Under the pieces are notes generated by a model. That model was not told the DNA's origin. It saw nothing but the letters and a program-made list of their open reading frames with translations, and ran no database searches. Below are positions 1 through 64,000 of a stretch of 64,000 bases of DNA, one piece after another; positions within the stretch are counted from its first letter, which is position 1, and every line of letters begins with the position of its first letter. A program made the position numbers and the translations under genes. The stretch spans positions 9,168,349-9,232,348 of the forward strand of contig CAIIXF020000010.1 of the NCBI GenBank assembly GCA_903813345.2. Direction: 5' to 3'. Origin of the DNA: Owenia fusiformis. Its lineage: Eukaryota; Annelida; Polychaeta; Sabellida; Oweniidae.

Positions 1-124
1 AACTCAAAGGTTCTCAATAATGAATACAATAACAAATTCTCAAATCTGTAGGAAATTACACTGCAAGTGACTTAGAAGTATTTGTGAAATAAATTAATCA
101 AATAAATGAAGCAGAGTTTGGTAC

Positions 125-3100
125 CTTTGTGAGTGTGATGAGCAGGCCTCGTATAGATGTCACTACTATTATACCAACAGCCCAGAAAGATATATGCTGT
201 GACCAGAACTTCACCTGAAAAGATTTAGATTTGGATAGAACTGCATATGAAGCCATGGAAAGTAAATATATTCATCAGTTTAAACTGTACAGGAGTCAAT
301 TGTTGAATAGAATATATTATGCATAAAAAACTGTCCAAGAAGTGTTGGTGTTAGTCCCCCTTACCTTTCCAAAACATTTATTTGGATTTAATGATATGAT
401 ATGATGTATAACATCTTCATGCATTTGAATTCTGATATTGCAACTATAGATAATTAGGCTCTTGTATTCTTACATCAAACTGTATTCCTAGGTAGTCCAC
501 TGAGATCATGATTCCTCGAGTGATCGGATCAATCTTCCCCACTCTGTCAAACACAATATTAATTGTCGACTGGAACAAAATACAATATATTGTAAGAGTA
601 CTTGAAATTTGGAATGCTAATAATTGTAAACTGAAATTACAAAACTGGATTTCCCTTTTAAGTAATCTTGCTTTTTTGCTCTAAGGAAAAATTACATGGG
701 AAAATTTCATTTTCATTACAGTTTTTGTACATGACACATGTTCATGTGAATAAATACAAAAATAAGCAAAAATTTGAAAAGTATATTTAAATTTTCAATA
801 TGATATTGCACAGTTGTATATCTGTTGTATATGTCTGTGACCTTTGAATTAACTCTTAGCAGTCTAAACTAAATCCCAGTATTTCCTGCCCTGGTCTGAG
901 CAAAATGGACAATGTGACCAAAGTAACCATTAGATTTTAAATTTTAGGCTACAGTTGGGGACAAAAATAAATGGCAGGTCGATTTTCGATCACCATTTCC
1001 TAATTATGGTGGTCTGAAAGCCCATAATTTCCAATATTGTCTAGATACATATCCCTTAAAATTTGTATATTTTACATTTTGTATAATCTCATCCACTGAT
1101 TTATGGCCTCTTGTAAATTCTCTTATTTTTAACATGGGAAATCCTCACTTCAGCAAATCCACCTGTCATTTATTTATGTCCCCAACTGTACAAAACAATA
1201 TATGGGCATCAAGTGTTGGGTATGTATTATCAACACAATGCATATTTTTTGTTTCTAAATGAACTTTAGCATAACCCCAAGTACCCAAAGTGCGACTTAT
1301 CTCATTGGCAGACCCCAGGGAATGTCTGATTTTGCGAAGTAACTCATCGTCAGACTGCTAAGAGTTAATATAATAGCTCATCGACAGATTTTACATAACA
1401 ACTTACAATAAATATTTTCCATATGCAGTAAACAGAGAAGAAATATCCAAGAATATTGAAGTATTTTCCTTTGAATGTTTTTCCTAACTCTATCCTCTCC
1501 TGGAAGAAAATACACAAAATATATAAGAGATGACATCTATACTGGCTCCTACACATTAATCTCTATAGCAAAAGACATATTTACATGAGACTTCGAGTGA
1601 TAAATACAGTAAAACCTTAAGTGAAACACCTTTGGTACATCTGAAAAGTGTTCAACTTGGGAGGTGTCCCACTTATAGAGGTTCATTTAACATTAATCAG
1701 TGGTTCTTTGAACTCTGAGAAGTGTTCCACTAACAGAGTTGTTCCACTTGGGAGGTGTTCCACTTTACAGGTTTCACAGTACTGCATTATATACATCATT
1801 CTTAAAAACTTACTATTTGTTAAAATCTTCATAATTTGAAACTTGCTTAGTTTCACTCAATGAAAAATAAAATGTTGAACTAGATGCTGGATTTATGTTC
1901 ACTTATAATGGATGGCCAATATGATTTTGAATATGGAAACCCCTGCCCACTACAAGAGAAACATCACAGTGGAATCTCAATAACATACTCTTGTGTTCTG
2001 GGAATCCACAACTTCTAGAAAGAGTTGTCTACTGAGTTCCTCCAAAGCCCCACATTCTTGCTTCAGTGCTGAGATATCTGAAAGTATACAAATGTATTTT
2101 AGATAAAGATCTTACGTAAAGATTCTTAACAACAAAATTTCCTCACATTTCTCCCTGATTTTTCCCAGATGCAGAAGAATAGAAAAGCAATTTAATCTTT
2201 GCACAATGTCTTACATTTGAGGTTCCTCCATAGTCGGAAAAGCCCACCTTTTGTCTTTTGTATTAATTTGCTCTCCAAATTGGAGGAAATAAAGAACCAT
2301 ACCATACCATACCAATCAGAAAACAGAATTACATCACGAAAATATATTTTCTGACAAAACCTTAACAACAATTTAAATCCTTTAAAATTCTAGCATCTTC
2401 AGTTTTTCACAATTCGTATGTCTTCCTTTTTCCTATTTCTTATATTTCCTATATTGGCATTTAATCTAAAGAGTCATACTAAGCTCTTACTCTCTCCACT
2501 ATTGCTTGTAGTAACTGTTTTAATCATGCCCCATATTCCACCATGTTCCTTATTAAGGCCTGGTCGCTTCATAGAGTCACGTTTTGCAAGGGCAATTCTC
2601 TTCTTTTTGGCTAGAATCATGTCCTGAGTTTGCATTAGCCGCTTGATCTGAGCATTCACCTCTTCATCTGTGATGTGCCTGCAACATTTAAGATTAAGTT
2701 CCAAGCGTTCACTAAAAATTCATAAGTTTCAGATGTTACATATGAAAATCAATTTGAATGTTTGTTGTAAGAAAAGGGAGGGGTGTTCAAGAAAGAATGA
2801 AATTAACAATTCTGATTTGTTTTTTGGTTGAATTCCACCGTAAACAGTTTTTCATTTCACTTTGTACAGATCTGCAAATTGTCTTGTAAAATAAACCGAA
2901 ACAAGGCAATAACATGCAAAATGTCACCACCTGCCATTTGTGACAGACACCAAACACTCACCAACAAATACCATCAACAAAAGGACTGACACAATAACAA
3001 TATGTCATCACTTCTAATGGTGATATAAAAACTGTGTATGAAAGGGTTTCCCCGAAAAATATTCACCTGACAAAGTAAAACATGGAAGTATATGGATAGT

Positions 3101-6100
3101 TGACAGCACCAAATCCAGAGAGAAATGCCATCACAGTGACACCTATAACTCCAACACGCCCGATACATTGCTCTATGGAAAATATACCTACAAATACAAA
3201 AGTTGAAACAAAGTGAATGTTATAGCAATTACAATTACTAGGGGGGAAGGGGGGTTGTAACAGTACAATGCAATACAATACAATACAATACAGTACGTAT
3301 CCAATACCTGACGTTTCAGGGACATTTTAACTGGGAATATATTCCATATCTGGGCAAATATATTTCATATGTCCCACTCCAATGAGGATCCTGGATATAC
3401 ACAATGCAGTACACTGTCCTCATACAAAAAACAACAAAATAATGCACTTTATTTCAAAACATCATTTGAAAGTACAGCTGTATAAAAAAGAGATTCATGA
3501 TTAAAGATGTCACTTACATCAATAATGAATGTTGTACTTTGCTGTATGGAGGAAAACTAAAACCAATTAATTAACAATATCTTTATTACAGTATGTATCA
3601 AGAGAAACTGTATTGTACTATCCCTCATATTCCAATCAAACAAGACACACAGTGCCTGATGAATATTACCCTTTTAGAGTAAATTCAAATGGTCACCAAG
3701 TAATTTACACAGCATGCAAAAACCTAATCAGATCTATAAGCACAAGTGGTTTTCTTGGAATAATGATGTCAACATATTTGTGGCACCCACCTATACAGAC
3801 ACACACAGATGCAAGCCCACCAGCAAAAGACAACTTAGCATATTAGAATTGTACAATAAAAATACTTTGTACAAATCTTATATTAGAAATATTTAATTTA
3901 TTTCTTGCTATATTTGTATCATATACTGCAGGGTTACCTTTTGGTAAACATGATAACATTTCACTACCTATCTAAAACATATTCAAAGTAATTGAACTCT
4001 GACATGTAAAATGCAAGTTTGAGACTTGTATATGGATGTGACTCATTAAGAAGTTAATGCTGTATCAGGCAATTAATCACATAAACTCAACAAACTGTAA
4101 TTATAAAATATTTTATCACAACTACTCATATTATATGATATCAAAGTAGACCTAAAAGCTGTATATTATTTGCTATACCAGGCAAGTAAATAAAAGAATA
4201 TGTTTCAGTCTCTTAATATGATCCCAGTGTATTTTGGGTAGAATGAACCCTTTTCAATTTAATTTTATTTTCCTTCTTTAGAAGAGCTTTATCTCCTTAC
4301 TATCAATATCTGAAGAGTGTAGAAAATAGATAGGTCCAAAGTTAATTTCAATTGAAAATATTATTTTGCAGTGGCCTTAACATAAAAAATTATCACAAAA
4401 TACCAAAGATACATATACACATGTAAACGAGACAGGACAACAAAACTTAAAACTTCAAAACTTTCAAAATGACATTTTTCAATGCGTTGGATATATTGGA
4501 GAGTAGTGGGAAAAATGACATGGCTTATGTGACGGACTTTGCAGCACACAAGATTGTCTACCTGCTGACTGTCTATCTACCTCTGCTAATGGGAAGCTTC
4601 CTCTACTCGCAGGAGTATCTAGGTATGTAAACTAAGGGGAAGGAGTAGGGGAAGTAAAGAAGAGGGGTGTGAATGAGGGGAGAATCTGTGGAGATGAAAA
4701 GAAAAAGGGGGTAAAAAGGTATGGGGTACAGGGTGAAGGCAGCTGTGGGGGCGGGAAGTGAAAAAGTGGACAAGAGGGTAAAAGGAGAAGCTTTGGGAAG
4801 GGGAGGCTGAAATGAATTAGGTGTGAAGCTGTGGGGAGGGATAGAAATCAAAAAGAGGTGAAGAATGCTCAATCTCCCCGTGCAAGGCCACAGCAGCTAC
4901 TTTTGGGGATGATATGATATTACCAGCATCAAACCGGTGTATTTATTTTCTCTATCTATAGAAAAGAGGGGATATGATAAGTCTCTCAGCCTTGGGTTAT
5001 GTGCTTTCCCAAACTGCAGTTAATATCTGTTTGGTTTCAGGCAGCAAGATTGCCTGTTTCCCAACACCTGGGATGTCCAAGGATACACTAGAGGCTGTAA
5101 ATGTACACTGCTGGGTTAAGGGTTACTACACAAGCCTGGACCTGAACAATACAACAATGACATCACAATTACAGCAAGTTCTCAGCCAACCACAGCGCTT
5201 CTTTGCAATCTATCTTGGCATGCAGGCTGTTCTATGCACACTCCCCCTGCTGTTCTGGAATGCTACAATGAAATCTTCCCTGTTGGGCATAGTGGAATCA
5301 ACTGACCATTTTCTGCGAGACCTCACAAAACTCTTAACTGATGAGTCCCAAAAGCTTGCAGCAATAAAGGACAAGTGTTCCGACAGAATCAAAATGTATT
5401 ATGAGGTCGCAATGGACTTTGCAAAGAACTCAAGTATAACTTCACGATTTTTCATACGAATGTTGCTTGAATTCATCATATTTGGTGCTTTGATTCTCCT
5501 ACAGTTTTACATCTATGATTACAAGCCCGGCAAAAATTACTATTGTATTATGCCAGATGGTCAAGTTTCTGATGCACATTGCACAGTTGCAATGTTGGAT
5601 CTCCTCGATAAAATCTGGTATGCAAATATTGGAGCATTGGGTCTTGCAGGGTTAATTGATTGTCTTTACTTAATAGGGGCAGCTATCAATATGTGCAGTG
5701 ATTCAGCACGGGAATTTTTCAGTGAGTTACCGTTTGAGCCCTCTCTTCCCCAGCTCACACGGTGGAACACGTGCACCCAAATGTTCTCATTTAAGATGTT
5801 AGTGTTGCTATTTCGCGAAAATAATGCAGTTATGAGTCAGTTGTATGTCCTGAAATCGGCTGTGGTTGGAGACAATGAAGCAGGAGTTCCACCAGTAAAT
5901 AATGGGGATCAGAGAGAGGCTACTGGGACATTTAATCGCTTCAGTGACCCAGCTAAACATGTGACTCTTGAAACTGACACATGGCAGAGGAGGAGCCAGG
6001 TGATGCAACAGCAGCAGTAAAACAGCATCTTATTTTACATAATACAGTGTCTTTATCATAATTCATTTTGAATCAAAAGCTTTTGAAAGTACTGTGATAT

Positions 6101-9100
6101 TGGTATTTTATATTTGACAAATTAAATAATAAATTAATCATTCTGATTCAAATGTGTATAACTTGTACTAGATAGTATAATAAAATGCATGACTTCAAAA
6201 TGTTCATAGGTTTCCTATGCTGCCCTTTGTGCTTTGACTTTTGCTTAAAGTCCGATCTATAGATCATATATTCTTCACTGAACCTGTAAAGTGGATCACC
6301 TCCATTTAGTGAAACGTTTAAAGTTACATGCAATAAACCTTCCTCTGTAAATAGAACACCTCCAAAGTTGAACACTATAAAGCTCCCAAAGGTATTCAAT
6401 TTAGAGAGGTTTAACAGGGAAAGCTCAGAACAAATCAATAATAGGTCTGGATAAGTGATTTCAATGTCCTCATGGATGTGTTGTTTTTCCAAATTGAATC
6501 CATGCCACATTTTCAAGTTCAAGTAAATTAGTTCAAGAATATTATATATAGCCTCTTATGGATATTAAGAATATCCCTGAGAGGACATACTTTTATTGGC
6601 AGATATATTGAATCCAATTTGAAACTTGATGAACTATTTTTGTCCAGTGGTATGATTTTGGAAAAAATGTATATTTCAAGAAGAGCCAATATATGCCTTT
6701 TTTTTATGACATTTAACCCAAGTACAACAAGCTCCCTTTAAAATGATATTTGGCTCATCATTTGGGATTGGCATATCAATGTAAATACACCATGGTGTCT
6801 TGAAATGAAAGGCACAATCCAGAGGATGAAATATGGTAATTGTAAAAAGATAAACCATTAAAAGTATAAATAAACATGGACTGATTAGAAATGATTTTTA
6901 TATTAATGATTGACTTATCAAAATGATAAATATATTTTTTAATTGAGTAGAGTGTACATTTGTTAAGTGTATTCTTACAAATATTTCTAAATTCAAATAT
7001 AAAACATAAGTCATTTTCACAATTAAACACAGACAAAGAAATACATAAACTTTGAACTAGAGTAAAATCAAAAAGGCATAATGGTATTCATCTGAAGAAA
7101 TCCATAAGGAGCCTGGATATAGTGAAGAAGTGGATCTGAGCTAGAAAAGACAGTGAACCACTAGTCACAAAAGACAATTGAAAATACCAGAATCCGAGAA
7201 GCCGGACAACCAGCAAGATGTTTCTAGAGGCATTAGAGATCCTAAAGACAACTAGTGAGGTTGATATGAGCTATGTGACAGATTTCTCTGCCCATAGTGT
7301 GGTGTACATGTTGACAGTTTACATTCCTATCATAATGGGGGCCTTTCTCTTCTCACAGGAACATATAGGTGAGTTAAAACACTAGGTTGTTTGTTACAAA
7401 GAAAAATGAGTTAAGACTAGGGATATTTACAGTTCACCAGTAAGCACAATTGATTGTAAAGGCCTCAAATCGAACCCTATGTAAGATTAATATCATACAT
7501 GCAGAATATTGCCACTTGATTACATACAGGTAAATATAAAAAAAATATTTGGGTCCTTATGTCACATATGCCTCTGAATGATATTATTGCAACGAGTCAC
7601 ACAGAAAATCTTTTCTCTCTTTAACCAATGATTTCTGAATTTCCCTTCCAGGTGACAAGATCTCGTGTTTCCCGCCACCCGAGATGTCAGAGGGGACCTG
7701 GCTTGCTGTCAATTCTCACTGCTGGGTGAAGGGGTACTGGACCAGTAGATCCCTTCATAATCTGACCAATGTAGACCAACCACTAGAGCAAATCCTAACC
7801 CAGCCACAACGCTTCTATTCCATCCTCCTGGGGGCACAGGCAATGTTTTTCATTCTTCCTTTAGTACTATGGAACAGTCTCACAAAGTCTACATTACTTG
7901 GGATTCTTGAAGCGACAAATCATTTCCTTGAAGATTTGGCCAAAGGAATGAAAAGCAAGAAGAAATGGGTGAAAATCGAGAAGGAGTCTCACGATAAGAT
8001 TTTACAGTTTCATGAGATCACTATGGACATGGCTCACAGTTCTAAATTAGCGTTCAGTTTTTGTATTCGGATCGTTTTTGAACTGGTTTTGATTGGTGTT
8101 TTTACATTTATTCAGTTCATGGTTTATGATTACAACCCAGGGAAAAAGTTCTTCTGCTTGCTCCCTGAAGGTGTTCCCAGTGACATCTATTGTTCAGTTT
8201 CAATGTTAGATCTATTAGACAAGGTCTGGAATGCGAATGTGATTTGTCTCTTTATAGCAGGTGGAGTTGACATTGCTTACTTAATCATGGCAATTTTGCG
8301 GATCAAAATGTCACAATCAGATTTGTTTCAGTCGCTTCCGTTTGATGTTGGAATTCCGCAGCGTTGGAAGGAAACTTGGCAAAGTTGCTGGACTAAGTTT
8401 TCTTACAAACTGTTGATGCTGCTGTATAAAGAGAATAATGCTATCATGACACAGCTGTATGTCCTCAAGTCTATGCCAAAACAACAGCTGTGGAATGATC
8501 ACAAAGACTAAATGAATTGCAGAGTAATACTTATAAAAATAGTGATAAGGATGGTATCCAAATATTGACCATTGTGGAATCATTTAGCTATTTTCATTAT
8601 ATATCATGACTTAAATCTCACCCCTCCCAATATACCAAACTTTCAACATACTGATTTATGATATATGAATGAATTTTATGTATTTTTTATTATGTGGCCG
8701 AAAGTAAACATTTATATATCCCAAAACTATTGACATTTAATGCCATCTTTATTCGGAAAATACTATGGATTTACTTCAGACGGACCAAACACTAATACTT
8801 TTATAAAAAAATTGTCTGAATTGGACCAACTGATATAAAAACTTACAAAAATTGCATTGAACTGTTTTCATATTTAAAATAAACATCAATGACTTTTACC
8901 TTCCAAAACAAGTCTCTTGTAGTTATATATTAATTAGAACAATTAAATATACACTTATTAAGAGGCATGGGGGCATGTGGTACCAGTCTAAATGAGATTA
9001 GACCTTTCACTAAGAGTTACAAGTTCAAATATCGATCACTAATCCAAAGAATATTATCTTGAAATTCATTTTTGATTAAAATAATGACCAACGAATATAT

Positions 9101-12100
9101 TTCAGATATCAAGTGTTATTGGTATTTTTCTATATGAGGTATGGTGTTTGGGATGGTCCCAGATGACGCAATTTGAATAAATGTTGTTCAGTAATATTGT
9201 TTCCCATGCATTCTCCTATTTTTGTGAACAGGGTGCAGTGGAACATGAAGATCAATGTGAATGAGGCATAATTTAATAAATTATGGGCATTATTTCATTC
9301 AATGTCATTAAAAGATGTACAGTATAAAGTTATTAAAAATTTATTATTTTCTGTTGATAATGGAATTTTCATATTTGGAACCCCCAAAATTGTTCACATT
9401 TAGAAATGTTCATTCCTCTTTCCCCTTATCCATATAAACTGGTTTTAGTGTACTATGAGAACTGTCCACATGTATTGAATTAAAATCATTAAATTAAAAT
9501 CAAACCATTTATATTTGATATTGGTAAAGGTCTTGATGATATACATTAATTAAATGATAGTATGAAGGTTTTTTATGACTCTATGAACTTAAAAAATTAA
9601 TATTTAATCAAAATCTTTAGTTTTAAACACACAGTGTTATGAGACATGCTAAACAAATATATTCTCACAAGTACATGTATATAGCTGGACAGTAAATTGA
9701 GAGAGGAGTACTTCAAGGTAAAGCCATATTTATTTATTTTTAATTTAAAGAATACAAAATGCAGCATGAAAAAAGGAGTTATGATTATTGGTAAAATTTA
9801 GAATTCAAGTGGTATCAAATATCAACATCCTGCTTCCTGATACTCATCAAATCATTTTAATTGGTAAATAACAACATTCAATTCCATTCAAATTGATTCA
9901 ATTTCAATGATTTCAAGTCTGAGAATGAAGGAAATGACACACCATCATGGTGCAACAGACACACCATCATGGTGCAACTGACACACCATCATGGTGCAAC
10001 TGACACAAATAGGCACAAATGGGGTTATATTTAAAGGATTTCTTGTGTTAAACTTCACTTTTCAGAACATCAATAGAACAAGAGTAACAACAGAAGGGTA
10101 ATGAGTTTTTTCGGTGCCCTAGATATCCTCAGTAGTGGAGGGGATGGGGAGACATTTGTGACAGACTTCTCATCATTTAAGATTGTCTACCTGCTGACAG
10201 TTTATCTACCTGTATTAATGGGGGCTTTTCTATGGTCCCAGGAGCATCTAGGTAGGTGGAGGGGGAGCTGATTTAAATATATTGATTTGAGTACAAAGAG
10301 TGACCTTAATAGGACAAACCTCAAATATGTTTAAAGAACATTTTGAATTCTTAAATTGTAATTTGTAATTCAAAAATATTCTATACTCTTTGTTAATCAC
10401 GGTATGAGTTTTGTGACTTAAAGAATAGTGACATATTTCTCACAATGTCAAACCTTTTATATGTTTAAAGAAAATTCTGAATTCTTATATGGCATTAGCA
10501 ACCTATATTTTAAAATATTCTATACTTATTACTTTTAAACATGATGGCTAAAACAATAGTGACATCTTTCTTACGAAGCAAACTTCAAATATATTGAACA
10601 ACATATTGATTTCTTATAGAGCAACTCCTAAAGTATTATTCTGCACTTTTTGTACTTTGACTTCCAGGAGCCAAGATAGCATGTTTCCCGAATATAGCTC
10701 TTGGGGATAACCAGAACAAAGCTTTAAACTCTCACTGTTGGTCTGAGGGGTTCTACGTCACGGACCCGACTGACATTACAAAATCATTGAAAACTCAACC
10801 ACACAGGTTTTTCGCTATTTACCTGGGAGTTCAGGCAGTCGTGTTTATTGTACCAGTCTTGGTGTGGAACACTCTTACCAAGGCAACATTATTAGGAATA
10901 CTGGCAGCTACAAAGACATTCCTCAGCGACCTGGCTGATTTGTTAATAGATGGCTCTGATGCCGAAGATGTAAGGGAGGCTGGGATCGCTATGGTGAAGA
11001 TTCGAATGCGTATAGCACAATATTATGAATCAACCATGGAGTTTGCGTACAATTCTAAAATAGCAATTAAATTCATCGGGCGGTTATTACTTGAAATGGC
11101 ACTACTGGTCACATTCATTGTTATACAGCTTTTTGTTTATGACTCAAGTTCTGAAAAGAGGTTTTACTGTGTCCTCCCGGGAAACTACACGAATCAAGTT
11201 CACTGTACGCTCCCAATGCTAGATATGCTGGACAATGTCTGGTATGCCAACGTAATCGCTCTTGGTATAGCACTTCTTATAAACATTGTGTTTATTTGCG
11301 GTGCTATCAAAAAACTGTGTCAACGTTCTACTCCAGATATTTTCATGGAGCTCCCATTTGATGTTGATTACCCGAGTAATTCAGTTTGGAAGACATCTCA
11401 AGCGAATTTGTCGTATAAACTTATGTCATCATTGTTTTGGGAAAATAACCCAATCACAACGCAGCTTTTTATGGTGCAATCGCTCTCAGCCAATGAACAG
11501 CTCAGTGAGAATTTAATGAAGATGAACATTCAAGAAAGTAGTGCTTAGATAAAGCAGGCTTTATATATAGTAATATAAACATTCGAAACTTGAATAGATT
11601 TTCACCTTCATGATTTAATGTACATCGAAAATCCTCAGATTCAAAGGAAGAAAAGAGAAAATGGATAGAGGCTATATCACCTTAAAAATGAAAGGTTTAT
11701 CCAGAAATAACAATCATGAATAGAGAAATAGCAATTTACTCTGCAACATATCCCTTCTTCTTCACCAAGTAAAAAATGAAAAAATACAATTCAATAAAAA
11801 TGACATTATTATTAAGCAATCATATGTAACATGATCAAAATATACAAATACAATATTCTTAACAGATGCAAATAATATGTAAATTATAATAAGTAAGGTT
11901 ACTGACATGACTCGATCTCTGTTGTAAATTATACATCAAGATTAGATTATTTTATTAATAAAAGCATAAGGTTTTGTTTGCAATGATCTTGAATGTAGTT
12001 ATTATACTTTACTAAAAAGATAACACATAAATTACTGCTATAGTAAAGTAATATATTATTTTGTTTTCATGTAGGGGGTCATCTCACTATTTTGCTAAAT

Positions 12101-15100
12101 GTTTACATGCCAGTAGCCAGTGGTGGGGGGGGGTTTCTCTCCCCTGGCCAAAAATTCTTTCAGAATCATGCAGTACAATATTTTACCATTCTGAGCACTT
12201 TTCAACCGTTTTGGGGCCAAAGTAGTAAAAAGTGAACCCCCTGGAATATTCTAAAAAGTCATACCCCCTTGGCTAATCCTGGCTACAGGGCTGCATTACT
12301 AAACAAGCATTTGGTAAAGAGCCCTAAAACCATTACCAAGAATATATACTTCTGGTAGCCTGACTCAAAATTGCCCTTTAATCAAGCAGCATTCTCCAAA
12401 GGTTAAAAATATGTTATTCATTCACTAACCCTAGCCTTATTTTCAACTATTGCTAATCTAAACCCCCTCAAGTAAACTTTGCCCACTCTACTAAAGGTTC
12501 AGTCAAACTTGCAACCCCAGAAAAAAACATTTTCACGAGTTTGATTTTTTATAGACTTGTCTGTCTCAGTCAGAATACTTATTACTACCAAAACCAAAAG
12601 AGGTAAACCATACAAATGTTGTTAATTCAGTCCAGCATGGGTTTATGGTCATATTTTGTATGATTGAACCTTGTTCAGTGTTCTTTCATTCTACAAAGTT
12701 TCATTTGTCTATATCCAATGGTCCTTCTTTTATTGCCATTTTAAAATGTGCTCCAAATGCCAAAATATCTACAGTATACAGGCCTAAATTAAGGTTTCCC
12801 CACAAGAGTTATCCATATTATTAGAAGATAAAATTAATATTGTATTAGATAGATATGACTAATATGTTTAAGAGGGGTTTTCTTCAAGCAGGTGCAAATT
12901 TTAATTTTTGCATTTCCGACCTGTGCTATCATGTCAAAATATGGCAATTTTTCATGATTTTCTTAGTAGGTGCAAATGGTTTTTAAGTCGGTGCAAATTG
13001 GATTTAAAATGGGTGCAAATTGGTCTTCAAATATGTGCAGATCATTGGGTTTCAAGTGGGTGCAAATGGGTCTTCAAATATGTACAGATCATTGGGTTTC
13101 AAGTGGGTGCAAATGGGTCTTCCAATGTGTGCAGATCATTTGGTTTCATGTGGGTGCAAATGGGTCTTCAAATGTGTGCAGATCATTGGGTTTCAAGTGG
13201 GTGCAAATGGCTCTTCAAATGTGGGCAGATCATTGGGTTTCAAGTGGATGCAATTGGGTCTTCAAATGTGTGCAGATCATTGGGTTTCAAGTGGGTGCAA
13301 ATGGGTCTTCAAATGTGTGCAGATCATTGGGTTTCAAGTGGGTGCAAATGGGTCTTCAAATGTGTGCAGATCATTGGGTTTCAAGTGGGTGCAAATGGGT
13401 CCTCAAATTTGTGCAGATCATTGGGTTTCAAGTGGGTGGAAATTGGGTCTTCATATGTGGGCGGATCATTCGGTTTCATGTTGGTGCAAATGGGTCTTCC
13501 AATGTGTGCAGATCATTGGGTTTCAAGTGGGTGCAAGCATATGTCTCTTGTGTTACTTGCTTCAGTGCTGGGGAGATCACTGATGTACCCTGCTACATTT
13601 GTAAATACAATGTGATAATCATTAAACATATAAAGGATCATTAATCATAATAATTATAAAGGAAATCACTGTAGCTTTCAGCTTTTTTCCCTGTTGCGAC
13701 TATGGTTGTTTAAAAGAAATGTTACTCGTATGTTCTGTATATAGCATACACGGATGGACAAAGTAGGTATGGAATTCTTTAACTTTTATATCAATTTTAT
13801 TTCAATCTTGAAACTTTCCCCAGACAGACCTTGTACTTCATCATAGGTGGCATATTAGCTTAGACTCTCAACCAGTGGCCAAGTATTGCAAGGCTCGGTA
13901 ATATGTTATCACAATCAAACATTTAAGAGCAATAGTATTATAGTGATATCTACCGGAAGGAAAAACAGACATTTAAGGTATATAAAAAATATTTGACACA
14001 TGCATACAACAGTACACGTACATAAAAAATGAGTTCCATCGTCACAACCAGAGAAGAATCATTAAATGGGAAACTACTACAATAGCAAGATATTTTGAAG
14101 CTGAATTTTTGAAAGATGTTTTGAGGTGCATCAAAGAAAAAAATTGTTTGTAGGTTAGGAGAGGTGGGGTGGTAGATTTATTAAGTACTTTCTCAGATAA
14201 TCATTTATATTATGTTATAGTGTATAATGGGTTCAAATGAAAAACATTATTTTTTTGAGTATCAAGCAGGTTTGAAAATCTATGAAGTACTTAATAAACA
14301 TGTTTTCTTGTTGAGAAGATTCTGCAAAGACTTTACAGCTACAGTATATAAGGACTCGGGTAAGGATTCATAGGACCAGGTCATGGGAATCTTCTGAATG
14401 AAAAGGCAATATTTGAATAAGCTAGCTTATCCAATTTATTAAAGATAAATGGATGGCTATGAAAATGTTATAACAAAACAAGGCATTAACATGTAGAATG
14501 TCAACTGCCATTTGTTACAGATGCCAACCCCAAAATACCAACCACCAACACTGATCACTGGACACTTTAACAAAAAAGTTGGAGACTATAACAATATACC
14601 ATTTCTGGTGGTGACATTAAAAGCAACAGTTTCAAATGTTGACATACACTGTATATTTATAATTATAATGTTAAAAAATCAATGCACGGCACTGATAAAT
14701 ATATGATGGCACTATTATCATATATATGTCCAAAACTTGAGGATAAAAAGTACTACACACAAGGTTTCATATGATAAATATAATCTTAGGATTTATCTAT
14801 ATACATGTATTCCATATGGTTCATACAGATGTCATTCTGTGGGTTATTTCAAATCTTAAACACACAAAAGTAATTACTCAATCATAAGACTTTGATAAGA
14901 TTTTGATAGCAAGACAGTGTATGAATTTATAGTATCTCCAGTATACATGTATGTCATAAACAGGGAGAGACTTAAATACATTTTTCATTGAAGGGACAAT
15001 TACAATGCTACTGGAAGCCTTAGAAATCCTCAAGAGCACAGATGATGATGTCACAGCTCACGTCACAGATTTTTCCGTCTACAAGGTCGTCTATATTCTC

Positions 15101-18100
15101 ACAGTATATGTTCCTGTTGTCATGGCAACTCTGATGCTCTCTCAAGAATATCTCGGTCAGTATTACTTTGATTCAAACTTGTAATTTTAACTAATGAAAT
15201 TATGTCATCTATTTTACTAGTTGGTGGATAAAATGTCTGTTTAGGGAAGTATATACTCATCTGGTAATTTAACAAAATGAAACTTTTGGATTTTTGACAT
15301 TATAGAGGAAACAACAATTATTATAATTCCAATATGCAATGTAATTGAATTATTTCAGGTTCTAAGATAGCATGCTTTGCACCAGAATCATTTTCTGATA
15401 GCCAATCAGAAGCCTTGAATGAGTACTGCTGGACCAATGGCTACTGGATTGCAAATGACACTGCGATGGAAAGGTCATTGTATACCCAACCTCACAGGTT
15501 CTATCCCTACTACCTTCCCCTACAAGCCATCCTTTTCGTCATACCAATACTAGTATGGAACGTCATGACAAAATCACGACTTTTAGCAATTATTAAAGCA
15601 ACAGAGCAATTTTTGGAAGATTTGTTGGAATTATTAAACCCGAAACAAGAAGAGAAGGAAACTGATGAAGAAGTTGAGAAAATGCACATTAAGGTGAAAG
15701 AAATGATCGGACACTATCACCAGATAACTTTGGAATTTGCCAGGGATTCAAAGCTGTCTGTCATATTGTGTGTACGTCTCTGTATAGAGCTGGGTTTCCT
15801 TTTGTTATGCATAGGAGGTCAGTTTTTTATATATGATCACCGCAACAAGGTGTATCATTGTTCTTTGCCTTCAATGGGTCAAGATGAGGTACTCTGCGTC
15901 GTACCAGTTCTCGACCTACTGGATATTATTTGGACAATTAATTTTGGTGCGTTATGCATCGCTTTAGGATTAAACTTTCTATTCATAGCCATGACGTATT
16001 ACTCAATACATCAGGAAACTGTAGTGGACTTATATGAAGGTCTACCATTCACTTTTGATATGCCAAAAGTTCAATGGGAGGATATATTCATGAAGCACTC
16101 GTATGAGTTAATGTGTGTAATCTTTGAAGAGAATAACAACATCACGATGCAAGCGTATATATTACGGACAATAAAGCCCCCTGATGCCATGATGTTTAAA
16201 TCTCCAGCAAACTCTGAAACTACAGGATCAACCCTAAATCTTACATTTGAAACATCAGATTTCAAACCGGATGCTGCCGGCTTCAAAACTAATCAAGATT
16301 CAGAACACATAAATACTACATCTGATGTTTACAATGTTGACAATTGTCAAAAGAACCCTGATACTGAGTTAATACGATACGAATCAGACAATGTTAAACT
16401 GATTGATTTTCAAAATAACAATGAAAGTAATCAATTAAAACAGTTTGATGACAGGGATGAGGATGACCAATCTATTTGTTCCAAATCTTCAAATAATTCT
16501 GAGTTGGTACTTACTGAGAAAATTACTGTATTTCCTAAAGTGAACAGTGAGCCTAACTCACCTACTGAGAATGGACCTGTTAGGAAGCGAACCATTCAAG
16601 AGAGTGATGTCTGAGTACCTAGATTTGAATACTGAACATGGATTTGTCTAGCTACAAGGTCTTGTAACCACCCCCCCCCCCCCCCTCTCAAATGCATATC
16701 CCAACCTGTATGAGAAGGTGTGAAGTCAATTAGAGGGAGGGGGTCACAAAGGCTTGTAGCTATACTAAACATGGATTGCAAATACTTGTAACTAAAAGTT
16801 AACTAAAAATTCTTTCAAAATCATTTTGAGCACTTTTCATGTGATTTCGGCCGGGAAACCCCCTGGAAATTTTTAAAAAGTGAACTGGCAAATCCTGGCT
16901 ATGGGCCTGAGAGATATTCTGATCATTTTTAGAATATTACATTAATGGAATGCCAGATGAAGAGAAACTGCAGCCAGAATAAAAGTTTTAGAAGTGATCT
17001 TCTGTTAGAGGAGCTGTTGTTTGTGTCAATGGTCATTTGAACCTTATTTTAACTTTAAAATCAAGTTCAATGCTTAACATTCTTTGCAATGTATATAAAT
17101 ATTGCATGGATGTATAAATACAACTATTTTCTTCTCTGTTGTTAAGTTTTGTAAGAAAATGTTCAAACTGCAAAGTGTAAATATAAAAATATACATGCAA
17201 TAAATAAAAATTGAATAAAATCATTACATACATCCTTCGAGATCGGTCCAATCACTATTTTCATAGCAGATCATGTAATGCAATGAATTACTCTTGGGCC
17301 AAGGATGCATTACATATATCATGGGCTTCTCTTGAAAGCCCATGCATATATTAAAAGGACATCATCAAAAACTATAAAATGTGATATTGGCCAATTTTTG
17401 ACCAGCAAGTGGCATTTTTATCATTCCCTACCTCCGGCAGAAGGAAACTTAAATGCCATCATGCCAGCTGTGAATAGAACAATCTAAAGGTGAGTCACTT
17501 ACCATGTTTAGGACTGAGTATGGGGAATGGGTCTCCGATCTTCCAGAAGAAGAAAACAAAGATTGCCCACGATGTGATTGCCAGAGTGAGACGAACATGC
17601 ATCTTCTTAGAAACTGAAATATAAACAATTTCACAGTCCATAAGTATTGTTAATAATTGTGACACTGCTGTACTTGTACACTCTCATATAAGAAACAATT
17701 TGTACTTCTTAACATAAACCTTTACTCTGAGAGATGCACAAATATTAAAGATTACTAAGAATCAATAACATAAAAATTACTTTGAAGTTTCTCACATTTG
17801 ATCAGTACGTACGAATGTGCACACATCCCTGGTATTTACCATTATATAAGTCAGATATGTGACTTAGATAAAAGTTTGTAGTTTTCCCAAAAGAGGACTC
17901 ATAAAACTATCAATTTCAAAGTAAAATACATTTGCATCGCTCACAATTATGTTAGATATTTCAAAAACTTTATATAAAATGGGTACAGAAAATACACATA
18001 TGGAAGAGTAATTGATATACAGTGCAATATTTGAAGCTGTCCTTACTGAAGCTGACATTGCTGCAGATGTAGTACCCGATATAGAAAGGGACGATGACAA

Positions 18101-21100
18101 TAACCATAAACAGCATGCAGTATATTCCCATCATCCAGTGGAACTTACGAGAGCTGAAAAAATATATAAACTATACTGAATCAAAGTGGCTTGTACAAAA
18201 TATACATTTATATGTATATATGGTAACTTACAGGATGTCAGAGATCAAAAAGCGATGAAATCCCTGATTATAAAATATTTCTCATAAAAATATCAAGTTG
18301 GATTCAACAAGGCTATAACTTTAGTTTTTTCCACAACTAATAATTCCAAGGTACATGTAATACCATTTCATGTATACTACATAGTTTTCTATTCTTAATG
18401 CCTCCAGCTTTCAATTTTGACCTAAACTTTATTTTCATATCAAGAAATGCTGAGCTTCGTTTGGGGAGGTATTTGGAGGGTAGAGTGCTGCTAAAGTCCA
18501 TAAAATTCCAATGGCAATGGTTCTGATTAACTGGTAAATTGCAGAGGATTCTACATCAATACACAAAATGTTATGTATGTTATCTTACCTTGCTTCTAGG
18601 GCCCCCAGGATTTCAAAAATGATTAACTCAAACATGGTACAAGAGAGAGAAAAACATGCTGAGAAACTGAGCAACACTGTCAGGTCATGCACCTGGAACA
18701 ATAAATACATGTAACTATGTCACAAAGTTTTTATTCCCTCCAAATTTGGAGATCAATAATAATAGAGTAGGTCCTGTCTAATCCGAACACCATTGGGACT
18801 GGCTTAAAGCCTTCAGATTAGGAGGTGCTCACATTTTAAGGTTTTTGCATTGGTAAGATTCTGGATTTTTAGGAAATGTGAACACATTCTAAATAAATAT
18901 TTTTAGTTCTATTTACACATAGCATGTATATGGCATTGGAATAATTTGAAAATTAATTAGTTATGGTAGAAAGACAGATTATGATTGAAGCCATTCAATA
19001 TTTTTACAAAAGTTTGGATATTATAATAAAAAAGTGATTAGTAGAAAATGTTTGAATGATTTTGGTAGAAAGCATGCTATAGATTAGACAGGTTAATTTT
19101 ACAAATATGATTGTTCTTTGTTCAAATTGGGAGGTGTTCATATTTAAGTGTTTTTATCATGGGAGTCAATGGGAGGAAAAATGGGACCGAAAAAAAGCGT
19201 TTAGATTGGGAGGTGTTCGGTTGTTCGGATATACAGGTTTACTGTAGTTTGAATGAATAGTGATTTAATGTATAACAAGTGCATATATTGATCTATAAAG
19301 ACCACAATTGTAAAGTTAAATCACAATCTCATGTTAATGTCAACAAGATCAACTAGTTGCATGCTAATGGAGTTTTAATCGATAGAAAATATTTGAAAAA
19401 TTACTTTTGTAAGTTTTCACCCTTCGACATATAAAGTAATGGCATTTTAGTCTGATCTTAGCAAAACTATTACTGTCATCTATTTTTCCATAGCGATAAA
19501 TTAACCATAATATTATTTTTACTGAAAGTAGTCTTTGTAGAATTATACTCGCTATTACAATAAAACAAACCTCATAATCTTTAAACAGTTTCTTCAAGAA
19601 AAATACCCATCCTCCACAGAAGAAAAGAACCTGCAATATGAAATATATTTTCTGAAATAAAACATTATCCAAAGCTGGAATAGCGTAATATAAAATGAGT
19701 TTTAAAACAAGGGCTGATCAAAAGGTTTCTTACTGTTGGCTCTAGATTTTGTAATAAGAGAACTTGGATGCTCAAACCTTTACATGAGACAGCAGGCGTT
19801 TCATTAGCAGGAGGTAACAGGCGATTTTCACCGGTTGTTTTCACAAAATTGCCTGTTGTTTTTAGGGACTTTTCAATTTTTCCATGTTAAAGGACGTTAT
19901 ACACCCGCCATTGGGATCTCCCCATGGGAAAAAAATAATTCATCTGATTTTTCAAAATGAGTATTCTGCTTCAATTATTACATTTATATGCACACTAGTA
20001 TCTTGTTGACCTATATTCAGCACTGTATTGATGTATAGGCCACTTATTAGGGTCATAATTCAATCATGAAGTGTAGAGGTATAGATTTCAAACCAGGAAG
20101 TATTTTTGTGTCTGTCAAAATCCATTTACATCCTACGCATCCCTGCATCTTATCCAAATATGTTACTACATAATTAAATATAATAGTATAATCTTTGGTT
20201 TTACAAACTTGTATGATATTTGATAAGTGTAAAAGTTGTTTTTGGAGCATTTTTCTATAGCCATTTTGTAGGGAAAAAAATGATGAAAAAATGTACAATC
20301 TTTTAATTTTAAGTATGACCTGAATCGATTGCAAACTTCATATTTGCACATTTGATGAGATAAACCATTTGTGTCGTATTGTGAAATTATTAAGTTTGCA
20401 ATCGATTCAGGTCATAGTGTATTTTTGGCATTTCTGTGATAATCAATTGAAACCAATGGCCTCTATTGGGATCTGCTGATATCCTCATGTTAAGTCAATG
20501 GTGCACATCCCCATGTAAGTCAATACAACCTTACTGAACGAAATGATCCATATCTCAGCTTATGTGTGTCCGAGCACTTTAATATTTTCCAAAGTATTAT
20601 ATGACATTTTATTCTTCATGTTACACCTACGAATGATTCATTTTGACCATAGGGATATTTGTCAATAATTGCACATCGTCCTTTATGATTTCCATTAATT
20701 TTGCCTGTTATTTTCATTTAATTAGCCTGTAGTGAGAAATTATTGTGAAACCCCTGAGACATGGTAATACGTTCGCTTTAAACACTTGGAGTTTTAAATA
20801 AATTGGTCCATTGGTAGTGACACAGAGTCAATACACATTTTCAATGATAAAGTTAGGTCATGGGCTTTCAACTTTCTAATTGAAAGCCCATGGTTAGGTG
20901 GAGCAGTTTTTTTATAAAAAATTGTACTAAGCAGCAGTTTTAAAAATTTCTAACACTAAGTAGTGGCATTTGTCAACAGACTGTAGTAGAAATCATGTTT
21001 AAGTAGGTTTTATGAACCAATTTAAATGAAACTCGTACAGTTTCAAGCAAACTGTCCTGTCTCATGTTAAAATTTGAGCATCTAACTCTTTGATCGGCCC

Positions 21101-22482
21101 TTGTACATACCCAAGTGAATACAGTGTATATCTTTGATAGGTTCAATAAATGAGTGACTACTTACATGGGCTTTCAACTTTCTCTTGAAAGCCATGCTGC
21201 TGACATTCAAGTTGCACCACTACATCACACTGCACATGATTTAAAATCTAAATTCAATTCTTTTGATCTCACTCCGATTGTAAATCAGTTACAAAATCAA
21301 AATTATCCTGATAACTTGGTGCACATGCTATCTATTGCAAGACCTACGCCTGCCACAACCGTCACCATGTTAATCAGTGTTTTTTAAGTAGCGCAAGGAT
21401 CCTGCCATGACCGTGGTAGTGTTATCGTGTAAGCCTGGTATAACCGTGACAGGCTGGTATAACTGTGACAATGCTGTATTCTATTGCAAGGCCTGTCATG
21501 ACCCTGGAAATGTTATCTTGGAAGCCTGGCGCGACCGTAGCCTTTATTGTGGTTTATAAGCGAATGTGAATATTAATGTATAGTAGTAATTTTGATTTTG
21601 ACATGATTAGGTAGTTAAACACCATGATCATAGTATTAAACTGTTCAATTGTAATGAGGATCACTTAAAATTGTTAAGGATATTCCTGGCATTAATGTCA
21701 TACATATTTACTAATCATTGCAATACATTATAACGGTCATAGTAGAACTAAGCCTAAATCTCTACATTACCACCCTCATACCTGGCATTGCAATACTATA
21801 TTACATTGTCACGTTCATACCAGGCTTTGCGATCCCATAATACATTGTCATGGTCATGCCAGGTTTTCAAATACACATTGTCACGGTCAATTATAGCAAT
21901 CATAAATTTCTACATTACCACTCTCATACCCGAACTTGGAATACTATATCACATTGCCATGGCGGTCATACCAAGCCTTGCAATACTATATTACATTGCC
22001 ATGGTCATGCCAGGCTTTGCAATACACATTGTCACGGTTATAGCAGTCCTAATCGTAAATTTCTACATTACCACTCTCATACCTGAACTTGCAATACTAT
22101 ATTACATTGTCACGGTCATGCCAGTCCTTGCAGTACTATATTACATTGTTACGGTCATACCAAGCCTTGCAGAACTATATTACATTGTCACGGTCATGGC
22201 AGGCATTGCAATATAATACAGCATTGTCGCGGTTATACCAGGCTTTCACGATAACATTACCACGGTCACGGCAGGATCCTTGCGCTACTTAAAAAACACT
22301 GAATAACATGGTGACGGTTACGCCAGGCGTTAGTCTTGCAACAGATAGGGTCTCACTTGGTGTTGGGCGATAATAGATGATTTTTAACTATTATAGAATT
22401 TACTATTATTTCAAGCATAAAATGAACATATCGGGCTTACCTGAGAAAAGAACATAACACAAGAATCGACGATGAATGACAT
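125..22482 (-). CDS. GPR89: GPR89 / Golgi pH regulator, 3' end beyond left edge
   Basis: Multi-pass membrane protein of the Golgi pH regulator family, an anion-channel-like protein that acidifies Golgi lumen in animals (family knowledge). Coding exons read on the minus strand: 22482-22441, 19630-19571, 18692-18589, 18153-18047, 17613-17503, 3187-3067, 2678-2491, 2077-1989, 1499-1407, 569-474, 214-125. All have GT donors and AG acceptors and phases join exactly, giving 367 residues. Start MSFIVDS matches the family start. Diagnostic stretches: LFKDYE (exon 2), CTMFELIIFEILG (exon 3), FWKIGDPFPILSPKHG (exon 5), GRVGVIGVTVMAFLSGFGAVN (exon 6, quoted in part), GIWGMIKTVTTS (exon 7), KTFKGKYFNILGYFFSVYC (exon 9), YLGIQFD (exon 10). 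The usual protein is about 455 aa, so roughly 90 C-terminal residues are outside. Intron 5 (3188-17502) hosts four genes on the other strand. Exon 2 has a weak donor (GTTTGT). Confidence 0.95.
1606..1783. mobile_element. MITE, family with ACAGTAAAACCT ends (copy 1)
   Basis: About 178 bp. Left end ACAGTAAAACCT...GTGAAACACC and right end AGGTGTTCCACTTTACAGG...TTTCACAGTACTG are inverted relatives. Lies in a GPR89 intron. No coding capacity. Confidence 0.5.
2916..3020 (-). mobile_element. Short interspersed repeat, ATGTCACCACC family (copy 1)
   Basis: Reverse-oriented copy of an element of about 105-125 bp whose ends ATGTCAC(T/C)ACC are imperfectly inverted. Contains GCCATTTGT(G/T)ACAGA. Copies recur at 14496, 37133, 41130, 47262 and 48245. 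It ends about 45 bp from GPR89 exon 6. Confidence 0.5.
4469..6020 (+). CDS. Pannexin/innexin-family channel subunit, paralogue 1
   Basis: Exons 4469-4622 and 5041-6020, phase-1 intron of 418 bp (GTATGT...TTTCAG), 377 aa. Four membrane segments: TM1 in exon 1 (about 29-49), TM2 around 105-125 after QPQRF, TM3 ending FYIYDY, TM4 in IGALGLAGLIDCLYLIGAA. Extracellular loop 1 has the cysteine pair C57 and C75 (SKIACFP...HCW); loop 2 has YYC...AHC. After TM4 comes the family signature ELPFEPSLP, then FRENNAVMSQLYVLKS, which resembles the pannexin LPTFD...EENxxxxKxYxxL region. The innexin YYQWV motif is replaced by RFFAI, so it is closer to pannexins in look, though both are one superfamily. N87/N88 (NNTT) is a glycosylation sequon in loop 1. 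The exon 2 start could be misread as a separate ORF with an upstream ATG at 4974, but that ATG is intronic. AATAAA at 6128. Confidence 0.9.
4633..4870 (+). other. Polypurine tract in intron of pannexin paralogue 1
   Basis: Nearly 240 bp in which G and A dominate the plus strand (AAGGGGAAGGAGTAGGGGAA and similar). It sits directly after the donor at 4623. Simple low-complexity sequence with no coding reading. Confidence 0.6.
6128..6133 (+). terminator. Poly(A) signal AATAAA, pannexin paralogue 1
   Basis: 108 bp after the stop codon; the first AATAAA downstream. Confidence 0.5.
6277..6421. mobile_element. Degenerate MITE of the same family, between pannexin paralogues 1 and 2
   Basis: GAACCTGTAAAGTGGATCACC at the left and AGAGAGGTTTAACAGGGA at the right resemble the ends of the 1606-1783 element. 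This is the only recognisable content of the 6021-7217 gap. Confidence 0.35.
7218..8511 (+). CDS. Pannexin/innexin-family channel subunit, paralogue 2
   Basis: Exons 7218-7368 and 7652-8511 with a 283-bp phase-1 intron (GTGAGT...TTCCAG), 336 aa. The first exon (50 codons) encodes a short cytoplasmic start, the conserved VTDFSAH block and TM1, ending SQEHI|G exactly as in the neighbouring paralogues. Loop 1 cysteines C56 and C74 (KISCFPP...HCWVKGYW) and loop 2 cysteines (FFCLLPEG...IYC) are present. The TM2 block QPQRFYSILLGAQAM and the C-terminal block SLPFDVGIPQ...YKENNAIMTQLYVLKS match paralogue 1 closely. N87 (NLT) is a loop 1 sequon. The C-terminal tail is the shortest of the four, ending about 15 residues after LYVLKS. 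AATAAA at 8878. Confidence 0.9.
8878..8883 (+). terminator. Poly(A) signal AATAAA, pannexin paralogue 2
   Basis: About 370 bp after the stop codon. Confidence 0.4.
9935..10008. repeat. Three 22-bp tandem repeats upstream of pannexin paralogue 3
   Basis: The unit GACACACCATCATGGTGCAA(CT) contains the palindrome CACCATCATGGTG. The array ends 92 bp before the ATG at 10101, so it may sit in the promoter or 5' UTR. The rest of the 8512-10100 gap is AT-rich sequence in which I see no gene. Confidence 0.75.
10101..11548 (+). CDS. Pannexin/innexin-family channel subunit, paralogue 3
   Basis: Exons 10101-10251 and 10668-11548 with a 416-bp phase-1 intron (GTAGGT...TTCCAG), 343 aa. Exon 1 gives the VTDFSSFKIVYLLTVYLP block and TM1, ending SQEHL|G. 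Loop 1: AKIACFPN...HCWSEGFY (C56 and the paired Cys). TM2 follows QPHRFF. Loop 2 carries FYCVLPGNYTNQVHC, with a sequon at N223. The C-terminal block reads ELPFDVDYP...FWENNPITTQLFMVQS. Unlike the other three, its sequon is in loop 2 rather than loop 1, the position used in PANX1. Three 22-bp palindrome-containing repeats lie about 95-165 bp upstream of the ATG. AATAAA at 11793. Confidence 0.9.
11793..11798 (+). terminator. Poly(A) signal AATAAA, pannexin paralogue 3
   Basis: About 245 bp after the stop codon. Confidence 0.45.
12110..12300. repeat. Interspersed repeat with relative near 16790-16915
   Basis: AAAAATTCTTTCAGAATCAT, GAGCACTTTTCA, ACCCCCTGGAA and TAATCCTGGCTA occur in the same order at 16800-16915 after pannexin paralogue 4. 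Both stretches adjoin a homopolymer G or C run (12125-12133; C15 at 16671-16685). The remainder of 11549-12968 shows no gene. Confidence 0.45.
12969..13535. repeat. 47-bp minisatellite, about 12 units
   Basis: Unit start GATCATTGGGTTTCAAGTGG recurs every 47 bp from 13040 (13087, 13134, 13181 and so on). Because 47 is not a multiple of three and the unit lacks forward stops, all three plus frames stay open. Lies between pannexin paralogues 3 and 4 inside GPR89 intron 5. Confidence 0.9.
14496..14618 (-). mobile_element. Short interspersed repeat, ATGTCACCACC family (copy 2)
   Basis: ATGTCAACTGCCATTTGTTA at the left and TGGTGGTGACAT at the right give the clearest inverted ends of the family. 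It lies 390 bp upstream of pannexin paralogue 4. Confidence 0.5.
15005..16614 (+). CDS. Pannexin/innexin-family channel subunit, paralogue 4, long C-tail
   Basis: Exons 15005-15155 and 15359-16614 with a 203-bp phase-1 intron (GTCAGT...TTTCAG), 468 aa. Exon 1 contains VTDFSVYKVVYILTVYVP and TM1, ending SQEYL|G. Loop 1: SKIACFAP...YCWTNGYW; N83 (NDT) sequon. TM2 follows QPHRFYPYYLPLQAI, the form nearest to vertebrate pannexin HKFFPYILLL. Loop 2 has YHC...VLC. The intracellular block GLPFTFDMP...FEENNNITMQAYILRTI is followed by a tail of about 150 residues rich in Asn, Asp and Ser, absent from the other three, which could be a regulatory cytoplasmic domain (inference). This is the most diverged copy and lies 3.5 kb from paralogue 3, beyond a minisatellite. 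AATAAA at 16978. Confidence 0.9.
16978..16983 (+). terminator. Poly(A) signal AATAAA, pannexin paralogue 4
   Basis: About 365 bp after the stop codon. Further AATAAA words lie at about 17200-17217. Confidence 0.4.
18767..19246. mobile_element. MITE with CCTGTCTAATCCGAACACC ends, GPR89 intron 2
   Basis: About 480 bp. The left end GTCCTGTCTAATCCGAACACC is mirrored by GGTGTTCGG...TTCGGATATACAGGTTTACTGTA at the right. AT-rich interior without coding sequence. Confidence 0.6.
20314..20416. repeat. Perfect 25-bp inverted repeat (hairpin), GPR89 intron 1
   Basis: Arms 20314-20338 (TATGACCTGAATCGATTGCA...) and 20392-20416 are exact reverse complements, with a 53-nt spacer. It could be the relic of a small inverted-repeat transposon or a transcribed hairpin. 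Confidence 0.8.
21328..22348. mobile_element. Foldback-type element with long inverted ends, GPR89 intron 1
   Basis: The left end (CTATCTATTGCAAGAC at 21328, then ACCGTCACCATG and TTTTTTAAGTAGCGCAAGGA) is mirrored at the right end up to 22348. The inverted arms share well over 100 bp. The interior consists of diverged repeats of about 35-40 bp containing ATATTACATTGTCACGGTCAT. Reading frames across it are by-products of the repeat. No transposase seen. Confidence 0.65.
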
Positions 22483-23069
22483 CTTGCTTGTTACAGTTTG
22501 TATGGAAGCGCTAATGAAGCAAAATTGACGAAAGGTTCCACATCATAACAAATCAAAAAGTTTGCCAGAAACTTATTTGATAAATCAAATTTGATTGGTC
22601 AGAAATTATTTAATGCTTTCATAGTTCTTCCCTAAATTTAAACACAGCTAATATATTTATGTAATTTGATATATTGTAATAGAATACATGTTAAACATAG
22701 GTTTGAAAGATACGATGCATTTTTATTTAAATCACTAAATCAATTGTAATTGAGGAAATTCCATGTAATGTCAAAATCTCATCAGCCAATCAAATGAAGG
22801 ATAACAAGTACTTGAAGGTCGGCAGGGGAATCCCTTGCTGTTCTGATCAATAGATTTTCTCCCGAAAAACTACGAATAATTATTACGATTATCGCAAAAT
22901 TGAACACGAAAATCATTACAAAATCTTTTATTATTAACAATAGTGATAATAATAAAATTGTTGTTTCATCCAAATGTATTTTGATACCAGTGTACTATCG
23001 TACATTTGAGACGTTCCTTTTACCGGGAAGGTGAGGCTGTTATTCCAAATTCGCCATGTTTTTTCGACC
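22483..23069. promoter_or_regulatory. Shared upstream region of GPR89 and USP25/28 (head-to-head)
   Basis: The 587 bp between the two start codons must contain both 5' UTRs and both core promoters unless either gene has an untranslated exon elsewhere. An ETS-like ACCGGGAAG lies near 23020. I see no TATA box at a convincing distance from either ATG. The bidirectional reading is inferred from geometry only. Confidence 0.55.
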
Positions 23070-26000
23070 ATGACAGTCGAACAGTCGGCTCTTCCACCAG
23101 ATACACAGGTATTTACCCATCTTATAGTTAATTACCGAGGATGAATCTTCAACATTGTATCATGGACAAAACAGAGTATCTAATGCAAGTAAATTTAGAG
23201 TAATCGGTGCAATAATTACAGACATTTTCATTGTCAAAGATTTATGGGTGCATTTTCCTGGATATTTTTCCATCTTTCATTTGCAGTAACTTCAGGTTGT
23301 TGATCTAATTACACTTTGGAGGTTATAGCCAACCATAAGGTCGAGTTCTATCGCGATGAATCAGCTGTCATTTATTCTAAAAAAACAGAAAGATAAGGGT
23401 AGGTGCTGTTACTAGCATTGGACTTACTCGAGTCTCTAGCTTACAGCTAGACGAAACTTCCTTGATTTCGTATGTACTGTGCTATACGCACCTACACGCA
23501 CCTAGAACTCATTTTTAATAAATTTTATAAATATTTTTAAGAATATTAATCATATTTAGGATGAAGCGTTGCTTGTCTGGATTTAGATATTTCAAAATTT
23601 CATTTCGGAGTTTGACACATGGTGAAATTTTCTCGCTGTAGCTAAAAATGGCTTCCGGTTCTGGACGTGAATAACATTTGAAATTATTCTCGCTTAAAGA
23701 AATCAAATATAACTATAGATTCAGACGGGCATGTGAGCTGATGTTCTTCAAATCTGTACATAAAGGTATATTTCATATTATTATGCCATATTTACTGTGC
23801 GTGTGACACAATGATTTACAATATTTATAATACTAAGGCAGCTCAATCTTCCTCCTCAAAGCCGGAATATAGAGAAGGCTTTGGACCGAAGTAACATTGG
23901 ACAACCATTTTTTTAAATTAACCCAACCCCATTAAACTATATATTTTCTGAAAGCTTGGAGTTTCAATAAATATAAAATCTATAACCTAAATTTTTAGAA
24001 AATGCATACTGGCCGTGGCACCCATTTAAAGTAGGTCACCCTCAGGGGGTCCAAAAATCGTTTTTGCTAAAAACTGACCCCAACTTTGAAATTTAATTAA
24101 AAATTAACAATAAGGTTTATCTTATCATACCTTATATTTTCTTGTAACTCTAACTTTTATTTAACCAAACAAAAAAAATGAAGGTCTAATATAAGTTCAT
24201 ATTATCTAGTTGTAAATTGCAAATTCTGCCCAGACATCTGGAAAGAAGGCACTGTCATCCCAATATTTAAGAAAGGGGACAGAGGCACAATAAGTAATTA
24301 TAGACCAGTGACCCTCTTATGTACTTTTTCTAAAATATTGGAAAGGATCATCCATAAGAGATTACTTCTCCACTTGCTTGAAAATAATTTATTATACAAA
24401 CTCCAAAGTGGCTTTTTACCCAAACATAATACAGTGAACCAACTTATTCATATTGTTCATGACCTCCATACTAACATCGATAATGGTAAAAATGTGCGTT
24501 CCATATTTCTTGATCTCACGTCAGCGTTTGACTTAGTTCCACACCATCTTCTTTTAAAAAAACTAAAAGCCTATGGATGTAATGACAATTTTATCTCCTT
24601 AATGACATCTTATCTTTCAAATAGGAGAATACAAGTACGGGTAAACAATAGTTTATCCAAATGGTCAAAAGATCGGGAACAGCGTAATGCCAATTTTGAT
24701 CCTAGCCATAATGGTAGTCATAATTTTACCATAAATGCGGGTGTGCCGCAGGGGTCTGTTTTGGGACCCCTATTATTTCTAATTTATATTAACGACTTAC
24801 CCGACAATCTCAACTCAAAAACTTTTATTTTTGCTGACGACACTTCACTGTATGATGCGTATGATAAAAATGAAGTCTTTTTAAACATTAATCAGCCATT
24901 ACAAGATGACCTTGACACTTTACACCAATGGTCATTACTATGGAGAATGAAATTTAAAGCTCAAAAGAGTGCTGACATAACTTTCTCGGGACAACGCACC
25001 CAGAATATTAACCAATCTCCCCTAACTTTGGGAGGTGAAGAGATACCCATTTGCACAACGCATAAACATCTTGGACTAGTCCTGGATTGTAAACTTAATT
25101 TCAATGCCCATATAGATCAATTAATTGGTAAAATAACCTCCCTAATTAGACCCTTGAAAGCTCTCTGTAAAAATTTACCAGGTAAGCACCTTGAAAAAAT
25201 CTATAATGCCTATTTTTTACCACACTTTGACTATTGTGACATAATCTATAATAAAGCCTCCTTAGCAAAACTACAAGCTCTCGACAGACTGCATTACAAA
25301 GCAGCATGCCTGGTGTCTGGTGCTATCCATGGATCAAGTACAGACAAAGTTCTTTCCTCTATTAATTGGAAAACCCTCTCCTCGAGAAGAGATGAACACT
25401 TAAAAATTTTCTTATTCAAAGCTCGCTTCAACTGTTTCCCACCCTTTATTTGTGACCTAGTTCGTACATATGAAATCACTCATACCAGAGACCTCAGATT
25501 CCAGCATGACTATAGAATTCCGAATCATTTGAGTTCATCTTGTGGTAAATCCACTATTTTTAATTCCATGAAGGTTTGGAATAAACTGCCAGCAGCGATT
25601 AGAGTTGGTCAACCCATTTCAAGGTTTAAAAGGTCAGTGAGAGAGTACACGAGCCCTGTCTCTGTATCAACTACTAAAATGACTAGGTGCATGCCAAGGC
25701 AAATAGAAATCAAATTCAATAGACTAAGAGCTGGTCTACTTTTGAACAGTCACTTTTATTCTCATAATTTCCTGTCGGTAACAGATCCCAAATGTCAATG
25801 TGGTGAAAAATTTCAAACCACTGAACACTTTTTAATCAAGTGTCCACTGCTCCTTAATGAACGTGAAGTTCTTCTTGCAGGACTATCAGACTTGGACTGT
25901 TTACGAGATTTTGAAGCATACTCAATTCAAAGGAAAACACATTTTCTATTAAATGGAGATGAAAATTTGGACTTTGAAACAAATGAAAAACTGATTGAAA

Positions 26001-29000
26001 TCACTGCTCACTATACATTTCAAGCTATACTAAGTCTGGGACAGGGTAATTTTTAACATTTGAGCTTGATACCACAACTTGGTACTGGGGAACAAGCAAA
26101 CCAAACATCAACAAAAAAGAAAAAGCTTCTCTGAACATTTTGTGTATTTCTGAATATCAATTTTTATTTATCAAAATGTTTCAATTGCCGATAATGTTGT
26201 CCTGTCAACAATGGCAATTTGTAAAAATGTAACCGATTGATTTTTAGAAATAAATATGAAGTATGTAAAAAAAAAAAAAAAGTTCATATTTTCGTAAATT
26301 AGAGTCACAGAGTATCACCCATGGGCGATTTTTGTATTTTTTTTAAAATAAACATTTGCAATGTACAATTTCCTATGTCTCTTTCATTTGGATCAATGGA
26401 GAACATAGTACAAATATTTTTTTATTACTTGAGTAATATTCTTTCCATGTATACAAATAGTGTATCTATAAGCTGACACTACATGTATATCACTAAATTG
26501 TTTACCATAATATATAATATACATATGTTCATATGTACATGTATTATAGTTTTCAAAAGTCTTGAGAGAGACCAAAATAAAACTTTCCAAGTCGTTAAAA
26601 CAAGCATGCTGCATTTAGAAATCAATGGTATGAGACATCAAGTGATTAGTGGTATGGGACATCAACTAACCAATAGTATGGGGCATCAAGTGATTAACGG
26701 TATGGGACATCAAGTGATCAACAGTATGGAACATCAAGTGATCAACAGTACTGGATATCAAGTAATCAACAGTCTTGGACAATCAATAATCAATAGTAAT
26801 TAATAAGTATTAGGGAATAAAATAATTAACAGTATGGGAAATCAAGTGATCAATGGTATGGGGTAGTAAGTGTTAAATAGTATGGGACATCAAATGATCA
26901 ATAGTATGGGACATCAAGTGATCAACAGTATGGGACATCAAGTGATCAATAGTATATCAAAGGAATCAACAGTGTGGGACATCAAGTGATCAATAGTGTG
27001 GGACATCAAGTGGTCAATAGTATGGTATACATGTATCAAATGGTCAATAGTATGGGACATCAAGTGATCATTAGTATGGGTCATCAATGATAAACTTTTA
27101 CAGTATGGGGCATCAAGGGAGGTGAGACTGCAAGTAGTCAAAGTGATTATCCGATGATAATAGATTGGGGCACCTGTAATTACTGAATTATGCATTGGTA
27201 ATTGTCAAATAATCATACCAACCTATCCACATCGATCCACGTGCTTGATCGCGAGAACAACAACAAACTAATCACGTGACAATAACAATCTTTTAATCTG
27301 TGTCTAATAAGTCCAAATTCAACGGACATCGTATGAAGAAGTTTTCAATAGCATATTTGATTTCATAAATATACATTTATTTGAAGTAACAACCATAATT
27401 GAACACAGATTAACCAAAATTAACGATTTTATTTTTGCGCAAGACACGCGACCCCGGAAGATAAATATGGCCGCCATCTTGCATGAGAATCGGAAGATTA
27501 CACCAGCCACTTTAAAAGTTGAATTTCTACATTTGCGCATATATATATCAGTGTAAGTTTTAATTTTTTACGATCTCAAGACTTTAAACTTTACAAATAA
27601 CTGCTTAATCAAAGCGACCAAAAATTATTGAGGGTATAATTAAATGATTTAAACTTTACCTCGTGAAGTTCGTCCTCGCCAAAAACGATTTTCTTCTATT
27701 CTTAAGAATGCGCGAAGACTTCATTCAATTATTAAACAGATTTTATAAAGAAATAACAGCAATTCGACTTTTAACATAGTTAAAATGAGCGACCAAAATT
27801 GCATATAAAAGCGGGGTCAATTTTTTAGTGAATAAAATTTCCCGCGAAAACGCGCCATCTATTCGTTGTCCATTGCTACTGTTACTGTGAAATAAATCGC
27901 TCATTGATTTCCAGTTTCACAAATTTTTGGCTCCTGACAGAGTCATTATTATGTGTAATTCAGTGGCAGTTCAACAAGCTAAATTGTTTGTATGAATTTT
28001 ATTGGAGTCATATTGGTTTAACTTCCGGCTATGCATGCACTGCAAATTCTGGATCGATTGAAACCAATTTTCTTCAATAATGTGGGACAGATACTAGAGA
28101 CAATAATATAGGAACACCTACCATCAAATGATTCGTAACATTTTTGCATTAATGTTCTATTGAAAGCCCATGATTACAGTTAAATGTGGATAAAATTGGT
28201 AATGTATTCCTGAGGATGATAAATAAATCCACTTGGAGAATAACATGCAGCTTGTTTAGTAAATACTTGCCAACAGTGTCATATACTGTCGGTTTCATGT
28301 TAAAAAAGCAAGAACTTAACTTTGACATATAAGTGTTACCTGATGAATGGAACACTCACATGCCTTCCAAATGGTAGTAAACGGACTCCAGTGTAACTAC
28401 ATCAGCTTATCTTTCCGTCTGATCAACAATAAGTACAGTTATACAAGAAATGTAAATGAACTGAAAATATTCCCAAAAATTTTCCGAATGGCTTGTCATT
28501 TCCGGAAGTTATGATACCTTATATTACAGAACATGTGTGAAAATGTTCGTTGTTCATTTTCAAGAGCTTAATAAAATGCGAACATCCGAGCATCGAACAA
28601 ACATTTCATTTTCACACATGTTCGGTAATATAACGTATCATAACTACAAAAAATAATCAAAATAAATTCATATTGGATGGAGGGGGGAGTGGATGGAGAG
28701 GGGGAGTTATATGTCTTTACGATGGAACAAATTCAAAAGAACTCGTGTATTTGAAAAAACTAAACTCAGTACCCAAATAAGAAACTGGATATTATATCTC
28801 TGGAGAATGAAAAATGGGAAAATTTGGGGTTATAAGAATTCAAGTAGCATGTCTTATCATGTCTTATATACATGGTCCTCCCCCCTCCATCCACTCCCTC
28901 TCCATCCAATATTAATTTATTTCGATTATTTTTTGTATAATGCATGGAAACTAACTTTAAAAAGTGAGCAATGTCATTAGTGTTATGATAATACTGTCCC

Positions 29001-32000
29001 TTATACCTATTCATTACAGGTCGTGTAGACCATTGTTGCCTGATTTATAGCAAAAACATTGACTTTTGCACGTTGGTGATTATGCACCTTTTTTAATAGA
29101 TCTCATATCTTAGAAGTGTATCAGTTCAAAAAAAATCAGTTACATGACTGCCAGGAGAAAGAGGAACTTTATCATTTTTATCTTTAATGGAATATTTTAT
29201 GTATGGCTGAATTATGGTTCCATTTTGTTTACAGAATACAGAATATTTAATCATGAAAATACTTCACCTTCAATTGATTTTTATTGTTTTTCAGAAGGTG
29301 CGAGAGCGACTTGAACAAGATTTTGCCCAAATAAGGGAGTTTACAGGGGTAGGAGATCCCAAAATAATCAACAAGGCTATCCAGACATGCACGTCCTCTG
29401 CTGGACAATACAATGTAGAGGACGTCATTAATATGCTTTTACCAGATAGTAACAAACAACAAATGGCAGTAAGTATATATATTTTAATCTCATTTTTTCC
29501 ATACAATCATATTCTGTGTCCAAAAGATAGAGAATGGGGAGGCATTGTCATCCATCTAGGTAATTATCGGACACTCGATATATCCATTTGTCCGACAATT
29601 ATCTACATAGACAATATTGCGAGTAGAAACAATCTTGATTTACGTCATTAAAAATTTGGTCAAAGTGATGTCCTATTTGAAATCTACATGTAAAAGTACA
29701 TATAGAAATATGGTTTTGAAAATTGTTTATCAACTTTGAAAATTAAATTTTTGGGGAAAATGTGACTTCTTGTTTGTTGAGATTTTCAAAGTGATTTGAC
29801 AAAGTTGTCCAGGCAAAACAATTGCTTATTTCCCATACTGCATAGCTAACCCCTCCCTTTATTATTTGTAGGTGATACCGAGTACCGTGACTGCTCTAGC
29901 GGAGGGTGGGGAGCAGACTGCAGGTAACAAACCACCTCCTCAAACTGAGACCAGCGCAACTCAAGGTAAGCATGATTTTCATAACCTTCATTCAATTTTG
30001 ATGAAATTAAAGTTTATTAATGGTGTAATATTTATCCCAATGCAATATTTATCCCAATGAATTAAGTTTGGAAGGGATAAATAAATAAAAGCTGTCTGTC
30101 ATCCAGTCAGGCCATCTGTTTGAAATAAGTCAAATACTTGTGAACATGATTATTATTTCATATTTTGTTGAAAGATAGCACTATATAATGCATGGTAAAT
30201 TTTTCATTTGTAACCAAAAGTCATGAGCATTGTTATTATCCCTGTTAATTTGATATATTAATTTTTATTCAGTTTGATTTGCTGTTTCTGTAGTTGTTTT
30301 CTAGTTTCTAGTGTGTTGGGATTTTCTACTACATGGTCAATTTTGTTGTCTAGTTGATTGTTTAAAAATTCAGTTTAAAGCAGAACATATATTATTGACA
30401 GATACATAGAGTCTCTCCAGGATATTGACTAGACTATAAATACTAGACAGTGTTCAACTTTCGCCTCAATACATTTTCAAAATCGATAGGAAGGTGTGGT
30501 AGAGTTACTTGTCGTTAATAAGTTTCCTACATGTCAAAGAAAGAGGTTTTATAAAAAATCCGTTCAATGTTTTTTTTAGGTTCTGAGGCTGCAGCTGGGA
30601 ATGACAGCATTGAAAATGATGATATTCAAAAAGCCATTGAAGCAAGCTTGCAAGAATCGCAGGGAATTCTGGGAGGTCAGATCCTCTCTCGGGAAGAACA
30701 GGACATAAGCAGGTAAGGATTTAATATTAAAGTAAACGTCCCATGATTTTGAAGATAAGGTAACGTGATATTTATCCCGCGAAACAATCTTGTATAAGGA
30801 AATTTTCAAGATGACTTGTGAATATAATATGACTTTGTAATAAAATCAGATATTTTCAAAATATTTAGTGCTTTATTGATTCGAGAAACTACAAATATAT
30901 TATGAGGAGAAAAACACACCAGGCTGTAATTTGATATGCTTTAAAGGTACAGTGTCTGATAAAAGCACAATCAGAGTAACCCCCTGATATTTTGGCTCTA
31001 AAAGATGTATAAGGAGTTGTTCTCTATATTTACCAACTATGATGCCTCAACTCATTCGCAACACGATCAATTTGATGATTGTTCACGGATATTACTTTTC
31101 TACTGGCTAGTTATAAAGTCTAAATGAAATTGAAATTTCGTTTTTACTATTTTTGAACCACAACACATTTCTGATTATCTTCCCACATAACACTAACCTT
31201 GTATTCGCGAATGCAAATAACGGCTATCGGCTACCAGGTTGATTGCAGTAAGATGGCAAACTCATTTAAATATGAATAGTACATGCTGTGCATCCCACTA
31301 GTTGCCAGCTCTCGCCTCAAAAGCAATAGCTGACCTAAATAACGATTAAATAATTAATTTTAATGGTATAAAGCAGCAACTAACACCAACTATCGAGGTG
31401 TTCGGTATTAGTAAATAGCGGAAGTACATCTGGCGGATGTGCATATAGATGCAAAACACATTTTAAGTTTGTTTGATCATGTGACATTTGTATAAAATTT
31501 ACATGATCACTGTTAGTTGACAAGCGGGTTGTTCGTAAACTACAAGTTCAAACTGACAGGTTAATTTATGCAAATTAATAGGTTATTCCGGTAGCAGGTA
31601 ACCATTAGTTGTATTTGCGAATACAAGCTTAGTTATATTTATTACTTTCAAGGGTTTCATAATATAGATTAGATGGTTGTATGTTGATTTGGACTTTTGT
31701 GTTTTATCCAACAGTTGGTTGTTCTGTTGATTTTCTCAATATATCTGTGAGTGCCCTCAGTATATTCTCAAGATATACCTTAGGTATGTAAGATATTATA
31801 TGAGCAATTATCATGAGACTTCAGTGGTTTTCTCTTGGACAGATCTAGGCGACAATGTTCCTTTAAAGAAGGTATTTCAATTTAGATATTAGTTTCGAGC
31901 AGTCCAAGGCTTGTGGTTTACTGAAATATTACAAGGGGACAGGCTGCCCTTTTCGGTAAAAAAATTTAATCTTTGATAACTCAAATACTAGTCGACAGAT

Positions 32001-35000
32001 TTGATTTTATATGCTGTTGATGCCAAAGGACAAAGGAGCTTTGCTGAAGAAGAGATTTTCAATTTGGCCCGAATTTCAAAATGGCGGCCATTTTTCATAA
32101 AAAATGTAACCTTTGAAAACTTAAGTACCAGTAGATGGATTTGGTTCAAATCTTATGTGCTGATACCTAGGGACATGGGAGCTCTGGTCTAGAATGAATT
32201 TTCAAGATAGCGGTTGAATTTCAAAATGGCAGCCATTCTTTGTAACAGAACACTCAAATACCAGTTGATAGATTTAGTTCAAAATTTGTATGCTTATGTC
32301 TAGAGACGTAGGAGCTCCACTCAAGAAGACATTTTTATGATGTCTACCAAATTTTAAAATGGCCACCATGTTTTGTAAAAAACATAATCTTTGATAACTC
32401 AAATACCAGTTGACAGATTTGGTTCAAATTTTATATGCTAATACCTAGAGACAGTGAAGGAGCTCTGTTTAAGAGGATATTTTCAAAATGACAGCTGGAT
32501 TTCAAAATGGCTGCCATTTTCATAAAAAACATTATTAATACCAGTATATTATTAATACCAGTATCATTAATACCAGTAGACGGCGTTGGTTAAAATATAT
32601 GCTGATGCCTAGAGATAAAAGAGCTCTGCTCGAGAAGAAATTTTCAAAATGGCCGCCATTTTTCATTAAGAATGTAATTTTTGATAACCCAAATACCAGT
32701 TGATGGATTTGATTCAAATCTTATATGCTGATGCCTAGGGACAAAGATGGCACCTGAATTTCTAAATGGCTGCCATTTTTTCGTAAAAAACATCATCTTT
32801 GATAACTCAATTTTCAAGATAATTATCAAAACAATTTTTGTTCGTTAGGATTTGCTTCTCTGTGGAGTTGCTGTTTTCTAGTTACTCTCTCATGTACAAT
32901 GAAATTTTGATATTTGAGCCTAGTAATGTCTCTATTTCTACTAAACAGACTTTCTAAACCCTAGGCCATTATATGATAATAAAGATAAAGCTCTATACAT
33001 GTCTGAAAATGACGTTTGGAATATTAATACATTAAAACCTGGACTTGAGCAGTATTTGCACAGAAATTTGTTTACAATTAAAGCAATTTTGATCATAATT
33101 CTCATTTCTGTCGTCTAAATATGAAATGCCACACTTTTATCACATTGGCATTTCATGGCATTTAACAAATGAAACTCCCTTATATTTCAGCACAGTTACA
33201 AACCTTTATAAAAATAAAAAAAACAATATTTTTTCTAAATTTCCATCGCAGGATTCTTGAACAGAGTATGCTAGAAACAAAGGCTGGGATCAAGAGGAAA
33301 AGAGGGGATATTTGGTTTGTTGACCCATTGAACCCTCACGAGCGTAAACGAGATGATAATTGCCCCGTTGGTTTGAAGAATGTTGGAAATACATGCTGGT
33401 TTAGTGCAGTTGTCCAGGTTAGTAACCATAGTTACAGTCTCCATCACATTTGCTCTACTGGGGTCCTACGGCCCCTGTAGGTTCACAAAAGCGATATAGA
33501 AAATTAACAGATATTGCTTATCCCCATGTATTATGCTGCTTATTTCTATCGATTTTGGGAAGCTATGGTCGCCGTATGGGTGCTGTAGATCAAATGTGAC
33601 TGAGGCATTGGACGATGTAGTCTTTACCATCTCATTGTGCTTATCCCCCATCTTGAACCATCAAGGTTACATATGACTAAAGGGATATACTTGTTAAACA
33701 GCGTGTCACTGGCTTCATCCATTCTAATATCTAAAGTCTGCATCATGACATCGTGTTCAGACATTGTGAGTGATTGTCTGAGCCTGTTAATGATGCACAT
33801 ATTACCTCATGATTATTCAACCTTCTGGCTACAGAGTCTTGTGACAGGATGCAATAAGTCATGTACATTATGTAATAACTTGCTATTAACATAGATGCAT
33901 TGCTTGGCTGTTCTTCTGCTTGTGTAATACTGATTTACCCGATCTTCTCTCATTTCTATTCATGATTAGAGTTCTATAATTATTTACATCTTTGATAGCT
34001 TTATATCAATCATGTTGCATCACAGTTGGGATCCCAGTTATATTTTGGTAGATTAATTCTCCTATACTATATCAAAAAACACAATGCTTTATGTATATAG
34101 TAAAACCTGTGTATATTGAACATTTTGTGCCGAGTGTTGATAGGTCTTCACTCCAGAGAGGGTAATTTATACAGAAGTCAGTAGAGTATGTGTGGAGTAA
34201 GGGTGTCCATTAGAGACAGATGTTCACTAGAGATAGGTGTTCACTAAGACAGGTTTTACTGTACATGAAAAAAGAATTGAACTTGTATCCATGGGATAAA
34301 TCAGTCGCTACATTAAGAGGGATAAATCTGCCAGATAAATTAATCACCATGTCTCATATGTCTTTTTTGTTCCAGTGCTTGTTCCAAATACCAAAATTCC
34401 GACACTTGGTTTTAAATTTTGTGGCTCCTACAGACCTTTCTCAGGGTAGCACCCAGGTAAGTTTATACAACAGTTGCCGCTATAAATGAATAGTGAACAC
34501 ATTAAAATGATACAATTGGCATACCACGTCACTAAATAAATATTGTTCACTATTTAATTAATACTCTTTCTAAACTCTTAAATGTTATAGACTAGTTGAT
34601 ATACAGGTGGTAGACTATATAATGGGCTTTCAAGAGATAATCATGCAGATAATCATGATTTTTATTTTTGAGTTATTTCTTTAAATCATATATGAAAAGT
34701 ACAAAATAAGATATTTCTTTGAATATGTACAGGAAGCATTTTTCCAATTTTGAAAAGCCAAGACAATGTTTATGTATGAAATATGGGAAATTGCACACCC
34801 TTCTCTTGAAAGCCTATGACTATATTATATGATATATAATTGACGTTTTCATCATGACATGAAATAAATATGTGCCCTATTTACTTAGTACTCTTTCAAA
34901 AGTTTATAATGTTTCGAACAAATCAGCACTTGCATAATAGCACTTTGCAATGATTAAGCCTTTACATTTTTACAAATGTCACTTAACGATCAATACAACC

Positions 35001-38000
35001 AACCTTAATTCTTTAATGTTATTTTGAAGGGAACTGTCAGAACAATTGTTTTTATTATTTTCTAGGAAAGACGCAACCTTTTGTTCATGCAGGAGTTGCG
35101 TCAGTTGTTTGCTTTGATGATTGGCTCTAAGAGGAAGTACGTGGATCCATCTAAAGCTGTGGAGATTCTCAAAGAAGCCTTCACTTCTACCAGCTCAGCA
35201 GGGGCTTCTGACTGTCAACAGGTATACTCCTATTACAGATTTTTGATTATGAAAGACTTATGCATATTCTCCCTTCTGTGTCAAACTACATAAAACAATT
35301 TCCATGTAGTATTTTTATCCCATCGAACGACTTTGTTCGGAGGGGATATAGGGATGTCAGTATTGAAGAAACTCATGGCAGCCATCTTGAAATATGACGA
35401 CTTTTACAATCTATTTTATTTTACTTTGCTGTAACTTACAAACTAGTGGAGCGATTTTGTTCACATTTCATATGGGAATACGCATAAGCATGACAAACTG
35501 TTTTATGACACATTTTGAAAATGGCCACCATTTTTTATGTGTTATTTTTGTGAATTGTTCTGTAATTTGAAAAGAAGTGGAGGAATTTTGTTTATATTTG
35601 ATATTTGAATACTCATAGGTATACTGTCTCATGACACCTTGGCTAGAAGGTGGCCATTTTGAAAATGACTGCCATTTTTACGTGTATTGATTTTTTACAA
35701 TTTTTGCTGTTACTTGAAAAGTAGTGGAGGGATTTTGTTCATATTTGATATTTGAATACTCATAAGCATGGCACACTGTTGTATAATATTGATACTTTGG
35801 CTAGAAGGATGTCCATTTTTATGTGTGTTATTTTACGTTTTTTAGTGAAACTCAAAGAATAATAGAGCGATTTTGTTCTTATTTGATATGTGAATAGTCA
35901 AAAGCATGGCACACTGTCCTATGACACTTTGGCTAGTATGTATGTATGTATGTGTGTGCAGTTTTGTTTAAATTTTATATGTGCCCACTTAGAAGCATAT
36001 TACACTTTCTTATGACACTTTGGCTACTGAGCAACCATATTAAAAATGGTGGCCATTTTTGTGTTTGTTATTGTATGATTTTTGCTATAACTGAAAAAGT
36101 AGTAGAGAGATTTTGTAAAAATGGCAGCCATAGCTGTTCAATGGGATTTGCTATGCTATGGCGTTGCTGTTATCTAGTTTTGAATTATATTTACCATAGT
36201 TTTAGCATATTTCATATTTCATCTATTTTTACAGAGCTCTCAGTTTTCACTATTCAATGTGGCTGAAATTTCATGGGAAAGTGGTTAAATTTAATCAATT
36301 AGAAGCAGTAAATGTATCCTGATCCATCTATGGGTTCTATTGTCTAGTGCATGTTGACCCAAAAATGAAAACAAGAATAGAATAATAATTTACAATTTGT
36401 CATACTCCATTTAACATTTGAGAGCCTTTTCAAAAAATAAAAATTGAACATTTTCAAAAATGTGATAATTCTATTTTCTCTAGGATGTTAGTGAGTTCCA
36501 ACATAAACTCTTAGAGTGGTTAGAAGATGCGTTCAAGTCAGATCGTTCCCGACCCTCTTCCCCAGCAGAGAGCCCCAGCACTGCTGGAGAGACATCTAAT
36601 CCCACCAGCCACAACCCCATGGTGGATCTCTTCTATGGTCAATTCAGGTGTGAGGGAATGTACGAAGGTAAGAAAGTCACAATATCCAGTAGGGGTTAGA
36701 CAGTTAATCAAAACCGCTGAGCTCTGGCCATCAATTGGCCTCAACTGTTCATTCTGTTCGGAATTAATGTGCTTAATCACATGAACATTTTGAAACTATC
36801 TGACCTCTAATATCCAGTGATCTTATTGGCATAGGAGCAACTGGATACTACACTTAGTTGGAATTTCAAAATAACATTGCACCATTGAAAATCTGTTTGC
36901 ATCCAATCAAAATTAATTTTGACACATTTTGAGCAAAGCATGTAAAACTCAGTTTCAGCTTCCTGTTGAGAAAATACCTGTGGAGATCACTGGTGTTAGT
37001 TCAAGAGCATTTATTATCACATCTTGTATACAGACTAAATACATCGTTGAAGCCGGAGACATTTTGTCAGTGCTCAGTGAAATCTTTACTATTTAATGTA
37101 TTGCACTGTATCTTTAATAAAGGTTAACTTATTATGTCACTACCAGAACTGATATCTCCAACTTTTTTTGCATGGTTGTCAGCTTTTGCAGGTGTGTTCA
37201 GCATCCGTAACAAATGGTAGGTTGTGACATTTTGCATGATAATGTTTTGTATGCTTTAGCATCCCTTATTGATTTTCTAGGAAATGACTTCTCGAAGCAA
37301 GAGACATTTGGACAATACCCATTAAGTGTGAATGGCTTTAAGGATGTACATGAGAGTCTAGAAGCTGCAACTGCACAACTTGAAATTGAGACTGTCAATG
37401 GTGGCATTGGAGACAATAAAAAGAACACATATCAAGAGGTAATTCAAAAATTCTCTATTATATTATTACTCAGTAGTATTCCCTTGATTTAATTGACGTG
37501 CAGTCTGACAACATGGCTAATGAACAAGGTGCATGTATTACAACACATTTGGTATATTGAAATATTTTTCAGAGGCCTGAAAATCCATTATGTGTAAAAA
37601 ATGAATTATTACAACTAGTTTGCTTTACTAATTTGTAAAATATACAATATACACAGATGGTGTCACTGGTCTTCATTTAATTATAAGCAGAGCTGATATG
37701 AGGAATCATTGTAAATATTTGAATGTAATTCAACCTTGACGGGGGTTGTTAATGAAATGAATGAACAAAACTGATACGCAATACTAAATCCAATCATAGT
37801 GTTACATTAGATAGTCCTTTTGAAAAGTATAAGATAGTTTGAATGGTGGATGTTGTACTGTATTTAACATTTGTTTTTTTATGTTGTAGCAATGGTTTAC
37901 CAGGCTGCCCCCTGTTCTCACATTTGAGCTTTCACGTTTCAAATTTAACACAGCTTTAGGCAGACCAGAGAAGATCCACAACAAACTCTCTTTCCCTGAG

Positions 38001-41000
38001 ACCATATACATGGATAGGTGAGCTGTGGATTATTTTAGTATTAAGTTTTATTTATACAAGATATAGATTGCCAGGATGGATTCCCAGTTCATTGATTGAG
38101 AGACAGAACAGGAAATGGTTAGAAAAATAGATGTCATAGAAATAAACCAGCCAATCCTCTTGTGAAGCATGGATTAATGCAATTAGTGTGTTTGAATATT
38201 TTGAACCCACTAATCAAAGTTAGGGTAGTTCTTTATGTTCAGAAATTTCAGTTGAGGGTTCGTAATTTTCTATAATTATATGTATGATAATAATGAAACT
38301 TCAGCGACCTACTTTTTAAAAGTACAAAATGTAAGTCAGTGAATTTCACCCTTTCTATTAATTCAGTATTTTTACAAATGCTTTACTCGAATTTGAGGAA
38401 TATATAATGCGCTCTTTCAAAAATCTTGAGGCCAGCTTAGTTCTTCTGAAAATTTTGATAGGTATATGGAGGGAAATAAAGGAATCACTAGGCAGAGAAG
38501 GGAGGAAGTGAAAAGCCTTAAAGAGCAACTACTTCAGCTACAAACCAAATTAGACAAGTAAGCTGTTACTCTTCCTTGGTTATTTTCTTGAAATGTTGCA
38601 AAAATGTCTCACTCGCAAATTGTATTTGACATTTGATTTGTTTCAAGAAATATTTTTCCATGGTGACAACAAACTCTCTTGTTATATTGCAACTGAATTG
38701 TAATTTACAACAGGTATCAGCATGTAATGATTAATAATTTTACGACAAAACATCTTTTGGCTATTTTAAACTAAATATATAAAAAATCAAGACAGAGATA
38801 GCATAACTTGTTAAACGCTAAATGCACAATACAACAGATAATCCATTTTAATTCCAAATATCTCACTATTTTAGGTTTACTAATTATGGCTCTGGACCCA
38901 AAAGGTTCCCACTCCAAGATGTGTTGCAGTATGCTTTAGAGTTTGCACAGTCAAATAAAGAAGGAGAATCATCGCCGTCAAAGTCTGAAGCTTTGCCATC
39001 GACACCCCCTAATGTAGATAAAGACCAGGATGTTGATATGGATTCTCCGCAGTCATCATCAAGGTAAATGATCATTTTTGTGTTAAAATCTTCAAGTATC
39101 GTACTTGCACACCTCCGTTGTTCACTCAAAAGATGGATTCGTCTGGTGTGTTATGAAGAAGTGGTCACATATTGTTATTGCAACTACTTTTTGTCAGCAT
39201 TGGTTGTAGTCCGTGTTTTAAAGATAGACATAAATGACCTTTTATTGCACAGAATCCACTTATACTATTCTGTATCAGTTATTTATTTCTCTCTCATCCA
39301 TTCCAGTATGCAGACAGATTCTCCTGGTGTTACACCTACAAAACAACCAGCCCCTCATCCTGATGTTGTCATGACAACTCCCACCCCCAAGTCGCCACCA
39401 TTTAGTAGAAATATGCCCCTTGTGTTCCATCCTGCCCCTCGGCATGTCTCAGCTCAGGAGCTGCGGGTGCTTGAGACTTGTTTACATAGGTGGCGCACTG
39501 AGGTCGAAGCTGATGTTAAAGGTCAGAGAACACTCTGTATTTTATGTGTGTATTGGTGAACAAGAATTTTCATAATTTGCAAATATAAGTCTCAAAAATG
39601 CAAATAAGCTAATAATTTTTTATCACTAGAAAAAGCTACTCAACTTCTTCAATAAAAGACTACCATATAAAATATGTGTGTGATGTAATGAATTGTAATG
39701 AATTGTATTGGATTGTATTGAATTTTAGAGTTACAAGACAGTATAAACAGCCTTGATGACAGTGTCAGCAGTATGTACAGTGATATTGAAATGAAGAAGG
39801 TAATCTGCCATTAAAATGTAACTATACAGTAATATATAAATATGTAACAATTCAGAATTTAAGATTGTGTGTTTACAAAACAGTAAGTTATTTTTTAAAA
39901 GTTGAATTGATGTATTAACTTTTCTATATACAAATAGAATCTAGCTTTTTCATTTGAAGAATTTTGAAAAGCAGAAATATGTCAAAGATCTATCTCCTAT
40001 ATTATCTACTTCTTGTTGAATTTTCACACTGATTCCTGTCATAAACACTAACATTTATTATCTTTTTCAGTTTGCTTATCGTCTCCATGCAGTTCTAGTT
40101 CACGAAGGTCAGGCCACCCTGGGTCATTACTGGGCGTATATATATGACAAACATAAAAAGGTCTGGTGTAAATACAATGATATTGCAGTCATTGAGACTA
40201 CGTGGGAGGACATATTACGTGAGAGCATGGGAGGATACCATAATGCAAGTGCTTACTGCTTGATGTACCTGGATTGCAGTAAGGAGGCATATATTGAAGG
40301 TGAATTTCATCTTCTTGGCCTTTACTTTATAAAAAAGGGCTTCATTGCACGTCTACACTTTTGAACATTAACTAATCCTTTTGTGTATACTTACAGAGAT
40401 ATGGCAGTTCAAACTGCCTCAGGTCATCTCAACCCCAAGTTAACTCAACTCAATAAATTCATGTACTGGGTTGAGTTTGCCTGGGATGAGCATTACTGGG
40501 GTTGGGATTCACTATGTTTAGTTGACTTGGTGTTGAGATGACCTGTCACCATCCAAAACAGCTTCCAAATCAGATTGAATTGACATGGTGATTGTCACTA
40601 TGTTTACGAGCCATGGTTCAAAGTGATTGTTCTGGGTATTATATTATATGTAAGTAATTGCAGCAATGCTGTATATGCAATGTCGATGTGGATAAGTCAG
40701 TTGGTCTTGTAGCTCAGTGGTAGAGTAATCCCCCAGATAGCAGGGGATTTTGGGTATGCACTGCGCTTGACTGACTTATTCACCAGCCTCTATAAGCACA
40801 GGATTTCATTCTATGTTATCATTAACTTCAAATTGATCGTTGTTATTTTTCATTCCAGATGGTGAGAAAAGTGCTAGCTTGCTCTCACTGGATTCTCTGC
40901 CAGCAGATCTCATGGAGTTTGTGAAAGAAGACAACTGCAAGTTTGGAGCAGAGATTCAAGAGTGGGATAAAAAGTTATTAGAAAAGCAAAATGTTGATAA

Positions 41001-44000
41001 TGACTGTACTATAGTGGCTGAGAAAAAAGGTAGGTATATTAAAGAAAACATAAATCAACCCTCATTGTCTGGTGTATTGTAGGTAATTATTATGTTGCTA
41101 AACCAAGAAGTAGTGAAACATCTTTTATTATGTCACTACCACAATAATGGTGATATTGTTATGGTGTCCAACTTTTTTGTGGATGGTGTTCGGCATTCAG
41201 CGATTGGTTTTCTATAAATCTGTAACAAATGACAGGTGGTGACATTTTGCTTGTTGATGCCTTGTGTTAGTTTTGTTGTCCTCATGTTTCGTTAACAAGC
41301 AATATATTGGAAAATTAAGATTCCAAAAGTCACATTTTTCAAAAAATTCCAAAACAACTTTTTTAAGTCTTTACAAATTATGTTTAAGGTAGTTAAACAA
41401 TATTTTCAAACTTTGGCCCATGCCTTTAAATCATTTTGTGTAAAATGTGTCCAGTCTACGCAAATGCCAGGTTCTGAGTATTTGTAATCTTCTTCCTAAC
41501 TCAACTTTCCCGACTCATAATTGGAAAGAAGAAAGAGTTGAGGCTAACAATAAGATTTTATGAAGGTCTAAATAACTTTTAAACTGTTTCCAGCGAGCAC
41601 TATATCAACCCAGACTTTACCAAAACCTGTCCCAAAGCAACCACCCTTAGCCATGATACACGCACAATTAGCCCTCACTGATACAATGAATGTAGTTGAG
41701 GGGGTCGTCGATGAACTCACCAAACGAGAACAAATGTCAGATGCAGACCCTAAGTTGGATGAACTGTTTGTTCAAGTAAGTGTGGAACTGTTTGTTCAAG
41801 TAAGTGTGGAACAAATATGTACAAGTGTTAAATAGAAAAAAATATATAAGTCATTTGGACTAGTTGTCCCATCCTTATTTTTATAACATTTGTGTTTGTT
41901 TGTTTGTAGGCGTGCAATGAAGAACTAAAAAGATTACAGGGCCTGTCTACAAGGGCGAAGAATGAAGTCCCTAAAGATGACCAGAGACTTGCGCATCTGA
42001 TCGTTTACCTTTTGGCTAATGGGGTGGGCAATCCAATCATCACCAGAGTCATCTATGAACATTTTACCTATCTGCAGATCCTTGCCAATGATGAAAAGTA
42101 AGTGCGACATTCCTATGTTGTTTTTAGTCTATTTTGGGCCGTAACTTGAATTTGGGAATTCCATTTTCCGTAGGACATTTAGACACCATCTATGACGATA
42201 TTGTCATCGCTAAATTGACAACCTGGAGACCGAATATGAATTTTAAAACCCATCCTCTGATCCTTGTCTGTGTTATATATCTGGTCGTCTCCTTTTATTA
42301 GGAGGCCCTCCTGAAAGGGCCTCCTATAGCTTTTGTAGCTTTTCTTTATTCTTTATTCTTTATTCTTTATTCTTTAATCTTTATTTATTATTCTTCCAAA
42401 GCATTTTTCTCCTACTTCCAACTACCTTTCAACTACCTACTATATGATCCTACTAGTAACCTTGGCTGGAATAGGGGGGAAAATATTTTTTATCTAGGTC
42501 AAGGTCAAAGGTCAAAATCAAGGTCAAATCTAAGTTTTTTTTCAAGTTTCTCAAGTTTGTCATCATACTTCATTATTTCTTGCGATGAATTAAACTGAAA
42601 CTACATTTAAGTATTCTCTACAAATTGTTCACTATATGTCAGCATTAAATTTTTACCGTTTTTGAGATATTTGACGTCAAAAAAAGGTCAAAAAAGGTCA
42701 TTTTTCAACTTGCTTCAATCTGACCAATTTTTTTTTCAAAATCATCTACAAGTTCCAAGGAGTCCAAATCTGACCTCAGATTTGACCTTTGACCTTTAGT
42801 TGACCTTCAGTGACCTTCGAAAGGTCAGAAAAGTTGATTTTTCAAATTGAGTCTTTGGATTCAAATTTAGGTCAGTCTAATTACAAAAAGCCTACTGAGG
42901 TCTAAAAAAGTAAAAATTTCAAGGTCAAAGGTCAAGGTCATCAAATTAGGTCACAAACTGTGCTATCTAAGTTTCTCATAGTTCAAGACTACAAATCAAT
43001 ATTTTTAATAGAAAGTCAAGATATACATTTCTCTAAGGGTTCTACACATATAAGTCATTGACTATTTATTAAAATTTTGTCCCAGTTTTGAGATATAAGA
43101 GCTCAAAAACTGAAAAAGGTCAATTTTTAAAAGTTTATAAGGTCAAATTTTAACTTGCTTCAAATTCACCCAACTTTTTTTTAAAAATCATCTACAACTC
43201 CTCAGGAGTTCATATTTAACCTCAGATTTGACATTTGACCTTTAGTTGACCTTCAGTGACCTTCGAAAGGTCAGAAAAGTTGATTTTTCAAATTAAGTCT
43301 TTGGATTCAAGTTTAGGTCAGTCTAATTACAAAAAGCCTACTGAGGTCTTAAAAAGTAAAAATTTTAAGGTCAAAGGTCAAGGTCATCAAATTAGGTCAC
43401 AAACTGTGCTATCTAAGTTTCTCATAATTTGAGACTACAAATCAATATTTCCAATTGAAAGCCAAGATATACATTCCTCTTAGGGTTTTACACATATTAG
43501 TCCGTGACTATTTATTAAAATTTTGTCCCAGTTTTTAGATATAAGAGCTCAAAAACTGAAAAAGGTCAATTTTTCAAAGTTTATAAGGTCAAATTTTAAC
43601 TTGCTTCAAATTCACCCAATTTTTTTAAAAAAATCATCTACAACTTCTCAGGAGTTCATATTTAACCTCAGATTTGACAATTGACCTTTAGTTGACCTTC
43701 AGTGACCTTCGAAAGGTCAGAAAAGTTGATTTTTCAAATTGAGTTTTTGGATTCAAATTTAGGGTAAGCCTAATCATTAAAGACCCATTGAGCTCTAAAA
43801 CAGTAAAAATTTCAAGGTCAAGGGTCACGGTTATCAAATTAGGTCAAAGGTCAAAATCTAGGTCAAATCTAAATTTTTTTTTAAGTTTCTCAAATTTGTC
43901 CTTATACTTCATTATTTCTTGCGATGAATTAAACTGAAACTACATTTTAGTTTTTTCGCTATATGTCAGCATTAAATTTTTACCGTTTTTGAGATATTTG

Positions 44001-47000
44001 ACGTCAAAAAACGGTCAAAAAAGGTCATTTTCAACTTGCTTCAATCTGACCACATTTTTTGAAAAAATAATCTTCAAGTTCCCAGGAGTCCAAATCTGAC
44101 CTCAGATTTGACATTTGACCTTTAATTAACCTTCAATGACCTTCGAAAGGTAAGAAAAGTTGATTTTTCAAATTGAGTCTTGATTCAAATTTAGGTCGGC
44201 CTAATTACAAAAGACCTACTGACGTCTAAAAAAGTAAAACGTTTCAAGGTCAAAGGTCAACATCATGAAATAAGGTCACACACTGTGCTATCTAAGTTTC
44301 GCAAAGTTCGAGAAGTCCTAGTTCAAAAGTTGAAAAAAGGTCAATTTCGAAATTTTTCAAGGTCAAATTTAAACTCGCTTCAAATTGACAAAATCTTTTT
44401 TTTTAAATCATCTACAAGTTCTCAGGAGTTCACATCTGACCTCAGATTTGATATTTGTCCTTTAGTTGACCTTCAAATTGTCAAAAATGCCTAAGAGGGC
44501 CTCCGTGAGATTGCTTGCAATCTTCAAAAGTCTAGTTCTTTATTCTTCTTCTTATTATTATTCTATCAAAGCAGTTTTCTCCTACTTTCAACTAGCTTTC
44601 AACTTTCTACTATATGCTCCTACTAGATACCTGGTTTGATCTTGATGGGAAAATATTTCATATCTAGGTCAAGGTCAAAGGTCAAAATCTAGGTCAAATC
44701 TAAGTTTTTTTTCAAGTTTCTCAAGTTTGTCCTTATACTTCATTATTTCTTGCGATGAATTAAACTGAAACTACATTTAAGTATTCTCTACAAATTGTTC
44801 ACTATATGTCAGCATTACATTTTTACCGTTTTTGAGATATTTGACGTCAAAAAACGGTAAAAAAAGGTCATTTTTCAACTTGCTTCAATCTGACCAAATT
44901 TTTTTTTAAAAATCATCTACAAATTCCCAGGAGTCCAAATCTGACCTCAGATTTGACCTTTGACCCTTAGTTGACCTTCAGTGACCTTCGAAAGGTCAGA
45001 AAAGTTGATTTTTCAAATTGAGTCTTTGGATTCAAATTTAAGTCAGTCTAATTACAAAAAGCCTACTGAGGTCTAAAAAAGTAAAAATTTCAAGGTCAAA
45101 GGTCAAGGTCATCAAATTAGGTCACAAACTGTGCTATCTAAGTTTCTCATAGTTCAAGACTACTAATCAATATTTTTAATTGAAAGTCAAGATATACATT
45201 CCTCTAAGGGTTCTACACATATTAGCAATTGACTATTTATTAAAATTTTGTCCCAGTTTTGAGATATAAGAGTTCAAAAACTGAAAAAAGGTCAATTTTT
45301 CAGAGTTTATAAGGTCAAATTTTAACTTGCTTCAAATTCACCCAATTTTTTTTTGAAAATCATCTACAACTTCTCAGGAGTTCATATTTAACCACAGATT
45401 TGACATTTGACCTTTAGTTGACCTTCAGTGACCTTCGAAAGGTCAGAATTGTTGATTTTTCAAATCGAGTTTTTGGATTCAAATTTAGGGTTAGCCTAAG
45501 CATAAAAGACCTACTGAGCTCTAAAACAGTAATAATTTCAAGGTCACAGGTCACGGTTATCAAATTAGGTCAAAGGTCAAAATCTAGGTCAAATCTAATT
45601 TTTTTTTAAGTTTCTCAACTTTGTCCTTATACTTCATTATTTCTTGCAATGAATTAAACTGAAACTACATTTTAGTATTTTCTACAAATTGTTCACTAGA
45701 TGTCAGCATTAAATTTTACCGTTTTTGAGATATTTGACGTCAAAAAACGGTCGAAAAATGCCATTTTTCAACTTGCTTCAATCTGACCAATTTTTTTTTT
45801 AAAAATCATCTACAAGTTCCCATGAGTCCAAAACTGACCTCAGATTTGAGCTTTGACCTTTAGTTGACCTTCAATGACCTTCGAAAGGTAAGAAAAGTTG
45901 ATTTTTCAAATTGAGTCTTCAGATTCAAATTTAGGTCAGCCTAATTTCAAAAGACCTACTGAGGTCTAAAAAAGTAAAACTTTTCAAGGTCAAAGGTCAA
46001 GATCATGAAATTAGGTCACAAACTGTGCTATCTAAGTTTTGCAAAGTTCGAGACTACAAACCAATATTTTTAATCCGAAGTTGAAATATACACATTCCTC
46101 TAAGGGTTCTACACATATTAGCAATTGACTATCTAATAGAATTTTGTCCCAGTTTGAGATATAAGAGTTCAAAAGTTGAAAAAAGGTCAATTTCGAAATT
46201 TTTCAAGGTCAAATTTAAACTTGCTTCAAATTGACAAAATCTTTTTTTGAAAATCATCTACAAGTTCTCAGGAGTTCTCATCTGACCTCAGATTTGATAT
46301 TAGTCCTTTAGTTGACCTTCAAATTGTCAAAAATGCCTAAGAGGGCCTCCGTGAGATTGCTTGCAATCTTCCAAAGTCTAGTTTATACTTGTATTTTTGA
46401 GAAAATGAGGATGGTTGCAAGTGTAATGCAGTAGTCTCATGCAAAACTATCCTCATTCATATTTCTATTTTCTTCCCTTAGGTGTGCTAGAGTGAAAAGG
46501 AAGGCACAGTGCAGCTTAGACACTCAAATTAAATCAAAGTTCCAGCCAGATTCTAAGCATGAACAGATGTATAAGGTATGTGTAGATATAACAGGTTCAT
46601 TCATAAGGAGTCAGATATATTAGATCTTTGCTTGAAAGCAGCACAAAATAATGACTTATTTAGTAACTTTGACAATAATAAACATTATATTATGTTATGT
46701 TTTAAGAAAATTGAATATCTGAACAGCCGTATCGTTACCTTTTAAAAAGCTAATGCCCTATGTTGTATAAAAAATAAAAATTATGAAATCTATTTAATAT
46801 CCAATTATACTGTACTTTACAGAACTATATGTTCTGTCCATTTGGAAGCCTCCCAAATCTTTTTAGTGTTAACCACTCTATCTTTCTAAAATGTTGATTT
46901 ATATTATATTTAGAAACTCCAGGATGACTATAATTTCTTCAGACGCACAGTGCAGTACTTTATCTTAGGTTTAGACCACTTTCATAATGAAAAGTAAGTA

Positions 47001-48789
47001 GCTCATGTAGTATTTGTATTAAGGATAAAACATTTACAAAATTTCCGTGTGATTAAAATAAATGCTTTGCAAATGATATATTTTTCAAACTCTAATATCA
47101 ATGACAATAGGTGTTATATTTTTTATGAAATGTTTGAACTCATTAAGGATATTAATTGATATTGCGGTGTCTGTTTCATTCCTCAAAAATCTACAATATA
47201 GAGTCATATAGAAGTTTCTCATTATTTGTAAATCATTACCTGAATTCTAATTTCGCATGATAATCTCAAACATTTTTGTGGATGGTGTTCAGTGGTTGGT
47301 ATTTGATGGTATGCATCTGTAACAAATGGTAGGTTGTGACATTTTGCATGTTAACACCTATTTCTTCCTTGTTGAAGTACAAATTGTAAATGTAGCATAG
47401 AGTGACAATGATGTAAATGTTATAGGTATGAAGAATCTCTCAGATATTTGCTCAGTGCAATCCACCTGAACAAGCAGTTGATGGCCAATTCAGATAGGAT
47501 GAAAGGCCTTGACTGGAAGCTATTATATTATTATAGGAGGCAGAGTCTGCTGGTAAGAATTCACTGGACCTTTTTCATTTTAAATTTTATTACAGATGTG
47601 GATTTACATTTTATGGTCTACGTAGTTCTAGTATACACTTACCTTTTATTTTCATTTATATTGGGGAAAGGTCTATTTTGTAGAAAGAGCAATTGCATTA
47701 ATGCAAACTATAATACTAGAAACTGTAACATGTAACAAACATCAAATATGTCAAAATTTAAATGAAATGGCTTTGTAAAAATTAGAATTGCACAGTTCTT
47801 GGTACACAACATTGCTTTTTGCAGTTCAGAGAAATCTGGGAATTTTAAGTGATCAGAATTATCAAACGATAAAAATCAAACCTCTGACTGAAAAAGTACA
47901 TGGAATGAAAAATATAAAAATATATAAGATCATGCAGCCAGTGTATAAAATCTTGACCATTTATGTGACTTTTAGACTATATGTTAAATGAATCTAATTC
48001 CAGCATATTCACGAGATAGCATCACAACAGTTTGAATCTGATGAGAATATTGATGTTTTGACGGTGATGTGTGACTTGGTGATCCCTTGCCTATACCATC
48101 TCAACAATACACCATTCAAAGATGATGAACAAGCTCTGGAAGAAATCAGGGAGAAATGGTGCCAGTTCTTAGGTCTAAGCTTCTCTAGTAAGGAATGATT
48201 TTTATTTTGTCAGTCTCCAAGAAATGGTGACACCAGTTTTTGTCGTCATCATCCAAAATGGTGACTTATCTCCAACCTTTTTGTGGATGGCTGTACTTGT
48301 GTTTGGCGGTCAGCCTCTTAAATATGGCTTCTGTAACAAATGGCGTCTGTACAAATGGCGTCTGTAACAAATGGTGCCTGTAACAAATGATGCCTGTAAC
48401 AAATGGTATGTGTAACAAATGGTATCTGTAAATGGAAATAGAGAGTAGGTTGTTTTTGACTGATATTCAGCATTCAGCTTTACCTTCTAACAATGCCAAT
48501 GCACTTTATCAGGTTTAAATTCAGAGCATAAAATGTTCAAGAAAAGACACTCAATTTGACCAATGAGTAAGCAATAACTTCAAAATCTTACTTTCCAGGT
48601 AAGGAAAAGACAGAAAAGCTTCAAGATTTTCTACAAAAACTTTTAGATGCATCAGAAAAACATACTGTTGTTAAACTAGCCCCTGTAAACAGACCTCAAG
48701 ATAGTAGTGACCTTATAAACCAATACAGAAGAGTTATTAGTGTTTCAATCAAAAATGGTGACTACGAAGCTGCCATGAACAGTAAATGA
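23070..48789 (+). CDS. USP25: Ubiquitin carboxyl-terminal hydrolase 25/28 orthologue
   Basis: Cysteine deubiquitinase. Coding exons: 23070-23108, 29295-29468, 29872-29965, 30580-30712, 33252-33417, 34376-34456, 35066-35221, 36484-36667, 37281-37438, 37890-38017, 38462-38557, 38875-39063, 39307-39521, 39729-39799, 40071-40299, 40859-41029, 41594-41775, 41910-42097, 46482-46575, 46914-46993, 47426-47552, 48004-48187, 48599-48789. Phases all join: 3330 nt, 1109 aa, against about 1055-1125 in vertebrate USP25/28. Start MTVEQ matches USP25. UBA-like segment in exon 2, UIM-like [14 protein letters not shown] in exon 4, second UIM-like over exons 4-5. Cys box [14 protein letters not shown] puts the nucleophile near C195; His box GHYWAYIY near H647 and YND near 663-665. 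[17 protein letters not shown] is the coiled-coil insert. Exons 17-23 form the helical C-terminal domain. No VIDLT-type SUMO-interacting motif is visible before the first UIM. It represents the unduplicated USP25/28 gene (inference). Confidence 0.95.
24193..26290 (+). mobile_element. 5'-truncated LINE (non-LTR) insertion with target-site duplication
   Basis: Bounded by an 11-bp direct repeat AAGTTCATATT at 24193-24203 and 26280-26290. Between them the element starts abruptly inside a reverse-transcriptase reading frame and ends in a poly(A) run (26267-26280), as expected of target-primed reverse transcription with 5' truncation. It lacks the endonuclease and ORF1. It lies in USP25/28 intron 1 in the same orientation as the host gene. 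The intact reading frame argues for a recent insertion. Confidence 0.9.
24204..26056 (+). CDS. LINE reverse transcriptase, N-terminally truncated
   Basis: Open for about 617 codons with no internal stop. Reverse-transcriptase blocks in order: [19 protein letters not shown] (fingers), [13 protein letters not shown] (motif A, catalytic Asp), [19 protein letters not shown] (motif B), IFADDTSLY (motif C, FADD variant of YADD), then a thumb region and a C-terminal Cys/His element CQCGEKF...TEHFLIKC. This layout is seen in jockey/CR1-like non-LTR retrotransposons. There is no native start codon because the 5' end is lost, so the copy is presumably not autonomous. Not a host gene. Confidence 0.88.
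26627..27119. repeat. 24-bp minisatellite, about 19 units, USP25/28 intron 1
   Basis: Unit AGTATGGGACATCAAGTGAT + CAAC, with scattered variants and a few short insertions. The 24-bp period equals eight codons, so short open frames appear on both strands. They contain stops within the array and are not genes. Confidence 0.88.
27230..27860. promoter_or_regulatory. Promoter-like segment inside USP25/28 intron 1
   Basis: A stretch unusually rich in CpG for this window, with several textbook promoter motifs. Two CACGTG E-boxes (27238-27243; 27273-27278, the latter in a TCACGTGAC context like the TFEB/CLEAR element), an ETS core CCGGAAG (27454-27460), a YY1-type CAAGATGGCGGCC on the minus strand (27469-27481), and a palindromic E2F-type TTTCCCGCGAAA (27838-27849). 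No recognisable coding exon lies directly beside it. It could be an alternative promoter for USP25/28, which continues at 29295, or the start of a minus-strand non-coding transcript. Confidence 0.4.
28508..28644. mobile_element. Inverted-repeat element, USP25/28 intron 1
   Basis: Arms of about 36 bp: GTTATGATACCTTATATTAC... at the left and its near reverse complement at the right, ending ...ACGTATCATAAC. Total about 137 bp, no coding capacity. Confidence 0.55.
28645..28937. mobile_element. MITE with ~60-bp inverted arms and possible TA target site
   Basis: The left arm TACAAAAAATAATCAAAATA... with a GGATGGAGGGGGGAGTGGAT block is mirrored by the right arm ending ATTATTTTTTGTA at 28937. TA at both outer ends would fit a Tc1/mariner-type target. 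It directly abuts the element at 28508-28644. Confidence 0.55.
31900..32881 (+). mobile_element. Related repeat ending in CTAG, USP25/28 intron 4
   Basis: About six diverged units of roughly 130-150 bp, each containing AAAATGGCNGCCATTTTT, CTTTGATAACTCAAATACCAG and GCTGATGCCTAG. The right end GGATTTGCT...GAGTTGCTGTTTTCTAG (CTAG 32878-32881) matches the right end of the element at 35316-36177, so both belong to one family. The left boundary is not clear. Confidence 0.45.
34095..34264. mobile_element. MITE with TAGTAAAACCTG ends, USP25/28 intron 5
   Basis: About 170 bp with terminal inverted repeats TAGTAAAACCTGT / ACAGGTTTTACTGTA. Same superfamily look as the elements at 1606 and 18767. Confidence 0.6.
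34621..34813. mobile_element. MITE with ATGGGCTTTCAA ends, USP25/28 intron 6
   Basis: About 193 bp. Left end ATGGGCTTTCAAGAGA, right end TCTCTTGAAAGCCTATG, near-perfect terminal inverted repeats of about 16 bp. Collapsed palindromes of the same end occur at 17317-17343, 20863-20894 and 21166-21193. Confidence 0.55.
35316..36177 (+). mobile_element. Helitron-like repeat with TATCCC hairpin start, USP25/28 intron 7
   Basis: Starts with a nested hairpin: TATCCC (35316-35321) pairs with GGGATA (35343-35348), and inside it CGAAC pairs with GTTCG. It ends with GTTGCTGTTATCTAG (CTAG 36174-36177). The interior has four to five diverged units of about 160 bp, each with a GGCCATTTT/AAAATGG block and GAGGGATTTTGTTCATATTTG. 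No coding sequence. Confidence 0.5.
37133..37236 (+). mobile_element. Short interspersed repeat, ATGTCACCACC family (copy 3)
   Basis: ATGTCACTACCAGAACTGAT...GTAACAAATGGTAGGTTGTGACATTTTGC, in USP25/28 intron 8, ending 45 bp before exon 9. Confidence 0.5.
40423..40543. repeat. Imperfect inverted repeat, USP25/28 intron 15
   Basis: AGGTCATCTCAACCCCAAGT at the left is mirrored by ACTTGGTGTTGAGATGACCT at the right. A small MITE relic is likely. Confidence 0.5.
40701..40760 (+). other. Degenerate tRNA-like sequence, USP25/28 intron 15
   Basis: TAGCTCAGTGG (40710-40720) followed by TAGAG is a good A box and D arm. TCCCC...GGGGA could be the anticodon stem. No convincing B box follows, so this is at most a decayed SINE head. 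Confidence 0.35.
41130..41250 (+). mobile_element. Short interspersed repeat, ATGTCACCACC family (copy 4)
   Basis: ATGTCACTACCACAATAATG...GTAACAAATGACAGGTGGTGACATTTTGC in USP25/28 intron 16. The most complete forward copy. Confidence 0.5.
42300..44535 (+). mobile_element. Helitron-like non-autonomous element, copy 1
   Basis: Lies in USP25/28 intron 18. Left end carries a perfect 10-bp stem (AGGAGGCCCT / AGGGCCTCCT, 42300-42325) followed by ATAG. Right end carries a hairpin AGATTGCTTGCAATCT (44508-44523), eight bases, then CTAG (44532-44535) before T, which is the Helitron 3' layout. The interior is built of diverged direct subrepeats of roughly 450 bp rich in AGGTCA and TGACCT words. No coding sequence seen. 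A (TTCTT)-like microsatellite sits at 42342-42388. Confidence 0.6.
44536..46381 (+). mobile_element. Helitron-like non-autonomous element, copy 2
   Basis: Directly abuts copy 1 and repeats it in the same order: the CTCCTACTTTCAACTAGC opening, the AGGTCA-rich subrepeats, and the same terminal hairpin AGATTGCTTGCAATCT (46354-46369), eight bases, then CTAG (46378-46381). It lacks the left GGCCCT stem seen at the start of copy 1. Tandem head-to-tail arrangement suggests rolling-circle or recombination-based duplication. Confidence 0.6.
47262..47350 (+). mobile_element. Short interspersed repeat, ATGTCACCACC family (copy 5)
   Basis: TTTTTGTGGATGGTGTTCAG...TGTAACAAATGGTAGGTTGTGACATTTTGC in USP25/28 intron 20. 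The left end is degraded. Confidence 0.45.
48245..48436 (+). mobile_element. Short interspersed repeat (copy 6) with 16-bp tandem expansion
   Basis: GTCATCATCCAAAATGGTGA...TTTTTGTGGATGGCTG is the left part of the family. Its CTGTAACAAATGG segment has expanded into about seven units of 15-16 bp (48331-48436). Lies in USP25/28 intron 22. Confidence 0.5.
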
Positions 48790-50603
48790 TCGCAGAAGTC
48801 TGTAGTCTGTTTATGGGGATACTGAAACCATGCATGATTTCCCTTTGGGAATGTAATACAAATGGGGATCTAGAAATCTGGATGTGGATTTTGTATGCAG
48901 TCAACAGTTGTGGTTGTGAAATGTTCACCTGCAAAGCCCGATTGAAGCAGCTAGGAAAACACTTTTGCAAATCCAGGAGAGTTTTGATTCAGGAAAACTA
49001 TGTGCAAAAAGGAGCTGAAAAATCAGAAACTAGATTATTGAGTACAGATGGTCTCGAAAAAACATCATGGAGAATTCATGTTGTTATATGGCAAAATCAA
49101 GGTCACAAAGAGCATGAAAGTAAATTGTGATATTTATGATCAATAATAGTTAAACCATAGTTCGAAAATTGCATGTGCAACTGGAATCACAGTTCATTTT
49201 AAATGATTTTATCCATACGTTTGGAATATAAGTTGGTAAGATACCAAAATCTTGCATGTAAGAAATATTTTTAGTTTTTTGTTGATCAGGGTGCCTCATT
49301 AAGATTTCAGACCTACTGTTGTTGAAGATGAAGCAGTTGTATTGTATTGTTATTGTCCTAGGCAGTACAAATGCTTAAACAATCAATTGGACTACATTTA
49401 TACTATCTAGCTTTGGTGGGGTTCAAGACTAAGGTTGACACCATGATTGCTTCAAATTAACAGTTTGCCAATATCACAACTGGTTTTCCCATCACAAATG
49501 ATTTTCATTGGCAATGAGGCAACTGCTTATTTTGGGGCTGTTAGAGGCTAGTGCTTATGTCACACCCTGACGTAATGCTCATATATGCAAAGCATATTCC
49601 AGTATGTAAATGTATGTTTGTTCAAGTGCCTTTTCACTCAGATGTTGTTTGAAAAATCCTCCGCCCTCCCCCTTTTAGTTTACTTGCCCAATGATCCTGA
49701 GAATTGTGGTTTGTAGGAATATAGGGAGAGGAGTTTACTGTAAAATGTTGATATTCTTTGGAATAGATCTTTCCGATAAATCTTGTCACCTTTTGAAATT
49801 TTGATATATTGGCTAGCTTGATGATGTCATAGGTTGTAATTTTTGAAATTAGCAATGAGTTAATCTTGTTTTTGCATGGTCAGATTTCTACCTACAACCA
49901 ATGATGACATCATCAATTTAGCCAATATAGTTTTTCTAATGTATCAAAATGTGATGATCAAAATACTGTAGAACTATGGCCCATAATGTCTGATCTAAAG
50001 CAACAGCACTCCATGTGGGAGCACATGCAACTAAATAATTTTAGTGAGGATTGAAGTTCTCAGTGGATCTCATAACTAACATATTGAATTTGAAGACAGT
50101 CATCATAAGTTCTCACTGTTTATAGAGTGAGCCACATGTACCATATACTGATCCATTTTCCTATATCCATAATTTTTTTTTAAGTTCAACCAAAAAAGTG
50201 TTTGAGATCACATGATGTGGAAGGTTAAAGTGACTTTCACAGACTTTAGAGGCTGAAATTGGGGATTTCAAGAAATACTTTTCAAAAAAAATAGTCTTAC
50301 CTTTCTATTAAGGTGGGTTCAGGTGCCAAAAATAGCTGATCCATGGATATATATCATTTTGTTTGAAAATAGGAAGCAAGAATTTTTTCTGGAGGCCATG
50401 TTTTTTTGACAGTCATGACAGTAAATAGATTCTCAAAACATTAACAGCATCAATTCAATTTTGGCTTACAATATCTATTCAGATATGTATTCTAATAATA
50501 TTACTTTGATTATTGACTATGTTTTAATAATTGTGGTGTAGTGGAAAAACTTTTTTCTAAAATTAACATTGCATATTAAAAAATACACCTTGGGAGTCAA
50601 GCT
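48790..50603 (+). other. 3' flank / probable 3' UTR of USP25/28
   Basis: No coding region that I can support. No AATAAA is evident until near 52972 (AATAAATAATTG), so the transcript may end with a variant signal or have a very long 3' UTR that would include the 66-bp minisatellite. The reading frame at 48786-49130 has no recognisable domain. Confidence 0.4.
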
Positions 50604-50676
50604 GAGGCTATGGCAGAGTGGTTAGAGCACTGGGCCTGTAACCAAACTTTTGTAGGTTTGATCCCGGCCATGGAAA
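50604..50676 (+). other. tRNA-like sequence (SINE head or tRNA pseudogene)
   Basis: A box TGGCAGAGTGG at 50611-50621 and B box GGTTTGATCCC at 50655-50665, correctly spaced for an internal RNA polymerase III promoter. The ends CTATGG and CCATGG can pair as an acceptor stem, and TGT sits in the anticodon position. The T arm and anticodon stem are mismatched, so a functional tRNA is unlikely. Confidence 0.5.
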
Positions 50677-51086
50677 ATCATTTTCTTTATCTCATTTCTT
50701 ATAGCACAGTGTCATATTTATTACTTTTTGTGGTTCTAAAATATAGGTAGGATGTCTGTATGTGGCTTTAACATGCATTTGAAAGGTGCTACTATTCTGT
50801 ACATAGTTGTAAATGTTAAATGTATCATAAATTATGATGAACTCTATAGCTTGTAATTTTATACTAAAGCATTGAATCTATGAGTGACCCCTCTATGTTA
50901 AAATTGACAATGTGTCTGCTAACTAAGAAGTAATTTTCTTAATTTCTGTGTTTGGAATTTGGCATAATTGCATCAGTGAGAATTGAAACTAATTGCCTTG
51001 AAGCATGTCTGCAATGCATTGAAACAAGACTTTCAGGTCTGCAATGCATTGAAACAAGACTTTCAAGACTATTGAATCAACCCTTG

Positions 51087-51550
51087 AAACTTTTAAAGCA
51101 AATCTGCAGTGTATTGAATCAATACATGTACTTCCAAGTCTGCAAAGCTATTGAAACTTTTAAAGCAAATCTGCAATGTATTGAATCAATACATGTACTT
51201 CCAAGTCTGCAAAGCTATTGAAACTTTTAAAGCAAATCTGCAATGTATTGAATCAATACATGTACTTCCAAGTCTGCAATGTATTGAAACTTTTAAAGCA
51301 AATCTGCAATGTATTGAATCAATACATGTACTTCCAAGTCTGCAATGTATTGAAACTTTTAAAGCAAGTCTGCAATGTATTGAATCAATACATGTACTTC
51401 CAAGTCTGCAATGTATTGAAACTTTTAAAGCAAATCTGCAATGTATTGAATCAATACATGTACTTCCAAGTCTGCAATGTATTGAAACTTGAAGCAAGTC
51501 TGCAATGTATTGAATCAATACATGTACTTCCAAGTCTGCAATGTACGTAA
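51087..51550. repeat. 66/67-bp minisatellite downstream of USP25/28
   Basis: About seven units containing AAGCAAATCTGCAATGTATT, GAATCAATACATGTACTTCC and AAGTCTGCAA. Degenerate units extend from about 50995 to 51890. The period is near 22 codons, so both strands look open, but I regard this as repeat by-product. Confidence 0.88.
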
Positions 51551-52780
51551 ATTATTTCAAGGGTTCTTCAGCGTGAAAATTTTGGTCAGCGAATATTTGG
51601 GCTTTTACAGTATAGTAGGTTGAAACTTTTGAAGCAAGTCTACAATGTATTGAATCGATACCTCCATGTCTGTAATGTATTGCATGAATACTTTCAAGTT
51701 TTAAACTCTGTAATGTATTGAAGCAAGTCTGCAATGTACTGAAGTAAGCCTTGAACATTTTGAATAAGGTCTGCAATGATTGAATCAATACTTGAAAGTC
51801 GAAGCAAGACTGCAATGTACTGAAGTAAGCCTTGAACATTTTGAAGTAAGTCTGTAATGTATTAAAACAAGCCTTAAAGCAAATCTGGAATGTTGCAATA
51901 TTTATGTTGTTAATGTGGTTGAATTTATCCAGTCTGTATTTTAGATTTAATGGGTAAACGTAAATATTATGCTATCAGATCATGTCTCATACATTTCAGG
52001 TGAATGCCTTAAAGCCATTCATATGCTTCATATTCTTTGAAAATACATGATATACTATAAAATTTGATCTGAAGAAGCAGTTAGTATGCTTGTATTATGC
52101 AAGCAGTGTTTAGTCCTGACTTTAAATTTTAGTATATTATTTTTCACATGTGTTTTTGAGATGCTTTATTAACTAAATGTATGAGTATCAGATTTGTAGG
52201 TTTCTTTTTAAGATTCATACTTGGATGGATTACATTATTGAATACAGAAGTTTTGTGACACTCCTTTAGCCTATATATTCCGTATGGTCCAGTATTCAAA
52301 AGCTGATATCTGTCATTGTATTGATATTTTAACTGTATCACTTACGACAATAGTTGACATACTTAGTTTTAGGCTAAAATGCAGTTCCTACTAGTGCACT
52401 GTTAAGGAATTTTAACTTTGTAAAATAACTGTAGTTTTGGTTGCTTCAATATGATTCATATAGGAAAATGTATGTGGCAACCGGTATTTGATTCAACTTA
52501 GACAAGTAATATGACATCGTCTATAGGGTGTATCCTTTTGTATACGCTTCTCTATTTTATTAGTATGTAGGGAAATGACTATGAAATCACTAGCGAATAT
52601 CTATACAGTGCTCTATGTTTCAGAGCTTTCCATAATGAATGTAATCTAGTTTTGCTCTGATAAAAAGTTGAAATTAGAAAGTAGAAATGTTTTTTTTTCA
52701 AGAAGATATGATTCAAAGTGCCATCTCTCACAGGACATAAACAATTAATCTGTCAGTCTGAAGCCTATAAGCAGATCATG

Positions 52781-52880
52781 AGCAAGCAAAGCAATCCATG
52801 GACAAGTAAAGCAATCCATGGACAAGTAAAGCAATCCATGGACAAGTAAAGCAATCCATGGACAAGTAAAGCAATCCAGT
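52781..52880. repeat. 20-bp tandem repeat
   Basis: GCAATCCATGGACAAGTAAA in four near-identical units plus partial ones at the edges. Confidence 0.9.
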
Positions 52881-53287
52881 TGTTTTTGTTGTTAATTGCA
52901 ATACATTGTAAAATATGTTTGTAAATATAATTTGTAAATGAGGTGTAAATAAGCTGTATCATATTAATAGGAATAAATAATTGTGCGTACTGTATGCAGT
53001 TGCGCTCTTGTACGACATATTATTATTTTTTAAAACCAAACACAGAGTAAATCCTCTAAAAAATGTAACATGCGTTTGCAGTGTCTAAAGATAAGTAATT
53101 TTTACTAATTTTAATTGGGGTCCAAAGGTCTTTGAACTACGGGATTTAAAGTAGGATTATGATTACTAGATATGAATTAGTCACGGCATATTCTATAAAC
53201 AAACATACTTTCCTGAAACAATTTTTGATTGGGTACAATGAAAACCATGTATAATTCAGAGAATATCCGTCTAATCATCTTCAAACA

Positions 53288-54014
53288 AGGTGAGCCAGAA
53301 AAGGTAAACCAAACAAATGTTTGTAGTGGAATTTTTTGAAATTTCCACGTGTTGTGGACTGTCTTACATACTGAAATGAATGTCTTTATAAAGTACACTG
53401 GTGAAACTGGGGTCAACCATGCATTCATATAAATTGAAATGATGCCAATTACACTACCCGCAAAAGGATTAGAAAACCTGGAAACTATCCAAAAGATAAA
53501 TGGACAAACAATTACATGATAAATATATGGCATTCAGATTCATTAAAAACATTATTCCAAATGGAATAAACTTCAGAGCCAGAAAAGGTAAACCAAACAA
53601 ATGTTAACTCGAAGTCATTTAGTACTCGCAAAATGCTGGTGTCGTGACTGGAGATTAACTTGAACATTTCGGGCGAAGATGTTCACTATATGAGCATAGG
53701 CATCTTGTGTAATGGCTCACATTTCCTTCTTTTCTCACGTTCCAATATTGTAAGCGTTGTTCATGCAAGTGTTAGCCTCAAAGATGAAAATCGGTTTTCA
53801 TGTCGAGTGTGTGTTGCATATTTCGGCATTTTGAGTACGTTTTGTAAATGGCCATAACACTGTGACTTACATGTATAGACCAATGAAATTTGGAAGAATG
53901 AAAAACATTAAAAGGTATAATTGTGCCAAATATGATATGAAACTCATGCTATATAATTGAATTATCAACAAACATGTATATGTGTGTGTAGTAACCTTTC
54001 TGGCTCACCCTATA
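53288..54014. mobile_element. Element with AGGGTGAGCCAGAAA ends
   Basis: Left end GGTGAGCCAGAAAAGGTAAA at about 53289, repeated internally at 53577. Right end TTTCTGGCTCACCCTATA at 53996-54014. The termini resemble those of the 60649-61577 element (TATAGGGTGxGCCA), suggesting one family. It lies just upstream of peptidase copy 1. Confidence 0.45.
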
Positions 54015-54351
54015 CGTACAGGCAGAAATCTACTGGATATATCAAGCTGGTTAGTATGGCAAGTTTCTTTCAATTTGGTTGCTATGGCAACAACCTTTAT
54101 TTGTAAAAATGTTATATTTCGCCAAATATGAATGACCCATTCCGAGACAAATCAAAACAGTGTTTCAAAAATATATAGGTTGAAGTAGCACTGTGTCAGC
54201 CTAACCCATTTGCTCAAGTGTAATTTTCAAAAATTACATTTGTAAAAAGTTGTTTTGAAATCAGATTTATCAAACCCTGTTCGTTTTTCATATGGTAAAC
54301 AATATAAGAATGATATAACAACGATTACCTAGGTTAATTTATCTTAAAGTC

Positions 54352-54567
54352 ATGGCGGTGAGTCGAGTCGGGGTGGTTGCCTCAAAAGTGGCACTAGCGG
54401 CGTTTCTAGTATGTACTGGGATTATAGTTGGATATTTCAGTGCTGGTAATGGTGAACCCACACACACACAGGTGACCCTACGAGATGAAACTCGAGAGAT
54501 ATGTGAAGGTGACCAAGATAATAACCGGTTATCAATAGGAATCGATGGCAAATCTTTTAAAACATAG
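54352..54567 (+). pseudogene. 5' fragment of M28B peptidase gene (copy 1)
   Basis: Starts MAVSRVGVVASKVALAAFLV with the same signal-anchor as copies 2 and 3 and stays alignable to about EGDQDNNR. It then runs into unrelated sequence and a stop after 71 residues. None of the protease-associated, peptidase or dimerisation regions follow. It keeps the conserved upstream block (about 54190-54351), so it could still be transcribed. A splice to downstream exons cannot be excluded, but I found none. Confidence 0.7.
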
Positions 54568-54835
54568 AACTGGAAAAAAATGTTCTTATTGAGAGTGTTT
54601 AGATATACACGTTTTACTTTATGTACCCACCCTATACGAAGATCATTGAAAAATAATATTGACAAGCTTTCATATGCTATATGAAATGCCAATATAGTTC
54701 CAATAATGCCGAATTACGAATTTATAAAATATAATGTGTTTCCTCTACAATTCAAGAAAAAACCATCGTCATATAAATATTTTAATTTTCGAATTTTGTA
54801 TTTTTTGAAATATCAATTATCCTCAATTAGTCCGA

Positions 54836-55034
54836 AGATCATTTTCGGCTTATAACTTTGTTGATTCAAAAAGTCATCAAGTTTGTCATGGACCGAACTA
54901 TTGTAACTTTAAAAACAATTTTGGGACAAATAACACTGACAGGCTTTGATAATGCTATCCAATGAAAACTTCTTGTTGCTAAATTTATGGGGAAAGTGTA
55001 TATCAAGTTTATGCCTCGCTTTGATCTAAACATG
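54836..55034. repeat. Segmental duplication partner of 61580-61775
   Basis: TTTTCGGCTTAT, CATCAAGTTTGTCATGGACC and TTATGGGGAAAGTGTATATC occur in the same order in both places. It marks the left part of the duplicated unit that carries the peptidase genes. A second shared part is 56112-56380 with 62042-62300. Confidence 0.75.
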
Positions 55035-55344
55035 TCCTGGGCCTTACTGCAACAGTGTCACTACTTTCTCATCGATCTGCATGTTAACCCCCGATCCCCC
55101 TTCTATATTATCTATATTAAGATTACAAAACAAGTGTCACATACATCATGATTAATGTACCCAGACTTGAAAGATCGTGAATAAAAGAGTTGCCAACGTC
55201 AATTGAATGCAAAAATCAGAATTTTTCGACTTACGAGATCATATTCGGATATGAAGCATTCGGGATCTACTTTGCGTAACCTGTAAAATCGATAAATCAT
55301 GTTATTATTACAAAATATATACTGTTATAATTTTTAAATGAATT

Positions 55345-56107
55345 GACATTGACCCCAGGTCACCTAATACTTGGTCGCCGAGGGTCATAACAGCAGAACA
55401 GAAGAACTTAAATAACCAAAAACCGAGATAGTGACCTTTGACCCAGGAATGACCTAAGGTTACATAGATGTTGACCTTTAATCTTGGATTGACATTGACC
55501 CGCTGCAGGTCAACTAAACATGTATCGCCAAGGATCAAAATTAACAGCCCCAAAGGTCCTTAAAACGCCAAATACTTAGATATTGACATTTGACTTTGAA
55601 ATAACCTTGACCCATGAACATTGACCTTGGCCTCAGGTCACCTAATACTTGGTCACAAATGGTCACAGCAGTCCAAAGGACCTTAAATCACCAAATACCT
55701 AGACATTGCCCTTTGACCTAGAAATGACCTTGACCTCAGGTCATCTAATGATTTGTACTCGCCCCCAAATGGCAAGTAGAACTTTTTGGACCTTTGACAT
55801 TGTAATGATCTTTGCTTCAGGTGACCTAATCATGGGTGGCCAAGGGTCATAACAGCCCCAAATGCATTAAAACGCCAAATACCAAGATATTGACCTCTGA
55901 CCTTGGAATGACCTTCACCCATAAAGTTGACCTTTACCTCAGGTCATCTAATCATGGGTCAACAAGGGTAACAGTACAGACCAAGGGTCTTAAAAAGCCA
56001 AATACCTATATATCGACATTTTACCTTGGAATGACCTTGACCTTGAGGCAGGCAGGCAGGCGGGCAGGGGGGGGGGGGCAGGCAGACAGGCCACCGTGCT
56101 TCAGATT
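55345..56107. repeat. TGACCT/AGGTCA-rich tandem repeat block with G-run
   Basis: About five diverged units of roughly 145 bp containing TTGACCTCAGGTCACCTAAT, TCATAACAGCCCCAAA and CGCCAAATACCTAGATATTG. It ends in an AGGCAGGCGGGCAGG tract with a run of G near 56069-56077. The homologous flank upstream of peptidase copy 3 (around 62020-62040) lacks the block. Confidence 0.7.
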
Positions 56108-56928
56108 AAGATAATCAAAATACAGTGCGGAGGGGATGGAGCTGATACGATGTTGTACCTTTTTAGCAGTAAGTACAACAATTAAAACGTTCCATACAAA
56201 CCTTAATGTATTCATCCTTGCCATAACCGTGATTATTTAGCGATATAATTTATTTGCTCAAATTCAAGAAATCTTGCTAGATTGATCTACTGTTTTGACA
56301 TCATTACCTTCACGCGATCCCAAGCCTCCACGCATAGTCATTTTGATTTTGATTTTTTGTAACAGTTTCAAATGAATGTATCTTCCCAACTTTAAACAGG
56401 ATTATTTCACATGAAATTATATGTTAACTGGCAATGCGCCTATGTTTGAAGGAAAAGGAGAAAATATCATTTGAGACATGTCACTCACACAATCAATCAA
56501 ATATGATAAAAACTTTAATTTGGGTAAATACTGAAGTGAAAAAAATTACTCGCATAGAAAACAGCATTATTTTGAAGTTCAGAGGTCAAAAGAAGTGAAT
56601 TACCACTTTTCACAAATGCCATCTTTCTATGGCATTGCTAAAAACTTGACATTACTTATTATATAAATTGATGGATCAAAAATACTTTTCATGATCTAGT
56701 GTCAACTCTGATGTGGTCTGTTTGAGCTGTTCTTGGTGTCAAATGAAAGATCAGGTACTTATTTATCCATTGGAAATACTATGAAGATCAAAAGTGAGAC
56801 TTCATTTACACACTTTTTCCCTTTATATCTTATAACAATAAAAAGAATTAACACAAAACAACGGCATTTCAGTGGGAACAAATGTTCTGTTTTGGACGCC
56901 ATATAGGCCATACAATGTATCCTGATGC

Positions 56929-57096
56929 AAACTGTGTCAGCCTAACCCATTTGCCCAAGTGTCATTTTCAGAACATGACAGTTATAAAGTTGTTTTGAAA
57001 GGTAAGATTTATATCAAAAACTATTCATTTTCCACATGATGAATACTATAAGATCAATATTGACAACCATTGGTTTGGTTAATTCACTTTGAGATA
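56929..57096 (+). promoter_or_regulatory. Conserved upstream block of the peptidase copies
   Basis: CTGTGTCAGCCTAACCCATT, CCAAGTGTCATTTT, AAAGTTGTTTTGAAA and TTGGTTAATTCACTTTGAG are shared with 54190-54351 (copy 1) and 62419-62589 (copy 3). Conservation up to the ATG in all three suggests promoter and 5' UTR. No TATA box is obvious. Confidence 0.55.
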
Positions 57097-59385
57097 ATGG
57101 CGGTGAGTCGAGTCGAGTTTGTTGCAGCAAGAGTTGCACTAGCGGCGTTTCTAGTGTGTGCTGGGATTATGATTGGATATTTCAGTACTAGTACATCCAG
57201 ACAGATGACCCTGCGGGATGTAGCTGGAGATACATGTAAAGGTGACCAAGATGATAACCGTGAATATATCAACTTCAAAAAACTAATAAAGGAGGCTGAT
57301 GGTTCCATCGCAGATAGACTCACACGTGAAATTAACAACAGGGAAATTAAGAAACACCTTAAACTATTATTGTCTGAAGCACCTCCTGTTGGCGGTACTA
57401 CTGCTGAACTGGAACGGGCTAATTTCATCAGAGACAAATGGGAAACGTATGGAATTGACGAAGTGAATATCGTACCCTACGATGTACTGCTTAGCTACCC
57501 CGGGGTTGTGAAAAAGAATGAAAATATCTTGCAAATCCTAGAGGAGGACGGCACAGTTGTGCATGAAGCAACGTTAAATGAACCAATCCTTGGTCAACGA
57601 AAAGACATTTTACAGCCGTGGCTTGCTTACACCCCAAGTGGCGAGGTCGAAGGGGAGCTGGTGTACGCTAATCGTGGTTCATTGGAAGACTTTAAGCTAC
57701 TAACTGATGTGCAGGGCATTAATGTCACCGGTAAAATAGTTATTGCACGTTATGGTGACATTTATCGCGGAGATAAAATAAAGCATGCGCAGGTTTTCGG
57801 AGGTAAGGGAGTCATTCTCTTCTCTGACCCCGGAGACGTAACCAAGGAAGGTGCCGGTGTTTATCCGGATTCAGAATATCTCCCTGAATATGGCATACAA
57901 AGAGGGACAACACAAAACGGATACGGAGACCCTTTAACACCTGGCTATCCTGCAATTGACATTACCCAACGTATCTCTATTGCAGATGCAGAAAATTCAA
58001 CAAGGCTGCCACGGATTCCTGCACAACCGATAGGTTATGCTGACGCCAAAAAGTTCTTCGAAAGCATCGACCCTTCAAGTCAGGAGGCCCCTGAAACTTG
58101 GCGGGGAAAGATAAACACAACGTATAGGCTGGGTCCCAAGATGGTGAACAATAGAATAGTAAGGCTGGTTTCTAAAAACACTAGAGAGACCCGTACTACA
58201 CATAATGTAATAGGAATTATCAGGGGAGATATTGAACCGGATAGATACGTCATTGTCGGAGCTCATCACGATGCTTGGGTATCAGGAGCATTTGATAACA
58301 CACAGGGCACAGCCCTTTTACTCGAACTAGCAAGAGTTTTTGGCAAGTTGTTATTTTGTGGATGGCGTCCGCGTCGAAGTATTATACTTGCGAGTTGGGG
58401 TGCTGAAGAATATGGCTTAATTGGTGCAAACGAATTTGTCGAAGAATTCTCGAAAAACCTGGCTGAAAGGGCTGTCGCATACATCAATACAGACGTGTCA
58501 GTTATAGGTCGAAAGTTCTTTTTTACGTTAAGTTCTCCTCTTCTAAACAGTGTTATTTATCGTGCCACTGAATTCGTCAAATCACCAGATGCAGAATATA
58601 ATACACTTCGGGAGTTCTGGAGTTCTCGAGAAAAACATGTATTGAACAATTCTAATGACGAACCAGTAATCTTTAAATTGGGAGCGCGAAGCGACCATGC
58701 TCCCTTTTATAACATAATAGGAGTGCCGAGTATGAACTCCGGGCGATTTGGAAATGATACATCCTCGTACCCTCTCTATCATAGTGCATATGAGACTTTC
58801 AGAGCAGTGAAAATGTTCATAGATCCCACGTTTGAGTACCAACAAGCGATCGCTAGACTAGTCGGTGAAGTGGTAAGGCTCCTCGCCGAAGAACTTGTTC
58901 TGCCAATGGATGTTCGTTATTACGCTAAAGACATAACAACAACTTTTGCTCAAATAAAAAAGAGATTTGGAACAAAACTTGACAGTGAAAATATAACCCT
59001 GTCAAAGTTTGAAGAGGCTGTCGAAAGTTTTGCAAACGCAACTGAGTTGTTCAATATTATGGCGGAAAACGTTGACAGACAGGATCCAATTGCCGTGAGA
59101 ATGTTGAACGATAAAATGATGTTGTTGGAACGAGCATTCATCGATCCACTAGGGTTACCTGGAAGACCTCTGTATCGTCATATAGTAGCCGCTCCAAGCA
59201 GAAGCAATGCCTGTAATTCGGTGGGGTTTCCTGGTGTCGTTGACGCTATCGCTGACACCGAAGATTTGGCAGTTGATGATAAGGTTAACGGTTGGAGACT
59301 TGTTCGGAAAGAAATTGCAAAAGCTATATTTGCACTCAAATCTGCTGGATCAACTCTTTTGGGTCACGTAAAACTTGGACGCTAA
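57097..59385 (+). CDS. Glutamate carboxypeptidase II-like M28B ectopeptidase (copy 2), intronless
   Basis: 762 aa in one open frame. I chose ATG 57097 because copies 1 and 3 start at the same place; no in-frame ATG lies upstream. Type II membrane topology: signal-anchor about residues 12-29, then protease-associated domain (about 165-350), M28 zinc-peptidase (about 355-590) and transferrin-receptor-like dimerisation domain (about 630-760, with MLNDKMMLLERAFIDPLGLP). All zinc ligands and the catalytic acid expected from human GCPII are visible: H390 (GAHHD), D400 (AFDN), E437/E438 (WGAEEYG), D466 (YINTD), H562 (YPLYHS). So it is probably an active exopeptidase facing outside. The exact substrate is not predictable: the SDHAPF loop differs from human GCPII. 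Vertebrate relatives have many introns, so intronlessness is notable. Confidence 0.9.
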   Translation: MAVSRVEFVAARVALAAFLVCAGIMIGYFSTSTSRQMTLRDVAGDTCKGDQDDNREYINFKKLIKEADGSIADRLTREINNREIKKHLKLLLSEAPPVGGTTAELERANFIRDKWETYGIDEVNIVPYDVLLSYPGVVKKNENILQILEEDGTVVHEATLNEPILGQRKDILQPWLAYTPSGEVEGELVYANRGSLEDFKLLTDVQGINVTGKIVIARYGDIYRGDKIKHAQVFGGKGVILFSDPGDVTKEGAGVYPDSEYLPEYGIQRGTTQNGYGDPLTPGYPAIDITQRISIADAENSTRLPRIPAQPIGYADAKKFFESIDPSSQEAPETWRGKINTTYRLGPKMVNNRIVRLVSKNTRETRTTHNVIGIIRGDIEPDRYVIVGAHHDAWVSGAFDNTQGTALLLELARVFGKLLFCGWRPRRSIILASWGAEEYGLIGANEFVEEFSKNLAERAVAYINTDVSVIGRKFFFTLSSPLLNSVIYRATEFVKSPDAEYNTLREFWSSREKHVLNNSNDEPVIFKLGARSDHAPFYNIIGVPSMNSGRFGNDTSSYPLYHSAYETFRAVKMFIDPTFEYQQAIARLVGEVVRLLAEELVLPMDVRYYAKDITTTFAQIKKRFGTKLDSENITLSKFEEAVESFANATELFNIMAENVDRQDPIAVRMLNDKMMLLERAFIDPLGLPGRPLYRHIVAAPSRSNACNSVGFPGVVDAIADTEDLAVDDKVNGWRLVRKEIAKAIFALKSAGSTLLGHVKLGR

Positions 59386-59865
59386 ATTATATTTTCTAAA
59401 GACAATGGCTTCTTTCGGACTTTGAGATAACACACCATTGTACATAATTTGGGAAAATTCTTGTATATATTTAAGCTTTCCATAGGCAGTTGATGATAAG
59501 GTAAACGGTTGGAGTGTAGTTCGGAAAGAAATTCAAAAACTATATTTACACTCAAATCTGCTGGATCAACTCTTATTGGACACGTTAAACTTGGACTCTA
59601 GATTATATTTTGTAAAGACAATGCTTCATTCGGACTTTGAGATAACACACCATTGTACATAATTTGGGAAAATTCTTGTATATTTAAGCTTTCCATAGGC
59701 AGTTGGTGATAAGGTTGTAGTGTAGTTATGAAAGAAAGTGCAAAAGCTATAATTGCACTCAAGTCTGCCGTATCAACTCATTTTGGACACGTTAAACTTT
59801 GACGCTAGATTATATTTTTTGAAGCAAATGGCGCCATCCTGACTTTAAGATAATACACCATGAGC
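59386..59865 (+). repeat. Tandem duplications of the peptidase gene 3' end
   Basis: Two further, decaying copies (about 59485-59697 and 59698-59865) of the last 120 bp of coding sequence plus about 100 bp of 3' flank. GGCAGTTGATGATAAGGT and ACACACCATTGTACATAATT mark the unit. They are frameshifted and cannot extend the protein. Confidence 0.8.
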
Positions 59866-60099
59866 GTAGCCAAGGGGGTGCGATAGGTGCACCATAACCC
59901 ATAACCCCCATAACCAATGAAAATAAAATTATTAGAAAGAGGAAGAAAAGAGCTTCAAAATGCTTTTTATTTGAAGTTTCTAACTCAATTTTGAAGGAAG
60001 TTCCATCAATTTTTTAAATTCAAAAGAAATCTTTAAAAAAAAAGATTTTTGACGATCGCACCCCTTGACCGAATGAGGTATATCCAGAATTATGGCAAT

Positions 60100-60310
60100 G
60101 TCTATACTTTCTATACATTGTCTATACTTTCTATACTTTCGATCTCCTTTTTCATACTATCTGCCTTCGACGTTCTATACTTTCGGTACTTTTTCCTATA
60201 ACTGTCTTAGACAAATCAGATGTCTATAGTTTCTATACTTTCTATACTTTCTATCTGCTATTTCCCAGAACTGTCTTCGATATATCAGATGTCTATACTT
60301 TCTATACTTT
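60100..60310. repeat. TTTCTATAC-type tandem repeat
   Basis: Runs of CTATACTTT, grouped in a larger unit of about 85 bp that includes CAGATGTCTATA and GAACTGTCTTCGA. No gene seen in 59866-60648. Confidence 0.7.
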
Positions 60311-60648
60311 CGATCTGAGTTACATGTATAGACTTTAGAGAGTCCAATCGTCTAAGACTGAAAAAAGTATCATTTAAAAAAAGTATAGAATATGCCATAA
60401 TTTTGGATATACATGGACCGAAAGCAGGCTACGCTCATGTACACCATTGTACATAATTCGGGAAAATTCTTGGACATGAAGCTTCCAAAAGAATTATTCA
60501 TATACTTTCGGGAACAATAAGCCAGACCATTTTCAAATAACATAGAAATTGATCCATCCTTTGGTTGTTTCAAAAAATTCTGATATCTGAATTCTGAAAT
60601 TCTGAAAGTGTTCGGAACTTCGGTTATCAATGTCAGATATACAGGTTT

Positions 60649-61577
60649 TATATATAGGGTGGGCCAATTAAAATTGGAACATTTTTCTATTAATTCAATT
60701 GTCTTTATTTTTTGCAGTTCAATCCACTAAAATTCAGATAATGGTAAAATGATTATTTGTGAAAATGTTAAAGATAAAAATATGTATGTATGATTATTTT
60801 TGGCTTGACAGGGTCATAATCTGTATTCTGCATGTGTCATGAAAAATTTCCAAATTTTCTCTGCTTGAGACATCACTGCTGAAAATACATCTTTCATACC
60901 ATACAATATGCACCCTTCAAATGGTCTCAACACAATTTCCATCAATTAAAACATATGAAATTGTATTTTTCAAAACTGGCACAATATGTCTAAAACCTGT
61001 CATTTAAGCCATGGATGACTGTCAAATAGAGCTCAGACTGATTGTTCAGGTGGGGAGGACAAGAGCATGAAACCCTTGCATTGAGTAAAAAAATGGAACA
61101 TTTTTTCATTGATTGTAACTTTTTTGTTAGTCATGTATTATCTTCAATAGTTTAGAAAATTGAAACACAATTTATTGTCAACAGCTTCTGTAAATATGAA
61201 TATACAAGCTCAACATTTAATTACTGAACATGCCCCCCACCCACCTGATCAATCAGTATGACCTGTATTTGAAAATCATGCTTAAATATAGGTTTGAGAC
61301 ATATTGTGCCAGTTTTGAAAAAAGCTGAGGTCAATTAAGCTATTATAATATTATCCTAGGGAAACATGTCTAGCTTCACCTAGAGATAACTACGTAATGC
61401 TTTAGTTGATGGAAATTCTGTTGAGACCATTTAAAGGGCATATATAGTATTGTGTGAGATACTGTATTTCCAGTAATGATGTCTCAAGCAGAGAAGTTTT
61501 GGAAAATTTTCATGACTTACGCAGTATACAGATCATAACCATGACAAATGTTCCAATGTTCCACCCTGTACTCGCCC
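60649..61577. mobile_element. Foldback element of ~930 bp between peptidase copies 2 and 3
   Basis: Left end TATATAGGGTGGGCCA, right end (reverse complement) TATATAGGGCGAGTACAGGG. Long inverted arms continue inward: CTCTGCTTGAGACATCA and GGTCTCAACA at the left return as TGATGTCTCAAGCAGAG and TGTTGAGACC at the right. No transposase seen. Confidence 0.6.
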
Positions 61578-62418
61578 TATATACGAAGATTATTTTCGGC
61601 TTATGTTTGTTGATTCAAAAATACATCAAGTTTGTCATGGACCGAACTATTGTAACTTTAAAAACAATTTTAGGACAAATAACACAGACAGGCTTTGACA
61701 TGCTATCCAATGAAAACTTCTTGTTGCCAAACTTATGGGGAAAGTGTATATCAAGTTTATGCCTCGCTTTGATCTAAACATGACGTGTGCTAGGCCTTTC
61801 TTTCTCATCTATCTACGTGTTAACCTCTGATCATCTCGCTATATTATCCCAAGATTACAAAACAAGTGTCACATACATCATGATTTATGAGTTGCCAACG
61901 TCACTTGAACACAAAAATCAAAATTCTTCGACATGTATGAATCATTCGGGGTCTAATGTGCGTAACCTGTAATAAATCAAATTATCATAATATGAAAACA
62001 TGTTGTGATTTTTAAATGAATTACAAAACGTTACAAGAAATAATCAAAATACAGTGCGGAGGATAGGGCTGATACGATGTTGCCCCTTTTTAGCAGCCCG
62101 ACTCAGAAACAATTAAAAAGGTTCACACAAGGTGTATTCATCCATGTCATTATCGTAATCATTTAAGCAATATAATTTATTTGCTCAAATTCCAGAAATC
62201 TTGATAAATTGTTCTACCGTTTTGAAATCATCACCTTCACGCGATCCCAAGCCTCTGCGCATAGTAATTTGATTTTGATTTTTTGTAACAGCTTGTAATG
62301 GATGTATATGTTATATCTTATAACAATGAAAATACTTAACACAAAAACAAGGACATTTCAGTGGGAACAAATGTTCCGTTTTGGACGCCATATCACAGTG
62401 CATCACAGTGTATCGTAA

Positions 62419-62589
62419 TGCAAACTGTGTCAGGCTGATCCATTTGCCCAAGTGTCATTTTTCAAAAATGACAGTAACAAAGTTGTTTTGAAAGGTAAGA
62501 TTTATATCAAACACTATTCATTTTCCACATGATGAACACTATAAGATCAACATTGACAACCATTGCTTTGGTTAATTCACTTTGAGATA
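62419..62589 (+). promoter_or_regulatory. Upstream block of peptidase copy 3
   Basis: Near-identical to 56929-57096, including TTTCCACATGATGAA and GGTTAATTCACTTTGAGATA just before the ATG. Confidence 0.5.
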
Positions 62590-64000
62590 ATGGCGGTGAG
62601 TCGAGTCGAGTTTGTTGCAGCAAGAGTTGCACTAGCGGCGTTTCTAGTGTGTGCTGGGATTATAATTGGGTATTTCAGTACTAGTACACCCAAACAGATG
62701 ACCCTGCGGGATGTAGCTGGAGATACATGTAAAGGTGACCAAGATGATAACCGTGAATATATCAACTTCAAAAAACTAATAAAGGAAGCTAATGGTTCCA
62801 TCGCAGATAGAATCACGGATGAAATTAACAAGACCGAAATTAAGAAAACACTCAGAAAATTATTGTCTCAACAACCCCCTGTTGCTGGTACCCAAGCTGA
62901 ATTGGAACGAGCTCATTATATCAGAGAAAAATGGTTAAAGTATGGAATTGACGAAGTGAATATATTACCCTACGATGTACTGCTTAGCTACCCCGGGGAT
63001 GTGAAAAAGAATCCAAATATCTTGCAAATTCTAGAGGAGGACGGTACAGTTGTGCATGAAGCAACGTTAAATGAACCTATCCTTGATCGACGAAAAGACA
63101 AACACGACATTTTACCACCGTGGCTTGCTTACACACCGGGTGGCGAGGTCGAAGGGGAGCTGGTGTACGCTAATCGTGGTTCATTGGAAGATTTTAAGCT
63201 ACTAACTGATGTACTGGGCATTAATGTCACCGATAGAATAGTTATTGCACGTTATGGTGACATTTATCGAGGAAATAAAATAAAGCATGCGCAGCTTTAC
63301 GGAGCTAAGGGAGTCATTCTCTTCTCTGACCCCGGAGACGTAACCGAGGAAGGTGCCGGTGTTTATCCGGATTCAGAATATCTCCCTGAATATGGCATGC
63401 AACGAGGGACAACAAAAAGCGGATACGGAGACCCTTTAACACCTGGCTATCCTGCAATTGACATTACCCAACGTATCTCTATTGCAGATGCAGAAAATTC
63501 AACAAGGCTGCCACGGATTCCTGCACAACAGATAGGTTATGCTGACGCCAAAAAGTTTTTCGAAAGCATCGACCCTTCAAGTCAGGAGGCCCCTGTAACT
63601 TGGCGGGGAAAGATAAACACAACATATAGGTTGGGCCCTAAGATGGTGAACAATAGAGTTGTAAGGCTGGTTTCTAGGAACACAAGAGAAACCCGTACTA
63701 CACATAATGTAATAGGAATTATCAGGGGATGTATTGAACCGGATAGATACGTCATGGTCGGAGGTCATCACGATGCTTGGGTATCAGGAGCATTTGATAA
63801 CACACAGGGCACAGCCCTTTTACTCGAACTAGCAAGAGTTTTTGGCAAGTTGTTATTTTGTGGATGGCGTCCGCGTCGAAGTATTATACTTGCGAGTTGG
63901 GGTGCTGAAGAATATGGCTTAATTGGTGCAAACGAATTTGTCGAAGAATTCTCGAAAAACCTGGCTGAAAGGGCTGTCGCATACATCAATACAGACGTGT
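62590..64000 (+). CDS. M28B ectopeptidase (copy 3), 3' end beyond window
   Basis: Open from ATG 62590 to the window end, 470 codons with no stop or frameshift. Same signal-anchor and protease-associated domain as copy 2. It differs by a three-residue insertion (RKDKHDIL against RKDIL) and many substitutions in the first third. GGHHD, AFDN, WGAEEYG and the start of YINTD are present, so the zinc site is intact as far as visible. The last 236 bp are identical to 58263-58498 of copy 2. Probably functional, but the C-terminal third is outside. Confidence 0.85.
   Translation, partial: MAVSRVEFVAARVALAAFLVCAGIIIGYFSTSTPKQMTLRDVAGDTCKGDQDDNREYINFKKLIKEANGSIADRITDEINKTEIKKTLRKLLSQQPPVAGTQAELERAHYIREKWLKYGIDEVNILPYDVLLSYPGDVKKNPNILQILEEDGTVVHEATLNEPILDRRKDKHDILPPWLAYTPGGEVEGELVYANRGSLEDFKLLTDVLGINVTDRIVIARYGDIYRGNKIKHAQLYGAKGVILFSDPGDVTEEGAGVYPDSEYLPEYGMQRGTTKSGYGDPLTPGYPAIDITQRISIADAENSTRLPRIPAQQIGYADAKKFFESIDPSSQEAPVTWRGKINTTYRLGPKMVNNRVVRLVSRNTRETRTTHNVIGIIRGCIEPDRYVMVGGHHDAWVSGAFDNTQGTALLLELARVFGKLLFCGWRPRRSIILASWGAEEYGLIGANEFVEEFSKNLAERAVAYINTDV

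Follow-up and report, generated by a model that had tools for sequence, protein, structure and literature searches.

Four pannexin-like channel genes lie antisense within one GPR89 intron of the annelid Owenia fusiformis

How did a family of membrane-channel genes come to lie inside a single intron of GPR89 in an annelid, and on which side of the innexin/pannexin superfamily do these genes belong? The explanation that we favour, with moderate confidence, is a nested, tandem-duplicated lineage on the pannexin side, which would encode release channels and whose nesting would be mostly passive. Matches to erythrocruorin linkers support an annelid origin of the DNA.

The host gene runs on the minus strand of the window (the whole stretch of 64 kb that was analysed). 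We placed 11 of its exons here, with GT-AG introns throughout and a single ORF of 367 codons; more exons follow on this contig outside the window.

22441..22482, minus strand: GPR89 exon 1, with the start codon
19571..19630, minus strand: GPR89 exon 2
18589..18692, minus strand: GPR89 exon 3
18047..18153, minus strand: GPR89 exon 4
17503..17613, minus strand: GPR89 exon 5
3188..17502, minus strand: GPR89 intron 5, which hosts the channel genes (phase 1, GT-AG, 14,315 bases)
3067..3187, minus strand: GPR89 exon 6
125..2678, minus strand: GPR89 exons 7-11 (2678-2491, 2077-1989, 1499-1407, 569-474, 214-125)

The sequence-only reading had joined exons 5 and 6 in phase, and the gene model bears this out to the base. 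The junction has phase 1 on each side, with the predicted reading ...PILSPKH-G-IFSIEQC.... The other GPR89 introns (nine measured) range from 259 to 2,810 bases. The model holds both the GPHR_N and the ABA_GPCR domain, and the gene is single in the genome: matches above the cut-off to both domains were seen at this locus only, the four weaker ABA_GPCR matches elsewhere all being below it.

Within the host intron, on the plus strand, we observed four predicted genes (PX1-PX4), each with two exons and intact from ATG to stop.

4469..4622, plus strand: PX1 exon 1 (N-terminus and TM1)
5041..6020, plus strand: PX1 exon 2 to stop (protein of 377 aa)
7218..7368, plus strand: PX2 exon 1
7652..8511, plus strand: PX2 exon 2 to stop (336 aa)
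10101..10251, plus strand: PX3 exon 1
10668..11548, plus strand: PX3 exon 2 to stop (343 aa)
15005..15155, plus strand: PX4 exon 1
15359..16614, plus strand: PX4 exon 2 to stop (468 aa, with a long C-terminal tail)

Each gene has one GT-AG intron, at an identical codon position and phase in all four. The second exons all scored above the curated cut-off of the Innexin profile (PF00876; 25 bits), at 32.7, 40.6, 27.1 and 53.9 bits. The gene models agree with the earlier claim of four complete two-exon plus-strand genes between 3188 and 17502, and, as read from the sequence, it is almost certain that four intact channel genes lie antisense within one GPR89 intron. When PX4 and PX1 exon 2 were searched against the genome, each recovered its three siblings strongly, the next matches having E values of 4e-4 and 0.4, and with these two queries no further close copy of the subfamily was found elsewhere in the genome. 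No relatives of the cluster were confirmed in the viral and prokaryotic collections, and no RNA family within the window reached its gathering score.

The cluster takes up 12,146 of the 14,315 bases of the intron, and the remainder (~2.2 kb) is within the range of the other GPR89 introns. The idea that the intron grew as the cluster duplicated is consistent with this length, which is mostly cluster; however, the PX3-PX4 spacer also holds repeats, and the duplications are old.

12139..12294: interspersed repeat of ~150 bases that recurs on many contigs (PX3-PX4 spacer)
~12594-12768: second interspersed repeat (PX3-PX4 spacer)
12997..13536: 47-base minisatellite, 11.5 copies (PX3-PX4 spacer)

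A recent duplication was considered and ruled out, since the four proteins are 35-48% identical among themselves, codon position 3 is the most diverged (0.62-0.69), and the DNA common to the four genes, in a repeat search of positions 1-20000 for matches of at least 60 bases, is exon 1 only, at 61-72%. Judged from these comparisons, the paralogs are old. In three trees, their order (((PX1,PX2),PX3),PX4) matched the gene order along the intron, which fits stepwise duplication, although with four genes this is a weak test. We infer that a two-exon founder from the innexin/pannexin superfamily ended up antisense within intron 5 of GPR89, and that it multiplied in place by tandem duplication to give four intact paralogs.

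The nested genes had also been called pannexin-like. They share the Pfam family PF00876 with the innexins, represented here by the nematode INX-6 and by 18 other loci of this genome. In pairwise scores, INX-6 stood far above the pannexins for all 18 of these loci. For the PX genes the scores were close overall; three of the four preferred the pannexins, while PX2 preferred INX-6 (27.6 bits, against 20.1 bits for the best of PANX1-3). In sequence searches of the PDB, the queries from the cluster were PX4, as the one single sequence, and a four-row PX1-PX4 profile. PX4 matched the best pannexin at 2.7e-13 and INX-6 at 2.2e-9, and the profile gave 2.5e-12 and 9.2e-10 respectively; with both queries, INX-6 outranked pannexin 3 and some or all of the pannexin 2 entries. 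The control innexin L003 matched INX-6 at 1.2e-53 and the best pannexin at 1.5e-6. Foldseek ranked pannexins top, INX-6 next and LRRC8 third for both structure models, which covered exon 2 only and were poor (mean pLDDT 48.5 and 53.2); the second search listed no match at E 0.001 or better. Vertebrate pannexins were the best matches of this annelid cluster in PDB sequence (PX4 and profile) and in fold, with 14-21% identity in the top fold alignments.

The main tree comprised 24 rows, without cnidarian or ctenophore sequences. In this tree the PX cluster was recovered at 100/99, and the innexins, including INX-6, also grouped at 100/99 with the PX cluster outside. The split between cluster and innexins stood at 100/100 when PANX2 and the loci L014a and L016 were left out, and at 98/98 on 249 strict columns. 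AU tests, for groups defined only after inspection of the tree, rejected a union of the PX cluster with the animal's own innexins (p 0.0033; p 0.0298 on strict columns) and with INX-6 (p 0.00089 on strict columns). The label of pannexin-like is therefore supported by the PDB searches, the trees, the AU tests and Foldseek, with the pairwise score of PX2 against it. On these alignments, we consider it likely that the PX cluster is an ancient lineage, distinct from this animal's ordinary innexins, and within the superfamily it would side with the pannexins.

Another reading is that PX1-PX4 are ordinary innexins of the annelid whose sequences changed rapidly once nested, and that their likeness to pannexins comes from long branches and from the loss of innexin features (the YYQW motif and the long second extracellular loop, EL2). 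We consider this unlikely, but it agrees with several observations beyond the closeness of the pairwise scores and the preference of PX2 for INX-6. The tree program warned of long branches meeting in the 24-row, LRRC8A and strict-column trees (and of an odd composition of PANX3), and the stem of the PX cluster, at 2.26, is among the longest inner branches of the 24-row tree. A phase-1 intron after TM1 is common to PX1-PX4 and 6 of the 18 ordinary loci (the acceptor is visible in each of the six, the donor in L008 and L009 only); this fits a shared gene pool, yet the intron is probably ancestral. A YYQW-type motif at TM2 is a mark of conventional innexins. We found YYQW or YYIW in 14 of the 18 other loci, L010 and L015 being read by eye and the remaining 12 by script, and in none of the four PX proteins. 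Against fast evolution stand the AU results with the animal's own innexins, and also the divergent loci L014a and L016, which still group with INX-6 and have retained a long EL2 (75 residues). In the 24-row tree the animal's own innexins minus INX-6 were unsupported as a group (23/4), and INX-6 may therefore fall inside them.

Orthology with the pannexins hangs on the root, because with three groups the split that unites the cluster and the pannexins is the same as the split that unites the innexins. LRRC8A, for which a common origin with the pannexins has been proposed, was tried as an outgroup and was too distant to be decisive: its end branch was 3.12, its identity at most 19%, and its nearest row by path an innexin. 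In the tree rooted with this poor outgroup, which had no cnidarian or ctenophore rows, the PX cluster and the pannexins grouped at 89/85 (not starred), and the pannexins themselves at just 85/64. The chances that the cluster consists of true pannexin orthologs appear evenly balanced.

The predicted extracellular loops were also compared. All four PX proteins have two conserved cysteines in each loop (C5, C23, C167 and C179 of the exon-2 alignments), as do PANX1-3. EL2 has 29 residues in PX4 (by script), and visual inspection gives a similar length for PX1-PX3, compared with 64-75 in the 15 ordinary innexin loci that were measured; a short EL2 is common to the PX cluster and the pannexins, that of ordinary innexins being more than twice as long. 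A predicted sequon was present in an extracellular loop of all four (PX4 by script, PX1-PX3 by eye): in EL1 for PX1, PX2 and PX4, and in EL2 for PX3, which reads D-P-T at the EL1 position. Extracellular sequons are likewise given for the pannexins in PMC10997603 (N255 in PANX1, N86 in PANX2, N71 in PANX3). Sequons as such were rejected as a mark of pannexins, because 9 of the 18 ordinary innexins also carry an extracellular one, in every case in EL2; 16 of the loci were scored by script, and L010 and L015 were inspected visually. An EL1 sequon was seen in three of the four PX genes and in none of these 18, although paralogs are not independent. L018 was counted as lacking an EL2 sequon, while a stretch outside its joined model holds one; this locus also has a stop within EL1. 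The W74/R75 constriction pair of PANX1 was absent from all four PX proteins, which have K/D, E/G, D/N and D/S (PX1 to PX4) at these positions; the equivalents also differ in PANX2 (R/D) and PANX3 (I/R).

Pannexins form heptameric large-pore channels that do not dock. The prediction that the PX proteins are non-junctional is one that we lean towards slightly. They would most likely act undocked, as N-glycosylated large-pore channels of a single membrane with pannexin-like release, and not as gap junctions. That they are instead ordinary gap-junction proteins whose sequons are unused seems improbable to us. The invariant pair of cysteines in each loop would suit such proteins, and seven sequon-bearing innexins are reported in gap junctions in PMC8769644; the sequon in all four PX genes, with its EL1 position in three, and the short, pannexin-like EL2 argue against it.

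The presence of pannexin-like channels beside ordinary innexins bears on the timing of the split between both channel types. Tentatively, the bilaterian ancestor may have had both, of which chordates kept the pannexin type only, ecdysozoans (C. elegans) the innexin type only, and at least one annelid both, with its pannexins all in one GPR89 intron. If true, this would contradict the view, as put forward in PMC6391747, of one precursor gene that underwent separate diversification in every phylum, and the GPR89 intron would be the place to seek pannexins in other protostomes. A limited literature search found no report of a separate protostome pannexin clade. Should the lineage prove ancient, junctional innexins and non-junctional pannexins would have parted before the chordates arose, and an annelid with both would offer a way to study the role that pannexin-type channels had prior to connexins.

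The nesting had been described as unusual, which is overstated. Opposite-strand nested genes number several hundred per animal genome according to PMC12274878, and human examples are given in PMC4394429. One intron of NF1 contains OMG, EVI2A and EVI2B, three coding genes that run antisense to it, much as GPR89 hosts several here, although that account does not present them as one tandem paralog family. MOB2, like GPR89, hosts a nested paralog family (six KRTAP5 genes), but unrelated genes also lie in this host, which spans ~295 kb by the coordinates given there. With such precedents, the PX layout belongs to a known kind. As genome architecture alone it is another nested paralog array, and the surprise lies in the type of channel, which seems to resemble vertebrate pannexins more closely than it does the animal's own innexins.

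The four PX genes are probably driven by their own promoters, and the nesting would be mostly passive. It is very doubtful that head-on transcription ties GPR89 output to the PX genes, through interference or through induction of the host from nested promoters. The orientations are opposite, and PMC12274878 describes such an induction of the host polq-1 by the nested ceh-10 in C. elegans; however, most nested genes in humans have, according to PMC4394429, no functional relation to their hosts, and the coding parts of GPR89 and the PX genes do not overlap. Since 888 bases separate the coding ends of the cluster from exon 5 and 1,281 bases from exon 6, the mature messages need not overlap either. 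A wrong join of the cluster into the intron during assembly can be practically dismissed, as the window contains no N, the contig is chromosome-sized (37.5 Mb), and the donor and acceptor on either side are compatible in phase. The nested position (the GPR89 intron after ...SPKHG) can also serve as a synteny marker for orthologs in fast-evolving genomes.

GPR89 is a minus-strand gene extending from 22482 past the window start. Its exons were placed with a human protein as a guide and then by splice sites. We located 11 exons in the window; every intron between them is GT-AG, and the joined exons give 367 codons without a stop. The introns measure, in order, 2810, 878, 435, 433, 14315, 388, 413, 489, 837 and 259 bases. 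The sequence-only reading had joined exons 5 and 6 in phase around four channel genes. Its exon numbers, coordinates and phase were correct in the splice-site-checked gene model, and the four nested genes were borne out by the gene structures on both strands. These structures are not in doubt:

3067-3187, minus strand: GPR89 exon 6
3188-17502: GPR89 intron 5, holding PX1-PX4 on the plus strand
17503-17613, minus strand: GPR89 exon 5

The GPHR_N and ABA_GPCR domain models gave no further locus above their cut-offs in the whole genome (498 Mb, 525 contigs). Four matches to the erythrocruorin linker (best 5e-7) in this genome indicate an annelid.

In each of PX1-PX4, the first exon codes for the N-terminus and TM1 and the second for the remainder, which passed the Innexin cut-off in all four. 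The single phase-1 intron (203-418 bases) is located after SQE[YH][LI]G. The proteins have 377, 336, 343 and 468 aa, respectively, and share 35-48% identity. Codon differences were 0.62-0.69 at position 3 versus 0.29-0.37 at position 2, as coding constraint and old divergence would predict. When PX4 and PX1 exon 2 were used as queries against the genome, the remaining three PX genes matched strongly, and no close relative was seen beyond the four. The cluster occupies 12,146 of the 14,315 intron bases. Part of the intron length can be ascribed to ordinary repeat growth, since the PX3-PX4 spacer contains a 47-base minisatellite and interspersed-repeat pieces with copies on many contigs. Only PX4 carries a C-terminal tail of ~140 residues (about 16170-16614), rich in N, S, D and E and modeled at a confidence below 50.

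The 34 Innexin-model matches in the genome represent the four nested genes plus 18 further innexin loci. In sequence searches of the PDB, a typical innexin (L003) matched the nematode INX-6 at 1.2e-53 and its best pannexin at 1.5e-6. The best pannexin stood at 2.7e-13 for PX4 and 2.5e-12 for a four-PX profile, with INX-6 at 2.2e-9 and 9.2e-10, although pannexin 3 scored below INX-6 for both queries. We also tallied matches directly against PANX1-3 and INX-6. INX-6 was favored by all 18 other loci (by at least 42 bits); for PX1, PX3 and PX4 a pannexin scored higher (margins of 3.9 to 8.2 bits), and for PX2 INX-6 led by 7.5 bits. These scores place the nested four well apart from ordinary innexins, with three of them somewhat nearer to pannexins. 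Among the ordinary loci, L010-L012 are closely related genes in tandem on contig C5 (10.007-10.028 Mb), and L014, L016 and L018 form a divergent group with a long second extracellular loop (EL2) and no YYQW. In-frame stops occur in L011 (cytoplasmic loop) and L018 (first extracellular loop, EL1); the latter may be a pseudogene.

The main tree of 24 rows (four PX, three PANX, INX-6 and 16 of the 18 other loci) grouped the PX proteins at 100/99 and the innexins, including INX-6, at 100/99. The split between PX and innexins held without PANX2, L014a and L016 (100/100, the long-branched INX-6 being retained) as well as with 249 strictly filled columns taken from a different alignment (98/98). AU tests, whose groups were chosen after the first tree had been inspected, rejected PX forced with the worm's own innexins (p 0.0033; strict columns, p 0.0298), with INX-6 (p 0.00089, strict columns) and with the divergent L014a and L016 (p 0.0032). 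Long-branch warnings accompanied the 24-row tree, one of the two reduced-row/LRRC8A trees and the strict-column tree. On these trees, PX falls outside the annelid-plus-nematode innexin group. As there are only three groups, this placement does not alone make PX sister to the pannexins; the LRRC8A-rooted tree, whose root is weak, joined PX and pannexins at 89/85. A modest claim would be that the PX lineage predates the nematode-annelid split, provided that the root is not within the innexins.

The two AlphaFold2 models of exon-2 proteins were poor (mean pLDDT 48.5 and 53.2). Foldseek ranked pannexins first for both, with the first INX-6 entry at ranks 21 and 17 and LRRC8 lower; the second search had no match at E 0.001 or better. 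This ranking supports a pannexin likeness but is not decisive.

In PX4 a script counted 29 EL2 residues; PX1-PX3, judged by eye, have an EL2 of similar length, and it is likewise short in aligned PANX1-3. It spans 64-75 residues in 15 other loci, for which a separate measuring rule was used (L010 and L015 left out), and 60 in the incomplete joined model of L018. No YYQW-type motif was seen in PX1-PX4, and their four extracellular cysteines are invariant. All four carry a sequon in an extracellular loop: PX1, PX2 and PX4 share an EL1 site in the alignment, and PX3, with D-P-T at that site, has its sequon in EL2. None of the 18 other loci has a sequon in EL1 (a script checked 16; L010 and L015 were read by eye), and 9 of the 18 have one in EL2. 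Pannexin extracellular glycans are reported to hinder docking (PMC8769644; PMC10997603), and by analogy the PX proteins should form single-membrane channels. Seven innexins with sequons are described as gap-junction parts (PMC8769644), so this role is one that we infer. The residues aligned to PANX1 W74/R75 are K/D, E/G, D/N and D/S in PX1-PX4. With an acidic residue in each and arginine in none, the ion preference is probably unlike that of PANX1. In six of the 18 other loci, the acceptor of the post-TM1 intron falls at the identical codon (in one, the donor was seen too). This intron is therefore probably ancestral, and PX would not derive from an intronless innexin copy.

Nesting as such is common. 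Several hundred opposite nested protein-coding genes are reported in animal genomes, with 566 further C. elegans pairs analyzed (PMC12274878). Nested genes are put at about 10% of all genes in Drosophila and 1% in humans, two-thirds being opposite-strand; one human NF1 intron holds three opposite-strand coding genes, and MOB2 hosts six KRTAP5 paralogs (PMC4394429). The layout belongs to this known type, and a single insertion into the intron with later tandem duplication would be enough for four paralogs. It is possible that nested PX gene(s) induce GPR89, as reported for a C. elegans host (PMC12274878). A gap of 888 bases separates PX coding sequence from GPR89 exon 5, and the gap to exon 6 is 1,281 bases. 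Each PX stop is followed within 101-367 bases by AATAAA/ATTAAA, a motif that DNA this AT-rich often contains by chance. With coding ends apart and poly(A)-type motifs past the stops, mature PX messages need not overlap GPR89 exons, and passive nesting is therefore expected.

The channel lineage is more interesting than the layout, while being a variant within a known superfamily. Pannexins and innexins of different phyla are described as unmixed on trees, with one precursor inferred (PMC6391747); pannexins have been called a chordate family (PMC3928549), and lineage-specific radiations are emphasized (PMC9949713). A worm lineage outside the common annelid-nematode innexin group would be at odds with one precursor per phylum. 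No report of such a separate worm lineage or clade was found in the article titles and text passages covered by the literature search.

The window also contains:

24182-26053, plus strand: LINE-like element, located between the first GPR89 exon and the gene that follows; its ORF of >600 aa includes a reverse transcriptase domain (RVT_1, 1.6e-30)
29211-40361, plus strand: exons resembling a ubiquitin hydrolase gene, diverging from GPR89 (UCH domain, 40020-40358; the remaining exons and the name USP28 are our assumption)
42694-46322: satellite-like arrays, 446-447 bases
51084-51545: 66-base minisatellite, open in several frames
~54319: fragment resembling the start of the next two frames
57064-59382: open frame with M28 peptidase, PA and TFR-dimer domains, presumably glutamate carboxypeptidase II-like
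62557-63999: similar open frame in tandem, continuing past the window edge
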